Below, piece by piece: positions 1-51,416 of a stretch of DNA of 51,416 bases. A program made the translations under genes and the position numbers. Origin of the DNA: a virus; IMG/VR virus record IMGVR_UViG_3300010938_000053, positions 1 through 51,416 of that record. The stretch is one strand, 5' to 3'. Positions within the stretch are counted from its first letter, which is position 1; each line of letters opens with the position of its first letter. The notes under the pieces are model-generated. The model searched no databases. It worked only from the letters and a program-made list of their open reading frames with translations, and had not been told where the DNA came from.

Positions 1-55
1 CTTTCGCTAAACAATCTAAGCGAAGAAAAATATTCCACACACGCCTACGTCAAAG
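1..55. repeat. Terminal direct repeat, left copy
   Basis: These 55 bases are identical to 51362-51416. The reading frame of a 157-residue gene continues correctly from the right end into position 56 and beyond, so the repeat is a join of a circular assembly or a sampled terminal redundancy rather than a biological repeat within the molecule. A 55-base overlap is a size typical of assembler k-mers, so it does not itself prove the physical ends of the virion DNA. Confidence 0.95.
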
Positions 56-240
56 CTCCAAAAATACTTTTAGATTTCATTAACGAAAAAAGACTTTCGG
101 AGCGCTTAAACGTCACGCCCTGGCACTTTACTTTGCATGTTCTAAACGTTTTAAAGTCATCTGGCGCTTTAGAACAAGAGCACATGCTTGCGGCGATAGG
201 CGCGAAACAGAAAGAAATAGTTATAACTCAAATAAATTAA
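1..240 (+). CDS. C-terminal part of a 157-aa unknown protein that crosses the genome ends
   Basis: Position 1 is the first base of codon 79 of the gene starting at 51128. Joined across the ends it gives 157 residues ending in EIVITQIN and a TAA at 238-240. I recognise no family. The protein is charged and without membrane segments. The N-terminal part (MNIKTFRVRYPNWF) follows the nuclease gene with an ATGA overlap, and the next gene starts 6 bases after the stop, so it belongs to the replication operon. The segment from about residue 95 (KAPKILLDFINEKRLSERLNVTPWHF, given here only by its position and ends) could be a small helical DNA- or protein-binding domain. Function unknown. Confidence 0.85.
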   Translation, partial: LSLNNLSEEKYSTHAYVKAPKILLDFINEKRLSERLNVTPWHFTLHVLNVLKSSGALEQEHMLAAIGAKQKEIVITQIN

Positions 241-245
241 CGAAT

Positions 246-572
246 ATGCTAAGTGTGATTTTGGCCAATCAAAGCTTTGCCGTTAGAAACAAAATGTCAG
301 TCGAAGCGGCACTGTTTGCTCATGTTCTTTACACCATGAATTTTTGGGCGAAAGAAGTTGAGCTGCCAGAAGGAGTTTTTAAATGCTTAAACATAGAAGA
401 AATACGAAGCGCCGCGCCAATTCTTTTTCACAAACCAAATTTTCATCTAAAAAACCTTTTAGATGAATTGGCTAAGGCGCGCGTTATTGAAGTGCCTGAA
501 GTTTCTACCAACGGAAACAAGATATTCTATCGATTTGGAGAAAAATATGATGAATATTACTTGTATCAATAA
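246..572 (+). CDS. Small winged-helix-like protein of the replication operon
   Basis: 108 residues, hypothetical. Residues 16-40 (MSVEAALFAHVLYTMNFWA) and the following helices resemble, in spacing and hydrophobic pattern, the first 80 residues of the next gene (SFTQAIIFDGIRFALNRA). Both look like a winged helix with a beta hairpin near the end (KIFYRFGEKYDEYYLY). I infer a DNA-binding role or an initiator accessory role. The gene lies 6 bases after the preceding stop and 11 bases before the initiator gene, so it is cotranscribed with them. No catalytic motif is visible. Confidence 0.75.
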   Translation: MLSVILANQSFAVRNKMSVEAALFAHVLYTMNFWAKEVELPEGVFKCLNIEEIRSAAPILFHKPNFHLKNLLDELAKARVIEVPEVSTNGNKIFYRFGEKYDEYYLYQ

Positions 573-583
573 ATTGTATTGTC

Positions 584-1591
584 ATGAAAAACATTATTGT
601 CGTAGACCAAAGGTTTATGCGGAAACACGGCTTGTCATTTACACAAGCTATTATTTTTGACGGCATACGATTTGCTCTGAACAGGGCACAAAAAGAGCAA
701 AAAAAGCACAAGGGGGAGCTGTACTATTCTTGTACACGTTTTTTTGTTTCAAAGCTTTTGCCCGAGCTGTGCGACGAGGATGGGCTAATCAATCGCTCAA
801 CTTGGAATAAATGCCTGCGAAGGCTTGTTGAAGTTAAGCTTATAAAGCTGCACCCAGATAACCAGCGAACAAAAACTACGTTCGTGGCCCTCGGCGAGTT
901 GGCACAAGAGTACGCGCCAGAGGTTTGGACGATGGACGGCGAAAACGGAGCAACAACACAAGAAGAAGCGCCAGCGGAGTGTGTATCTGAGTACGCACAA
1001 AATGCCCAAAATGGCCATGAGAGTGTATCAGGATACACTCTCAGTGTGGATTTAAATACACACTCAGTGTGTACTGAAATACACACCAAGAATAAGAATA
1101 TACTAGACATAGATAAAAGACATAGAGAAAAAAATAATAAGAAGCGAAACGCATTCGACGAAGACGACGTCAGGCAACAGCTCGTTAGCATGAGCGACCC
1201 GTCGTTGCTCGAGTACTTCGATGCAACGAGGGAGCTCTGGGCTGAGTGGTTGGAGTATCGCCGTTCGATGCGTAAATCGTACGCATCAGCAAAGACGTTC
1301 GCCCTGGCCATACGCTCGACTTACAAGCAAAACCCTGACGCTAGTGAGCTGCGCCGGGCCATCGACGCGTCCGTTGCCTCTGGTTGGCAGGGTTTGTTCC
1401 TTAGATGCCTAAAAAAAGCTAATGAGAAGACTTTAAGTTCCGCGCCCGCGCCGGCGGCGCCCGCCAGGGCATCGTCGTTGGGTCGGGCCATCTGTGAGAG
1501 CGACTTCAGCCAGCTTAGCCGCGAGGAAATTCGAATCAAAAACGACCCTGCGGCTATGCGCAGACTTATTGAGTCAATGTTAGCACAATGA
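584..1591 (+). CDS. Replication initiator with winged-helix N-terminus and DnaD-like C-terminus
   Basis: 335 residues. Residues 1-110 look like a winged-helix DNA-binding domain with a recognition region near NRSTWNKCLRRLVEVKLI and a beta wing. Residues 130-200 are a polar linker, and residues 205-280 form a helical domain with the pattern YASAKTFALAIR...ASGWQGLF, which resembles the C-terminal helicase-interaction domains of phage replication proteins and DnaD (the W-x-G motif). The linker is encoded by four inverted-repeat iterons followed by an AT-rich stretch, the arrangement known for lambda O. It overlaps the next gene by ATGA. I infer that it binds the iterons and recruits the phage helicase. 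Family assignment is by pattern only. Confidence 0.8.
   Translation: MKNIIVVDQRFMRKHGLSFTQAIIFDGIRFALNRAQKEQKKHKGELYYSCTRFFVSKLLPELCDEDGLINRSTWNKCLRRLVEVKLIKLHPDNQRTKTTFVALGELAQEYAPEVWTMDGENGATTQEEAPAECVSEYAQNAQNGHESVSGYTLSVDLNTHSVCTEIHTKNKNILDIDKRHREKNNKKRNAFDEDDVRQQLVSMSDPSLLEYFDATRELWAEWLEYRRSMRKSYASAKTFALAIRSTYKQNPDASELRRAIDASVASGWQGLFLRCLKKANEKTLSSAPAPAAPARASSLGRAICESDFSQLSREEIRIKNDPAAMRRLIESMLAQ
979..1140. other. Probable replication origin: four iterons plus AT-rich unwinding region
   Basis: Four 20-bp units of the form GTGTGTA-N6-TACACAC lie at 979-998, 1021-1040, 1044-1063 and 1067-1086. Each is itself an inverted repeat (7-bp arms, 6-bp centre). The last three start exactly 23 bp apart, about two helical turns; the first is 42 bp before the second. 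Units 1 and 3 have one mismatched arm position; unit 2 has GAGTGTA/TACACTC, a compensating change in both arms. They are followed by a strongly AT-rich stretch (about 1087-1140). The whole lies inside the initiator gene and encodes its linker, as in lambda-like origins. Confidence 0.75.
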
Positions 1592-2238
1592 GCGAATCAC
1601 TGTACTACAACAGCGCCTCCTCGCCGCTCGGAGAGCTATACGAAGCCTTCGGAGGCTTTGACATACAATTGATTAGGCAAGCAACGCTAATGAACAAGCA
1701 CTTGCCGCTGGTCATGCCCTGGCATTACGCCGAGGCTAAGTGGCTGAAAGACAACGCTAAGAGCGCGTTCGGGCTGTGCTTCCCGGCAGGCTATGTGCGC
1801 GTCATTAAGTTTTTGGACGCATTGAAAAAATACAATGAGTCCGTATACGCAGGCTATCTCATCGAGTCTGCGGAGCGCTACTGTCAACTGCTGTTCTACT
1901 TTGTTGGCAGCTATGTCTGCGCAAATGGGACAGACGGCCTAAACGCTTACATGACAGAGATTATCAACGAAGACTTGCGACAGAATGATTACGACAACGA
2001 GCAAGATATTGTGCGACAATACGCTCGCGTTCAGGCAGTTGCGCTAAAAGATTTAGCGTTCTGCTTTGAACAAATGTGGTTATATTTAATGAGCATAGGC
2101 TCTGTCGAATGGGCGAAAAAAACTGTTCGTTCTTGGAATGTCAAAGAAGAGTATAAAGAGTTGTTAAACAATAGTTACAAATCTGCTAAAGAGAAAAACT
2201 CTGCTGATTATGATAGAAAAAAAGTTGTCAGATATTAG
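1588..2238 (+). CDS. Unknown protein between initiator and helicase; candidate helicase loader
   Basis: 216 residues, mostly helical, no signal peptide or clear membrane segment. It starts inside the ATGA overlap with the initiator and ends 29 bases inside the helicase gene, so the three are translationally coupled. Its place between a lambda-O-like initiator and a DnaB-type helicase is where helicase loaders sit in many phages. That is inference from position only. I see no ATP-binding motif, so it would not be a DnaC-type AAA+ loader. The C-terminal 30 residues are lysine-rich (KSAKEKNSADYDRKKVVRY). Confidence 0.75.
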   Translation: MSESLYYNSASSPLGELYEAFGGFDIQLIRQATLMNKHLPLVMPWHYAEAKWLKDNAKSAFGLCFPAGYVRVIKFLDALKKYNESVYAGYLIESAERYCQLLFYFVGSYVCANGTDGLNAYMTEIINEDLRQNDYDNEQDIVRQYARVQAVALKDLAFCFEQMWLYLMSIGSVEWAKKTVRSWNVKEEYKELLNNSYKSAKEKNSADYDRKKVVRY

Positions 2239-3514
2239 AACTAAATATCTATCAGCAGCAAGAGTGCTGCTCGGAGCCATGGTTCGCTATCCTGAAGAAA
2301 CAATGGCCAACCTTCAATCCATTCATCCTGAGTGGTTTAGAGACGCTGACGCTGAAACAAGAAAGGCGGCACAGGCGTATTTTTCTATAGCAAAGAAGCA
2401 CGTTTTCTCTGTCTATTCCATTGATGCTCTTGATGCCGCGCCGGCGGAATGGTGGGCGGATATTCAAATGGAATGTGGTGATTTAGATTTACATGCTGCA
2501 ATAGACGACTTTTTGTCTATTTATAGACGATATATAGAGAGCATCATATCCGCACAAACTCTTGGCGCTTGGTCAGATTTAGAGGGCGGTGCGCTTTTTT
2601 CTGTTCAGTCTGAATATAGAAAGAAGAGTAAAGCATATCCAGAACAGTTGTCGTCAGACGAATTCGACAACTGGTTTAGGGCAAAGATGGAGCGCGGCTA
2701 CGTTCAATCAAAGCTGGTCAATCCTTTCCCAAGCATCGCCCGGGCGGCTATGCTGCATTCCTTCGAGCCGGGCGACATGGTGCTGGTAGCAGGGCGCCCT
2801 GGTCGAGGCAAGACGCATTTTTGCCTCGACCTCATAAACTACTGGCTATTAGAAGGTTACGCAGGCGTTTTCGTGTGTTTAGACATGTCGCCCATTCAGC
2901 TAAAAATGCGCATGCTCACTCGGATGACGGGCATATCACCCTATTACGACTGGCGCTTGCTGGACGAGAGCGACAGAGCAGCGCTGGCGCTGGCAAAGAA
3001 ACAAATAGACGCATTTAATTTGTCGTTGACTATAGAGAGCAACTTGTCAAGAGTTATAGACGTCGTTTGTTCTACGCATTATGCAGAAAAAATAGACTTT
3101 GTTGTCATCGACTATGTGCAGTTGATGAGTGTGTCGAACAGCAAGGGCTATAGGGTGAACGATTTAGAAGAAATAACAAGACAATTGCGCAACTTAGCAA
3201 AGCAACTAAACATTGTCGTTATCTGTGCTGCGCAATTAAACCGCGCCATCGCCGAGCACGAGCCGCCGGCGCTGCATCATTTGCGAGGGAGCGGCTCTCT
3301 GGAGCAAGACGCATCAATCGTGTTTGGACTTCATCAGCGCGTTGATGAAGTCCAGGGAACAGTTTTTGAGGTGCACGTACTGAAAAATCAACGAGGCCCG
3401 ACGCCTTCGGAGCATATTCAATTGAATTTCACTGGTGTACATGGCTGGTCTGACCCAGCTGCAGACAGAGCGGATAAAACAAACGGTGTTCACGATGAGA
3501 AAGTTCCGTTCTAA
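2210..3514 (+). CDS. dnaB: DnaB-type replicative helicase
   Basis: 434 residues, the usual size for phage DnaB/RecA-fold helicases. Walker A is GRPGRGKT at residues 195-202 and Walker B is VVIDYVQLM at 298-306. The motif CAAQLNR at 339-345 carries the conserved Gln. LRGSGSLEQDAS at 358-369 and LKNQRGP near 391-397 (arginine-finger region) are also typical of DnaB. The N-terminal 150 residues are helical and match the position of the DnaB N-terminal domain. It would unwind the fork at the iteron origin. No primase or DNA polymerase gene is present, so host enzymes probably complete the replisome. The start ATG at 2210 lies within the previous gene. Confidence 0.93.
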   Translation: MIEKKLSDIRTKYLSAARVLLGAMVRYPEETMANLQSIHPEWFRDADAETRKAAQAYFSIAKKHVFSVYSIDALDAAPAEWWADIQMECGDLDLHAAIDDFLSIYRRYIESIISAQTLGAWSDLEGGALFSVQSEYRKKSKAYPEQLSSDEFDNWFRAKMERGYVQSKLVNPFPSIARAAMLHSFEPGDMVLVAGRPGRGKTHFCLDLINYWLLEGYAGVFVCLDMSPIQLKMRMLTRMTGISPYYDWRLLDESDRAALALAKKQIDAFNLSLTIESNLSRVIDVVCSTHYAEKIDFVVIDYVQLMSVSNSKGYRVNDLEEITRQLRNLAKQLNIVVICAAQLNRAIAEHEPPALHHLRGSGSLEQDASIVFGLHQRVDEVQGTVFEVHVLKNQRGPTPSEHIQLNFTGVHGWSDPAADRADKTNGVHDEKVPF

Positions 3515-3519
3515 TTCTG

Positions 3520-4017
3520 ATGGACAGAAAGTTATTTGTCGGAGTTGACCCTGCCTTTAGAAAGAATGGATTTGCCGCGGCGATAATAGACGGCGACAAT
3601 CTTCATACTAAACGATTTGTCGATTTAATAGACTTTGTGTTTTTTGTCGTGTCGCTGCACAACATGAACGCGGATGTTGTTTTTTGCATTGAAAATGCAA
3701 ATGAACAAAACGTAACGTTTTCAAGGGCTTGGGCTCAAAGCGCTGCAAAACACGCTCGATTGAGCAGAAACGTTGGAGCAAATCAGGCGGTGTCGGGACT
3801 TGCGTGTTCAGTAATTAAAAGATTATTTGGAGAAAGCCGTTTAATTTCCGTCTCTCCAAAAGAAAAGGGCCAAAAAATAAGTGAGAAGTACCTAAAGTCG
3901 ATATTAAAAAGCATGAACATAAAGCTTTGCGAAAGTCGCTCGTTGACTCAAGACGAAATCGACGCTGCAAAGCTTGCTATCTTTGCAAAAAACAGGGTAT
4001 GGGCGCAAAAAAGCTAA
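3520..4017 (+). CDS. RuvC-like Holliday-junction resolvase (RNase H fold)
   Basis: 165 residues. The first strand VGVDPAFRKNGFA has Asp10. The second acidic position is Glu58 in VFCIENAN. A C-terminal pair lies in TQDEIDAAKLAIFA (Asp145, Glu146, Asp148). Four acidic residues in this spacing, with the DAA helix, are typical of RuvC/phage RNase H-fold resolvases. It starts 5 bases after the helicase and directly precedes the packaging genes, so it may resolve branched replication intermediates before packaging. The assignment is from motifs; a YqgF-like RNase H-fold nuclease is the alternative. Confidence 0.8.
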   Translation: MDRKLFVGVDPAFRKNGFAAAIIDGDNLHTKRFVDLIDFVFFVVSLHNMNADVVFCIENANEQNVTFSRAWAQSAAKHARLSRNVGANQAVSGLACSVIKRLFGESRLISVSPKEKGQKISEKYLKSILKSMNIKLCESRSLTQDEIDAAKLAIFAKNRVWAQKS

Positions 4018-4367
4018 AAATAAAGAGAGGCAATGAAATTACTTCGAGAAATGCAACGCTTGAAGAGCTGGTAGCTGCTTACTTGGTCAGAGAGCACTAC
4101 TTGATAGACGGCCATCCACACAACGCTATTTCAATTGCAGTTAATTCTCTCATAAATCTTGCAACAAGTGCTGAAAATGAAATGGTTAGAGCTATAGCAG
4201 CCTCTAAACTGTTAGACTTTTGCGGCAGACTTATTACTGCAAGACAACAGAGGGAAGTAGGCATAAATTCGCCCGTTGTGATAACTGCAACTGAAAAACT
4301 GATGGACGCGATAGATAAAGCTATAGCAGACATTGTCAATGAAGATAGTCCTCTTACAAGCGAGTAA
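3999..4367 (+). CDS. Candidate small terminase subunit
   Basis: 122 residues from ATG 3999; an in-frame ATG at 3927 lies deep inside the resolvase gene and is less likely. The N-terminus is basic (MGAKKLKIKRGNEITSRN), followed by helices. It overlaps the resolvase by 19 bases and TerL by 29 bases from its ATG. Small size, a basic N-terminus and a position directly before TerL fit a small terminase subunit, which would recognise the packaging site. I see no clear helix-turn-helix, so this is mainly positional. Confidence 0.65.
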   Translation: MGAKKLKIKRGNEITSRNATLEELVAAYLVREHYLIDGHPHNAISIAVNSLINLATSAENEMVRAIAASKLLDFCGRLITARQQREVGINSPVVITATEKLMDAIDKAIADIVNEDSPLTSE

Positions 4368-5748
4368 ATACGCCAACGTCCCTCCTGGTCGAACGCCGTC
4401 AGGCGGGCGTGTTATCGTTGTAAATGACGTGTTTTTGAATAATTTTTTTAGAAAAGAAATGTACCAGTTGTGGTACGGCGGTGCGGGCTCGGGCAAATCG
4501 GATGCAAAGGCAACAGAGTTGCTTATCAAAGCGCTGACGAATAAGTTTTTTCGCTGCATTTTTGTTAGAAAGTATCAAACGACTATTCGCTTTAGTCAGT
4601 TTAAGCTACTGTGCGACCTGATTAAGCGCTATGACTTAGGCGAATACTTTTCTGTGAATCAGCAATTTATGTCGATTAAGTGCACACTTAATGACAATGA
4701 GCTGTTCGCAGTAGGGCTTGACGATGTAGAAAAACTGCGCTCTATTGCACAGATAACAGACGTGTGGATAGAAGAGCCTATAGGTCGTCGTGACTCCATC
4801 ACTGCTGAAGAGTTCAGAGAGCTGGTGCGGCGGCTTAGAACAAAAGAAGCGGACAATCATATTTCGATGACTTTTAATCCGATTTCGCGCGCTTCTTGGA
4901 TTTACAGAGACTTTTTCGACATAGAAAAAAGAGTGTATAACTCAAGTGTTTTTCTGTTGAAGTCAACTTACAAAGACAACTACTTTCTGCCAAAAAGCAC
5001 TATTGACGAGTACGAGCGTCTGAAAAAAATCAGCCCAGACGAGTACAAAGTGTTCGCCCTGGGCGAATGGGGAGATGCAACAGACGCTGATAGAAATATA
5101 TTTGATTATGAGGGCATTATGAATATGCCGGGCAACGCTTTGCTGTGTTTGTCGGGCACGAAGTTTATGACTGTTGACATTGCTTTTTCGGGTTCGGATA
5201 GAACTGTCATATTTGTTTGGGATAACTGGAAGGCAATTGACGTGAAAGTGATGACAAAGGCAACTCCTCGCGATGTTGTATCAACAATAAATCATTTGTC
5301 TGCAACTTATAAAGTAAGCAGAAATTGCATTGTGTACGACGCAACAGGCGTCGGCAAAGGCCTATCGACTGAGCTGTTTGGTGCTATTGCTTACGATGCC
5401 GCAGCAAGGCCAGTTGAACGAAAAAACAAAAACGACATTATAAAGCCTAAACACTTTGCTAACTTGAGAGCGCAAATTCACTGTTTTTTTGCTGAAAAAA
5501 TAAACAACAATGAAGTTGGATGGGCAATGCCTATTACTTCATTGTTCGACGATTTAATGCAGGAGCTGTTGGCTCTTAAATGGGCGAAACTGCCCGGCGA
5601 AGGCGCTCTTCAGGTTGAAAGTAAAGATATTATTCGCGCAAGGCTTGGCCGTTCGCCCGACCTGGCGGATGCATTTATTATGCGAGCTTTGTTTGACGTA
5701 GTCCAACAATCAACTTTCACCCGCCCGCGCAGGGCGATAATTGCTTGA
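4339..5748 (+). CDS. terL: Terminase large subunit
   Basis: 469 residues from ATG 4339; a TTG two codons earlier is in frame. The ATPase part has Walker A GGAGSGKS at 47-54, Walker B with Glu145-Glu146 in TDVWIEEP, and the coupling motif MTFNP at 177-181. The nuclease part has Asp280 (TVDIAFSG), Asp334 (YDATGVGKG) and Asp444 (SPDLADAF), the RNase H-fold triad of TerL. The pattern is closest to the Terminase_3/PBSX type. It pumps DNA through the portal and cuts it at filling. Unusually it lies with the replication genes, on the opposite strand from the head genes. Confidence 0.97.
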   Translation: MKIVLLQASKYANVPPGRTPSGGRVIVVNDVFLNNFFRKEMYQLWYGGAGSGKSDAKATELLIKALTNKFFRCIFVRKYQTTIRFSQFKLLCDLIKRYDLGEYFSVNQQFMSIKCTLNDNELFAVGLDDVEKLRSIAQITDVWIEEPIGRRDSITAEEFRELVRRLRTKEADNHISMTFNPISRASWIYRDFFDIEKRVYNSSVFLLKSTYKDNYFLPKSTIDEYERLKKISPDEYKVFALGEWGDATDADRNIFDYEGIMNMPGNALLCLSGTKFMTVDIAFSGSDRTVIFVWDNWKAIDVKVMTKATPRDVVSTINHLSATYKVSRNCIVYDATGVGKGLSTELFGAIAYDAAARPVERKNKNDIIKPKHFANLRAQIHCFFAEKINNNEVGWAMPITSLFDDLMQELLALKWAKLPGEGALQVESKDIIRARLGRSPDLADAFIMRALFDVVQQSTFTRPRRAIIA

Positions 5749-5750
5749 AA

Positions 5751-6104
5751 ATGATAAACTTAAAAGATTTGCTGAAACTTTATTCGTATTTGCGAAACAA
5801 ATACGGGCCTTATCACGCTCATACACGAGCAATGTTCGTAATCTGTCGAAGTGAGTTTGGCATGCAAGGAGAACACGCTTGCCGGCTGATTAACAGCAAC
5901 ATAGATGTTTTGTCTGACTACGAACAATTGCTATCGACAGAACAACAGGCGCCTGATAACTCAACAGATGAACAAGCCTCTGTTGAACAGAAAGCGCAAG
6001 AAAGCGCCTCTGTTCAACAGCCCGTAGGCGAAAAGCCTAAGCGCCAAGGGCGCCCGCGACGCGGGCACGCAATCAAAAGTACTGGCGGAACTGAACGAAT
6101 TTAA
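5751..6104 (+). CDS. Small protein after TerL with a basic C-terminus
   Basis: 117 residues from ATG 5751; a TTG at 5745 overlapping the TerL stop would add two residues. Residues 1-60 look folded and helical, residues 62-95 are Gln/Glu/Ala-rich and repetitive (EQQAP, VEQKAQESASVQQP), and the end is basic (KPKRQGRPRRGH). Function unknown; a DNA-binding tail is plausible. It is the last gene of the rightward operon, and its 3' end overlaps the convergent gene 6073-6423 by 32 bases. The hairpin GCCCGC-GAC-GCGGGC within its 3' part may serve the convergent transcript. Confidence 0.7.
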   Translation: MINLKDLLKLYSYLRNKYGPYHAHTRAMFVICRSEFGMQGEHACRLINSNIDVLSDYEQLLSTEQQAPDNSTDEQASVEQKAQESASVQQPVGEKPKRQGRPRRGHAIKSTGGTERI

Positions 6105-6423
6105 ATGCGACTGTCTCTGTTCCGTCGTCGTTTTTCGCCACCATGCGCTCGGTGGTGGCAGCAACGCATGGAATGTCGGCGGCCTCGCAAAGTTTCACGA
6201 ACGCATAGACGAACGTCATTTCGCCAGCAATGTTGACGATACCTGCGTCGTCCTTAATTTTTTCAAATATATCTTGCGCAAGTCGCGCGACATCTTCAAG
6301 GCTAGCGTTAGGGTCGATGTCTGGGAAAGGAACATCGATGACGTAGTTAGTGAAAGAGTCTGCTGCATCCCACTGCTCCTGCGACCAGCTGGACGCTGGT
6401 TGATTTGATAAGTTGATGAGCAT
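6073..6423 (-). CDS. Small Rossmann-like protein of a family linked to CRISPR loci, copy 1
   Basis: 116 residues. Motifs: LINLSN at 2-7, PFPDIDP at 32-38, AGEMTF at 66-71, CVAATTER at 86-93 and a C-terminal FVQFRQYF. The alternating strand/helix pattern suggests a small Rossmann-like fold. I recall bacterial proteins with the same motifs (LSNHPS, PFPNIDP, GEMTF, TTER) labelled CRISPR-associated, but this is not Csx15, Csx16 or Csx20 as I know them. A paralogue lies at 10248-10610. A nucleotide or cyclic-oligoadenylate ligand is possible but unproven. It is the last leftward gene, downstream of tRNA copy 1, and overlaps the convergent gene by 32 bases. Confidence 0.75.
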   Translation of the reverse strand: MLINLSNQPASSWSQEQWDAADSFTNYVIDVPFPDIDPNASLEDVARLAQDIFEKIKDDAGIVNIAGEMTFVYAFVKLCEAADIPCVAATTERMVAKNDDGTETVAFKFVQFRQYF

Positions 6424-6451
6424 AACTTAAAAGTTTAGTGGTTAAAAAATG

Positions 6452-6524
6452 CGCTCCCGGCAGGAATCGAACCTGCAACCATCTGATTAGAAGTCATGTG
6501 CTCCATCCGTTGAGCTACGGGAGC
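6452..6524 (-). tRNA. tRNA-Arg(UCU), copy 1, with disturbed anticodon stem
   Basis: 73 bases with a perfect 7-bp acceptor stem (GCTCCCG/CGGGAGC), D arm GCTC/GAGC, T arm GCAGG-TTCGATT-CCTGC and anticodon loop CTTCTAA (anticodon UCU, reading AGA). The anticodon stem is CATGA/TCAGA, so pairs 27-43 and 28-42 are mismatched, whereas copy 2 is perfect. A two-base bulge with pairing shifted to positions 44-45 could rescue it. CCA is not encoded. It is either decaying or specialised. Confidence 0.8.
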
Positions 6525-6527
6525 AAA

Positions 6528-6588
6528 CAGGGCGGCGCGGCGTAAGCAGAAAAAAAAGCTCGCTGTGTGGCGCCGGCCGCCGGTTGGC
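6528..6588 (-). repeat. GC-rich inverted-repeat element, copy F
   Basis: Contains GGGCGGCGCGG near one end and GCGCCGGCCGCC near the other, so it can fold into a long imperfect GC hairpin. A closely similar element lies at 7601-7650 (same GGGCGGCGCGG start and a GCAGAAAA segment) and a more distant one at 10698-10751. It lies directly 5' of tRNA copy 1 on the transcribed strand. It could be a processing or termination signal. Confidence 0.55.
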
Positions 6589-6593
6589 TGTGG

Positions 6594-6626
6594 AAAAAAA
6601 ACCGCGGTTGAGATTGTCAACCGCGG
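6594..6626 (-). terminator. Intrinsic terminator after gene 6641-6889
   Basis: Perfect 10-bp stem CCGCGGTTGA/TCAACCGCGG with a 5-base loop (6602-6626), followed on the minus strand by a run of eight T residues. It lies 14 bases after the stop of gene 6641-6889 and should end the accessory transcript before the tRNA. Confidence 0.85.
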
Positions 6627-6640
6627 GTGAAACGATGATA

Positions 6641-6889
6641 CTACTTAACATAGTAGCAGCGCTTTTCTCTCAGAGATACTTCAATTTTTTTCCCGCTTGG
6701 GAGTTGTATCAACTCCCAATACGGGATAAAATGGTCGTATCGCCGGCGAAGATCTTCGTCCGCGCCATGCTCCGTCGTCGGCGTGACGCGGACAATTTCC
6801 GCCCTCAAACGCTCACTATAAACGCAGCTGACATAAGCTGCGTTGAATGGACCCTTTAGGAGCTTTTTTTCTCCATAATTTATCTTCAT
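6641..6889 (-). CDS. Unknown small protein
   Basis: 82 residues, basic, no membrane segment or known motif. It contains VPTTEHGADEDLRRRYDHFIPYW-like polar sequence in its middle (about residues 36-58). It follows gene 6917-7516 by 27 bases and is followed by a strong terminator, so it is the last protein gene of that transcript. Function unknown. Confidence 0.6.
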   Translation of the reverse strand: MKINYGEKKLLKGPFNAAYVSCVYSERLRAEIVRVTPTTEHGADEDLRRRYDHFIPYWELIQLPSGKKIEVSLREKRCYYVK

Positions 6890-6916
6890 AATTTTTTATT
6901 TTTTTTAAACAAAAAA

Positions 6917-7516
6917 TCACTTTGGTAATACGCTCCAAAAGACCTTACGGCTAAACGGAAAGAAAAACTTATAAGTGTCAAGTAACAATCCTCTTTCAGC
7001 CTCTATCACCGAAAATTTGAAGTTCTCATTCATAGTTCGTGTAAACACCTTCCATCCATTCTCTTGCATCCTTATCCCGATGTAACAGCTCAACCCATCC
7101 AAAATGGACAGGTGGAGGCAAGAATTTTCTCCGCTATATTTTGCCTCAATAGCGCTGACATAGAAATCTCCCAGTTCTTCTACATCGTCTTCACTTAACG
7201 GCAAATCGCCGCCAGGAAGGAGGATTCGTATCAACTCCGAACCCATTCCCACGTCTGGAGGTTGGATATCGGAAGCCGACGCCAGGTCGATTACGTACCT
7301 GACTTTTCCAAAATCGGCTGGAATCTGCTCTTCAACAAGAAGTACAATTCTCTCACACCAGGCCATGGCTTCTTTACCAGGCCATTCTTTAATTTTCAAC
7401 TCGCCTTCTCGCGACAGCACTAAGACCAGTGCGTCGCTCTCAAGGACGTTATTTTTTAGGTCTTTTAAAGTTTGAGAGTCAAGCCTCAACACGTGTTTTT
7501 TAGTTCTGAAGTCCAT
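6917..7516 (-). CDS. Accessory paralogue (MDF family) with long C-terminal extension
   Basis: 199 residues. Residues 1-62 are clearly related to the protein starting at 8519: MDF-K, VLSREGELKIKEWPGKEAMAWCE here against VLDDGELRIAQWPGERAMAWCE there (each shown by its core). A second motif, ELIRILLPGG near residue 114, recalls the GDEITLVLPDG ending of the MKH-type proteins. The remaining C-terminal part has no match I know. The start ATG at 7516 is preceded by leader A with a 16-base spacer. No signal peptide or membrane segment. Function unknown; a small host-interaction protein is a reasonable guess given the region. Confidence 0.7.
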   Translation of the reverse strand: MDFRTKKHVLRLDSQTLKDLKNNVLESDALVLVLSREGELKIKEWPGKEAMAWCERIVLLVEEQIPADFGKVRYVIDLASASDIQPPDVGMGSELIRILLPGGDLPLSEDDVEELGDFYVSAIEAKYSGENSCLHLSILDGLSCYIGIRMQENGWKVFTRTMNENFKFSVIEAERGLLLDTYKFFFPFSRKVFWSVLPK

Positions 7517-7532
7517 AACAAATTTAATTTGT

Positions 7533-7589
7533 ACCGCTTCGGGCCGCGGCGGCGGTTGAAGTTTTTCAGCACCCTGCCCGACGGGCGCT
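7533..7589 (-). promoter_or_regulatory. Two-hairpin RNA leader, copy A
   Basis: On the minus strand hairpin 1 is AGCGCCC-GTCGGGCA-GGGTGCT (7568-7589), with one G-U pair. Hairpin 2 is GCCGC-GGCCCGAA-GCGGT, also with a G-U pair. Both would be A-C mismatches if the plus strand were the RNA. The loop sequences TCGGGC and GCCCGA are complementary. The element ends 16 bases before ATG 7516. Confidence 0.75.
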
Positions 7590-7600
7590 GTTTTTTAAAA

Positions 7601-7650
7601 GAGGGCGGCGCGGTCCGAGGCAGAAAAGTTAAGGTTCGGAGCCGGCCGGC
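7601..7650 (-). repeat. GC-rich inverted-repeat element, copy A'
   Basis: Related to the elements at 6528-6588 and 10698-10751. On the minus strand it begins GCCGGCCGGCTCCGAA and ends GCGCCGCCCTC followed by TTTT, so it may act as a weak terminator between gene 7656-7883 and leader A. Confidence 0.5.
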
Positions 7651-7655
7651 AATTT

Positions 7656-7883
7656 TTAGGCTTCAAGCTCGCCTTCGATGACTTTTTTTTCTTTATCAGG
7701 CTGTGTACCTGATAGCCAAACTTTATCGCCATCTGTCTCGGCCGTTAAATTGCCGAAGACTTCGAAGGTTCCGACTCCTCCGATTCGAATCAAGAAAGAG
7801 TCTCTTTTTGATACTATTTCTCCCCAATATGTTTGGATAGAATCCCTTTTAAAGAAATAGTTAGAAATTTTCTTCTTTTTCAT
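7656..7883 (-). CDS. Unknown accessory protein, paralogue of 7962-8210
   Basis: 75 residues. From residue 19 it aligns with the neighbour at 7962-8210: YWGEIVSKRDSF, VGTFEVFGNLTAE and KKVIEGELEA here against SWGEIVAKEFSF, LGTIEVFGWLTAE and KKVIEAELEA there. It is probably a small beta-rich domain. The start is preceded by leader B with an 18-base spacer. No signal peptide, no known family. Confidence 0.7.
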   Translation of the reverse strand: MKKKKISNYFFKRDSIQTYWGEIVSKRDSFLIRIGGVGTFEVFGNLTAETDGDKVWLSGTQPDKEKKVIEGELEA

Positions 7884-7901
7884 TTTTTTACTTGTTTTTG
7901 T

Positions 7902-7956
7902 GCCGCTTCGGGCCGCGGCGGCGGTTGGAGTTTAAGCACCCTGCCCGATGGGTGCT
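7902..7956 (-). promoter_or_regulatory. Two-hairpin RNA leader, copy B
   Basis: Hairpin 1 AGCACCC-ATCGGGCA-GGGTGCT (7935-7956) has an A-U pair where copies D and E have G-C, a compensating change. Hairpin 2 GCCGC-GGCCCGAA-GCGGC. Loops complementary (TCGGGC/GCCCGA). Ends 18 bases before ATG 7883. Confidence 0.75.
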
Positions 7957-7961
7957 TTTTT

Positions 7962-8210
7962 TTATGCTTCAAGTTCAGCTTCAATCACTTTTTTTGATTC
8001 GTTGTAGGTCGTGCCTTCGACGAATATTTTATTTCTTTTTCTTTCGGCTGTTAGCCAGCCGAAGACTTCAATTGTGCCAAGCCCTTTTATACGGAACTCG
8101 AAGGAGAACTCCTTGGCGACTATTTCTCCCCAAGAAGTTCTGATAATCCCGCCCGTGTCGCACCAGTATTTATCGTATGCGTACGGATAATTGGTTATAA
8201 ACCTTTTCAT
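7962..8210 (-). CDS. Unknown accessory protein, paralogue of 7656-7883
   Basis: 82 residues. The C-terminal 57 residues match the downstream neighbour (see 7656-7883); the N-terminal 25 differ (MKRFITNYPYAYDKYW). The two probably arose by tandem duplication together with their leaders. Start ATG 8210 follows leader C by 15 bases. Function unknown. Confidence 0.7.
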   Translation of the reverse strand: MKRFITNYPYAYDKYWCDTGGIIRTSWGEIVAKEFSFEFRIKGLGTIEVFGWLTAERKRNKIFVEGTTYNESKKVIEAELEA

Positions 8211-8225
8211 TTCCTTTTCTTTTGT

Positions 8226-8282
8226 ACCGCTTCGGGCCGCGGCGGCGGTTTTAGTTTTTCAGCACCCTGCCCGAAGGGCGCT
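8226..8282 (-). promoter_or_regulatory. Two-hairpin RNA leader, copy C
   Basis: Hairpin 1 AGCGCCC-TTCGGGCA-GGGTGCT (8261-8282, one G-U) and hairpin 2 GCCGC-GGCCCGAA-GCGGT (one G-U). Loops complementary. Ends 15 bases before ATG 8210. Confidence 0.75.
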
Positions 8283-8303
8283 TTTTCTTGATTCAATAAA
8301 AAC

Positions 8304-8519
8304 TCACTTTTTTTTCTCTTTTTCGTAAACCATAAGTGAAATCTCCTCGCACCAGGCCATGGCCCTCTCGCCTGGCCATTGAGCTATCCTCAGCTCGCCG
8401 TCATCAAGCACGAGAAGAAGTAAGTTGCCCTTACCTTTAGCAATCTCACCGCTCGCGCTTAGCTCTTTCAAAGCCTCTCGGCCGAGCTTTATTTTGTAAC
8501 TTTTCACTTTAAAGTCCAT
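8304..8519 (-). CDS. Possible separately translated MDF-type protein
   Basis: 71 residues starting at Met127 of the fused frame. It is related to the first 62 residues of gene 6917-7516 (shared WPGxxAMAWCE motif) and more weakly to 12483-12734 (LEVSTWPG). It has its own leader D, 16 bases upstream of the ATG, as four other genes in the region do. This is the reason to expect independent initiation here. Confidence 0.6.
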   Translation of the reverse strand: MDFKVKSYKIKLGREALKELSASGEIAKGKGNLLLLVLDDGELRIAQWPGERAMAWCEEISLMVYEKEKKK

Positions 8520-8897
8520 AGTAAAGTTGTTTTGTGCCGCTTCGGGCCGAGCGGCGGTTTTAGTTTCAACGCCCTGCCCGATGGGCGTTTCTAACAAAGG
8601 ATGCCAAGAGTAGCCAGTGCGATAGTCGGGCAGTTCGAACGTTTTCTCACTGCCGTCAGGGAAAACGAGAGTAATCTCGTCGCCCTGTTTTGCTTCGGGA
8701 GCCAAAAGTTCTCCCACACCCTCCTCCTCGACCCATAGATGGTTTTTGAGCCTTTTCGCAACGAGCCTCCGCTCGTCGTGGACATAAACTGAGCCGTCTG
8801 GCTCAATTTCTACAGCGAATTCTGCTGAAATCTGCAAGCTATCCCATCTTATTCTTTCTGCTTGCTCTTTCGAGAGCTTCACTACGTAGTGTTTCAT
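8304..8897 (-). CDS. Fused accessory gene: MKH-type protein read through a leader into an MDF-type protein
   Basis: 197 residues in one open frame. Residues 1-91 match the free-standing 88-aa protein at 10763-11029 up to its end (GDEITLVFPDGSEKTFELP here, GDEITLVLPDGTEKSFVLP there), where that protein stops. Here the frame continues through 11 extra residues, then through leader D translated as protein (residues about 103-126, including ETPIGQGVE and KTAARPEAAQ), and into the MDF-type protein from Met127 (ATG 8519). The fusion therefore comes from loss of a stop codon. The gene starts 2 bases after the stop of 8900-9436. Whether the fusion protein, the separate C-terminal protein or both are made cannot be told. 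Confidence 0.7.
   Translation of the reverse strand: MKHYVVKLSKEQAERIRWDSLQISAEFAVEIEPDGSVYVHDERRLVAKRLKNHLWVEEEGVGELLAPEAKQGDEITLVFPDGSEKTFELPDYRTGYSWHPLLETPIGQGVETKTAARPEAAQNNFTMDFKVKSYKIKLGREALKELSASGEIAKGKGNLLLLVLDDGELRIAQWPGERAMAWCEEISLMVYEKEKKK
8536..8589 (-). promoter_or_regulatory. Two-hairpin RNA leader, copy D, inside an open frame
   Basis: Hairpin 1 AACGCCC-ATCGGGCA-GGGCGTT (8568-8589) differs from the other copies by a second compensating pair (A-U for G-C). Hairpin 2 has a slightly larger loop (GCCGC-TCGGCCCGAA-GCGGC). Loops remain complementary. It ends 16 bases before ATG 8519 and is itself translated in the fused gene. Confidence 0.75.
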
Positions 8898-8899
8898 AT

Positions 8900-9436
8900 T
8901 TACTTCAATCGAATAATAAAGGAAAATAAGAATTCTCCTTTTCTAGAAAATGCGCCTTTCAGACAATTGTCCTCTAGACCGATGCGCCAAATGGGCGCCT
9001 TCGGCGAAAGAAAGACGTGCGGCCCTTTTACAAGCTTAGGCACGTCGTCAACGATAGAAACGCGCCACCCATTAGCGAAGATTTCGACGTCTTCGCTGAT
9101 GGGTGTATTTTCAGACGAAATAAACCCTTCAGTTTCTATTCGTCCCAGATGAGTCGCACTGTCATTCGTGACAACGCGCTCACTCGTATTCAACAGTGCA
9201 GAAAAACTGCAACTGTTAGCAAACGAAATTTCAAACTTGGAAAGATGAGTGGCGTAATCTCTTATTAAATGCGTAAATCTGTCATACACATTGATGACGT
9301 CATCGTCAATGCGAATTGACGACGAATTCGCGCCTAGCCAAAGATTTGCGCCAAGCTCAGTCACGTCGAACGGCAGCGCTTGCTCGTTCAAGTGATAGAA
9401 ATTAAGCGTTCCGAATGATAATGCTGTTTTTTCCAT
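8900..9436 (-). CDS. Unknown accessory protein
   Basis: 178 residues, no signal peptide, no membrane segment, no family I recognise. Residues 30-60 (LWLGANSSSIRIDDDVINVYDRF by position) and 115-160 look beta-rich. It sits 13 bases after gene 9450-10004 and 2 bases before the fused gene, so the three form one unit. Function unknown. Confidence 0.65.
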   Translation of the reverse strand: MEKTALSFGTLNFYHLNEQALPFDVTELGANLWLGANSSSIRIDDDVINVYDRFTHLIRDYATHLSKFEISFANSCSFSALLNTSERVVTNDSATHLGRIETEGFISSENTPISEDVEIFANGWRVSIVDDVPKLVKGPHVFLSPKAPIWRIGLEDNCLKGAFSRKGEFLFSFIIRLK

Positions 9437-9449
9437 AAATTAGTTTTAT

Positions 9450-10004
9450 TTAATTTTTAATGTTTAAAGAAAGGTAAGCACATACTTTTTCATCTCTATA
9501 AACGTCAATTTCGATTCTGTGCAAATTGTCTTTTGTTTTGTCCGATACGCCTCTTAATTCCCATGAACCGAAAAATTCAGCCTGCAGATGTCTATCCGTC
9601 ACGCGGATAGCTTGCTGGGTACACCTGACCTGTACCCGGCCGAAGGTTATCGTTTTTTCGCATTCAGCGAGCATTTCGCTACTAGCGATAAGACGATGAC
9701 ATGTTTCTGTTACATGTGTGCTTATTTGTTTAAATCGCCTCAATAAATCGACCTCCACCACGGCGATAACATCGCCGAGTGTACGCCTTTGTGCTGTTAT
9801 GATTATTTTTTGAGGCTTTTTCGCTTTTTGATGGCTATAAATGCCAGTCACCTTCCAGCTGCAAAAAAGCACCTCAAAACAATGCTCATCAGTAAGCATT
9901 GTCAAACAGTTGATAGAGCGCTCGATTTCGACACTTTCGAAGTCGAAAATGTGAATTTGACCGTCGATAAATTCGTTGGACCGAGCTATTAGCTTCTCTA
10001 TCAT
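9450..10004 (-). CDS. Unknown accessory protein with two internal repeats
   Basis: 184 residues. The first half contains FEVLFCSWKVTGIYS followed by KIIITAQRRT. The second half contains AEFFGSWELRGVSD followed by HRIEIDVYRD, at equal spacing. The protein therefore seems to be two related domains of about 80 residues, each beta-rich. It is the first protein gene after tRNA copy 2. No known family. Confidence 0.65.
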   Translation of the reverse strand: MIEKLIARSNEFIDGQIHIFDFESVEIERSINCLTMLTDEHCFEVLFCSWKVTGIYSHQKAKKPQKIIITAQRRTLGDVIAVVEVDLLRRFKQISTHVTETCHRLIASSEMLAECEKTITFGRVQVRCTQQAIRVTDRHLQAEFFGSWELRGVSDKTKDNLHRIEIDVYRDEKVCAYLSLNIKN

Positions 10005-10031
10005 TTCTCCGTTTTTTTCTTTATTTATATG

Positions 10032-10104
10032 TGCTCCCGGCAGGAATCGAACCTGCAGCCGCCTGATTAGAAGTCAGGTGCTCTATCCGTTGAGCTACGG
10101 GAGC
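10032..10104 (-). tRNA. tRNA-Arg(UCU), copy 2, intact
   Basis: 73 bases, all stems perfect: acceptor GCTCCCG/CGGGAGC, D arm GCTC/GAGC, anticodon stem CCTGA/TCAGG with loop CTTCTAA, T arm GCAGG/CCTGC. Anticodon UCU decodes AGA. CCA is not encoded. The body is nearly identical to copy 1 apart from the anticodon stem, variable loop and a few D-arm and discriminator positions. Confidence 0.92.
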
Positions 10105-10112
10105 CCTTAAAA

Positions 10113-10149
10113 GAGGGCCTTCGGACAACGTTTTGGCCGACAGGCCCTC
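10113..10149 (-). terminator. Hairpin directly upstream of tRNA copy 2
   Basis: 8-bp stem GAGGGCCT/AGGCCCTC with an inner TCGG/CCGA stem. On the minus strand it is followed by TTTT and then the tRNA 5' end. It may terminate transcription of gene 10248-10610 or mark the tRNA 5' boundary for processing. Confidence 0.6.
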
Positions 10150-10208
10150 AAGAAAAAAAACATCACTAAAACCTAAACCATTCTACCATTCTACCGTAGA
10201 TAGAAAAT

Positions 10209-10227
10209 AGCCCGCGCCGCGCGGGCT
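10209..10227 (-). terminator. Short GC hairpin after gene 10248-10610
   Basis: AGCCCGCG-CCG-CGCGGGCT is a perfect 8-bp inverted repeat followed on the minus strand by ATTTTC. Sequence just downstream of the stop resembles the 3' flank of the paralogue at 6073-6423, consistent with a shared origin. Confidence 0.5.
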
Positions 10228-10247
10228 GTGCGCGGTGCGGGCAAGCA

Positions 10248-10610
10248 TCAAAAGTACGGGCGAAACTTCACGAATTTAAACTTAGATGTTTTGCTGCCAT
10301 CCGGGTTTTCCTCCACCACGCGCTCGGTGGTGGCGGCGACGCAAAGGACGCCGGCGGACTGGCAAAGAGATACAAAACAGTGAACGAACGTCATTTCTCC
10401 GGCTACGTGGATGACATGGTTTTCATCTTGATTGTCTTCGACGATTTTGTCGAAGTAATTAAGAGCAAGTCGTTTGACGTCGTCAAGTAAAGCCGTCGGT
10501 TCGATGTTCGGAAAGGGAACATCGACGATTTTGCCGCCTAATGCTTGTGCAGCATCTCGCTGCTCCTCCGACCAGCGGTCGGATGGGTGATTTGATAAGT
10601 TGATAAACAT
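10248..10610 (-). CDS. Small Rossmann-like protein of a family linked to CRISPR loci, copy 2
   Basis: 120 residues, paralogous to 6073-6423 throughout: FINLSNHPSDRWSEEQ at the start, VPFPNIEP, HVAGEMTFVH, CVAATTERVVEE and FKFVKFRPYF at the end. It is closer than copy 1 to the family pattern I recall (LSNHPS, PFPNI-P). Start ATG 10610 is preceded by leader E with an 18-base spacer, which copy 1 lacks. A role against nucleotide-signalling immunity is possible but is inference from family context only. Confidence 0.8.
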   Translation of the reverse strand: MFINLSNHPSDRWSEEQRDAAQALGGKIVDVPFPNIEPTALLDDVKRLALNYFDKIVEDNQDENHVIHVAGEMTFVHCFVSLCQSAGVLCVAATTERVVEENPDGSKTSKFKFVKFRPYF

Positions 10611-10628
10611 AACAGTAGAGTATTTTGT

Positions 10629-10684
10629 GCCGCTTCGGGCCGCGGCGGCGGTTTAGGTTTTCAGCGCCCTGCCCGATGGGCGCT
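10629..10684 (-). promoter_or_regulatory. Two-hairpin RNA leader, copy E
   Basis: Hairpin 1 AGCGCCC-ATCGGGCA-GGGCGCT (10663-10684) and hairpin 2 GCCGC-GGCCCGAA-GCGGC, both fully paired. Loops complementary. Ends 18 bases before ATG 10610. Confidence 0.75.
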
Positions 10685-10697
10685 GTTTTTTTTAAAA

Positions 10698-10751
10698 GAG
10701 GGCAGCACGGCATTGCTGGTCGCTGCTCGCGGTGCGGTGCCGGCCGCCCTC
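10698..10751 (-). terminator. GC-rich hairpin after gene 10763-11029
   Basis: Ends GAGGGC (10698-10703) and GCCCTC (10746-10751) pair, with further GC pairing inside. On the minus strand TTTT follows. Related to the elements at 6528-6588 and 7601-7650. Probable weak terminator between this gene and leader E. Confidence 0.55.
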
Positions 10752-10762
10752 GGACTCTTAAC

Positions 10763-11029
10763 TTAACTGGGCAAAACAAAACTTTTCTCCGTGCCGTCGG
10801 GCAGGACGAGAGTAATCTCGTCGCCCGGCTGGGCATTTGGAACTACGAGGTCCATAAATTCTCGCAGCCCTTGCAGGCTTTTCAGCCGGCGCGTTGCGAA
10901 TTGACGCTCATCTCTTACCGTAATGGAGCCGTCGCGCTCCATAACGATTGAAAAGTGAAATGAGATTTGTAGGAAGTCCCACTTGAGGTCTTCAAACTGC
11001 TTCTTGTTTAAGTTGACTACGTGTTTCAT
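10763..11029 (-). CDS. MKH-type accessory protein
   Basis: 88 residues from ATG 11029. An in-frame ATG at 11158 would place promoter P1 inside the gene, so it is rejected. Related to residues 1-91 of the fused gene 8304-8897 (MKH-V, DGSITVRDERQ / DGSVYVHDERR, GDEITLVLPDG). It starts 32 bases after the -7 box of P1 and is the first gene of its transcript. No known family; probably a small beta-rich protein. Confidence 0.75.
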   Translation of the reverse strand: MKHVVNLNKKQFEDLKWDFLQISFHFSIVMERDGSITVRDERQFATRRLKSLQGLREFMDLVVPNAQPGDEITLVLPDGTEKSFVLPS

Positions 11030-11060
11030 AGCTAGCGATGTTTTTTTGTTTTTGTTAGTA

Positions 11061-11126
11061 CAAAGGTAAGACACTGTAAAGCTTCGTGCAAGACTTTTAT
11101 GCGTCATTAACAAATCATTAACAAAT
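11061..11126 (-). promoter_or_regulatory. Promoter P1 with tandem operator
   Basis: On the minus strand: -7 box TACCTTTG (11061-11068), 20-base spacer, TTG (11089-11091), 13 bases, then two abutting copies of an 11-base unit (CATTAACAAAT on the plus strand, 11105-11115 and 11116-11126). This is the Bacteroidetes promoter form with a site one helical turn in period just upstream. P2 and P3 share all spacings. Confidence 0.85.
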
Positions 11127-11203
11127 TGGCGTAAGTTGTAATGATTTGCGACGCTCAAAAGGGTGCAACGCTCCGTCGTACGGCGATTTTCTGCTTAAAA
11201 AAA

Positions 11204-11246
11204 AACAAACAAAAAACCCGCCGACACGATAAAGCGCCGGCGGGTT
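11204..11246 (-). terminator. Intrinsic terminator after gene 11268-11846
   Basis: Stem AACCCGCCG (11215-11223) with CGGCGGGTT (11238-11246), followed on the minus strand by a T-rich tract (TTTTTTGTTTG). Good intrinsic terminator ending the P2 transcript. Confidence 0.85.
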
Positions 11247-11267
11247 TGAGAAAGAATATTAATTCAC

Positions 11268-11846
11268 TTAAAATGTAAAATTCACAAATAAATGAAGGTA
11301 ATCAACGCGCTCAAGGCTAACGCGCGCCTTGAGGCCGCACTCCAGGGTAACTTCAGCTAATTCAGCTGAAGTTATAGCGAAAGGTAAAAACACGACAAAA
11401 GTGGGCTCAAGCTTTACAATTCCTATTGTTTCTCGCTTACGCGGAAACGATAGGAATAAAATGTCGTTGGTTTCGATTACAATCAAATCTTCTTCACAAC
11501 AATAAAAACGCCCTTTTATTGCATCGTTTTTCACGAGTATTAATGTTGTTTCTTTAATTCGACTTCCTAAGTATTTTATATATCTAAGTTCGCTGTATAA
11601 AGCGAACTTGTCACATTTATATATTAGCTGATTTTTTTTATATTTATTAAAATATGAGTGCAAAACCACCATGTCAGCTTTGCACTTTATGTTTAAATTT
11701 TCGTTCACTTCAATTGTCACTTCAGTGTAAGCATCAGTAAACTGAGAAAAGTATTTGTCTTGTGAGCAACATAGCTCATCGATGAAGTTCTGCGAGAACT
11801 TCATCTCTTCAAGATTTTGGATTAGTCGAACTAATTCTTGTTTCAT
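11268..11846 (-). CDS. Unknown accessory protein
   Basis: 192 residues, rich in Lys, Tyr and Cys (CCSQDKYF, FYCCEEDL), without a signal peptide or membrane segment. The second half is beta-rich (ILFLSFPRKRETIGIVKLE by position). No family recognised. It is the second gene of the P2 transcript, 56 bases after gene 11903-12169, and is followed by a strong terminator. Confidence 0.7.
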   Translation of the reverse strand: MKQELVRLIQNLEEMKFSQNFIDELCCSQDKYFSQFTDAYTEVTIEVNENLNIKCKADMVVLHSYFNKYKKNQLIYKCDKFALYSELRYIKYLGSRIKETTLILVKNDAIKGRFYCCEEDLIVIETNDILFLSFPRKRETIGIVKLEPTFVVFLPFAITSAELAEVTLECGLKARVSLERVDYLHLFVNFTF

Positions 11847-11902
11847 GACTTTTTAATTTTTTTTGTTTTAGTGAATGTTTTTTTATGTGGACAAACGATG
11901 AT

Positions 11903-12169
11903 TTACTTTAATAATTCAAAAACAGGCAGTTCAAGATGATGCACAAGATTATCGTTGCACATAACGTGCGCGACAATTGTATCGTAAATTGATACGACGT
12001 TTTGGCTTTTGCCCTGCTCGACCTCGAGCACGACGGGCTCGAGGTTTTCAAATTTCAAAATGTAAGATTCTTTTTTGTCTTTTACGTAAAAATCTGTTTG
12101 TGCGTCGAAGAGGTAAGGAGCATCTTCAGGCGTAGAGCACAAGTCGAACAAATAAACATGCTTTTTCAT
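11903..12169 (-). CDS. Unknown accessory protein, first gene after P2
   Basis: 88 residues, acidic, no membrane segment or known motif. It starts 44 bases after the -7 box of P2. The first residues (MKKHVYLFDLC) recall the MKH/MKY proteins driven by P1 and P3 only in the start; I do not claim homology. Function unknown. Confidence 0.7.
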   Translation of the reverse strand: MKKHVYLFDLCSTPEDAPYLFDAQTDFYVKDKKESYILKFENLEPVVLEVEQGKSQNVVSIYDTIVAHVMCNDNLVHHLELPVFELLK

Positions 12170-12212
12170 GATTTGTAAATTTTAAGCGTTAGTGTTTTTG
12201 TTTTTGTTGATA

Positions 12213-12278
12213 CAAAGGTAATACGCCCTTTTGCTTTGTGCAAGACTTTTATGCTCCATTAACAACTCATTAACATAT
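12213..12278 (-). promoter_or_regulatory. Promoter P2 with tandem operator
   Basis: -7 box TACCTTTG (12213-12220), 20-base spacer, TTG (12241-12243), 13 bases, then CATTAACAACT and CATTAACATAT in tandem (12257-12278, plus-strand reading). Same geometry as P1 and P3, with a slightly degenerate operator. Confidence 0.85.
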
Positions 12279-12307
12279 TACCAGCCTCTTCATGCAAAAA
12301 CCCTTCA

Positions 12308-12344
12308 AAAACAAAAACCCGCAAGGTCTATTAGCCTCGCGGGT
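12308..12344 (-). terminator. Intrinsic terminator
   Basis: Stem ACCCGC/GCGGGT with an inner AGG/CCT, followed on the minus strand by TTTTTGTTTTT. It lies just upstream of P2 and ends whatever passes the terminator at 12418-12456. Confidence 0.75.
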
Positions 12345-12417
12345 AAACAAAAACAAAACATTAAATCACTAACCAGTTCAAATTTTCAAGCTGGCTTCAT
12401 ACGCAGCCAACTTTGGG

Positions 12418-12456
12418 CAAAAATAAAAAGCCCGCGGCGACGATGTCACCGCGGGC
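12418..12456 (-). terminator. Intrinsic terminator after gene 12483-12734
   Basis: Perfect 8-bp stem GCCCGCGG/CCGCGGGC (12430-12456) followed on the minus strand by TTTTTATTTTTG. Ends the P3 transcript. Confidence 0.85.
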
Positions 12457-12482
12457 ACAAAAGCTAAGCGCTCTAAAATTAA

Positions 12483-12734
12483 TTAAAAATTGTGCGGCAT
12501 CATAAACAATTTTACTTCGTCGTTTGGCAGCAAAACTTTCACAATGTCTCCAGAGCTGACATTGTTTAGCTCTGGATTATCTGTAAAATATGTCCCGCCT
12601 GCTCCAGGCCAGGTGCTAACTTCCAGATCGTTAGCCTCGTTTAAAACGAGGCAAAAAGAGTTATTAATAGCAAGGAAGCCTGCATCACGAAGATTTCGAA
12701 GGTCGTCGTTTGTTACTTTAACTAAGTATTTCAT
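12483..12734 (-). CDS. MKY-type accessory protein
   Basis: 83 residues. It combines both motifs of the accessory family: LEVSTWPGAGG, as in the MDF type (WPGxxA), and SGDIVKVLLPNDEVKLFMMP, as the MKH-type ending (GDEITLVLPDGTEKSFVLP). It may resemble the ancestral full-length form from which the MKH and MDF types derive. It is the only gene of the P3 transcript. Function unknown. Confidence 0.75.
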   Translation of the reverse strand: MKYLVKVTNDDLRNLRDAGFLAINNSFCLVLNEANDLEVSTWPGAGGTYFTDNPELNNVSSGDIVKVLLPNDEVKLFMMPHNF

Positions 12735-12803
12735 AACAAGAAAAATTTAGGTTGTGAAGAAATAGTGTTGATTGTAGTTGTAGCGCTTCTGCTTTTGTTG
12801 ATA

Positions 12804-12869
12804 CAAAGGTAAGGCAGCACCAAGCTTTGTGCAAGGCTTTTGCGCTCCATTAACAAATCATTAACAAAT
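12804..12869 (-). promoter_or_regulatory. Promoter P3 with tandem operator
   Basis: -7 box TACCTTTG (12804-12811), 20-base spacer, TTG (12832-12834), 13 bases, then two perfect CATTAACAAAT units (12848-12869). The -7 box lies 70 bases before ATG 12734. Confidence 0.85.
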
Positions 12870-12922
12870 AAGCGTGGATACTTAAGGTTTAGCGACTAAA
12901 AATCAGCGCGTTGAAAGATTTC

Positions 12923-12975
12923 GATGCCTTTCTCGCAAAGCCCGACTTACACCTATATATATAGGTGTAGGCATC
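12923..12975 (-). ncRNA. Candidate structured RNA with a 22-bp palindrome
   Basis: TACACCTATAT/ATATAGGTGTA is a perfect 22-bp palindrome (12948-12969). On the minus strand it is enclosed by GATGCC/GGCATC, with a second small CTTT/AAAG hairpin, giving a possible three-way junction. It lies in a 346-base gene-free stretch (12735-13080) that otherwise holds P3 and a terminator. It is immediately downstream of the Csf-like operon. It could equally be a DNA operator; no promoter of its own is evident. Confidence 0.4.
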
Positions 12976-13019
12976 TCTTCGCCGCTGTCGCGTCGTCCAT
13001 GCGCTTTTTAGCTCTTTCC

Positions 13020-13059
13020 AAAAAAAAAGCCGACGCCGGGCACTCGGCCCGACGCCGGC
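13020..13059 (-). terminator. Strong intrinsic terminator of the Csf-like operon
   Basis: 13-bp stem (13029-13041 with 13047-13059) and a 5-base loop. In minus-strand RNA all pairs form, two of them G-U. Nine T residues follow. It lies 21 bases after the stop of gene 13081-13737. Confidence 0.9.
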
Positions 13060-13080
13060 AAAAAATGCGGCTAATGCTTG

Positions 13081-13737
13081 TCAGAAAGGAAGGTGGCAAA
13101 GGGCTTGGTTTTCTGGCAGCCAGTAGGGCGGGCGGATGCCGTACACCGAGCGCGCGTTTGGGTCTGGTAGCGCTCTCATCAAATTGCCGTCTGCATCGTA
13201 TAAGCTGTAATCCTGCTCAGTTTCTTCAATGATAAAACGTTTAACTAAGCCGTAGCCCTGGGATGCTTTCTTGCCGACATGCGTACAATCAGATAACAGA
13301 CTTTCTATTTCGTCTTTTTTGCCAACACAATACCATTTGACGCTTTGTGCGTGTCGGATATAAATATTGTTATGATATTTCTTGTACCGCCCTCTCGATG
13401 TGTCTATTTTCCCAGAAGCGCGAAGGTTGATGTAATCAGAATGTTCTAAATCAAAAGTCTTATTGTAAAAAGCTTTCGTCGTTGCGCACCTGTCAGGCCA
13501 AATACAAAAAGAAGCCTTGTAAATTTCTTCGCCGTTACACAATATTTTTTCGATTGGCAGTTGCGCATCTTTTATTTTTTGCTTTACATCGTCTGTAACG
13601 CATGACGACAAAGTCAATTCTTCTTGCCCGTACTTGTTTTTCAAGTATAATGACAGTATTAAGCTGTCAAACGGCAAATAGAAGTCGCTTGAGCAAACGG
13701 GAGAAGTGAGATGTGCTGTTATGACTAAGTTCTTCAT
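13081..13737 (-). CDS. Csf3-like RAMP protein (Cas5-like, type IV CRISPR)
   Basis: 218 residues. An N-terminal strand LVITAHLTSPV is followed by LPFDSLILSLYL. The glycine-rich loop VGKKASQGYG (154-163) is the RAMP signature. Then EETEQDYSLYDADGNLMRALP and GIRPPYWLPENQALCHLP (about 200-217). The order (N-terminal L-SP, central G-rich loop, D-S and MR-LP, PPYW near the end) matches the type IV Cas5-like protein Csf3 as I know it, which caps the crRNA 5' end in the effector complex. Here there is no csf2 (Cas7), csf4, csf5 or array. It overlaps the methyltransferase stop by ATGA. Assignment is from memory of the family. Confidence 0.6.
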   Translation of the reverse strand: MKNLVITAHLTSPVCSSDFYLPFDSLILSLYLKNKYGQEELTLSSCVTDDVKQKIKDAQLPIEKILCNGEEIYKASFCIWPDRCATTKAFYNKTFDLEHSDYINLRASGKIDTSRGRYKKYHNNIYIRHAQSVKWYCVGKKDEIESLLSDCTHVGKKASQGYGLVKRFIIEETEQDYSLYDADGNLMRALPDPNARSVYGIRPPYWLPENQALCHLPF

Positions 13738-14204
13738 TTCAAAAAAAATGAATAGACAACGCTGCTGTTTTCGCTGCTAAACGTCATTTTAAATGCTTTA
13801 ATATCCTCTCTTGCAACGCATGAAAACAGCTTGTTTTTATCAAATTGATAATATGATACAGTTAAAAAGATAACTGTTTTCTCTAAACAAGAATCCAAAA
13901 CAGCATTAAAAAAAGACCAGTCTACGCGATAAGGGTCAAAATCGACGACGTTACACGAAGCGCACAAATCGACGTGCTCTACACAGTCGCTTTCTATCAG
14001 TGTAACGTTGTCAGATTTGAACGCAAACTTGCCTTTTTTTTGCTCAATGCACGTAACACGTTGTGCAACCTTTGACCACAGATGCGCAGTGATTAAGCCC
14101 GTTCCAGCGAAAAAATCGACAACTCTGTAGGGCTGTTCGACAAAAGAAAGCCCTTGTTGCCGAATCTTTATTTTTTCCTTGAGCGTCGAGTTGTCGGATG
14201 GCAT
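13734..14204 (-). CDS. Small SAM-dependent methyltransferase-like protein
   Basis: 156 residues from ATG 14204, which overlaps the upstream stop as TAATG; the in-frame ATG at 14249 would overlap the previous gene by 46 bases. SAM-binding motif I is VVDFFAGTGLITAHL (about 28-42), with acidic Glu54 after the next strand, Asp73 in ESDC and motif IV VDFDPYR (87-93). DPY in place of DPPY/NPPY resembles proteins with a D-DP[YF] motif such as some tRNA and phage methyltransferases. No target-recognition domain is visible. It lies between the Csf1-like and Csf3-like genes with coupled translation, so the three products may act together. Substrate unknown. Confidence 0.75.
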   Translation of the reverse strand: MPSDNSTLKEKIKIRQQGLSFVEQPYRVVDFFAGTGLITAHLWSKVAQRVTCIEQKKGKFAFKSDNVTLIESDCVEHVDLCASCNVVDFDPYRVDWSFFNAVLDSCLEKTVIFLTVSYYQFDKNKLFSCVAREDIKAFKMTFSSENSSVVYSFFLK

Positions 14205-14602
14205 TATCGAAGGAAAAGATGCCGCTGGCCGCTCTCTGCGATGATGCACACGTCTAAGCTCTTCGACAAGAGCAAATCGAGCATTTCTTCCTTCTTGTCT
14301 TTACCAAGCGCAACCCAACTGTTATCATAAACAAAATGTGAATAGTTGCGAAAGCGTTGTGGCTTGTCTTTTCCCACTTTTTTTGCTATTTCTTCGCTCT
14401 GTTCGTCAAAGCAAAACAATGCCTCATTACTGACTATGTCGCCCTTTTTTAATAAAGCATAGTCAGTAAATGTGTTGCGAACCCATTCGTCGAATTTTAT
14501 TCCCACTGATTCTTTACCTGTCACAACACAAACGCCTCGTTGTTGTCCGTAGGTGGGCTTCGACGAACACTCGTATATGTATTCGCAACAGTGTTTATTC
14601 AT
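14204..14602 (-). CDS. Csf1-like protein (type IV CRISPR), without a clear zinc finger
   Basis: 132 residues from ATG 14602; upstream in-frame ATGs lie beyond the promoter. Residues 21-60 (GVCVVTGKESVGIKFDEWV and NTFTDYALL) and the end (QRFRNYSHFV, IIAESGQRHLFLR) follow the order I recall for Csf1: a CxxC-like knuckle, an FTD motif and a C-terminal SGQ-H element. The second Cys of the usual CxxC is Thr here, and later Cys (C64) has no partner, so zinc binding is doubtful. The TATATTTG box ends only five bases before the ATG, implying a nearly leaderless mRNA. First gene of a three-gene operon. Family assignment tentative. Confidence 0.5.
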   Translation of the reverse strand: MNKHCCEYIYECSSKPTYGQQRGVCVVTGKESVGIKFDEWVRNTFTDYALLKKGDIVSNEALFCFDEQSEEIAKKVGKDKPQRFRNYSHFVYDNSWVALGKDKKEEMLDLLLSKSLDVCIIAESGQRHLFLR

Positions 14603-14606
14603 ACTG

Positions 14607-14639
14607 CAAATATATGTCTGTTTAGACAAAAAAAACAAA
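14607..14639 (-). promoter_or_regulatory. Promoter of the Csf-like operon, near-leaderless
   Basis: -7 box TATATTTG (14607-14614), a 21-base spacer and TTTG (14636-14639) on the minus strand. This is a perfect match to TAnnTTTG. The start codon at 14602 lies within the expected distance of the transcription start, so the message would have almost no leader. No CATTAACAAAT operator is present. Confidence 0.75.
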
Positions 14640-14687
14640 GGCCAGCTCTTTTGCCGGCCAAACATAGTCAATATACGTTCACAAACC

Positions 14688-15086
14688 CTATTTTTTGTTG
14701 AATGCAAGCCCTTTAGTGCTCAACCAACGGAACAAAATGTTGGCTAGTGAAAACACGGCGAGGATAACGCCCTGATAATCCTGGCCAAACAACGAAACAA
14801 AAAAGCGATAAAGGTTTTGAAACACCTCCGCCGGCACGCTGGGCAGAAGAACTAACACAATGTTAGCAATGTATACCCATATGTTCGCGTCTGTTAGCCA
14901 TGCTCTAAGGTCTGGCCTTTTAATAAGGGTGCGAATTGCACCTATAAACGCAATAATCGACACGCCGGCTGCGAACACATTTGTCACGACGTCTGCGCTC
15001 AGTGCAAACAGTCCGCCGACCAACAGCGCAACGTTCAGCCAGAAGTTCGTCGACTGGGTCGAGAACTTAACATTGTTGTTACTCAT
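14688..15086 (-). CDS. Putative holin
   Basis: 132 residues with three to four hydrophobic segments (about 15-35, 38-55, 68-85 and 100-120), a short polar N-terminus and a basic C-terminus. Size and topology fit phage holins. It overlaps the preceding gene by 8 bases. Its distance from the endolysin (44.3 kb) is unusual, and small membrane proteins near the endolysin are alternative holins. Confidence 0.6.
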   Translation of the reverse strand: MSNNNVKFSTQSTNFWLNVALLVGGLFALSADVVTNVFAAGVSIIAFIGAIRTLIKRPDLRAWLTDANIWVYIANIVLVLLPSVPAEVFQNLYRFFVSLFGQDYQGVILAVFSLANILFRWLSTKGLAFNKK

Positions 15087-15426
15087 AAGTTAATTTTTTT
15101 AAACGTTTTAAGATGATGTGTTGATTCGCCTTCAATTCTGCTTTTTCTTGAATGCACTTAATAACAACCAGCTGCAGCGAATCTATCGTCTGATTCATCG
15201 CTGCCAGGTCGCGACGACATTCATTGCGAAGATGTGCCAGCTCCTCCTTGTGATGCAAAGTTAACCTGTCTACTTTTTCGTTTAGCCGAACGACCCAGTA
15301 GCCCAGCGCAACACAAAGCAACAACAACAACATGACAGCAAAGCCCTGCTTAGACGCAGCGCTCCAAAACGCTCGCACAAAGTCCGCTAAGCCCTCATAA
15401 AACGCCTTCATAACTTGCTCTTTCAT
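15079..15426 (-). CDS. Membrane-anchored coiled-coil protein, lysis accessory
   Basis: 115 residues. A hydrophobic segment GFAVMLLLLLCVALGYWVV (about 28-46) is followed by a charged helical region rich in heptads (EKVDRLTLHHKEELAHLRNE to the end). One membrane segment plus a periplasmic coiled coil is the architecture of Rz-like inner-membrane spanins. Its overlap with the putative holin supports a lysis role. No partner outer-membrane lipoprotein with a lipobox was found. Confidence 0.6.
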   Translation of the reverse strand: MKEQVMKAFYEGLADFVRAFWSAASKQGFAVMLLLLLCVALGYWVVRLNEKVDRLTLHHKEELAHLRNECRRDLAAMNQTIDSLQLVVIKCIQEKAELKANQHIILKRLKKLTYE

Positions 15427-15486
15427 GACACAGCGATTTGCTTAATTTTTGAAATCGCCGTGCCAATTTTTTACTACTTTTAAAAA

Positions 15487-15960
15487 TTACATCCTTTTTC
15501 GCCTTGCTTTTAACCATTTCCGTTTTTCTTCGATGGGCTGAGGCTCGAATTCAGGATACTTTTTTAACTCGTCTTTGGCTGTAGGCCTCGTTGCCCTTGA
15601 CTCAGGCGAACAGCTTAACTGAAATATAACAGAGTCACGCAGACAAGTAACTTTCTCTATGTAATAGCTTGTCTCTGTTATTTTTGATTGAAGACTTTTT
15701 AACTGCAATTGCAGCTGCTGCAGATATAGTTGCTTCTGCCTTATCGCTTCGTTCAACTGCGACGTGTCGCGATACAATTCGCCTTGGTAAATGATTTCAG
15801 GGCGCACTTTGCCAGGCCTATAGACTGTGTCTACTCTTACTAAATAGAACGAGTCTACAGCAATGTAGTCAAGCGAGAAAGCAGAAAGCGTAGTGTCTCT
15901 TTCTTGAGGAAACGCCTCTAAAAACACAAGCAGATGAATAAACAACAGTAAGAATTTCAT
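15487..15960 (-). CDS. Secreted coiled-coil protein with Q-rule signal peptide
   Basis: 157 residues. Signal peptide MKFLLLFIHLLVFLEAFP-Q with Gln19 at the likely +1 position. A central Gln/Leu-rich coiled coil (LYLQQLQLQLKSLQSKI, about 79-95) and a basic Pro/Glu-containing tail follow. It lies between the large fibre-like gene and the lysis genes. It could be the outer or periplasmic spanin partner, or a fibre accessory; neither is proven. Confidence 0.65.
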   Translation of the reverse strand: MKFLLLFIHLLVFLEAFPQERDTTLSAFSLDYIAVDSFYLVRVDTVYRPGKVRPEIIYQGELYRDTSQLNEAIRQKQLYLQQLQLQLKSLQSKITETSYYIEKVTCLRDSVIFQLSCSPESRATRPTAKDELKKYPEFEPQPIEEKRKWLKARRKRM

Positions 15961-15969
15961 AAATATGTG

Positions 15970-18900
15970 TTAGTTTGATGTTAACTTATAACCTCGAATA
16001 GTAGAAGTTCCATATACAATGTACGCCCATTCGCCCGCGTTCACAGTGTTGAACGTCGAAGCGTTAGCTTTAGTTACTGATTGCGAAAGCGTTACAACAC
16101 TCGACGCAGATACGTTGTGTATGACGTATTGCCGCCCTGCACATGCGCATGAAGATGCGGTTGGAATAGTCAATGTAACATTAGATGTTCCTGTAAACAC
16201 GACAGTGTGATGTGTCTCGTTCAGCGTCAATGCACTTGTTGTCTCTGTGTAAGCTGTAGCCAAGCTGCCTGCAACTTGAACAGTGCTGTGTATCTGCGCA
16301 GGGTCTGTTTGTCCAAAGCCCGCGCGCACTTTAGAGCTCGCAGTTGTATGAACAAACGTAACTTTCTCATTTGCAGCATCATAGCCTCCAACAGAAAAAG
16401 CTATTCGAGACGTGTTGTTTGTCGAGTTTAAGTTGATGAATCGAAACACGTCATCCGTAAATCGAAAAGATATCGCGCCGCTGTGCGCTGACACTGTCGT
16501 GCCAAAGCCCAGCCTTGTTTCTCCATGTCCTTCTGATTGATACAACAGTGCTGTTAATCCCGCAACACCCGTACCTGTAAGGCCAGACGAACCCACCGTG
16601 AAGCGCGCAGCAGGATTTGAAGCGCCAGCGCCAATGGCGACGTTGCCGCCTCTTGGGTTTATGTGCAAAGGAAAATATATGTTGAATGTGTCGTTGTTTC
16701 TTGCCTGTAACCAAAGCCCGTTCGCTTGTGTCGCCATCGCGCCTATGGCTAACACTTGTTTTGTCGAGTTGCCGGCCGACGTTTCGCCGCCGAACTCGGC
16801 GATGGCATCTGTAGTAGGCGTTATCCCTGTTGTTGGATTAGCCGCAACACCTCTGACAGAAAAATACTGTCGCCAGTTAGTCCCTGCAACATTATATCGC
16901 GAATACCTAAAGTTTAATCTTCTCAACTGCAAATAGAACTCACTCGTTCCACCTTCTATCGCGACATTCTCTAACAGCGTGCCGCCCAGGCGGGCGTTGT
17001 TGTTGTTGACATATAGACCGCTCTCTGCACCTGCAAGTCCACCGCTTGTCGCAGATAGTATGTTGCCCGACAGTGTTAAGTTAGAACCAACCGTTATCGC
17101 CGCCACTTCTCCGTCTGCGTTTCTGCCCATCAGTGTCGTCGCCGTGCCCGTCGACCCTGTGAGCCTCATTGTTCCATCAACAAATAGTCTATGTGTAGAC
17201 GTTGTCGCCGCAGGTCCTAAACCCAAACGACCTCTTAAATGCGAATACACCGTGTCGCCGTTGGGCTGCCAGAGAAAGCGCCCAACAGCGGGCTGATATA
17301 ACCAGCCATGCAATTGTCCTTTCAAACTGATAATGTTTGGGTTAGAGCGTATCATATAAACGTCCTGATTAGATGTTGACGTCTGATTGATTTCGCCTGT
17401 GTGAAATAGATAAGCAAAGTTCCCGCCCGGGTTGACGGGATAATAGCGAGGCGATAGATTTAACAAATTGGCATTAGACGACGTACTTGTTATTGTGTTT
17501 ATAGGATAAAACACTATTTGATTTAATTGTGAAGCGCCACCTACCGGCTCAAGGCGGATTTGTGATTCGGCGGCGAGCTTCAGCGTAAATGTGTCGGCGT
17601 ATATGTTTGACGAGCCGGACACATTGCCCAAAAACAAGCCTTTGTTTGTTGGTCCTTGTGTGATTATCTGTACGCCGTCTGTTGCTGTCACTTGTTTGAT
17701 AGCGAGCTTGTATGGCGAAACAGGCAACGTATTAATTCCTATCCCAATTACATTGTTTGTCAGCATACTTGACGTAACAAGTGTGCTGCCGTTGTATCGA
17801 AGTGTCTGTGCATCAGAGCCCGCCGGCGGCGATATAACGTAAGGGTTTGGCGTTGTACCCGTCCCGGTTACCTGTATGCCGTTGGCGCCCTGCACTTTCG
17901 TCTCACTCCCGTCTCCGCCTGTTGCGTTTATTGTTAAATTTGTTGACGTCGCACTGAGCGTTACGTTTGTTCCTGCTGTTATTGTTACGTCCGCGCCTGA
18001 TGAACTGTTAAGTGTGACAGGTGATGATGTGCCCGAAAAACTTAAGTCTGTTGTTCCTGTATTATCCGCAGCCGGAGCCCATGACGTACCGTTCCACTTG
18101 AGTACCTGCCCGGTAGTTGCACCCTGCTGCGCGATGTCCAGCGGACTTGACAATGTCCCGTTGCCCGATAGCCGAGCCGTCACCTGTGCAACCTGCGTCC
18201 CCCAGTTGTCGCCGGGCAGCGTCACTGTGTTGCCGTTTGATATTGTTAAGTTCTGACCCGCAACACTAAGTGTTTGATTATCACTGTCGTTCGCCGGCTC
18301 CCAAGCCGTACCGTTCCACTTAAGCACCTGACCGTTCGTTGCGCCTTGTTGCGCAATGTCAAGAGGGCTTGACGATGTACCGTTGCCAGATAACCGAGCC
18401 GTTACCTGTGCAACCTGCGTCCCCCAGTTGTCGCCCTGCGCATTGATTATCAGGTTAGTAGACGTTGCGCTCAACGTCACGTTCGTACCTGCTGTAATCG
18501 TCACATCTGCACCCGTCGAGCTGTTTAATGTGACAGGCGACGACGTGCCAGTATACGATAAATCTGTGTTGTCTTTATATTGAGCAAGATTGACAAACTT
18601 AAACGGCTCGTTGTCTTTACTGATAGACAATCGCAAAGTGTCATTTACTATGCTAAACGTATCTATCACTTGAATTTCGTTTGTCGTATCGCCGTCAACT
18701 TCTATTGCGCTTATAATTAGCGTATTTGCCGGACTTTCGTTTAGCGTAATAATACCGCCAGGCGCAATAGTCACGCCTTGGCCGTTTGTTATGTCTATCG
18801 TGTAAGTTGGCCCATCTCCTCCTATTGAAAGGTCTTGATTATCTGTGTTAATTGCGTATTTATTCAAATGCCACCAGGCGCCGTCCCGCCAGCGATATAA

Positions 18901-19203
18901 GCTATCGCAATCGTTGATGACGACATAGCTTTGTTTGTCAACAGGAGTGTAGTTAGGCTTTACACAACCGACAACTCGCTGAATGCGAAATCCTGCTGGT
19001 ATCCAAAAGCCGAAGTCCCTTGAATATTCCCACCAAAACCCTGTTGACGTGTCTATGCCCACCTCTGCGTCGTAACACACGTTAACGGGCATCGTGGGCT
19101 CTACTTTAAAGTAATGAATGCCAGTGCCCTTGGCGCTCTGTGTTTGCGCGAAAATAGATTGACAGAAAAAAACAAGAATAATTAAGATTATTTCTCTGTT
19201 CAT
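15970..19203 (-). CDS. Large secreted tail-fibre-like adhesin with internal repeats
   Basis: 1077 residues. A Sec signal peptide (NREIILIILVFFCQSIFA-Q, cleavage before Gln20) precedes an N-terminal domain of about 110 residues shared with gene 19210-21072 (AEVGIDTSTGFWWEYSRDFG, TPVDKQSYVVIN, DSLYRWRDG). Then come Thr/Ser/Gly-rich beta repeats: SPVTLNSSTGADVTITAG units and two 74-residue modules with GQVLKWNGT-WEPA. The C-terminal third is Ala/Gly/Thr-rich, ending in strands. The architecture is that of receptor-binding fibres, but a signal peptide is unexpected in a virion protein. It could be displayed on the cell surface, or assemble from the periplasm at lysis. Confidence 0.8.
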   Translation of the reverse strand: MNREIILIILVFFCQSIFAQTQSAKGTGIHYFKVEPTMPVNVCYDAEVGIDTSTGFWWEYSRDFGFWIPAGFRIQRVVGCVKPNYTPVDKQSYVVINDCDSLYRWRDGAWWHLNKYAINTDNQDLSIGGDGPTYTIDITNGQGVTIAPGGIITLNESPANTLIISAIEVDGDTTNEIQVIDTFSIVNDTLRLSISKDNEPFKFVNLAQYKDNTDLSYTGTSSPVTLNSSTGADVTITAGTNVTLSATSTNLIINAQGDNWGTQVAQVTARLSGNGTSSSPLDIAQQGATNGQVLKWNGTAWEPANDSDNQTLSVAGQNLTISNGNTVTLPGDNWGTQVAQVTARLSGNGTLSSPLDIAQQGATTGQVLKWNGTSWAPAADNTGTTDLSFSGTSSPVTLNSSSGADVTITAGTNVTLSATSTNLTINATGGDGSETKVQGANGIQVTGTGTTPNPYVISPPAGSDAQTLRYNGSTLVTSSMLTNNVIGIGINTLPVSPYKLAIKQVTATDGVQIITQGPTNKGLFLGNVSGSSNIYADTFTLKLAAESQIRLEPVGGASQLNQIVFYPINTITSTSSNANLLNLSPRYYPVNPGGNFAYLFHTGEINQTSTSNQDVYMIRSNPNIISLKGQLHGWLYQPAVGRFLWQPNGDTVYSHLRGRLGLGPAATTSTHRLFVDGTMRLTGSTGTATTLMGRNADGEVAAITVGSNLTLSGNILSATSGGLAGAESGLYVNNNNARLGGTLLENVAIEGGTSEFYLQLRRLNFRYSRYNVAGTNWRQYFSVRGVAANPTTGITPTTDAIAEFGGETSAGNSTKQVLAIGAMATQANGLWLQARNNDTFNIYFPLHINPRGGNVAIGAGASNPAARFTVGSSGLTGTGVAGLTALLYQSEGHGETRLGFGTTVSAHSGAISFRFTDDVFRFINLNSTNNTSRIAFSVGGYDAANEKVTFVHTTASSKVRAGFGQTDPAQIHSTVQVAGSLATAYTETTSALTLNETHHTVVFTGTSNVTLTIPTASSCACAGRQYVIHNVSASSVVTLSQSVTKANASTFNTVNAGEWAYIVYGTSTIRGYKLTSN
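18070..18435 (-). repeat. Two direct repeats of about 143 bp, 222 bp apart
   Basis: Positions about 18071-18213 and 18293-18435 are highly similar (long identical stretches, including the last 30 bases). They encode the modules with SPLDIAQQGAT and GQVLKWNGT. Related DNA lies at about 20240-20310 and 23535-23605 in other fibre genes, so the module has spread by recombination. Confidence 0.8.
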
Positions 19204-19209
19204 ATTTGT

Positions 19210-21072
19210 TTAATCTATTGCTACCCACTGCAGCCAACTGCCCTGCTGCACAGTTGTGTCTTTGTTCTGTGCAGTGAACTGTGCCCACTGCATGTTCACT
19301 GTTCTGTTTGCCGAGCCCGACACGACAACTGCAGATATGCGCACAAAGCCGTGCTCACTAGTCGCTCCATTTGTCTCGTACGTTCGCATTGTGCCAGACG
19401 CCTGGTTAATCGTATACGAAAAATCAAACACTGCTCCCGTCATGCCTGCCCGAACGAGTGTTGCGCCTGTCGCTTCGATTTGAAACTTTATCTCAGAGCC
19501 GTTGGCGTTTGTCACAAATATGTGATACTCCGCTAAGCAGCGCTTATTCGCAGGGCAAGTAAACGTCAAATGGTCGTCATTTTGAAAGGTGGTACTGTTG
19601 TTGACGATTTCATCTGCATCTTTAAACACAAACGTGGGCGCATTTCCGCCACTCGGACCTGTTGAGGGCGCCCAAGCAGTACCGTTATAACGCAGATAGT
19701 CGCCTGCAGTTGCGCCTGAAAAGTTTATCGACACGTCGCTATCTCCTGTCACAATAGTAAGCTCCCTGTCTGTCGTTAAATTTTCGTTAACTGTTATTCC
19801 TAACGTATTGTCGTTATTGTTGTCTTTAATGTAAAGTGAGCCTGCATTTGCAACTATTGTGCCTCCTGTTATATTCACATTGTTTGCGTTTTGTGTCGCT
19901 ATAGAGCCCAACCCAAGCGTGTTTCGCTGTGCAGCAGCGTCCGCATCGTCGAGCAAAGCTTTGCCCGCTGCCGTCACGTCGCCGCCCATTTTTGCCGTAG
20001 AGACGACGCCGTTGTCTATCGTCCATATGTTACCGCCGCCCGACACCGTGATGTCTCCCTTATCACCATCCGACACACCACCTGACGAACTGATTGTCAG
20101 GTTGTTAGAAGTTGCACTTAGCGTTATGTTTGCGCCTGCAGTTATCGTCACATCTGCACCAGTCGAGCTGTTCAGCGTAACAGGCGATGAAGTACCCGAG
20201 TACGACAAGTCAGTGTTCCCGCCGCCACCCGAGCCAGTTTCATCGTTTGCCGGCGCCCAGGCGGTGCCGTTCCATTTGGGCACCTGGCCGACGGCAGCGC
20301 CGGACTGCGTCAAGTCTGACAAACTGTGTGTGTGCGATATATTTGCTTTGTTGTTTAATTGCGTTTGGATAGAAGAAGTGACGCCGTCCAAATAACCGAA
20401 CTCTGTGTTATCAACAAAGCCGGCGGCAATCTTTGTCGCCGCAATGCCCGAAGCTATTTTTGCATTTGTGACAGCATTGTCTTCAATGCCCGCCGTCGCC
20501 ACCTGGCCAAAGCCCAGCGTCGAGCCCGACCTACGCAACACATGCCCATCTGTCGCAGCAGTGATGTCCGCCACATTGCCCGTGCTGTTCACACTCCTCC
20601 CGACGACAGACAGCCCTGCAGACTGTCTAAACTTGACGTTTGTCACCGTGTTGTCGTTTATCGTCCACGTCGCGCCTGAATTTGTCACAGTAATATCACC
20701 TTTATTTCCATCTGTTATCCAGCGATTTATATGTCGCCAGGAGCCTGCACGATAGAAATACAAACTATCTGCATTGTTGACGACGATAATGCTCTGTTTG
20801 TCAGCTGGTGTGTAGATAGGAGCCGTTGTCGCATTGTGAAGCTGAACGCGATAACCCGCCGCTATCCACCCTAGCGAACGCGAACGCTCATGCCACAGGC
20901 CTGTCGTTGTGTCTATCGCCACCTCTGTGTCAACGTTGACGTTGACCGCATGTGTAGGCGCTCCAGAAGTGTACACAATGCCACCGCCCTTCACAATGCC
21001 TTGCGCAACAGACGTTGCGCTATAAAAAAAACAAACAGAAAAAACAAAAACAACAAAAGCATGCTTGTTCAT
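19210..21072 (-). CDS. Secreted tail-fibre-like adhesin, paralogue of 15970-19203
   Basis: 620 residues. Signal peptide with cleavage before Gln24 (SATSVA-Q). The N-terminal domain is shared with 15970-19203 (EVAIDTTTGLWHERSRSLG, TPADKQSIIVVN, DSLYFYRAG). The middle has SGAAVGQVPKWNGTAWAPAND and SPVTLNSSTGADVTITAG modules. The C-terminal 130 residues form a separate beta-rich domain (NNSTTFQNDDHLTFTCPA near its start), possibly a C1q/TNF-like or carbohydrate-binding jelly roll. It starts 2 bases before the stop of 21074-22201 in the operon order. Role: host adhesion, inferred. Confidence 0.8.
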   Translation of the reverse strand: MNKHAFVVFVFSVCFFYSATSVAQGIVKGGGIVYTSGAPTHAVNVNVDTEVAIDTTTGLWHERSRSLGWIAAGYRVQLHNATTAPIYTPADKQSIIVVNNADSLYFYRAGSWRHINRWITDGNKGDITVTNSGATWTINDNTVTNVKFRQSAGLSVVGRSVNSTGNVADITAATDGHVLRRSGSTLGFGQVATAGIEDNAVTNAKIASGIAATKIAAGFVDNTEFGYLDGVTSSIQTQLNNKANISHTHSLSDLTQSGAAVGQVPKWNGTAWAPANDETGSGGGGNTDLSYSGTSSPVTLNSSTGADVTITAGANITLSATSNNLTISSSGGVSDGDKGDITVSGGGNIWTIDNGVVSTAKMGGDVTAAGKALLDDADAAAQRNTLGLGSIATQNANNVNITGGTIVANAGSLYIKDNNNDNTLGITVNENLTTDRELTIVTGDSDVSINFSGATAGDYLRYNGTAWAPSTGPSGGNAPTFVFKDADEIVNNSTTFQNDDHLTFTCPANKRCLAEYHIFVTNANGSEIKFQIEATGATLVRAGMTGAVFDFSYTINQASGTMRTYETNGATSEHGFVRISAVVVSGSANRTVNMQWAQFTAQNKDTTVQQGSWLQWVAID

Positions 21073-21073
21073 A

Positions 21074-22201
21074 TTACAATGTTCTTCTTTTTTTAGTTCC
21101 TGCTGGCCAACCGTAAGTGTTCGTGTTTAACAATAAATAGTACTGTCCAACAGACACGCCGCCAGCGGCTGCGTGGGCGTCGTTATTGTAGTAAGGAAGT
21201 GTGCTGTCGTCGTCACAGCACACAGGCGAATCGCCCTCCTCTGTCGTCGCCGTGCTGACAACGCGCACCGCGCCCGCCGGCGCGCCGTACGTGTTATCAG
21301 TTGACATACAATAGAAATTACCTATCTGAAGCCCTCCCGCTTGCGCTGCAGCGTCATTCGCATAACTAAACAGCGAGACATTACAAACTAAACTGTCGTT
21401 GTCGAAGTTTGCGTAAACTGCTTTGACAAAGCCGTACAACACGCCGTAGAAGTTGTTGATTTTCAAAGCATAAAGTTGCCCTGTAGGAATGTTGTTACTC
21501 TGTGCTGCTGCATCGCTTTGAAAAAAGCGAATAGGCGCACTACAGACATAGCCGCACCCAACAACGACCTTATACATACCGACTGGCAGAGCAAGCGTGT
21601 TGCCCTGGGCAAGTAGGTAAGTCTTGCCAGGCGCCAAACCTGCGGTAATGGCGTCGTTGTCGTTCAAGTAATAGGGCAAATCGTTAAAAATGTGCGACTG
21701 AAACACGCGGGAAGGATACCAATAACTGCCCACCCACCTTAAGTAGCTCATCGTATCCGCGCCAAACTGGCCGATGGTGACGGGATTGGCCAACGTTCCC
21801 TTTCCGACAATCGGCGTATCTACTTGTATTTCAACGCTGTCTACAACTGCACTTAGCGCACAAGCGCAATTAGTGCTGTCGATAAAGTGCTGCATCGTCG
21901 CAAACTGCGTCGCGCTGCGCTCAATGCGTATCTGCTCGCCATTTGGCAACAGCTCCCTGAAAGTCAGCGCTTCAAAGTTCTGAATGATGATGTAGGGCTC
22001 GTCTATCCAGCGATGCGGCACGCCTAACCTTCTGATAATGAGCCCTCTAAACGTTCGAGACTGCGTTGACGTATTGCACACGTCGCAATTACCCGCCGAC
22101 GCCGTCAGCGTTCCGCACACACATTCAAACGTGAATGTCGGCTGTGCGACAATCGTCGCAATAGACAAGCATAAAAAACAAACAGAAAAAAACGCCTTCA
22201 T
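21074..22201 (-). CDS. Secreted protein with four C-terminal 40-residue repeats
   Basis: 375 residues from ATG 22201; the longer frame to 22387 runs into the Gly-rich gene. Signal peptide MKAFFSVCFLCLSIATIVA-Q. A Cys-rich segment follows (CVCGTLTASAGNCDVC), then a central domain. The C-terminus has four units of the form D-A---G---G-xY-L---N-YG-P-G--KVV, for example NDAAAQAGGLQIGNFYCM and NDAHAAAGGVSVGQYYLL. Each unit may be one turn of a beta structure. Third of the four Q-rule proteins in a row. Confidence 0.75.
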   Translation of the reverse strand: MKAFFSVCFLCLSIATIVAQPTFTFECVCGTLTASAGNCDVCNTSTQSRTFRGLIIRRLGVPHRWIDEPYIIIQNFEALTFRELLPNGEQIRIERSATQFATMQHFIDSTNCACALSAVVDSVEIQVDTPIVGKGTLANPVTIGQFGADTMSYLRWVGSYWYPSRVFQSHIFNDLPYYLNDNDAITAGLAPGKTYLLAQGNTLALPVGMYKVVVGCGYVCSAPIRFFQSDAAAQSNNIPTGQLYALKINNFYGVLYGFVKAVYANFDNDSLVCNVSLFSYANDAAAQAGGLQIGNFYCMSTDNTYGAPAGAVRVVSTATTEEGDSPVCCDDDSTLPYYNNDAHAAAGGVSVGQYYLLLNTNTYGWPAGTKKRRTL

Positions 22202-22255
22202 CGTTATATTTGCATCTGCGAACCGAAGGCGAGAGGACACGGTCCTATGTTGATG

Positions 22256-22281
22256 CCCTGGCAAAAGTGCCAGGGTTTTTT
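22256..22281. terminator. Hairpin after the Gly-rich gene; T-run on the plus strand
   Basis: CCCTGGC-AAAAGT-GCCAGGG followed by six T residues in plus-strand reading, with an A-run before it in minus-strand reading. It lies between two leftward genes. It could end antisense transcription or act as an RNA stability element for the leftward message. Confidence 0.5.
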
Positions 22282-22283
22282 GT

Positions 22284-23207
22284 TTAATAGAACTCCATAA
22301 CGATACATACGCCATTTGCACCATTACCGCCCGCTCCAGACGACGCTCCATTCGTCGCCGCGCCGCCTCCACCACCGCCGCAGCCATATTTGCCGCCGTT
22401 GCCGCCTCGACCGCCGTTCACCGTCCCCAGCGTGTTGCCTGCTGCTCCGCCGCTGCCTGGCTGGCCGAAGATTTTTAGTTCGTTTGGGACGTCAGCAGAG
22501 CTGTTTACAAAAACCCTAAAGCCAATCGACGAAACGTTGTTCGGGCCATCTGTGCCGTCGCCGCCCTCTCCCGTGCCACGCGGAACGATAGAAGAGTCTG
22601 TAGTTCCAAACAGACGGATGGCACCGCCGTTGCCGCCATTACCTCGAATGTTTGAACTGTTTATTCCTCCACCTCCAGCGCCCCCGCCTGAACCTGTCGA
22701 CGAAAAAGACAAAGATGAATTTGTTCCAGTCGTTAAGCCACCTGCTCCTCCTGTCGACCCTCCCAAAGAAATAATGATTCCTGCTGCCAAAGCTGAGCCG
22801 CCGCCGCCGCCTGACCCAGCAGTATTTGTTCCGCCTCCACCGCCTAAACCGCCGTTCGCTAATAAATATGACGCTCCATTGAACGTTGTCTGCCCCCCGT
22901 TTTGTCCGCTGTTACCGTTAGTGTCCGCCGACGTCACCGCCGCACCGCCAGCACCGCCGGCGCCGATGACCACAGCAGCACTGTTGGGCAAATTCGCCGC
23001 CGGCACCAACGCGCAAGTATATGCGCCGCCACCACCGCCGCCGCCTCCATACCTGTTTGTTCCTGCCGCACCTACCCGGCCGCTGCCGCCGCCAGCGCCG
23101 CCGCCTATCAGCACAATATACGCGTATTTAAGCCCTGCCGGCTTTGTCCACGTGCCGTCAGCCTCAAATACGCGAATGATATAGTCGTCCTGATGCCTAA
23201 TTTCCAT
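22284..23207 (-). CDS. Glycine-rich tail fibre/adhesin protein
   Basis: 307 residues. Residues 1-35 (EADGTWTKPAGLKYAYIVLIGGG) are the usual start of phage glycine-rich domains. The rest is a very Gly-rich region with runs such as GGGGGGGGAY and RGNGGNGGAI, expected to form a polyglycine-II-like sandwich as in T-even gp38-type adhesins. Host-recognition tip is the likely role. No signal peptide, unlike the next three genes downstream. Confidence 0.8.
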   Translation of the reverse strand: MEIRHQDDYIIRVFEADGTWTKPAGLKYAYIVLIGGGAGGGSGRVGAAGTNRYGGGGGGGGAYTCALVPAANLPNSAAVVIGAGGAGGAAVTSADTNGNSGQNGGQTTFNGASYLLANGGLGGGGGTNTAGSGGGGGSALAAGIIISLGGSTGGAGGLTTGTNSSLSFSSTGSGGGAGGGGINSSNIRGNGGNGGAIRLFGTTDSSIVPRGTGEGGDGTDGPNNVSSIGFRVFVNSSADVPNELKIFGQPGSGGAAGNTLGTVNGGRGGNGGKYGCGGGGGGAATNGASSGAGGNGANGVCIVMEFY

Positions 23208-23210
23208 CTC

Positions 23211-23714
23211 TTATTTTATTGATATCCAGCCTGTTGTAGTGCCTGCAAAAACAAAAATCGCCGTGCCCGACACCCTGTTGATGTTATACGTTACGCCCGT
23301 TGACCCGCAAAAACGCTGCGAGCCAAAAGCTACCAAAAGCTGTTTAGACGAAGTAACCGCCGACCGGGCATCGCTGACGCCAAACGTGTCGCCTACGGCC
23401 GGCGATGATGGAGGCGTTACGGTTACAGAGCCGCCAGACACATCGACTAAATACAGCACACCCGCGGCTGCTGTAAAGTCCGACGTCCGAACGTTCTCTG
23501 GCTGCTCGACAGCAGGCAGTCCGGCATCAGTATTATCGTTCGCCGGCGCCCAGGCGGTGCCGTCCCACTTGGGTACCTGGCCGACGGCGGCGCCTGATTG
23601 GGCCAGCTTTGCAAGCGGAATGCCTGCAGGCACGTTGGCCTGCGGGATTTCGTCAGAGCTGCTTAGCTCAACGACATTACTACCGTCAAACGCCAAAGGC
23701 TTGCGAACAGGCAT
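23211..23714 (-). CDS. Tail-fibre-associated structural protein
   Basis: 167 residues. It contains the shared module SGAAVGQVPKWDGTAWAPAND (about 34-54) and a C-terminal beta domain (VTPPSSPAVGDTFGVSD) as found at the end of many phage fibre proteins. It overlaps 23714-24226 by one base. Probably a short fibre or fibre base. Confidence 0.7.
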   Translation of the reverse strand: MPVRKPLAFDGSNVVELSSSDEIPQANVPAGIPLAKLAQSGAAVGQVPKWDGTAWAPANDNTDAGLPAVEQPENVRTSDFTAAAGVLYLVDVSGGSVTVTPPSSPAVGDTFGVSDARSAVTSSKQLLVAFGSQRFCGSTGVTYNINRVSGTAIFVFAGTTTGWISIK

Positions 23715-24226
23715 TAGCTTCTAATAGCGATAATCTCGGGACGGAACACTAACGAGCTCGCAGATACAGCGACGCCTACTAGCTGCACAACATGTCCTGC
23801 CGTCGAAGGCGCCGTTGCCGTGATGCCGCCGGCGGTCGTTCCAGAAAGAAAGTAGCGCGAACCCACCGTAAGGCCTGACAACGAGTCGTTTATGCCCTCA
23901 AGGTACACCGTAGCAGGGTTGCCGTTGGTAACTGCCGTGAGCACAAACCCAACCGCAGCCTTGGACGCGTTCGACGCGCTAGCGTCCGCCTTCGCGACTG
24001 TGCCCGTTGCCGTTACGTACACTAAGTCTCCCGCTGCCAGGTTCTCGGCTGCATTACCCGTGTACGTGGGCTGCCCGATGCCCGTTGGCAGCACCGACTG
24101 GTCGAGTCGCCCGTTAGACGCCAGCGCAACGATTTTGCCGGCATCGCCGGAGCCCGCGCTAACGACCGTTGCCTCCCGCTCGGTGGGCAGGCCGTTTGTT
24201 CCAACCTCTAAATATTTGTTTGCCAT
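23714..24226 (-). CDS. Structural protein with fibre/decoration-like repeats
   Basis: 170 residues, Ala/Gly/Thr-rich. LAAGDLVYVTATGTVAKADA and LVGVAVSASSLVFRPE resemble the ends of phage decoration and fibre proteins (a domain that appears as AGDLVYV...AVGFVL in many structural proteins). Related in style to the next gene 24236-24697 (AGRAVTV...GAVGIATNS). Virion location inferred. Confidence 0.65.
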   Translation of the reverse strand: MANKYLEVGTNGLPTEREATVVSAGSGDAGKIVALASNGRLDQSVLPTGIGQPTYTGNAAENLAAGDLVYVTATGTVAKADASASNASKAAVGFVLTAVTNGNPATVYLEGINDSLSGLTVGSRYFLSGTTAGGITATAPSTAGHVVQLVGVAVSASSLVFRPEIIAIRS

Positions 24227-24235
24227 AGATGTTAT

Positions 24236-24697
24236 TTATCTAATAATTGTTAAAGGCCTCAAAATGAATCTGTTAACATCACTTGCAACGCCTGCAATAG
24301 ACAACAACACAGACGAAGCAGGCGGTGTGTTAGAAAGAGTAGATAATGCTGTAACAAAGACGGGCGCACCTGGCGCGAAGGAAAAGCCCACGTCGCTGCA
24401 TTCGCCGACAATCTGTATGTTTACCACATCGCCTGTCAGGGCTGAGTTTGTCGCTATGCCCACCGCTCCTGCTGCGTGTGCGATGTTGTTTATGTCAAAG
24501 TACACAGCAAGAGCACCTTGTACCGTCACCGCCCGCCCGGCGACGATATTATGAGCAGCAATGCGTTGTATCGTCTGCCCACCCGCCGGCCCGGGCACAC
24601 CTGGAGGTCCTTGTGTTCCGCGCGAAATAGAGACAACAGGCTCCTTGCGCTCAAGAGCAATCATCACGGGCTTTTGCGTCAACACAATCGTGCTCAT
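24236..24697 (-). CDS. Structural protein with a short collagen-like stretch
   Basis: 153 residues. A Gly-X-Y stretch GTQGPPGVPGPAGG lies at about 27-40, followed by a beta domain like that of 23714-24226. A collagen-like segment can trimerise fibre subunits. Position among fibre genes supports a tail appendage role. Confidence 0.7.
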   Translation of the reverse strand: MSTIVLTQKPVMIALERKEPVVSISRGTQGPPGVPGPAGGQTIQRIAAHNIVAGRAVTVQGALAVYFDINNIAHAAGAVGIATNSALTGDVVNIQIVGECSDVGFSFAPGAPVFVTALSTLSNTPPASSVLLSIAGVASDVNRFILRPLTIIR

Positions 24698-24704
24698 AAT
24701 AGCG

Positions 24705-25076
24705 TTAAGGAGGCGTTATTGTTCTAATCATCTCAATCTCAAAGCGCAACCAAGTCTCTATTTTCCCTCCTGGCGTAGTCATTTGCAAATCAGCATACAG
24801 GGTACAGGGCGCCGGCCAAGTGGATGTGTTAACATTAAACTCTATTGTGCCGTTTCCAAGCGCAATCCCGCCCAACGGCGCGGAGGTAAGTGTTGCAATG
24901 ATAGTGCTGTCTCGTTTCTCTATACGCATCGACGCTGAATAGCCTGCTGTCAAGTCGATGTTATTGCCCAGCTCGTCTTTCACAAGAAACGTGTCGGGTA
25001 AGAACGTATCGCCTTTCGGAAAGTCTTTGATTTTCACAAGAACAGGCGAATAATTCAACTCGACTGCATTGCTCAT
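24705..25076 (-). CDS. Small Ig-like baseplate/fibre-attachment protein
   Basis: 123 residues. FPKGDTFLPDTFLVKDELGNNIDL, LTAGYSASMRIEKRD and GNGTIEFNVNTS follow the pattern of BppU-like N-terminal domains in phage baseplates (given here as separate short motifs). It likely joins fibres to the tail tip. Overlaps 25073-25792 by 4 bases. Confidence 0.6.
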   Translation of the reverse strand: MSNAVELNYSPVLVKIKDFPKGDTFLPDTFLVKDELGNNIDLTAGYSASMRIEKRDSTIIATLTSAPLGGIALGNGTIEFNVNTSTWPAPCTLYADLQMTTPGGKIETWLRFEIEMIRTITPP

Positions 25077-25792
25077 GTGATGTAGTCAATGACGCAGTTG
25101 GATTGAGTAAAGCGAACACCATTCAGCGCAAACTCCTTGCCGCCCGGGCCGTTAATTGTGACGTCGAACGCCGTCGCCGTTTTGACTACCGTCACCGTGT
25201 AGCCTGCAGGAAAGTTTGATGCGTTAGCAAATAAGCCTTGCACCGTAGCTGCCGAGTCCGTCGCGTGGTTAATCGCGCCCAGGTTGACCACGACACCGTC
25301 CACCGAGAAATTGTTCGTCGCGCCGCCCGATACTGTCAGCTTAAAGTCACAAATGCCTACGCGCTTGCATTTTTTCACAGCGTTGACAACAGTGCTGCCC
25401 GAGTGCGTCGCGCTGACAACGATAAGCGCTCCGGCGATTGAATAAATCACGTTGCCGCCCGCAGTCGTGTACGACACGCCCGGAAGGTCAACGCCGTCGT
25501 CGAAGTAGTTCTGCGCCAGTATCTCCTCGCGCATTTTTGCAGCAACATCCGCCGCGCCAGACACGCCGATTGCCAACGTAATCTCTGCGCTGTCCTCTTT
25601 GCGTTTGATTTTCAAAGAGTTAACTGTAGCGCCGCCCGGAATAGTCAGCTCAAACTTACACCCTGCAGGATAATCGTTGCAGCAAATGTCGTCTGCTAAG
25701 TTTCGTTTCAAAACGTCTTTGTTGCCTGCCTGGCCACCAGAAGGTACAAACATATCTGCATTTTTTTTAAAGTTATCAATCGTTGTATTCAT
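25073..25792 (-). CDS. Structural protein with two related beta domains
   Basis: 239 residues. Two domains share the pattern: KFELTIPGGATVNSLKIK in the first and DFKLTVSGGATNNFSVDG in the second, each followed by a segment on A-D-A----. Several Cys residues (DICCNDYPAGC). No known family; placed among the fibre and head genes, so a virion component is likely. Confidence 0.65.
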   Translation of the reverse strand: MNTTIDNFKKNADMFVPSGGQAGNKDVLKRNLADDICCNDYPAGCKFELTIPGGATVNSLKIKRKEDSAEITLAIGVSGAADVAAKMREEILAQNYFDDGVDLPGVSYTTAGGNVIYSIAGALIVVSATHSGSTVVNAVKKCKRVGICDFKLTVSGGATNNFSVDGVVVNLGAINHATDSAATVQGLFANASNFPAGYTVTVVKTATAFDVTINGPGGKEFALNGVRFTQSNCVIDYIT

Positions 25793-26060
25793 TGACTATC
25801 CACTTGTCGTTCCATTTGCCCATCGGGCAGTGGGTTATTTCTATTCTTCTTTTATGATGATTAATATTAATCAAACTTGCTGCCTTCAACTCCAAAAAAC
25901 ACCCGCATACGGCGCAAGTCTTCATTCTCTCTTTCTCTCGCAAAAACTCACATGAGTTGCATACATTTAGTCTGTTTAATTTCGTCTGTGATGTTGCTTT
26001 TTCTATGACTAAATGTCTCGCCAACAATGCCTTTATCGACCAAATAATGCTGTTCATCAT
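25776..26060 (-). CDS. Small zinc-ribbon protein
   Basis: 94 residues. CNSC (about 34-37) and CAVCGC (about 48-53), with a later Cys in THCPMG, form a likely zinc knuckle. It overlaps both neighbours. Small zinc-ribbon proteins are common between head-tail genes of Bacteroidetes phages in my experience; function unknown. Confidence 0.65.
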   Translation of the reverse strand: MMNSIIWSIKALLARHLVIEKATSQTKLNRLNVCNSCEFLREKERMKTCAVCGCFLELKAASLININHHKRRIEITHCPMGKWNDKWIVNEYND

Positions 26061-26725
26061 ACTCTAAAAGCTATTCGACGACCGCTTTTTTTTGTACAAC
26101 TTTCAAGCTCAGGAAGGCATATAGACAATGTTGAAACAAGCGCTTTACAATCTGCGTCTTTTTTCAATTTATTTATCAACTTCATCACGCCTTTCTTAAC
26201 CATGTCAAAATCGTTGTCAAGCTGCCGACAAATAGCTTCGAGCTCGGGCTTGACAGCTGCCCTATATGACTGATTGTACCCTTCCGCCACGTTGACGACG
26301 ATGCCGCCGGCGGTTGAGTGGTATGTGTCATAAAAGAGTGCATTTCGATACGCCCTTAGTGCAATCATCTTAGCAAGCCCTTTGTACCATAGCTCGTTCG
26401 CACAATCATCAGTAAACTTAGAAACAACGTCCCAGTCACTGTCAATGTCCTTGGGATGTGTTCTGTTGCAATTAACAGTAGATTTAAACACTAACCCACG
26501 ATACATGACCATTTCGTCGAGCACGTAATCCCTGCCTTCTTCGTATTCCAACACGTCTGCAGGGATAGGCGTCAGTTTACTCTTTAAATAGTCATAAAAC
26601 GCTTCGCCAAAATACCCGACAATGACCTCTTGCTCGATATCTGCCAAAAACAGCGCGATGTTCCGCTCGGGATAGTCCCGACCGGCGGGCGAATACATCT
26701 TTACTTCAAAAGCAGTAGCAATCAT
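26057..26725 (-). CDS. Putative head-tail adaptor
   Basis: 222 residues, largely helical, with YSPAGRDYPERNIALFLADIEQEVI near the start and an aromatic YHSTAGGIVVNVAEGYNQ segment. The position right after the portal gene and the helical pattern fit a connector/adaptor protein (gp6/gp15-like). Assigned from position and pattern. Confidence 0.55.
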   Translation of the reverse strand: MIATAFEVKMYSPAGRDYPERNIALFLADIEQEVIVGYFGEAFYDYLKSKLTPIPADVLEYEEGRDYVLDEMVMYRGLVFKSTVNCNRTHPKDIDSDWDVVSKFTDDCANELWYKGLAKMIALRAYRNALFYDTYHSTAGGIVVNVAEGYNQSYRAAVKPELEAICRQLDNDFDMVKKGVMKLINKLKKDADCKALVSTLSICLPELESCTKKSGRRIAFRV

Positions 26726-28032
26726 CGTCTTTGCACGTTTTTATAGAGCTCGACTTGAGACTCAATCGGCGAAGCAAACGTCAATGCGTATTGCGTTAAA
26801 TCCTGTCTGTCGACAAGTTGCCAGACGGCGTTAATGATTTTATTTGTGAACCCTAACACGTTTTTTCTCAAATCTGAAATGACCGGCTCAACATTCATGA
26901 CATAATCTGCGATGTACGCATCTGCACTAAATCCGTTCGCCACATCCTCGCCCATAAATCGAAGCGTTAGCCCGTGCGCATTGATGATGTGCGCCTTAGC
27001 CATTTGGCCCATCTCTTTAAACCAGCTCTCCGATGTATTGGGCTTGACCTGATACACGAACATAGGCTTAGAGCCGTAGGGTCTCGTCGTCAAAAAAACG
27101 CTCATCGGGTCATCGCCTCTGTTCGTGAAGTTTTCGATAATTCGTTCGGCAAAGGTGTTGAAATTGTCGTCCGCTGCGCCCTGTTCGTCAAGCACAGGCG
27201 CTTGCTGGTCGTCTTCCATTTCAATTATCAACTTGCCGGTGAAGCCGTTTGCCGATTCGCGCGCTTGAAACAGCGCGTCCTGCACTTCGCGAAATTTGTA
27301 AATATCAGCTCCCTGGCTGTCCGGCCGGCCATACCACCTGTAATCGCCGTTCTTTAAATGAAAAAGCGAATACAACACGCCGTCTTTTTCCGAAAAATTT
27401 GGATAAAGCGGAACAATGAGTGGCGGATTTTTCCTCAAAAACTCTTCAGACCACATCGCCGACACCGCCGCCATAGGCATTTCTCCCTCTTGTGTGTTGA
27501 TATACAACACTTTGTCCTGGCGAAGACATCTTAGCGACACCTTCCTTTCACCTGCAACCTCCGACGACGTCATCAACACCCAGGCGTTGCCTGTTGACTT
27601 TAAGTTCCAGGCGAGCAGGTGGTGGAAGTTGCGCAAGTTGGTGTTGAAATCTATCGTCGAACGTATCGCATCGCGATAGGCGGCGCTTTGTACATCAGAC
27701 AACTCAGCAACTTCTTGCGATGTAGCAAAGTCATCATCGTCAACGAGAACAACTTGCGCTTTGCTGCCGAACGCGTATGTCACACTTTTTTCAATACAAG
27801 CTGCGTGAGTAGGCGACAGCTTAGCGAGCATCAAATAAAAATCCACAAGCCGCTGGCCAGTGCTGCGACTGAATGTCGCATAAGGCACTAAGCGCCAGCG
27901 GTCAAATACGCGCTGCAGCTCATACCCGTCCCTCACCTCATCGGCAATCGGGTCCGGGAGCGAGAACAACAGCTCGCTCGTGCCGAAATTTGCTTTCTTG
28001 CGCAATACTTGACCGCCGGGTATGCTGCTCAT
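26722..28032 (-). CDS. Portal protein
   Basis: 436 residues, a typical siphovirus portal size. LAWNLKSTGNAWVLM, LFHLKNGDYRWYGRPD and FREVQDALFQARESANGF follow the order of portal families of the PBSX/HK97 kind, including the ring of helices near the C-terminus. It forms the dodecameric DNA channel and binds TerL. Overlaps the adaptor by 4 bases. Confidence 0.8.
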   Translation of the reverse strand: MSSIPGGQVLRKKANFGTSELLFSLPDPIADEVRDGYELQRVFDRWRLVPYATFSRSTGQRLVDFYLMLAKLSPTHAACIEKSVTYAFGSKAQVVLVDDDDFATSQEVAELSDVQSAAYRDAIRSTIDFNTNLRNFHHLLAWNLKSTGNAWVLMTSSEVAGERKVSLRCLRQDKVLYINTQEGEMPMAAVSAMWSEEFLRKNPPLIVPLYPNFSEKDGVLYSLFHLKNGDYRWYGRPDSQGADIYKFREVQDALFQARESANGFTGKLIIEMEDDQQAPVLDEQGAADDNFNTFAERIIENFTNRGDDPMSVFLTTRPYGSKPMFVYQVKPNTSESWFKEMGQMAKAHIINAHGLTLRFMGEDVANGFSADAYIADYVMNVEPVISDLRKNVLGFTNKIINAVWQLVDRQDLTQYALTFASPIESQVELYKNVQRR

Positions 28033-28033
28033 G

Positions 28034-28273
28034 TCACTTCAGCTTGTCTTTTTCTATTGCTTTTTCTTCGTTTTTCTTCACAAATGGATGTCCCATTTTG
28101 AACAAGATGTCCAAATCAGCCTGCGTTGCGCCCGGCACTTCAATCTCCTTGCCATCGGGAGTCGGCACCTTGACCGTGCCAACCAAAGACACCCGGCGAA
28201 CTCCGCCCTGCTCGGTCGGAATGACGGTCAGGGCAAAAGAAATGCCTTCGGGCAAATTCACAGTGTATTTCAT
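28034..28273 (-). CDS. Small head/tail protein of unknown function
   Basis: 79 residues. A beta-rich N-terminus (MKYTVNLPEGISFAL) is followed by PGATQADLDILFKMGHPFVKK and a lysine-rich end. It lies one base before the portal gene and is conserved in position between tail/capsid proteins and the portal. No function assigned. Confidence 0.6.
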   Translation of the reverse strand: MKYTVNLPEGISFALTVIPTEQGGVRRVSLVGTVKVPTPDGKEIEVPGATQADLDILFKMGHPFVKKNEEKAIEKDKLK

Positions 28274-28282
28274 ATCAATTCA

Positions 28283-28852
28283 TTAAAGCGCTTCAATCGC
28301 TGCGTCTGTCATGTTCGTCGTTGGAGAAAAAGCTGCAGACGACGACGTAATGCGAACTTCTAAGCGAGATTGATTTGCAGCAGTATCACTGATTATCGAA
28401 CACGTCGCCCGACAGTCGCCTTCTTTCGACAATGTAAATCCGCCGGTGGCAGTCGAGTCAATCTCTATACCCTGCACCAGTCGAGCTCCGTTCGCTAAAA
28501 TCCATACGACAACTACCTGACAGCAGCCGTTCAGCGCATCAGCAGCGTCTGTAATTTGCTTGCTGATGCCGTTTATCTGAAAGAACCCTTCTTGATTCAC
28601 TCTGATGCCCGCCGAAAATTCGTTCGGCCGCTCGCCTGTCTGATTGAAAAACGCCGTCTGGTTTTTGGCAGGCTCGTATTTTTTAAAAACACCTGGACCG
28701 CCCGACACGGTAAAACCCGTGATAATGCCCGCGTTAGCGCCCGTGCCGACGGTAATGGCAGTTATAGCCGACGCTGGCGCAATATAGCAGCCAACAACGC
28801 CGCCCTTCGCCGGCGCGCAGGCGTTAGATGTTAGAGAAATAAGCTGACACAT
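28283..28852 (-). CDS. Candidate major tail (tube) protein
   Basis: 189 residues, beta-rich. FFNQTGERPNEFSAGIRVN and GFFQINGISKQ precede a region with strands to the end. Size and position after the major capsid gene fit a tail tube or head decoration protein. Between these I favour tail tube, with little certainty. Confidence 0.45.
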   Translation of the reverse strand: MCQLISLTSNACAPAKGGVVGCYIAPASAITAITVGTGANAGIITGFTVSGGPGVFKKYEPAKNQTAFFNQTGERPNEFSAGIRVNQEGFFQINGISKQITDAADALNGCCQVVVVWILANGARLVQGIEIDSTATGGFTLSKEGDCRATCSIISDTAANQSRLEVRITSSSAAFSPTTNMTDAAIEAL

Positions 28853-28881
28853 ATTGTCTACAGTTTATTGTTCAATGTGAA

Positions 28882-30120
28882 TTATGCAGGAAGTTTGACG
28901 TTTCGCGCGTATGTGACGAAGTTTTTCACAACATGTGCGCCGAGGCGCAAGTAAGTGTCCATGAAGACTCTACCCTTGTGCGGAGGGTCGAGGTGCTGCA
29001 CAATTTGTAAGCCCATGCCCTCATACTGCTGAGGAATTTCGCCCGAATACGCTATCGCCAGCGCGCCAGGCGCGACGAGCGCTGCGCGGTGCGATGTTGT
29101 TCCGGCTATCGAGTCGTAGCTGTTGCAGATGTTCCAGCGCACAACAGGCATGCCGTAATAGCTCAGCACATTTCGAAGCTGCAGAACAGAGCCGTCAACA
29201 CCAGTCATTTGATATCTGAACGCTTCCGTCGAGCCCGCGTGCGTTGTGACCAGGTACTCGCGATAGGCTTCAAACAGCGACGGGCTCAACAAAAACACAG
29301 GCGAGGTCTGATCGGGCGCCAGCTCTGCATACAACATATCGCCAAAGTCGCCCTTTGCGCTTGCCCGAAGCGCTTCTAACAAATCAATAATGTTCCCAAT
29401 AAACTTGCCCTGCGCATTAAACGAGCCGTCCGGCAGCGGGATGTCGAACCCTGGCTCGCCGTTGTTGGCCAGCTCGTCCATTTGCGTGATTAAGCCTTTC
29501 AGCGCAGTTGACGTCTGCTGGTCGTAAAAGTCCGCCCACTCGCCCGCCGACACCTTATATTTATTAGTAGTGTTGACGGGACCAAGAGTCGGATGGTTGG
29601 AAAAGTTAAGTGCCATGAACGCGCTATTACCCAAGCCCAAATAAATCGCTCGAATCATGCGCTCGTAAAGCGCACGCCCTTCGGCAGTAGACAGCATGTC
29701 CTTTACACCAGGGCCTGGCGCAAAGATGCGCTCAAAACAGTCCGTCCAAAATTGAGCTGGGCACTGCTCAATGTTGACTTGAAAAGGATACGTGTCAATC
29801 TCCAGCGCGTTGAATGTCGTCGAGCCTTTGGGCTGCCAGTCGCAGTTGTTTTTTCTCGAAGACAAAACATGCTTGGGCGGTTCAATGCTAACAGGGCGCG
29901 CCTTCAAATCACGCCCAACACTCATTGTTGCAAACAAATTCAAAAAGTTTGCGTTAAGGTCGCCCAGCTTAATGCCTATCTGCTCAAACAGCGTCATCGA
30001 CTCGCGCGTGGGAATGCGGATGTATCTCGTTCCACCCACCTGCGACACTTCAAGCACCGCGCGGTCGTTCTCATCTACAATAATTGTCGGCAGTACACTG
30101 CCTTGATACGTCGTTATCAT
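28882..30120 (-). CDS. Major capsid protein
   Basis: 412 residues. It follows the protease and a coiled-coil scaffold-like gene and precedes the portal, the usual capsid position. The length is right for an HK97-fold capsid. Patterns include PFQVNIEQCPAQFWTDCFE, FLLSPSLFEAYREYL and a conserved C-terminal RVFMDTYLRLGAHVV. The first ~100 residues may be the delta/arm region. Function from position and size, not from a signature. Confidence 0.75.
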   Translation of the reverse strand: MITTYQGSVLPTIIVDENDRAVLEVSQVGGTRYIRIPTRESMTLFEQIGIKLGDLNANFLNLFATMSVGRDLKARPVSIEPPKHVLSSRKNNCDWQPKGSTTFNALEIDTYPFQVNIEQCPAQFWTDCFERIFAPGPGVKDMLSTAEGRALYERMIRAIYLGLGNSAFMALNFSNHPTLGPVNTTNKYKVSAGEWADFYDQQTSTALKGLITQMDELANNGEPGFDIPLPDGSFNAQGKFIGNIIDLLEALRASAKGDFGDMLYAELAPDQTSPVFLLSPSLFEAYREYLVTTHAGSTEAFRYQMTGVDGSVLQLRNVLSYYGMPVVRWNICNSYDSIAGTTSHRAALVAPGALAIAYSGEIPQQYEGMGLQIVQHLDPPHKGRVFMDTYLRLGAHVVKNFVTYARNVKLPA

Positions 30121-30122
30121 AG

Positions 30123-30596
30123 TCAGTTCTTAGTTTGACGAGCAAAAGAGTTAATGTTGGGCATCTTAATAACATTCTGCGAATTCATACCTCTCCGCGC
30201 GGCTTCGGCGATGGGCTCTTGTGTGTCGTTGATGTCAGCAGCAGACGAGCCTAAGCGCGCGCTAAGAGCTGCAACGCTTTTAGCAACTTCAGACAGCGAC
30301 GCTTTCAGATTTTCGATGCGCTCGGACAGCTTGCTCTCTACAGCAGCTTCACTTTCAGCAATCATGCTTTCTACATGCGCCATCTGCGACTCATAGTTTT
30401 CGCATTTTTCACTTAACTGCAAAAAAGCAGCGCGCAACTGTTCAACGTTCGCAGTAAACTTTTCCTCAACGCTTTTTTCTATGAGCGCGCGCATGTCGTT
30501 TACTTCGACAAGTAGCTGATGCGCTTCAGAAGCAGTAAGCTCATCTTTGTTTGTCAGCCTCGACAATTCTTTAACAATTGCATCTAATACTTTCAT
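30123..30596 (-). CDS. Scaffold-like coiled-coil protein
   Basis: 157 residues, nearly all predicted helix with long heptad regions (ESMIAESEAAVESKLSERI, about 76-95) and a flexible basic end (SQNVIKMPNINSFARQTKN). It lies between protease and capsid, where scaffolds occur. It probably guides capsid assembly and is removed by the protease. Confidence 0.7.
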   Translation of the reverse strand: MKVLDAIVKELSRLTNKDELTASEAHQLLVEVNDMRALIEKSVEEKFTANVEQLRAAFLQLSEKCENYESQMAHVESMIAESEAAVESKLSERIENLKASLSEVAKSVAALSARLGSSAADINDTQEPIAEAARRGMNSQNVIKMPNINSFARQTKN

Positions 30597-30602
30597 GTCA
30601 AT

Positions 30603-31469
30603 TTAATTTTCGTTGTAAACTTTAGATAGTGCATCAATACGCTTCAAAGCGTACTTCAACGTTCCAATGCTATCAACAAGTCCGCGATACTTTGCCTGCC
30701 CTGCGAAAAACATCGCGCCCGACACAGCTTCTTTGTGCCTTTCGCTGTTCAAGTCGAGCCCTCTGTCTTTTGTCACTTGCAGTTGAAAGCGAGCAGTCGC
30801 TTCTTCGACCAATTCTTGTAGCTTAGAAAAATCACCTGACACTGCCGCCCGAAACTCTTCGTTTTTTCTCGAGCCGTCGGCATACAAATCCAGCCACTCC
30901 TCAGCGTACGCCTCAAGCGCTTTCTTATTGACAGAAATGACAGAACCTATTGAACCCACCCGGGCATTGGGCATTGCGACTATTTCATCTGCATTTGAAA
31001 CACCGCCATATCCTGCGCTCGCAGCGAAAATTATATGCGCAACGACAGGCTTGTTTCTATCGCGAATCGCCGAGTGCAATATGTCCATCGCCGCCATCTC
31101 GCCGCCACCACTATTTACTTGAATAAGCACTCCCTTTATCGCGTCATCTGCATAAGCTCTGTACATATCTTCCGCCGCACTCATCATCCCGCCCGCAACG
31201 ATTGAGCCACCTGAAGTCGTCGCTTGCATATAGCCGACGACTTTGATTATTGCGATGCCACCGAACAGCGATTCGCTGTCAGGATAAAACTCGCTTTTTG
31301 TTTCTTTCCTGCGCTCTGACAGATTCAAGTCTGAAATTGAAGCGCCTGCTTTGATAAGCGCTAAATCGCGCAAATATGCGTGCAGATACGCCAGCGCGCT
31401 TTCTGCTTCTATCGCTAAATACGAGCTAACGATAGATGAATACACATTTCTGTTCGCGTCAATCTGCAT
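30603..31469 (-). CDS. Prohead protease, S49/SppA family
   Basis: 288 residues from ATG 31469; the in-frame ATG at 31541 lies inside the upstream terminator. IQVNSGGGE (116-124), the nucleophile region FAASAGYGG with Ser151, and VGSIGSV (171-177) are S49 family motifs. Lys202 in DGSRKNEE is in the place of the SppA catalytic lysine. It would mature the prohead by cutting the scaffold and capsid. A candidate promoter directly precedes the start. Confidence 0.88.
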   Translation of the reverse strand: MQIDANRNVYSSIVSSYLAIEAESALAYLHAYLRDLALIKAGASISDLNLSERRKETKSEFYPDSESLFGGIAIIKVVGYMQATTSGGSIVAGGMMSAAEDMYRAYADDAIKGVLIQVNSGGGEMAAMDILHSAIRDRNKPVVAHIIFAASAGYGGVSNADEIVAMPNARVGSIGSVISVNKKALEAYAEEWLDLYADGSRKNEEFRAAVSGDFSKLQELVEEATARFQLQVTKDRGLDLNSERHKEAVSGAMFFAGQAKYRGLVDSIGTLKYALKRIDALSKVYNEN

Positions 31470-31473
31470 AATG

Positions 31474-31509
31474 CAAAATTGTATGCACATATCGTGCACA
31501 TAAAAACAA
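31474..31509 (-). promoter_or_regulatory. Candidate promoter of the head-gene operon
   Basis: Minus strand: TACAATTTTG (31474-31483), two bases longer than the TAnnTTTG consensus, and TTG at 31507-31509. The spacer contains GTGCAC-GATAT-GTGCAT, a possible operator. A strong terminator lies just upstream, so a new promoter is needed here. The start codon is only a few bases downstream, implying a near-leaderless message. Confidence 0.5.
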
Positions 31510-31539
31510 GTTGTATTACTTGCCTGTCCGACATGACAC

Positions 31540-31573
31540 AAAAAAAAATCAGGACGACATTGCGTCGCCCTGA
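31540..31573 (-). terminator. Strong terminator between tail and head operons
   Basis: Stem TCAGGGCGAC/GTCGTCCTGA (one G-U, minus-strand RNA) with a 5-base loop (31549-31573), followed by nine T residues. It separates the tail gene transcript from the head operon. Confidence 0.9.
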
Positions 31574-31607
31574 CACAGAAAAAACAGCATGATGAATTAT
31601 GACCGAA

Positions 31608-31868
31608 CTAACGCTTCCTGTTGCGAAGAATAGTGCGCACTGCTCGTATACTGATATTATATTTAAACGACAAAGCTGCAAGTGAAGCGCCTTTTTCTTT
31701 ATCTCTTAACACAAGAGGCCGAATGACAGCTTTGTAATCGTCAATGACTAAAAACAGATGCCGCACCTCGACCGGCAAGGCCTCCCAGTCATGCGCGTCA
31801 AAGCCTGCTAAGCGCGCCAGCTCTACGCATTTCTTTTTGTACAACTCAAAGTCAACTCTGTTGCTCAT
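31608..31868 (-). CDS. Small helix-turn-helix protein
   Basis: 86 residues from ATG 31868; the longer frame to 31982 overlaps another gene fully. C-terminal residues form a likely helix-turn-helix (ASLAALSFKYNISIRAVRTIL, about 61-81, quoted only in part by ALSFKYNISIRAVRTIL). It could regulate the adjacent head operon promoter. It overlaps 31852-32073 by 17 bases and ends 35 bases before the terminator. Confidence 0.65.
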   Translation of the reverse strand: MSNRVDFELYKKKCVELARLAGFDAHDWEALPVEVRHLFLVIDDYKAVIRPLVLRDKEKGASLAALSFKYNISIRAVRTILRNRKR

Positions 31869-32073
31869 GCTTTTTGATATAACCAAGTCGAACGCCCTGC
31901 TCAAACTCTTGCAGCAGCCTGTGCGCAGTCGATTGACAGCAATAGCGCGCGCTTGACAGCTCATATCTGTTGTGTATAGCAATCAGCGCTGCTAAATCTT
32001 TCTGCTCAATCAGCTTAATCACGCGCTCATGCTCGTGAGCAGGAAGCTTACTAAAGTTTAACATATCATTCAA
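31852..32073 (-). CDS. Small unknown protein between tail and regulator genes
   Basis: 73 residues, helical, with two Cys in a row (ARYCCQSTAHRLLQEFEQG). It overlaps the tail gene 32066-34771 by 8 bases and the HTH gene by 17, so it fits the compact operon. A DNA-binding helix pattern is possible (SSARYCCQSTAHRLL). Function unknown. Confidence 0.55.
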   Translation of the reverse strand: MNDMLNFSKLPAHEHERVIKLIEQKDLAALIAIHNRYELSSARYCCQSTAHRLLQEFEQGVRLGYIKKHEQQS

Positions 32074-34771
32074 ATTTGAAAGTCACACAATTGTCAGGAG
32101 CATCAAACGAAGCGCTGCCTACATTAAAAGCCTGCCAGCTGCCGCCCTGCCAGCGCTGGCCCTGCTCATCGTGCGTGTATCGCAGGACAGGGTTTGTCCC
32201 GTCCGCAACGATTATTTCAAACGCAATGCACGCCGGCCGGCTTATGGAGAAAAAAGCGGGCTTCCCACCCGCAACTCGCTGAGAATAGTAAAAGTCAAAG
32301 AACTCAACGCGCAGCTCGTTCAGCTTGTCGATTAAGTTCGTCACATAAGCGCCCGCTCCCTGGTCAACTACTCTCATCACGCCAAGCGCGATGGGCGCAT
32401 CGACATACTGCTTGCCGTCCGCTATGAACGACGTTATGCGCAAGTTATTGAAAGTAGATGTGCTGATGTCTGTGTTTAGCCCGTTCACGTAGTCGCACTT
32501 GCTGAATATACAATTGCAAGGCGCTTTGCAATTGCTGCTTTTCTGAAAAGAAACGTCAAATGAAACAGGAGCGGGCACCTCTGGCGTGTAATCGCGAATC
32601 GCGCTAAGCCAACCAACCACAGGGCGCCCTTTCACCTGAAACGCATAACGCTTTCTGAATGCAATAGACGTGTACTCTTCTGCAGCAATAAACATCAGCG
32701 CATCCACTCTTGCGCCTGTCAGCCTTTCGGCAAAGTATTGCGCATAAAACATCGAATACAAATCGTTGTCCGCCCTGCCATACACTGCGTTGCCGTCTAT
32801 TTCAGTGTATCCCTCAAGCGCCCACGTGCGTAGTTGCGTTGCATAGCCAAAATCTTCTCGCGGCAATGCATATTCATCAAAGTAAATCCAGCCATATTTA
32901 TCAGCAAGACGTGACGAAGCCGGCCGTGCATTTAACTGTTTGACCTTGCCAAATGCGAACAGCACCCGAACGCCCACGTCAAAGCTCCTTCTTCCGTCAC
33001 TGTTATCCCAGAGGCGCGGCAAAAACGGCGTCGGAATGCTTTCCTCATTTGTAAGTCTGAACACTGTCCTTTTGAGCACTAAGCTTTGACCCTCGACGCA
33101 GGGTTCAAAAATGGGATTAGCTAACTCTTCCGTCTGCTCGACAAACTCCTTTCCGTTGAATATACGCCTCGAGCCTGGAGGGTCAAGGACAGTAGCTTCT
33201 TGAACAGCTTCGTCATCGCTGTCTTTGAATCTAAGCAGTGTATACCTCGAAAGACCTTCGGTTGAATATGCAATTACTTGCGAGTTATCCACTATATCGT
33301 TCGAAACATCGACAATGCCCAATCGGTCGCTAAAGTAGCCGCCGACATCATGCCCATGCACGAGCGCATCGAACCTGGGCAACAGCTCCACTTTGCGCGT
33401 CACCCAGTCGGTGTGCATGACCGCATTTGTCATGTGCATGACGCCCTTTAATATGTCCAACAGCGTAACATCAGAGCGAAGCACGTTCGCATCGATAATG
33501 TCACCTCGACTAATCGCCTCGTTAGCTGGCTCGACAAGAAAGTACGCGCCTTCTTTTATCAAAAACGCCGCGCCGCCCAGGTCAGACGTCCAGTGAATCG
33601 CTGCCGCTTGGTCAGGGTTTAGTGCGACGATAAATTCCGCGCTGAAGTATTGCGTCGATGACGGCTGAAGGGTAACGGTCTGGTCTTCGGATAGTATTTC
33701 ACCGCTAAACTGCCCATTGGGCAGCAGCTCGTGAACGGCAAAGGCAATGTCCTGAGGCAACACAGGAATACTAAGCGTTCGTAATTCACATCGAAGAACA
33801 AAGCGGAACTTTGCTTTGAAGGGAAACAAGTTCTTCACGCCGCACAGCCACGTACCCGACACGCTGTGCGGCACGGCAAGGCCCGACTGGCCGACGTAGT
33901 CTTGCGTGTCGAAGTAAATAAACTTGTTCGGATTACTACTCAATGTGTCAATAAGAAGTTCATTGCTCAACTGCCTGTTGATGACCCTGTGCTTCTTACC
34001 GAACATCTGACCGTCCGCGCCGAAGCCTTCAAAGTAATTGCTCCTAAGCGCATACACCCATAGCCGCCTGAACCACTCCGTGTCCAGCAGCGCACCGCCC
34101 AACTCCCAGCCGATTTCTGCAAAGCCTTTCTTTAGCAAATAAGCCAAATTGACAAAAGGCCTTAAGTCTTCCAAAGCGACCATTTTTCTCATCTCTCCCG
34201 ACACTTCGTCGGGCTCGGTCTGGTCTACCCAGCTGCCGTAGTCCACGACCGGAAAATAAAACGCCTCGCTCGTATTCGCCTGGGCGGTGAAATCACCCTC
34301 GTACTTTGGCTTGTCCCAAGAAGATAAAACATTAGCTTTTTCAAACTCAAAAGTTCCAAAGTCGATAGTGTTAATCGCCTTGTTCGCTGCCGCCTCCGAC
34401 CAGTGCGCTTCGCCTGAACGCAGTTCAACTTCCCACCTCTGCCTTTGCATGTCCTTTCGCAGCACGATAAGCTGCGCAAAAGGCAAGGGTGTGGCGCTCA
34501 TGTAAACGACAACGTCTATGTGCTTGCTCTTTCTGTCGAGTGTCGCTGGTGTGTCGTAATCAATAAACACAGCGTCGTTAACAATCGAGAAGGGCAAGTC
34601 AAATCGCAGCGCCGCCTCTCGCTCAATCTGATTGAACGCGTTTAGCTGTTCAATGCTCTTAAATAAACGCAGCGAAAAATCGCCCGGCAGGTCTAAGTCT
34701 ACCTGCTCAACACCCAAGCGCGCCTGGGCGATGGAGTTTAAACTCGTTGCTGTTATTTTAAACGACGACAT
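32066..34771 (-). CDS. Large tail protein, probably distal tail or baseplate hub
   Basis: 901 residues, mixed beta/alpha, no membrane segments. It contains CNCIFSKCDYVNGL near the C-terminus with several Cys. Position after two other large tail proteins and downstream of the tape measure gene fits a tail-tip or hub protein. It resembles in style the large tail proteins of Bacteroidetes siphoviruses; no catalytic motif was seen. Confidence 0.6.
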   Translation of the reverse strand: MSSFKITATSLNSIAQARLGVEQVDLDLPGDFSLRLFKSIEQLNAFNQIEREAALRFDLPFSIVNDAVFIDYDTPATLDRKSKHIDVVVYMSATPLPFAQLIVLRKDMQRQRWEVELRSGEAHWSEAAANKAINTIDFGTFEFEKANVLSSWDKPKYEGDFTAQANTSEAFYFPVVDYGSWVDQTEPDEVSGEMRKMVALEDLRPFVNLAYLLKKGFAEIGWELGGALLDTEWFRRLWVYALRSNYFEGFGADGQMFGKKHRVINRQLSNELLIDTLSSNPNKFIYFDTQDYVGQSGLAVPHSVSGTWLCGVKNLFPFKAKFRFVLRCELRTLSIPVLPQDIAFAVHELLPNGQFSGEILSEDQTVTLQPSSTQYFSAEFIVALNPDQAAAIHWTSDLGGAAFLIKEGAYFLVEPANEAISRGDIIDANVLRSDVTLLDILKGVMHMTNAVMHTDWVTRKVELLPRFDALVHGHDVGGYFSDRLGIVDVSNDIVDNSQVIAYSTEGLSRYTLLRFKDSDDEAVQEATVLDPPGSRRIFNGKEFVEQTEELANPIFEPCVEGQSLVLKRTVFRLTNEESIPTPFLPRLWDNSDGRRSFDVGVRVLFAFGKVKQLNARPASSRLADKYGWIYFDEYALPREDFGYATQLRTWALEGYTEIDGNAVYGRADNDLYSMFYAQYFAERLTGARVDALMFIAAEEYTSIAFRKRYAFQVKGRPVVGWLSAIRDYTPEVPAPVSFDVSFQKSSNCKAPCNCIFSKCDYVNGLNTDISTSTFNNLRITSFIADGKQYVDAPIALGVMRVVDQGAGAYVTNLIDKLNELRVEFFDFYYSQRVAGGKPAFFSISRPACIAFEIIVADGTNPVLRYTHDEQGQRWQGGSWQAFNVGSASFDAPDNCVTFKFE

Positions 34772-35217
34772 AAGCGCTTATAAGCGTGCGCAATGTTTTC
34801 TTCCGCTAATTCTTTATCGACTTCCATCAGCTTGTTTGTCACGATAATCGTTCCCGCATACCCTTCGCGCCTGGGCTTCGTTTGAAAAGCGTAGCCTAAC
34901 CTGCTTTTTGACGAAAAGTCAATTGATGCGAACACGTTATTCTTTTGTCCCAACCGCTCGACGACCTCGGCTGCAAAATCGATGAGCTGCTTGTTTTGCC
35001 AGCTCGTTACCAACGCATAAATAAAGCGCTCCGAAGCATTCTTTTTAACCCAAAAAACTACCTCCTCATCATTAACATCAACTTGAAGCGCTTTAGCGTC
35101 GTCTCTTTCTATCACAACGCGCAGCTCTTTCCCAAACAGCATTATGTTTTCAGGCACAACAAACTCTCTCTGAGTCGCAGAGTTAATTCTCGTTGACCGT
35201 CTGACTCTTGATTTCAT
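34753..35217 (-). CDS. Tail-tip-associated unknown protein
   Basis: 154 residues, basic ends (MKSRVRRSTR at the start, KRLCRRLK at the end). It overlaps the neighbour genes by 35 and 19 bases. An alternative start at 35142 would shorten it by 25 residues and remove the basic N-terminus. No family recognised. Confidence 0.6.
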   Translation of the reverse strand: MKSRVRRSTRINSATQREFVVPENIMLFGKELRVVIERDDAKALQVDVNDEEVVFWVKKNASERFIYALVTSWQNKQLIDFAAEVVERLGQKNNVFASIDFSSKSRLGYAFQTKPRREGYAGTIIVTNKLMEVDKELAEENIAHAYKRLCRRLK

Positions 35218-36793
35218 AAAGCCTTCCCTTTAGTATATAATCTACTTGCTCGCCCATTTTCTTTATCGTCGTCGCTCCAGCATCAAGGCGAAACTTGAAG
35301 GCCATGGGCTTATTGTTTTCGTCTGTAAGTCTGAGCCAAAGTTGCGGCGAGGCGATAGCATGTCGAACAAACTCTTCGTACGCTTCGCCCTTCGACCTAA
35401 CGACAAGCGTGTAGACATCCGTCGCTACGTGATTTACTTGCGTTTTTCCTCCGTAAGCCGCCTTTTGCCAAGAAGTCGCCGCACAACTTTGGCGCAGTTC
35501 GGCCTCGTCAAATCTTCTTTCAACAGCTCGCTCGACAGAGTAGACCGGCAACGTCTCGATACCGCCCAGCTTACCCAAGAAATACAAGTCCGTTCCGTTT
35601 TTGCACGCGTCGTCAATTTCATACAAAGTCGCCTCGGTCAATTGCGTTGCATCGGCGAATATCGCAACGTCGTAACCTTTAATGTTATTCAGCGCGTTGC
35701 CCGTCGCCGTCGAGATGAACGAGGGCGACACGTTTACAGCGTTCATGCCGTAGCCGCTGTTGGGCACGTCTAAGTTGTAAACAGGGTTTGTCCCTGTTTT
35801 CAATCGGACGACAACGCGCAGCTTGAGTTGCGAAAAGTTGACGACAGATTCATTCAAGAAGTACCACAGCCAGCAGCGGGAGTGCGTGAACACCTTCAGC
35901 GTGAGCGGCTTTGTCGTCAGAAATCTGATGTGCGTTTGCCCGGGTGGCAACCCTCCTGGTGCTCCGCTCCAATACCTGCGAACGCCAAACACGTCCGCGG
36001 GCTCAAAATATCCGTTAAAAACCGTCACCGTCTGAGGCATGAACGTCAAATCGCCGTACTTCACCGCGCCTGCCGCATCGTTGTACAGCCAGCCGACCTG
36101 CAAGTTGAAGTACTGCACAGGCCCATCTGGCCCGACAGTCGGGTGGGTATTCGAGCTAATATCAGGCAAGGGCGTGCGCAACAACGTGCGCGCGATGGGC
36201 ATAATGTCGAAGGGCACGCTGTTGGCGCCCGAACATGTTTTGCCAGGCGCGACGCTCTCAAACTGCGTAACAGCACCGGTGTACTTGCGAAATACCCTGA
36301 ACAAGAGCTTGAAATTGCTGCGATAAACAGGGTTAACACCGTTCGCGTATGACGACGCGTCAAGTATGCTATTTATCGCGCTGAAGTTCATGCCTGCAGG
36401 CCCAAAATCGGGCTGGGCGCCGCACTCTTTCCAGACGAGCGTTACTTCGAGTGTCGCATCGTTAACAACAACGTCGCATCTGCTCGCAAAAAAGTAGTTG
36501 CTGTTTAGCATGCATACAAAGTTGTACATCGTCGCAAGTCCATCACCTGCGACGACTTTAAACGTCGTTGCAGTACAGTCTGTGCTGTTGTCGATAGACA
36601 AATCGATGCCTGCAATTTTGAAGTTACCCGAGCCGAGCGCCGGCGGCGATGACTTGAACTTGAAGTAAACATTCGCCGCGCTGCCTGGCGTAGTCGCTAC
36701 ATCTGAGTCGTCTGGACGAACGACCCACTCTGCACACTCGCTTATCGAGTAGGGCCGCTGCTGGGTGGGAGCAGAAATAATGTTTATAGCCAT
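35183..36793 (-). CDS. Tail protein, probable distal tail component
   Basis: 536 residues, beta-rich. NVYFKFKSSPPALGSGNFKI and many aromatic strands in the first half; the C-terminal region contains LYEIDDACKNGTDLYFLGK. Directly downstream of the tape measure gene, where distal tail proteins (Dit-like) lie in siphoviruses. Assigned by position. Confidence 0.55.
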   Translation of the reverse strand: MAINIISAPTQQRPYSISECAEWVVRPDDSDVATTPGSAANVYFKFKSSPPALGSGNFKIAGIDLSIDNSTDCTATTFKVVAGDGLATMYNFVCMLNSNYFFASRCDVVVNDATLEVTLVWKECGAQPDFGPAGMNFSAINSILDASSYANGVNPVYRSNFKLLFRVFRKYTGAVTQFESVAPGKTCSGANSVPFDIMPIARTLLRTPLPDISSNTHPTVGPDGPVQYFNLQVGWLYNDAAGAVKYGDLTFMPQTVTVFNGYFEPADVFGVRRYWSGAPGGLPPGQTHIRFLTTKPLTLKVFTHSRCWLWYFLNESVVNFSQLKLRVVVRLKTGTNPVYNLDVPNSGYGMNAVNVSPSFISTATGNALNNIKGYDVAIFADATQLTEATLYEIDDACKNGTDLYFLGKLGGIETLPVYSVERAVERRFDEAELRQSCAATSWQKAAYGGKTQVNHVATDVYTLVVRSKGEAYEEFVRHAIASPQLWLRLTDENNKPMAFKFRLDAGATTIKKMGEQVDYILKGRLYEIKSQTVNEN

Positions 36794-36796
36794 TTT

Positions 36797-39700
36797 TTAT
36801 ATCAGTCTGTTTTTTTTCAACGCCTGTTCGCGCTCTAAGCGCCTGTTCGCATCGAACAATCCCTCTGCCAGCGCGCGCTCAACGCGTTGCGCGTTTCTCT
36901 CTGCGATTTGCTCAGCGATAGCTTGCACTTGCTCGTCGTCAAATTGAGCTTGTGCGTTAACCGACACAACAACTGCACCTTGCGCTTGGGCCTGCCCGAG
37001 CGCCGGAACGCCAACAAATCCGCCTTGCGCGAAGGCGGGAAGAAAAGCTCCTGCAGTCGGCACCTTGCGCGAAGCGCGTATTTGCTCGAGCGCGCCAAAC
37101 AGCGCCGGCATGCGTTTGACCATCCACCTGGGCGCGACATACTCACCCTCGTGGACGACTGCGCCCGAACGCTCCAGCTTACCTGCGACACGATGTCCCG
37201 TATCGTCTGCCGGAGCGACCGCCCGAAGGAGGCCGCCTCGAGAGACGTCTGGAATCGAACGATAAAAATCTATCGCATAATAGCCGTAGCTTTTTTCTTT
37301 AGTTTTTTCTCCAATCGGCCCGCCTTCGGCAAACTGCTTACTTTTAATAATTGCAACTTGCAACGCGCCAAGGGCGGCGGTCGCTGCAGCAAGGACTGGG
37401 TTGTATATGACTCGAGTAACAGCTACTGCAGTGTTGATAATCGCTTCAACGATAGCTATTTGCTTTCTTTTCTCCGCTGCCTCTTTTTCGATTTCTTCCT
37501 TCTTTTTTGCCTGCTCTTTTTCTAGACGCTCAACCAGCTTAGCGTTTTGGCCTGCACGCTTTTTCTTTGCTTCATACTCTTCATCAATCGCGCGCAGCCG
37601 AGCGCTTTTTTCATTGTCAGCACTGATGCTTGCAAGTTCGAGCAGTTTGTCCGCAAAGCTTTGCGATAGTTCAATTGCTTGCTCGACAGCTTCGCGTCGT
37701 CTACGCTGCAGCTCTTCTATTTGCGCAATTTCTAACTCAAACGCTTCTTGCTGCGCATCGCTTACTTTTTTAATGCCCTCTATTTTTAGCTGCTGCAGCT
37801 CACTTTCTATTTCTCGAACTACAGCTGCGTATTTCTGCTGCGCAGCTATTGCATCAGCGATTGCTCGTTGCTCGATGACTTGCACTTCTTGCTCAGCGTC
37901 GCCAGAAACACCTGCCGCACGTGCGCGCTCTCTAGCAGATTGTATTTGCTCTTGCTTTGCAACTTCAATAAGCAGCAATCTGCTATCTAGCTCTTCTTTC
38001 GCAGCCTGCAGTCGAACATCGCGCACTTGCTCGATGAGTTCAGATGTGCGCTGTGCGTACTCTTTTTCGATAGCAAGCTTGTCGTTTGCAACTCGAAGCG
38101 CAAGCTCTTGCTCCCTTTTCTTCGCATCTTCTTCAGCGAGTAGACCTGCAGCGCGCTCTTTAATAATGATTGCGCGCTGCTGCTGCTCAAACAGCTGCAC
38201 TTGCTCGATGCGCGCTTCGTACGAACGCTTAATCGCTTCGACAACTTGACGCGTGCTTTCTACTTCTGCTTCGCGCTCAATCTCTCTAAGCGATTCTATC
38301 TGCTTGAATAGCTCTACTTGTCTTTGTCGAATCTCTTTTTGCTGCTCTTGCTCGATGACTTTTCGTCGCTCACTGTAGACTTCAACAAGAGTCTTGCGCT
38401 CGCGCTCGATGAGCTCTACTTCTTGTATGTCTTCGCGACGAACATCGCGCAGCTGGCGAACGTCTTCGATGCTTCGAACGATTACCTCCCTGCCAAGTCG
38501 CTCGCTTATGCTTTTTTGCAGAGCGAGCAAGCGCTCTCTGTTTTTTTCAAGCTTATCGATGAGTTCGTTGTCAAGCGCGATGATTTGCTCTTTGTACTTG
38601 TCTTCCTCGCTCAATCTGAGCGAGCGTATAGACTTTTCGATGTCAGCGATGCGCGATAGCTGCGCTTCGAGGTTTCTTTTTCTCTCTTCAGCTAAGCGCT
38701 CTGCAGCCTTTTTGTCTTTTTCGCTCTGCTCACTTCTAAACGCATCGAGCGATGCGCTTACCTGTTCGACATTTTTTTGCTCGCGTTCGGGAACGACAAC
38801 TTGTATCGCAAAGTCTTCTCTTTTTTTGTCGAGTTTGAACGCCCTGTCGAACGCTTTGCCGACTTCTTCCAGCTCTTCGCGCAGCTTTTGCAGCCTTTTT
38901 TCTTCAACAGCGAGCCTGTCTGCAGCAGTCAACGCAGATGACACATCGACACCAGCCGCAGAGCCCAGCGCAGCCGGCCGGCTGACGGGCTGAACTTGCT
39001 CGCGCTGCGCGGCAGCTCTTGCGCGCTCAACTCTAAGCTGCTGCTCGACAATTTTTGCTGCAACCTCTTCTTGAGCTCTTGCCTTTGCCCGAGCCGCGGC
39101 GCCTCGAATAATTTCTTCTGTAAGCTCTTTTTGAATTCGCGTAAGCTGCTCTAAGCTCGCTTTTTCTAAGTCTATGCCCTCGAGCAGCTCGGGATACTTA
39201 TCTGTTAGCGACTTGATAGCCTTTGCTCGCTCTTCGTAACTCGAAGCTACATTTTTGAGCACAGCAAATGACGACTCGACAGCTGCTACTTCTTCTTTCG
39301 TCGAGTCAGCAATTTCTTTTTGCGCATCTGCGAGCGCTCGACTTGCTTTTTCTGAAGCAGAGAGACTGTCGTTATACAGCTGCACTGCTTTGACAATTGC
39401 GTAGATGCCAGCCACAACTGCGAGCAAGGGCAATGCCGCCTGGGCGGCGGCGAGCGCCCGGGTGGCGGCGGTCGCTGCAGTGGTCGCAACGGTTTGGCGA
39501 ACGGTCGCGGCGGTCATCGTTGTTGTTGCTGCAGCGGCGCTGCGCATGGCGTTGGCAACTTCAATGCCCGGGCGCGTAAACGCAAAAAATACGCCGCCCA
39601 AGCTCAACAGCTCTGAACTCGAACTTTGAACTAGTTGAATGAACTTCTCAACTATTTCAACAGCATCAGTCAGCGCTCTTGCAAACGCAGCAATTGCATC

Positions 39701-41107
39701 TTGTGCAAATTCACTTGTGATTAAACGCTCAAATGCATTTATCAACTTCTCGACAGCTGCAGCAGCATTGTTGTTCTTCTTATCAAACTCTTCATAAACC
39801 GACGCCGTGCCGCCCAGCGCTTCAGCGCTCTGCACGATACGCTTGTTTACCAACTCTACGTTGCCACCCAACTTACCTAGCGCCTCGATTGCGCCCTGTT
39901 GGCCTATTCCGAGCTCGTCAAGAAGTTGCGCAAAATTTTTCGTACCGTCGCCTCCTTCAGCTAATTTTTTGGCGACGAAAACAAGAGCGCCGACGAGGTC
40001 TTTTTTAATGAGATTCGCGAATTCTGCAGTTTCGCGAGACGATAGATTAAGTGACTTTGCGAATTCCGCAGGAGATTTCGCCAACTCAACTAAAAGCCGA
40101 CTAATTGCTGTTGCGCCGCGCTCTGCAGAGACGTTCGCCTCTGCAAGCGCCGTTGATAGCCCAAATATCCTTTCGGACGTGATGCCCAAAGGACCCGCAA
40201 CACCAGATAATCTTCCGACGAAGTCGGCAATGAGCGGTGCGGTAGCAGAGCCCTGCGACTCCAGAAAGTTGAGGGCGTTTCCTATCTTTAAGATATCATC
40301 TGCCGGGTTATCCGAGCGGAGGTCTGATAGAGAGTTGCGCAGCCCTGCGATGATGCGCGTTAGCTCGTCTACGTTGTTTCCGAAGGCATCGCCTAGAGCT
40401 ACGTTGAGCACATCGACAGATTTAGTGAATTCAAGCAGCTGCTCTTTAGCAATACCCAACTGCCCGCCTATCTCTGCAATTTTGAGCCGGTCGGCGAGTG
40501 AAGTTCTTGTGTCGATTTTTTCGATTTCTTCGCGAAAACGATTAGCTTCTTGGATGGTGAGGCCTGTTGTTTTTGCGACGTTAGCGACAGCGTCCGTTAG
40601 TTCAGTGTTTGCTCTGATGATGCGTTCTACACCGAAGCCAAGACCGAGCGCGGCGAACGATTGAAATAGGCCTGTCAGGGCGGACTTGTAATTGCCCACG
40701 TTGCCTGTGAATCGCCCTATGCTTTGTTCGATGCCGTCGATTTCCTTCTTAATGCGCGCGGCATCTTTGATGAGCTGTTGCCCGAAGGCGCTTTTTCGCT
40801 CTTCGGCGGAGAGTTGCGCGATTTTTTGAGACAGCTGTGAGTATTCAATGCGGAGTCCCGCAAGGCTGTCCTTAGGAACTTTTAGCGCGGCAAACTGTTT
40901 GTTGAGCTCGCGCTGCTGGGTGTTGAGGTCTTGGATGTTTCTTTTTGTTTTGGCGAGTTCATCGACGAGCTCTTTATAGCGTTCAGGGCCTGGATTTTTT
41001 TTCAGCTCTGCGTTGATTTCTTTAATGCGCGCCCTGGCGGCAAGGAGCTTGGCGGTGAGGTCTGCGTCTTCGACTTGCAGCTGGATAAAGGCAACTTGGC
41101 GCGGCAT
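36797..41107 (-). CDS. Tail tape measure protein
   Basis: 1436 residues, the longest gene. Long coiled-coil stretches (residues ~1-130 and ~700-1180, rich in Glu/Arg/Lys/Gln), and hydrophobic segments around residues 130-160, 535-575 and 1190-1225. The Gly-rich C-terminus (FAEGGPIGEK, FAQGGFVG) is typical of tape measures. At about 1.5 angstrom per residue the tail would be roughly 0.2 micrometres. It sits between the tail completion/chaperone genes and the distal tail genes. Confidence 0.92.
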   Translation of the reverse strand: MPRQVAFIQLQVEDADLTAKLLAARARIKEINAELKKNPGPERYKELVDELAKTKRNIQDLNTQQRELNKQFAALKVPKDSLAGLRIEYSQLSQKIAQLSAEERKSAFGQQLIKDAARIKKEIDGIEQSIGRFTGNVGNYKSALTGLFQSFAALGLGFGVERIIRANTELTDAVANVAKTTGLTIQEANRFREEIEKIDTRTSLADRLKIAEIGGQLGIAKEQLLEFTKSVDVLNVALGDAFGNNVDELTRIIAGLRNSLSDLRSDNPADDILKIGNALNFLESQGSATAPLIADFVGRLSGVAGPLGITSERIFGLSTALAEANVSAERGATAISRLLVELAKSPAEFAKSLNLSSRETAEFANLIKKDLVGALVFVAKKLAEGGDGTKNFAQLLDELGIGQQGAIEALGKLGGNVELVNKRIVQSAEALGGTASVYEEFDKKNNNAAAAVEKLINAFERLITSEFAQDAIAAFARALTDAVEIVEKFIQLVQSSSSELLSLGGVFFAFTRPGIEVANAMRSAAAATTTMTAATVRQTVATTAATAATRALAAAQAALPLLAVVAGIYAIVKAVQLYNDSLSASEKASRALADAQKEIADSTKEEVAAVESSFAVLKNVASSYEERAKAIKSLTDKYPELLEGIDLEKASLEQLTRIQKELTEEIIRGAAARAKARAQEEVAAKIVEQQLRVERARAAAQREQVQPVSRPAALGSAAGVDVSSALTAADRLAVEEKRLQKLREELEEVGKAFDRAFKLDKKREDFAIQVVVPEREQKNVEQVSASLDAFRSEQSEKDKKAAERLAEERKRNLEAQLSRIADIEKSIRSLRLSEEDKYKEQIIALDNELIDKLEKNRERLLALQKSISERLGREVIVRSIEDVRQLRDVRREDIQEVELIERERKTLVEVYSERRKVIEQEQQKEIRQRQVELFKQIESLREIEREAEVESTRQVVEAIKRSYEARIEQVQLFEQQQRAIIIKERAAGLLAEEDAKKREQELALRVANDKLAIEKEYAQRTSELIEQVRDVRLQAAKEELDSRLLLIEVAKQEQIQSARERARAAGVSGDAEQEVQVIEQRAIADAIAAQQKYAAVVREIESELQQLKIEGIKKVSDAQQEAFELEIAQIEELQRRRREAVEQAIELSQSFADKLLELASISADNEKSARLRAIDEEYEAKKKRAGQNAKLVERLEKEQAKKKEEIEKEAAEKRKQIAIVEAIINTAVAVTRVIYNPVLAAATAALGALQVAIIKSKQFAEGGPIGEKTKEKSYGYYAIDFYRSIPDVSRGGLLRAVAPADDTGHRVAGKLERSGAVVHEGEYVAPRWMVKRMPALFGALEQIRASRKVPTAGAFLPAFAQGGFVGVPALGQAQAQGAVVVSVNAQAQFDDEQVQAIAEQIAERNAQRVERALAEGLFDANRRLEREQALKKNRLI

Positions 41108-41109
41108 GT

Positions 41110-41643
41110 TTATATAACTTTAAAGCTTTGAAAGACAAGCGCTTTGCCGATTTGCGCCGAGACCTCGCGGGCGCCGGCGGCAGTGAGGGTGTCTACTGCT
41201 TTTTCGAGCGTGTCGTCGAGGGTCTCGGAGGCAAAGCCCGTGCGGCGGCCTGTTTGGGAGAAGCGGCGACTGGCTGTTGTTGGCATGCCTTCAATTTTGT
41301 GCCTTCTGGCGGTGGCGAAGGCAGCTCGCAGGGCGGAGTTGTCGGAAAGGCCTTTTGATTGAAAATAAGCCTTGAGTCCTTGTATGTACTTGCTTGTCTT
41401 TGCCCTTGAGCTGCCTGGCGTGTACGGGATGCGCTCCGGGCGGACGCCGTAGTTGAGCGGGAAAGCGTAATCGTACATTTGTAGCTCTCCAACCAAACCC
41501 GTAGGTGTTTTTGAGACAAGTGTGCGCATCGACGCCTCGAGTGCGCCTGTGTTGCGGTGACCTTGCGCTTCAAGTGTTCGCTTCGCACTTGCAGCGATGT
41601 CTTGCATGACTTGAGAGAGTGTTTGCTCAATCATAGCATTCAT
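41110..41643 (-). CDS. HK97-gp10-like tail completion protein
   Basis: 177 residues from ATG 41643 (a start at 41634 is nearly as good; the longer frame from 41700 overlaps the upstream gene much more). The pattern NTGALEASMRTLVSK, DYAFPLNYGVRPERIPYTPG and a basic C-terminal half follow HK97 gp10-like neck/tail completion proteins. Ends 2 bases before the tape measure gene. Confidence 0.7.
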   Translation of the reverse strand: MNAMIEQTLSQVMQDIAASAKRTLEAQGHRNTGALEASMRTLVSKTPTGLVGELQMYDYAFPLNYGVRPERIPYTPGSSRAKTSKYIQGLKAYFQSKGLSDNSALRAAFATARRHKIEGMPTTASRRFSQTGRRTGFASETLDDTLEKAVDTLTAAGAREVSAQIGKALVFQSFKVI

Positions 41644-42166
41644 GAGTAATGACTTCCGCCTCGATGCCTGTGCCGCAAATTTTCGTAGCTGGCGACTCAA
41701 TGCGAAACATCTTTATCAATTGCTGCACATCAAACTGTGCTGAGAGGTCGCCCACAACAGGCATGAGAAGTTTTTGCGTGCGATAAAACGCCTCGTTTGC
41801 GCTTTCGGGCTGAGTGTATTCTGCTGGCGAACGGCCTGGCGCTTCGGGAAGGGCGACTAAGCAGCCTATTTGGACGGCGTAGTTTATTGAAAAAGACTTG
41901 TGTCCTGAAGGTGTTACTCTCGCTCCGAGTTCGACAACGAACATAAGCGGAAACATCCAGCTGATGTCGTTTGGTGTGTACCGTTCTTCTTTCCACAGCT
42001 TTGAGAAGAAGAATGGGCTCTCACGGTCGAATATTGTAACAGCGAGGTTTGGAGTTGTAGCGTCGATGTTAGCAGATGGTGAAAACACTCTAAAAGTGTT
42101 GATGTCTCTGTAGTTGATATTGTTATTGTTGAGCTGTTGGCGGATGTAGCGATAGACATCGAGCAT
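41627..42166 (-). CDS. Tail terminator/completion-like protein
   Basis: 179 residues, mixed alpha/beta. FRVFSPSANIDATTPNLAV and SWMFPLMFVVELGARV fit no exact family I can name. Between the frameshifted chaperone-like gene and the gp10-like gene, the position suits a tail terminator. Overlaps its neighbour by 17 bases or less. Confidence 0.55.
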   Translation of the reverse strand: MLDVYRYIRQQLNNNNINYRDINTFRVFSPSANIDATTPNLAVTIFDRESPFFFSKLWKEERYTPNDISWMFPLMFVVELGARVTPSGHKSFSINYAVQIGCLVALPEAPGRSPAEYTQPESANEAFYRTQKLLMPVVGDLSAQFDVQQLIKMFRIESPATKICGTGIEAEVITHECYD

Positions 42167-42168
42167 GG

Positions 42169-43139
42169 CTATACGAGTTGTGATGCGTTGGACAATGATA
42201 ATAAATGAAGAGCTTCGAGAAGCGGCGCGCGTTTGGCGGAGTAGATGGGCGGTTCGCTATTTGTTGTGAAAAACGCATGTTTGACGAGCTCTAAGTAGAC
42301 GCTTCGCCAGCCAGTGCGCTCAAATGCAGCTTTGGCTTTCGTTTGTATTTCAGCTCGGGCCTTAGCTTGCGCAGCTGATGAGGTTGGGTCGCTAGCTGCA
42401 GGAGCAGGTGGAACTTCGTTAAAGAAGTAAAAGCAGTCTGCTCGCTGCGCAAGTTGCTCAGCGAGACTTCGGAAAAAAAATCGACGACAAGGGCTGTTTG
42501 GGCGTCGATGTCGGCGAAGAAAGCTGCGCGGTCGGTGATAAAGCGCTGCATGTCTTCGTGCTCGACGGGCAAAGCTTCGTCTGGCTTGCGGCAAAGTACT
42601 GCGATAAGATGCAGATAGTAAGAGTAAAGTGCAGAGCCGTCCGGGTCGTCTTTGACTTTTTGCGAAGCGATGCGGGCGATTTCGCTTGCTTCGACAAATT
42701 CAGCAACGGTCATTTTTTCGTGGCGGCCGGCGGCGTATTGCGCGATGAGCGGCGAGCGGCGGAAAGGGAAGTCGAAAACTTCGTCTTTGTAGACGAACGT
42801 TTCTGGCTGATTGTCAATGTCAAAGAAACGCTGAGAGCACACGTTTACGCAGTGAGCAAAAAGAGCGTCGATAGATTGTGATCGTTCGTTGAAATGAATT
42901 TCTTTTGCTTTGTACAGCGCGCAAGGTTCGAGGCCCAAAAACGCCTCGACGGCATCGACGACGATATGGGCTGCGGGCACGTCCGACAGGGCATCGTCGT
43001 CACCATCGACATCTGCTTTGATGAGCGGCTGTATTTTTTTAGAAAAAACAATGTAGTTGCGGAGCGGCAGTTCGTCAAGCGACGATGCCGCTTTAACGTG
43101 GATGACGTCTTCTGCGATTTTTAACGTTACGTTTATCAT
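42169..43139 (-). CDS. Probable tail assembly chaperone made with a -1 frameshift at T8
   Basis: The frame from ATG 43139 continues to a stop at 42291 (282 residues). After residue 222 its sequence becomes low-complexity and untypical, while the -1 frame continues as a good protein (FRSLAEQLAQRADCFYFF, ERTGWRSVYLELVKHAFF) to a stop at 42169, 3 bases before the next gene. The switch lies at GAT-TTT-TTT-TCC with eight T residues. The shifted product would have 323 residues. Tail chaperones upstream of the tape measure often use -1 frameshifting (lambda G/GT). A true single gene with an assembly or mutation error in the homopolymer is the alternative. Confidence 0.7.
42471..42482 (-). other. Homopolymer T8 slip site
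   Basis: Minus-strand GATTTTTTTTCC; the eight T residues are at 42473-42480. After two TTT codons the ribosome could move back one base to read TTC. No downstream stem-loop was checked in detail. Confidence 0.6.
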
Positions 43140-43669
43140 TAAAAAACGTTTTGAGTCCTAACCTCTTTTAAAATATTTTGTCTCAACTTTAACCATAAGG
43201 CGTAAGGGTCGCCCAGCTCTTCTTCTGTCGTAAGCCCTTCGTCGATTGCCGTTCTCAGCAGCCTGCCGATGTCGACGACTGCATCGATATGTTCAAATCT
43301 CGTACAGATGAGCATTGCGCACATTTCGCTCCCGTCAAGCCCTTCCCAAGGCAATTCGTGTCTTGAGAAATAGTCTTTTACGACAAGCGCATAGAATCGC
43401 GAAAGAAAGTTTTTCTCTTTTCTATATTTCTTTATTATTTCTACAAAAGACTTATAAAGCTTAGCGTCGTGCATGAGAAAAACTTTTTTCGCTCGTTTCC
43501 CTTTTAGCTGAAGCGCATCTACAATGTCCTGCGCGATGAGCTCTCTTGCGACATCAGACAATATCATTCCGTTTTTCTTGTATGCTGAAAACCACTCATT
43601 AAAAAACCGAGAGCCTCTTTTGAATTGCGCGTTGAGGACAATATCCAAGTAGCAATTTTTCTTGCCCAT
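43139..43669 (-). CDS. Unknown tail-region protein
   Basis: 176 residues, mostly helical, basic (KGKRAKKVFLMHDAKLYKS). Its stop overlaps the next start as TAATG. Its start lies only 6 bases after the U-run of a strong terminator, so expression seems to need read-through. No family recognised. Confidence 0.65.
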   Translation of the reverse strand: MGKKNCYLDIVLNAQFKRGSRFFNEWFSAYKKNGMILSDVARELIAQDIVDALQLKGKRAKKVFLMHDAKLYKSFVEIIKKYRKEKNFLSRFYALVVKDYFSRHELPWEGLDGSEMCAMLICTRFEHIDAVVDIGRLLRTAIDEGLTTEEELGDPYALWLKLRQNILKEVRTQNVF

Positions 43670-43675
43670 TACCCT

Positions 43676-43716
43676 AAAAAAAAAATCCTCTACCCGCGAC
43701 AGTAGCGGGCAGAGGA
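43676..43716 (-). terminator. Terminator with a 10-base U run directly before a start codon
   Basis: Stem TCCTCT-CCCGC/GCGGG-AGAGGA (one A/C position, G-U on the minus strand) with a 7-base loop (43686-43716), then ten T residues, then AGGGTA and ATG 43669. It should stop the leftward early transcript here unless antitermination occurs. Confidence 0.85.
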
Positions 43717-43736
43717 AGAAATGAAAAAAGAAAAGG

Positions 43737-44297
43737 TCATCTCATAGTATTATTTGGGAGCAAAGATAGCAAGTCTTTTTCGGCAACGAACGGGCAAAAC
43801 GATATTCGCGCCCAGTAAGCGCTACAAGTGAAGAAAACGTTGTTGTAGATAGCTGCTATTTCTTCTATAGAAGGCGCTCTATTTTTTTTGAGAACGAACG
43901 CTAGGTGAATGGGAAGCAGGTTAAAATGAAAGTAAGCTGCAGCAAGTGTTGACATGTTGTCTGGAGTGCGCGATTCGATGTCTTTGCAATATTCGCGCAT
44001 ATCGACTGCGAGATGTGAAGCTTTGAGAAAGTCTCGTGGAGTATATATCAAAGTGCCGTCGCGCTGCTCAAATGTCGAGTAAGCGTCAAATTCTTCTCGA
44101 TAGAAAAGCGGGCGCGAGTCGTTAAATGGAATGTGCTCTTCTTCGTATATAAGCCGTCGTTTTTCCTCGCGCGCTTCTTCAACGAGAAGAGACGTTCTTG
44201 ATTTGACGAAGTTGATATAGTGCTGCGCCTGTTCGCGCGTTTGAATTGAGCCGAGCGCGAAGGCGACTGGCATTTCTGTTACTTTTGTGATACGCAT
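43737..44297 (-). CDS. Unknown protein upstream of the tail module
   Basis: 186 residues, helical and acidic/basic mixed, with an aromatic stretch (YFHFNLLPIHLAFVL, about 121-135). It is read from a start only 24 bases from the divergent endolysin start and followed by a terminator. No family recognised. Confidence 0.6.
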   Translation of the reverse strand: MRITKVTEMPVAFALGSIQTREQAQHYINFVKSRTSLLVEEAREEKRRLIYEEEHIPFNDSRPLFYREEFDAYSTFEQRDGTLIYTPRDFLKASHLAVDMREYCKDIESRTPDNMSTLAAAYFHFNLLPIHLAFVLKKNRAPSIEEIAAIYNNVFFTCSAYWARISFCPFVAEKDLLSLLPNNTMR

Positions 44298-44321
44298 ATA
44301 ACTAACTTTTTATTATGAATT

Positions 44322-44885
44322 ATGAATAATGTGTTAATAACCGAGGGTGTTCTTCAGTCGATAAGAAACAACTATAAGCACTTTTCTATATCACTGAAAA
44401 TCAAGGAGAACATTGAGCTTATCGTGCACACGTGCAGCGTTGAGGGCGTCGTCATGCCCGAGCAGGTCGCTTATGTGATGGGCACGGTATGGCATGAATC
44501 GCGTTTTATTAGTCAAGTTGAGCGAAGGGCAACGCAAGGAACGCGGGTGTTTGACATGCAGGAGCAATACTGGCACACGGGCTATTTTGGGAGAGGGTTT
44601 ATTCAGCTGACGTGGAAGCGCAATTACGAACTGTTTAGCCGGCTTCTTGGAGTTGACCTGGTTGGAAATCCGAGCCTGGCATTGAAAGAGGACATCGCGG
44701 CTAAAGTGGCGGTCATTGGCATGCGCGACGGGCTGTTCACAGGGAAAAAGTTGTCCGATTATTTCAAAGAAGGCCGGCGGCCGCGATGGCTGGAGGCGCG
44801 GCGCATTGTGAACAATATGTTTCACGCTGCAGAAGTCGCAGATGCTGCGAAGCTGATATATCGCTATGTCAAACATGCTTTTTAA
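44322..44885 (+). CDS. Endolysin, GH19-like muramidase/chitinase
   Basis: 187 residues on the plus strand within a leftward block. Catalytic Glu59 in TVWHESRF, then YWHTGYFGRGFIQLTWKRNY (78-101 region) are the hallmarks of GH19-type phage lysins. FTGKKLSDYF and EARRIVNN follow as in that family. It cleaves the peptidoglycan glycan chain. No signal peptide, so a holin is needed. A TACTTTTG box at 44280-44287 may be its promoter. It is convergent with the transglycosylase gene (1 base between stops). Confidence 0.88.
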   Translation: MNNVLITEGVLQSIRNNYKHFSISLKIKENIELIVHTCSVEGVVMPEQVAYVMGTVWHESRFISQVERRATQGTRVFDMQEQYWHTGYFGRGFIQLTWKRNYELFSRLLGVDLVGNPSLALKEDIAAKVAVIGMRDGLFTGKKLSDYFKEGRRPRWLEARRIVNNMFHAAEVADAAKLIYRYVKHAF

Positions 44886-44886
44886 T

Positions 44887-45735
44887 TTATTGTACATACT
44901 GATACATAAGCAGTTGTTTTTTGCGCGTCATCGCCAAGTACAGCTCCTCGACCGTGATATCGCCATCGGGCGCTTGCTTGTAAATAGTGCCGTCACGACT
45001 TAGCCGCCAGCCGTCCAGGCCTTTGTTCATGTAGTAGGCAGGGTTGTTTTTGCCGGCGTAAATAATCCTGTTCGGCGGTGCATTAATGAGTGCAGGAGCA
45101 AAAACAGCGAGGTAGACGTCTATTTCTGTACTCAAATTGACGTTTGCTTGCGCTTGACGTCGCAATAAGTACTTGTGCGACAGCGACATGATGAAGTCAA
45201 TGTCGCGCGCACGGCAGGCGGCGATGACTTGTTCGATAGAAACGCCCATGCCTGACAGGCCGGCGCGGGTGAACTGCAGCCAGCCAGCGGCGACGTTGTC
45301 GTCGCGGACGCGGAAGGGATTAAGTGAACATTCGAGCAGGGCGACGGCGTAAATGCTTTCTTCTTTGCAGCCCAATTGCTCTGCGGTGTGTCTTGTCCAT
45401 GCGATTGTTTTTTCTGCTGCGTAGTCTCCAGCCTGCCGGCGCAACTCCGCGTGCGCAGCGCGGAGAAACAGGGCGTCGGCATCGTCAGACGGGCGCGCTT
45501 TGACTACTTCGAAATATCGCGTGTACACGTAGTACACGGCATTAAGCACAGGCGCTTTGGCGATTGTCGCAACGAATGCGATGAACATCGACGCTACAAC
45601 AATTCGAGCGCGGAATGCCCAGCGAGCGACTTTCGCTATCGCAAAAAGCGAAAGGAATATCGCTCGAACGATAGTAATTGCTGCGAACGACAGCAGCAAG
45701 TTGATGACAAACGTCAAATGCTCACTGTCCTGCAT
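44887..45735 (-). CDS. Membrane-anchored lytic transglycosylase-like protein
   Basis: 282 residues. Two hydrophobic segments (about 8-35 and 45-66) precede a soluble part. The catalytic region LLECSLNPF with Glu135 and VAAGWLQFT (148-156) resembles SLT-type transglycosylases (ES...GA-G--Q). Anchored in the inner membrane with the active domain outside, it could open peptidoglycan for genome entry or assist lysis. Convergent with the endolysin. Confidence 0.75.
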   Translation of the reverse strand: MQDSEHLTFVINLLLSFAAITIVRAIFLSLFAIAKVARWAFRARIVVASMFIAFVATIAKAPVLNAVYYVYTRYFEVVKARPSDDADALFLRAAHAELRRQAGDYAAEKTIAWTRHTAEQLGCKEESIYAVALLECSLNPFRVRDDNVAAGWLQFTRAGLSGMGVSIEQVIAACRARDIDFIMSLSHKYLLRRQAQANVNLSTEIDVYLAVFAPALINAPPNRIIYAGKNNPAYYMNKGLDGWRLSRDGTIYKQAPDGDITVEELYLAMTRKKQLLMYQYVQ

Positions 45736-45868
45736 AGTTGTTAAAGCTATCGATGTTGTCCTTGTACTCTAAGTACTTTGCGACAAAATATATAAGCTGA
45801 ATAAGCAGAATGCCGGCGACGATGAAACAAAATCGCGCAAAGACCTTTAATAGTTTAATATCGTCCAT
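45722..45868 (-). CDS. 48-residue single-span membrane protein
   Basis: MDDIKLLKVFARFCFIVAGI followed by LLIQLIYFVAKYLEYKDN: one membrane segment (about 10-30) and a charged tail. It overlaps the transglycosylase gene by 14 bases and follows the next small membrane gene by 5 bases. It may be a small holin or a lysis regulator, because two peptidoglycan enzymes are next to it. Too small to assign by family. Confidence 0.65.
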   Translation of the reverse strand: MDDIKLLKVFARFCFIVAGILLIQLIYFVAKYLEYKDNIDSFNNYAGQ

Positions 45869-45873
45869 GTTTT

Positions 45874-45996
45874 TTAATTAAAAAGTTTTATAATAATTTC
45901 ACCGTAGAACCACAACAGCGCGCAAACGGCAAAAAGAACAATGTATCCGCCGCAGCCGTCTTTTACTTCTTTGTCTTTTAAATTGTTGTTTTTCAT
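45874..45996 (-). CDS. 40-residue single-span membrane protein
   Basis: A polar start (MKNNNLKDKEVKDGCGG), then YIVLFAVCALLWFYGEIII and KLFN. One membrane segment near residues 18-36. It belongs to the same compact block as 45722-45868. Possibly a small holin or membrane regulator; family unknown. Confidence 0.6.
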   Translation of the reverse strand: MKNNNLKDKEVKDGCGGYIVLFAVCALLWFYGEIIIKLFN

Positions 45997-46045
45997 AGTT
46001 ATTTCACTTTTTTTTAAAACCAAAAATGCTTCCTAAAAAACATCA

Positions 46046-46537
46046 TTATTGTGTAGTTAGTAAATACAATAGAGAAATAAGAACAACGAGCATAAAAAAC
46101 ATCAGCGCAAGCTCTATTAAGAACACGACAATCAGCGCAATAACTGCGCCAACTGGGTAGGGCATGATGGCAAGGGCTGGGATGAGAATGCCGCTCGTCT
46201 TGACGCTATGGAGCTCCATCAGTGCGAAGAGAGCAAGGCCTGCGATGGCGTTCGGGAAAAAGCTGTAAAACCACTCCGTGTGCCCTGCATGTTTTCGCAT
46301 CGACGCACGGAAGGGCGAAAAAAGGCGATGCAAAAACTTTTCGTGTCTTTCAGAAAAAGGAGACGGCACAGCAACAATGACGTATACTTTTGACGGTACG
46401 AGTGAACAGTCTAAATGTAGCTCGTCTGCGATTTGCGCAGCGCGCAAGGTGGGCGAAGAAGATATGCCTATTTTAAAGACATAAGGCAGCCCAGGCGCCC
46501 ACATAACGTATATTTTCTTAAACCTAAAAGTTAACAT
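46046..46537 (-). CDS. Membrane-anchored GIY-YIG/T5orf172-like protein
   Basis: 163 residues from ATG 46537, two bases before the upstream gene's stop. Residues 9-23 (IYVMWAPGLPYVFKI) recall the GIY...YIG strands, then TLRAAQI, ERHEKFLHRLF (62-72) and HTEWF (86-90) fit the T5orf172/MUG113 branch of GIY-YIG nucleases. The C-terminal 65 residues have two or three hydrophobic segments. A nuclease tethered to the membrane could cut incoming DNA, for superinfection exclusion, or host DNA; this is inference. Confidence 0.6.
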   Translation of the reverse strand: MLTFRFKKIYVMWAPGLPYVFKIGISSSPTLRAAQIADELHLDCSLVPSKVYVIVAVPSPFSERHEKFLHRLFSPFRASMRKHAGHTEWFYSFFPNAIAGLALFALMELHSVKTSGILIPALAIMPYPVGAVIALIVVFLIELALMFFMLVVLISLLYLLTTQ

Positions 46538-46538
46538 A

Positions 46539-48179
46539 TTATCCTCTTGGAATAACACCTCCGCCTCTACCCGACTGGGCGTCGAGGACGTCTCGCGGCG
46601 AAACGACAAACCATCTGCTCAACCGAATGAGCAGCAGCGACGCGCCGACGGTCATGGTGAACCACCAAAAGAAATTTACTCCCGTGTTCGCCAAAAAGAT
46701 AGAAAACGCCGTAAGCAGATAGCCGCTGGCCAGCCACACCAATACCATTTGCCACGTAGACAAAAAAACAAGTGAGCTGAGCAGCACCTGTCCGCCCCAA
46801 ACACGACCGGCAAAAGTTGCCACCATCTCACCTGCTGCCTGGCTGGCGAGCATGCGAGACAAAATCATCAAAAAGACGAGAAATCGGCCGAAAGCGTGGA
46901 AGGCATATTCGACGACAGCCCACCATGACGAGAAGAAGCTCTCGGCATCGTTTTTTATAGAGTCGATTTGCTCTATAGCACTATTGGGCGACGTGTTAAC
47001 CGAAAGGTCGGCGGGCGGACGGACAATTTGAACAGGCGCGTTTGCGGGCGGCTCGGGCCGGACATCGACGCTTTCGGCGCGACGAGGTGAAATTGGCGTC
47101 GTCGGCGGCGGAGAAGAAAAGACAGGCTGAGCCACAGGCTTAGCTTTAGTCGCCGCGCCTTCTTGCCCGCTCATAACCTCATACACAGCGCGCCTTGACA
47201 CAACCTCTTGTCCGGACACAAATACGCCCATCAGTGTACTGTTGTTGTACTTAGACAGTTGTCTCTTTGCCAGCTTCATGAGCACTTCATATGTGCTCTT
47301 CCCGTCTGCGCGGACTTGAACAGCGCCGTTGTCAAAGACGAACTCGACAACAGAGCTCTTGCCAGGGACTTCTCGGACGCCGCCGCGCATCATGTCGTAA
47401 ATCTGCGACACAGCACTCTGAGACAGCAGAGACGAAACGGACAGCACAAACGCAATAATAAAAGACAATGCTCTTTTGACAGCAAAACCCTTCGGCATAA
47501 AAGAAGGAAGCATCGCTCCAGACAGGATGTCGATGTCATCGATGTCTGGCGACTCAAATGCGCAGCGTTTTAAATGCGTTCGAAAGCCATCGACAAATTG
47601 CGAAACATAAGACATATAATCCTCATATGTCTGCGTGGACAAGTCAGTGTTTGGCTGTCCTGACTCCCACGGCGCTTCGCCTCTTATCATCCTCGCCATT
47701 GCGCCATCCGCAAATTTGATGATGCAGTAGGGCTCGCTGTAAAAGACAACTATGCAGCACTTTACAGACGAAGACTTTAGCGCATTCGTTGCTCGCTTCA
47801 AAAAATCAAGATTAGACTCGTCTTTAAATTTATAAAAAACTGTGTAGGGCGAAACGGCGCTGCTAACGTCATCTGTTCGCACAAACTGTTTGCTGTCGTT
47901 GTGTGCCTTATTTTTTTGCTCTATTAGCAAGTTAGCAGGGCTTCTTTGCTCATCTAAAAGCAAATCGACAATCAAGTAAACGATAAATGCGCCGACGCCG
48001 AAGGTAGTTAAAGCCTTTGCGATAAAGTCTATCACATCCACATACCATTCCTCCGCCTGCACGGCAGGAATGCGCAACAAGGCAAGGGTAAATATTGCAC
48101 CGAATGTGCCCACGATAAGCGCTTCCAGCTTATTTGCGAGCGCTTCATTGACAATTTTCCGCAATTTTTCCGCAATCAT
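46539..48179 (-). CDS. Large multi-span membrane protein of unknown function
   Basis: 546 residues. Membrane segments near 20-42 and 58-78, one near 235-255, and a C-terminal cluster of four or five (about 425-530). Between them lie two soluble domains: residues 85-230 and 260-340, and a Pro-rich stretch (PVFSSPPPTTPISPRR, about 350-366). The central soluble part includes FYSEPYCIIKFADGA and FDNGAVQVRADGKST. It is the largest early-side gene. Function unknown; membrane or superinfection control are options. Confidence 0.7.
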   Translation of the reverse strand: MIAEKLRKIVNEALANKLEALIVGTFGAIFTLALLRIPAVQAEEWYVDVIDFIAKALTTFGVGAFIVYLIVDLLLDEQRSPANLLIEQKNKAHNDSKQFVRTDDVSSAVSPYTVFYKFKDESNLDFLKRATNALKSSSVKCCIVVFYSEPYCIIKFADGAMARMIRGEAPWESGQPNTDLSTQTYEDYMSYVSQFVDGFRTHLKRCAFESPDIDDIDILSGAMLPSFMPKGFAVKRALSFIIAFVLSVSSLLSQSAVSQIYDMMRGGVREVPGKSSVVEFVFDNGAVQVRADGKSTYEVLMKLAKRQLSKYNNSTLMGVFVSGQEVVSRRAVYEVMSGQEGAATKAKPVAQPVFSSPPPTTPISPRRAESVDVRPEPPANAPVQIVRPPADLSVNTSPNSAIEQIDSIKNDAESFFSSWWAVVEYAFHAFGRFLVFLMILSRMLASQAAGEMVATFAGRVWGGQVLLSSLVFLSTWQMVLVWLASGYLLTAFSIFLANTGVNFFWWFTMTVGASLLLIRLSRWFVVSPRDVLDAQSGRGGGVIPRG

Positions 48180-48229
48180 AACTTATTGATTTAATCGTGC
48201 TTATAAAAACCGCAATTGTTTTCATACCA

Positions 48230-48255
48230 CTACCCTACTGTTGTTGATAGGGTAG
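48230..48255 (-). terminator. Hairpin after gene 48271-48561
   Basis: Perfect 8-bp stem CTACCCTA/TAGGGTAG with a 10-base loop. No T-run follows on the minus strand; AGGCTTTTG follows on the plus strand. It lies between two leftward genes and may be only a weak pause or processing site. Confidence 0.35.
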
Positions 48256-48270
48256 AGGCTTTTGTATTCA

Positions 48271-48561
48271 TCACTTGTTTTTGTTTGAAAGTGCAGCAAA
48301 TGCTTTTTGGATATATGATAATGAAAACCCTCTTTGACCCTTGAACTTTTGCGCTATTTGAGCGGCATTTAATCCGCTGTTTTTCAGGCGTTTAACGATG
48401 CCGCCAAGCCTAAAAGAAACTTTATAGTGCGCAAGGCGGCGTCGCTCTGTTTCTGTTAATTTTTCTGGCAAAACATCTGTAGTCCATTCCGCGCCGTCGG
48501 GCGTATCGATGCGGATGGGCTTTGATAGCTCGTCTTTGTCGTTACGCGTTATCACTATCAT
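48271..48561 (-). CDS. Small helix-turn-helix protein
   Basis: 96 residues from ATG 48561, which gives a 20-base overlap with 48542-49201; a start at 48672 would overlap far more. The C-terminal part, GIVKRLKNSGLNAAQIAQKF and SYIQKAFAAL, is a likely helix-turn-helix DNA-binding domain. It may act on the TTAACAAAT sites. Confidence 0.65.
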   Translation of the reverse strand: MIVITRNDKDELSKPIRIDTPDGAEWTTDVLPEKLTETERRRLAHYKVSFRLGGIVKRLKNSGLNAAQIAQKFKGQRGFSLSYIQKAFAALSNKNK

Positions 48562-49201
48562 CAACAAGGTGCTTGCTTCTGAACAGATACGAGCAATAAA
48601 AAGCACATGTCCCGACGATAATTGACAGTCCAAGCGCAAATCCGTGCGCGATGGTTTGTCTGAACGAGACATAATGCAAGTATATACTGCACATGTCTAA
48701 GAAAAAAATGACAAGTATCAATGTAAAGGACTGTTCATAAAAGCGAGGCATAATGGACAAGACAAGCGAAGCTGCGTAGATAAGCGAGACAAATACGCCT
48801 GCCGTCGCGCCGATTTGTCCTGCGTTCAGGATAAGTTCCTGGACGACTAAGACGCAGTGAGCCACGACGCCTGCAATCAAAAAAATGTCAGAAATCGCGG
48901 ACAGAACGGCGCTTACAGACAAAAACGAGCGCTTACTGTTCGCTTTTTCGTCTGCGATATTGTCTGTCTTTGCTTCGCGCTCTTCGACGAAAACAGCTGT
49001 TTGTCTTCGAGCTGTCGTGCGCTCGAGCTGCTGCTGTCGAGGTCGTCCGCGCCTGGACGCTTCAGCCGGCGCGCTGAGAATGTCGCGGATAGTGTCGTCT
49101 ACTTCTTGATTTAACGACGATGAACGCCCTGCTCGCTGAAGTCTTTTTGCTGCAGCGTGTGCGCTTAGCCCTGTCATCTGTATGTACTCTCTTACTGTCA
49201 T
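48542..49201 (-). CDS. DNA-binding N-terminus joined to a four-span membrane domain
   Basis: 219 residues. Residues 1-45 (REYIQMTGLSAHAAAKRL, about 4-21) look like a helix-turn-helix. Residues 48-90 are a basic, Arg/Gln-rich linker (RRGRPRQQQLERTTARR). Residues 95-212 have four hydrophobic segments. It may anchor phage or host DNA to the membrane, or be a membrane-bound regulator. Overlaps 49198-49947 by 4 bases. Confidence 0.65.
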   Translation of the reverse strand: MTVREYIQMTGLSAHAAAKRLQRAGRSSSLNQEVDDTIRDILSAPAEASRRGRPRQQQLERTTARRQTAVFVEEREAKTDNIADEKANSKRSFLSVSAVLSAISDIFLIAGVVAHCVLVVQELILNAGQIGATAGVFVSLIYAASLVLSIMPRFYEQSFTLILVIFFLDMCSIYLHYVSFRQTIAHGFALGLSIIVGTCAFYCSYLFRSKHLVDDSDNA

Positions 49202-49947
49202 GCGAACATAGACTTTATTTGCTCAAGTGTCTGTTCCGCCGACGGTACTTTGTCGCCGACATATTCTGCAATTATGTACGGCATAAAGAAGGCGTCGCCC
49301 TTGTCCTTAGCCCGATTACCCTCTTTGTCGATGGCGACAAACACGGGCGTGCCGTCGGCATCAACTTTTTGCGAAAAAATCCAGCGCTGTCCGCTCTTGC
49401 AAAGCATGCTCGGCCAGACGAACGAGGGTGCTTTCTTAGCGCCGTCTTGATAGACCTTCTTCACGGACAAGTTTATTGCCTGAAGAAGGGTAGAATTCGC
49501 CTTGATAATCAGGGCCTTGTTCTCGTAAGGCATTTGAAAAATGAGGTATTGCTGGCGCTTTGCGCCTGGCAAGGATATGCCGCCGACCGTCGGCGTCCTG
49601 TTCGTGTCGTCGTAGTGATACTCGCCCTCCGCCACTTTTTCGTTAGCGTTGTCGAAGACAACAAACGGGCCATTTGGGCTTAGTGAAAGCGTCGAGCGGT
49701 ACTTTTCCCAGGCCTCAACGCTATATGCGACAGCGAGCAACACGGCAGTGTTTAGCGTCAAGGGCTCGTACGCAACAGCGTCAATGCTCTTTATTCGCTT
49801 AAAGAAGCCGATTTGCTCTTTCTTGTAGAGATTTTTCGCCGTGTTCTCGTCGAGAAGAGCGACAGGAACTTTACCGGATTTGTACAGCACCGGCTGCAGC
49901 TCCTTAAATATCGAACGTCTTTCTGAAGAAAATTCGGGTAACTCCAT
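49198..49947 (-). CDS. First gene of the leftward operon, unknown function
   Basis: 249 residues from ATG 49947 (MELPEFSSERRSIF); the upstream in-frame starts lie in the promoter region. It has no signal peptide or membrane segment. Features include PFVVFDNANEKVAEGEYHYD, IIKANSTLLQAINLSVKKV and a WPSMLCKSGQRWIFS segment. As an early gene it may act in host takeover or replication. In some phages such a position holds recombination (single-strand annealing) proteins, and a PD-(D/E)XK nuclease lies just across the promoter; that pairing is only a suggestion. Confidence 0.65.
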   Translation of the reverse strand: MELPEFSSERRSIFKELQPVLYKSGKVPVALLDENTAKNLYKKEQIGFFKRIKSIDAVAYEPLTLNTAVLLAVAYSVEAWEKYRSTLSLSPNGPFVVFDNANEKVAEGEYHYDDTNRTPTVGGISLPGAKRQQYLIFQMPYENKALIIKANSTLLQAINLSVKKVYQDGAKKAPSFVWPSMLCKSGQRWIFSQKVDADGTPVFVAIDKEGNRAKDKGDAFFMPYIIAEYVGDKVPSAEQTLEQIKSMFA

Positions 49948-50141
49948 GTCTTTTTTTTTATGCAAAGTAACGACAGAACCGCAAAAACAAAGCAAACTTT
50001 TCTTCCACTTTTGCACATCGTTAACAAATATGCACTTCCAAAAACCGCTCAATTAGTAAATTATTTGTTAACGGGCGCATAATACTTGACAAAATTGGTT
50101 GAAGGGCGGGTATTTTTGCTCCCAAAAAACTTAAGAGTGTC
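49948..50141. promoter_or_regulatory. Divergent promoter and operator region
   Basis: Plus strand: -7 box TATTTTTG (50111-50118) with TTG at 50086-50088 (22-base spacer) for the nuclease operon; the start codon is 24 bases past the box. Minus strand: a candidate -7 box TTACTTTG (49963-49970) for gene 49198-49947, with a poorly defined TTG. Between them a perfect 12-bp inverted repeat CGTTAACAAATA (50019-50030) / TATTTGTTAACG (50062-50073), 31 bases apart. It shares TTAACAAAT with the operators of P1-P3. The region is otherwise AT-rich and gene-free. Confidence 0.7.
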
Positions 50142-51131
50142 ATGGATAATGAGGTCATTCGTTTTAAAGCCGTAGACGTCGAGCCCGTTAGGGCACAGAT
50201 AACTGCCGCCGGCGAGGGCGTGATTATGCCGGTAGAGGTGCTGTACAGGGCGCCGTTTGGCGGCGGAGACACTCGCTACTACTTTACCCTCCGACACCCA
50301 TTTTTCTTTGCAGGCTACTCCGCCTGGACGAACGGCGTTGTGCCCAAGTCGCCACACTTCCTGGAATGGCTAAGAAAAAGTGGCGTCGAAGGGCAAGAGT
50401 ACGCGCTTGAACGAAGGGAATACGGGTCTGCCTTCCACCACGTCGTCGCAGAGCTTGAGCGCTCGGCGGAGCGGCATTTTTTGTTCAATGCTCCGCAGGA
50501 CTGGGTAAAAGACATTGTAAAACAATACATTACAAATGCCGGCATGTCGTTTGAAGTGACATTTGAGCGCTGGTGGCGGTGGCTAAAAAACGACATGTTT
50601 GCTTGGCTGCAGTTTAAGCGAGACTACAACGTCCGCGTGTTAGCATGCGAGTTGCCAGTCTACGACGAGCAATTGCGCATAGCATCGCCGATAGACATTG
50701 TATGCGTTATGACAATCAAGGGCAGTGAAGAGCTCGCATTGATTGACATCAAAGCAACGGACAAGCCCATCGGCGACAATTTAGAGTACAAATTGCAGTT
50801 GGCATTTTTGAAACACGCCTATAATTTGCTCTACAGCGCACAGACGGGCCAGGCGCACACAACGTACAACTGGTCGTTGATGGATAGGTCAAAAAGCCCT
50901 GGCAAGTACCGCTTAACGTGTCAAGATTTCGACGCTGACTTCACGCACGAGCTATTTATACGCCTTGCGGAAATGTGTAACGCCTTGAAAATCAACGAGC
51001 CGTCGGGACACTTAACAGACTTTATCGACGATGTCGATGGGCCTGCGATGATTCGTTGTCGCCCGGGCGACTGGCTTAAGGAATTTCAAAAAATGATGGC
51101 AAAAAAAAATAAAAAATCAAGGAAAAAATGA
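50142..51131 (+). CDS. PD-(D/E)XK nuclease (Cas4/RecB-like exonuclease)
   Basis: 329 residues. The motif YGSAFHH (94-100) is the RecB-type first motif; Asp185 in ASPIDIVCV and Asp202-x-Lys204 in LALIDIKATDK are the PD-(D/E)XK core. LQLAFLKHAYN (218-228) is the usual following helix (Q--Y). Domain order fits PDDEXK_1/Cas4-like phage exonucleases. It probably works in recombination or host DNA degradation, and leads the replication operon. The lysine-rich tail (KKNKKSRKK) may bind DNA. No Cys cluster for an iron-sulfur site is seen. Confidence 0.85.
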   Translation: MDNEVIRFKAVDVEPVRAQITAAGEGVIMPVEVLYRAPFGGGDTRYYFTLRHPFFFAGYSAWTNGVVPKSPHFLEWLRKSGVEGQEYALERREYGSAFHHVVAELERSAERHFLFNAPQDWVKDIVKQYITNAGMSFEVTFERWWRWLKNDMFAWLQFKRDYNVRVLACELPVYDEQLRIASPIDIVCVMTIKGSEELALIDIKATDKPIGDNLEYKLQLAFLKHAYNLLYSAQTGQAHTTYNWSLMDRSKSPGKYRLTCQDFDADFTHELFIRLAEMCNALKINEPSGHLTDFIDDVDGPAMIRCRPGDWLKEFQKMMAKKNKKSRKK

Positions 51132-51416
51132 ACATAAAAACATTTAGGGTAAGATACCCAAACTGGTTTGCGCAGCTGATAGACGATGCAAACGGCACAG
51201 CAAGAAAGATGCGATTGCCCGTAAGGCTGACGAAGCAAGATGCGCTTGTTTACTTGTTTAAAGCATACGCAGACATGCGCATAAACGTCCGGCCGGTGCT
51301 TCAGTTAGCGTTCGACGAAGCGCAGCGGCATCGAGAGGTGTGTCGCAAAGAAAAGAAGAGACTTTCGCTAAACAATCTAAGCGAAGAAAAATATTCCACA
51401 CACGCCTACGTCAAAG
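51128..51416 (+). CDS. N-terminal part of a 157-aa unknown protein that crosses the genome ends
   Basis: Starts in the ATGA overlap with the nuclease gene (ATG 51128). 78 residues are encoded before position 51361, and the frame continues at position 1; the last 55 bases repeat positions 1-55. N-terminus MNIKTFRVRYPNWFAQLIDD. See the C-terminal entry at 1-240 for the rest. Unknown function, part of the replication operon. Confidence 0.85.
   Translation, partial: MNIKTFRVRYPNWFAQLIDDANGTARKMRLPVRLTKQDALVYLFKAYADMRINVRPVLQLAFDEAQRHREVCRKEKKRLSLNNLSEEKYSTHAYVK
51362..51416. repeat. Terminal direct repeat, right copy
   Basis: Exact copy of positions 1-55; see the left copy. Counting the repeat once gives a genome of 51,361 bp. 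Confidence 0.95.

Follow-up and report, generated by a model that had tools for sequence, protein, structure and literature searches.

A two-hairpin RNA element with complementary loops repeated before five accessory genes of a probable Bacteroidota phage

What is the role of a structured RNA leader that a phage carries five times, each time directly before a small accessory gene? The question is raised by a single IMG/VR record (IMGVR_UViG_3300010938_000053), whose full 51,416 b constitute the window analyzed here and, as one genome, the whole evidence base. The record carries a perfect 55-nt terminal direct repeat (1–55 = 51362–51416) and is therefore probably a complete phage genome, so that five is probably the full number of copies of the element. 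Genes for a terminase, a DnaB-like helicase, a head protease, and a tape measure protein are present. The terminase and helicase have matches at roughly 25–35% identity only, and terminase peptides gave zero matches in IMG/VR; judged by these comparisons, the phage is otherwise unknown and has no close relative. The host phylum is probably Bacteroidota, as indicated by minus-strand TTG-N-TTACCTTTG-type promoters (at 12834, 12243, and 11091), gene starts without clear Shine-Dalgarno sites, best matches of the tape measure protein that include Flavobacterium phages, and relatives of Csx20 that are nearly all from Bacteroidota and neighboring phyla. Elsewhere in the genome, the tail-fiber region (17923–23605) contains coding segments of 78–143 nt that are repeated over several ORFs with 65–86% identity.

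All five copies lie where the earlier note had placed them, every one as minus-strand RNA, and form leaders of about 57–60 bases within a minus-strand gene run that extends from 11029 down to 6073 and includes two tRNA-Arg genes. Element A (7533–7590; hairpin 1, 7590–7567; hairpin 2, 7553–7533) leads the gene at 6917–7516 (199 aa), element B (7902–7957; 7957–7934; 7922–7902) the gene at 7656–7883 (75 aa), element C (8226–8283; 8283–8260; 8246–8226) the gene at 7962–8210 (82 aa), element D (8536–8590; 8590–8567; 8555–8536) the gene at 8304–8519 (71 aa), and element E (10629–10685; 10685–10662; 10649–10629) a Csx20-like gene at 10248–10610. The hairpin-1 core matches five times vs. 0.09 expected from shuffles, and a covariance model run on the 51.4-kb record finds exactly five copies (E values of 1e-24 to 3e-31; next match, 0.018). 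The constant distance to the ATG that had been described is borne out: the end of hairpin 2 lies 16 (A), 18 (B), 15 (C), 16 (D), and 18 nt (E) from the start codon, whereas the gap on the other side, to the preceding gene, ranges from about 0 to 77 nt. An ACAAA stretch at about −18 to −11 from the start is identical in all copies (none of five positions vary). Copy D is in frame within ORF 8304–8897, which spans the upstream MKH-family gene, D itself, and the downstream gene, the last starting at an internal ATG; a fusion protein is possible from this frame, with D potentially translated through from upstream.

Several familiar identities do not fit the element. No open frame for a leader peptide is conserved across the five copies, and the copy spacings (369, 324, about 310, and about 2093 nt) lack the regularity of a CRISPR array. 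ARAGORN and the Rfam tRNA model give no match to the element, and there is no acceptor stem; the only matches to 4227 Rfam models at curated thresholds are the two tRNAs of the genome, in agreement with the earlier statement that no described element of this form was known to its author. No minus-strand intrinsic terminator (GC-rich stem plus U run) is called at the elements.

Hairpin 1 (7–8 pairs) has UCGGGC in its loop and hairpin 2 (5 pairs) has GCCCGA, and all six loop–loop pairs are possible in 5/5 copies. The chance of a 6-bp match between such loops is about 0.4–1.3%, and the five identical copies count as one observation rather than five because the loop pairs never vary. For the same reason the kissing complex deduced earlier from these loops lacks the support of covariation: the complementarity stands, but the six pairs are invariant and for C and D another fold is predicted to be preferred. 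The predicted fold of A, B, and E consists of two hairpins, and the predicted minimum of C and D is one extended imperfect helix built on the same loop complementarity; folding z-scores range only from −1.3 to −2.9. On its own, the 6-bp loop helix would contribute about −10 kcal/mol with penalties not included, so that the kissing form could be favored in every copy, and the linkers of 11–16 nt between the hairpins may be long enough to span a stacked kissing rod.

The stems are more informative. Covarying changes had been claimed, and this holds for hairpin 1, in which three pairs are changed on both sides (alignment columns 9–32, C-G/A-U, unpaired in C and D; columns 11–30, G-C/A-U; columns 13–28, G-C/G-U/A-U); hairpin 2 has only wobble changes. 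The covariation is suggestive and, coming from five related copies, statistically not strong, with 43 of 500 shuffles reaching the same level. In the frame of ORF 8304–8897 the changes at columns 13–28 are synonymous third positions, which underlines how thin the evidence from five related copies is. The odd pairs of A and C are G-U on the minus strand and A×C on the plus strand, as had been observed, which supports the minus (coding) strand as the RNA strand. The same mismatch weighs on the idea that hairpin 1 is a plus-strand intrinsic terminator halting antisense transcription into the accessory genes. A T6–T8 run follows hairpin 1 in A, B, and E, and a terminator scan accepts B and E with their full 8-bp stem; however, the A×C mismatch falls in A and C, the T run is absent in D, and neither hairpin 2 nor the distance to the minus-strand starts is accounted for, making such a terminator quite improbable.

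The element appears confined to this phage in the collections that were searched: IMG/VR, INPHARED, PLSDB, Rfam, and about 1,180 Bacteroidota genomes yielded no relative. The searches were sequence-led, with exact patterns that would miss a relative with other loops and with Bacteroidota genomes (46 + 393 + 395 + 346 for the covariance model) that are a sample. Exact-pattern scans of IMG/VR for the complete element and for each hairpin separately returned two chance matches, one within a ParB-like gene (L005) and the other within a coding gene (L093). A covariance model built from the five copies, as had been suggested, recovered all five from their own genome as a control, but yielded no convincing match in Bacteroidota: the weak matches (22–32 bits) lack the pair of complementary loops, those that were checked fall within ordinary genes or at their ends, and they were taken as chance. 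No blastn match against phages and plasmids (E up to 10) covers the element, H68 being a coding stretch. IMG/VR protein scans with the terminase, the B/C family, and the MKH family gave no relative, and Csx20 scans of IMG/VR gave two contigs in which Shine-Dalgarno sites are present and the element is absent.

The genes of the cluster form diverged pairs. These are 6917/8304 (43% identity), 7656/7962 (55%), 8591/10763, and the Csx20-like genes at 6073–6423 and 10248–10610 (−), which are 56% identical to each other. The Csx20-like gene after E matches Csx20 of PADLOC at 2e-37 and NCBIfam NF040559 at 4e-10, below the cut-off. Csx20 is a cA4 ring nuclease that has been found in four phage genomes (PMC12409355); the two Csx20-like genes are likely to be counter-CRISPR genes, and a phage copy may act against type III CRISPR signaling. 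The other element-led genes have no family matches. The protein of gene B is modeled as all-strand (pLDDT 73) with no fold match, and the model of the A/D protein is poor (pLDDT 49).

The amount of duplication raises the possibility that the element is a functionless remnant whose similarity reflects recent age only. The whole region consists of duplicated pieces and the element was found in no other genome searched. However, the elements (81–94% identical from copy to copy) are far more alike than the adjoining duplicated genes (63–71% DNA identity between neighboring paralogs), and their stem changes are compensated; we regard a remnant as very improbable. The likeness of the elements also departs from the kinship of the genes: A and C form the closest pair (93.7%), whereas the genes after A and D are paralogs, as are those after B and C. 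This indicates that the elements have been exchanged or homogenized separately from the genes. A DNA-level repeat at which accessory cassettes are shuffled by recombination, with folding secondary, would fit both this pattern and the duplication and reshuffling of gene families, tRNA-Arg, and upstream hairpins throughout the 6–11 kb region, and strand bias alone does not exclude it, because a G-T pair can form in a single DNA strand. Nevertheless, such a repeat is improbable, as the distance is constant toward the following ATG but not toward the preceding gene, and the changes in the stem are compensatory.

The neighborhood of the copies shows what else can occupy their position. Two tRNA-Arg(tct) genes on the minus strand, 92% identical, each lie directly before a protein gene: one (6451–6524) precedes the Csx20-like gene at 6073–6423 and the other (10031–10104) is in the leader position of the gene at 9450–10004. 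A GC-rich minus-strand hairpin ending in GCCCUCUUUU (10695–10750) is directly upstream of E, similar GC-rich units are upstream of A (7597–7655) and of the first tRNA-Arg (6527–6582), and a shorter GC-rich hairpin (10107–10150) is upstream of the second. The two Csx20 loci thus have a homologous upstream GC hairpin and a homologous gene, and the slot between them is occupied by E in one and by tRNA-Arg in the other, a finding that is new beyond the earlier observation. E and the first tRNA-Arg have no sequence similarity. In all, seven genes start 15–27 nt after a compact folded RNA (five elements, two tRNA-Arg).

Promoter sequences suggest that the copies lie within a transcript. The only strict minus-strand match to the Bacteroidota-type promoter close upstream of the cluster is TTG-N-TTACCTTTG at 11061–11091; two relatives are at 12213–12243 and 12804–12834 (−), and no strict match occurs on the minus strand from 11060 to 6073. 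As the sole strict promoter is near the start of the cluster, the copies look intercistronic. At least the first tRNA-Arg and the Csx20-like gene at 6073 may use an unseen promoter, because a canonical terminator is located at 6626–6602. The promoters are themselves part of an 88-nt minus-strand region present in three copies (11040–11127, 12192–12279, and 12783–12870), with TTGCAC...TTACCTTTG and ATTAACAA repeats upstream.

The element looks like a genuine RNA control or boundary module, whose mode of action we infer. Tentatively, and with somewhat less than even confidence, we favor a cis-acting RNA module that marks the cistron boundary, caps the 5′ end, and sets the start site; a boundary or 5′-end function is preferred because of the intercistronic position and the exchange with tRNA. 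In the proposed scheme, the module would be copied before five accessory genes within a minus-strand polycistronic transcript; its two hairpins would form and may lock via their loops; and the element would reach as far as the upstream border of the ribosome footprint, passing the conserved ACAAA to the start region. A structured 5′ end could thereby be given or protected just before each start codon, possibly through cleavage or end protection, in the manner of tRNA punctuation, and each accessory gene may be translated from its own stable message. The scheme is consistent with a spacing that is constant to the ATG but variable to the upstream gene, with hairpin-1 changes that are compensated, with wobble pairs that fit the coding strand alone, with an identity among the elements above that of the paralogous genes, and with ACAAA, which coincides with the region in which adenines favor initiation in Flavobacterium; there, translation correlates with the presence of adenines at −14 to −11 (PMC6847099). 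In Prevotella, a hairpin placed at −20 left translation undiminished (PMC3155529). Counting against the boundary module are the invariant loops, the extended helix in C and D, the modest z-scores, the possible translation through D, the start-region accessibility that in silico is independent of the element, the terminator at 6626–6602, and the lack of a homolog.

Translation or processing control, proposed earlier from the spacing, is plausible, but a simple switch that occludes the start site finds no support, since start-region accessibility stays the same when the element is deleted or shuffled in silico. The same result led to the rejection of insulation of the ribosome-binding site by the element. 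The main rival, rather unlikely in our judgment, is a shared operator: an RNA-binding protein of phage or host would read hairpin 2 together with the invariant loops, and the five genes would be co-regulated in translation as one regulon. The 12 loop positions and ACAAA are invariant, and the changes in the hairpin-1 stem are compensated, a pattern of sequence-specific recognition, and the invariant loops favor an operator almost as well as a boundary. Genes for type IV Cas5-like (Csf3) and Csf1-like proteins, members of families that bind small RNAs elsewhere, are located at 13.1–14.7 kb; however, nothing links a candidate binder to the element, Csf3 and Csf1 could serve something else, and the site stops 15–18 nt before the ATG, with no overlap with the start. 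The Csf3-like gene (13081–13737, −; PADLOC 4e-53) has zero matches among INPHARED phages, the Csf1-like match (14204–14707, −) is weak (2.6e-6), and between them is a methyltransferase-like ORF (13734–14249, −) with weak Erm/RsmD-type matches. No CRISPR-like array was found among the direct repeats, and no Csf2 was noticed.

Known systems share parts of the boundary module. As in tRNA punctuation of polycistronic transcripts, a folded unit lies between cistrons directly before a start, and tRNA-Arg and E occupy the same slot of duplicated loci; unlike a tRNA, the element has neither acceptor stem nor tRNA match, and cleavage at it is only putative. The early region of T7 has repeated intercistronic RNase III hairpin sites in a polycistronic transcript, each site being one long bulged duplex of about 20 bp. 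The element likewise repeats intercistronic hairpins in a phage polycistronic transcript, but these are two and short (8 and 5 bp), with putative cleavage; by the standard of a long duplex, A, B, and E have two short hairpins, and the prediction for C and D is an imperfect, extended helix. T4-like phages have PeSL cassettes, short regulatory units that are repeated ahead of small accessory genes and tied to gene shuffling. The element shares the repeated stem-loop in this position; PeSLs bear a promoter, whereas the element has none by the Bacteroidota consensus, the only one tested. The kissing hairpins of ColE1 RNAI and RNAII form about 6 loop–loop pairs, as those of the element are able to, but here both hairpins are in one leader and the pairing is without covariation support. 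That the phage has made a punctuation of its own, with a kissing two-hairpin RNA replacing tRNA between cistrons and defining and capping the 5′ ends of a set of counter-defense messages in a non-Shine-Dalgarno host, is doubtful.

Exchanging the element for a tRNA would be a direct test of the role of the slot. If the boundary function is true, cistrons in Bacteroidota, which do not use Shine-Dalgarno pairing, would be readied for translation by a portable RNA part, and the case would show how a phage handles a block of small accessory genes that are partly counter-CRISPR.
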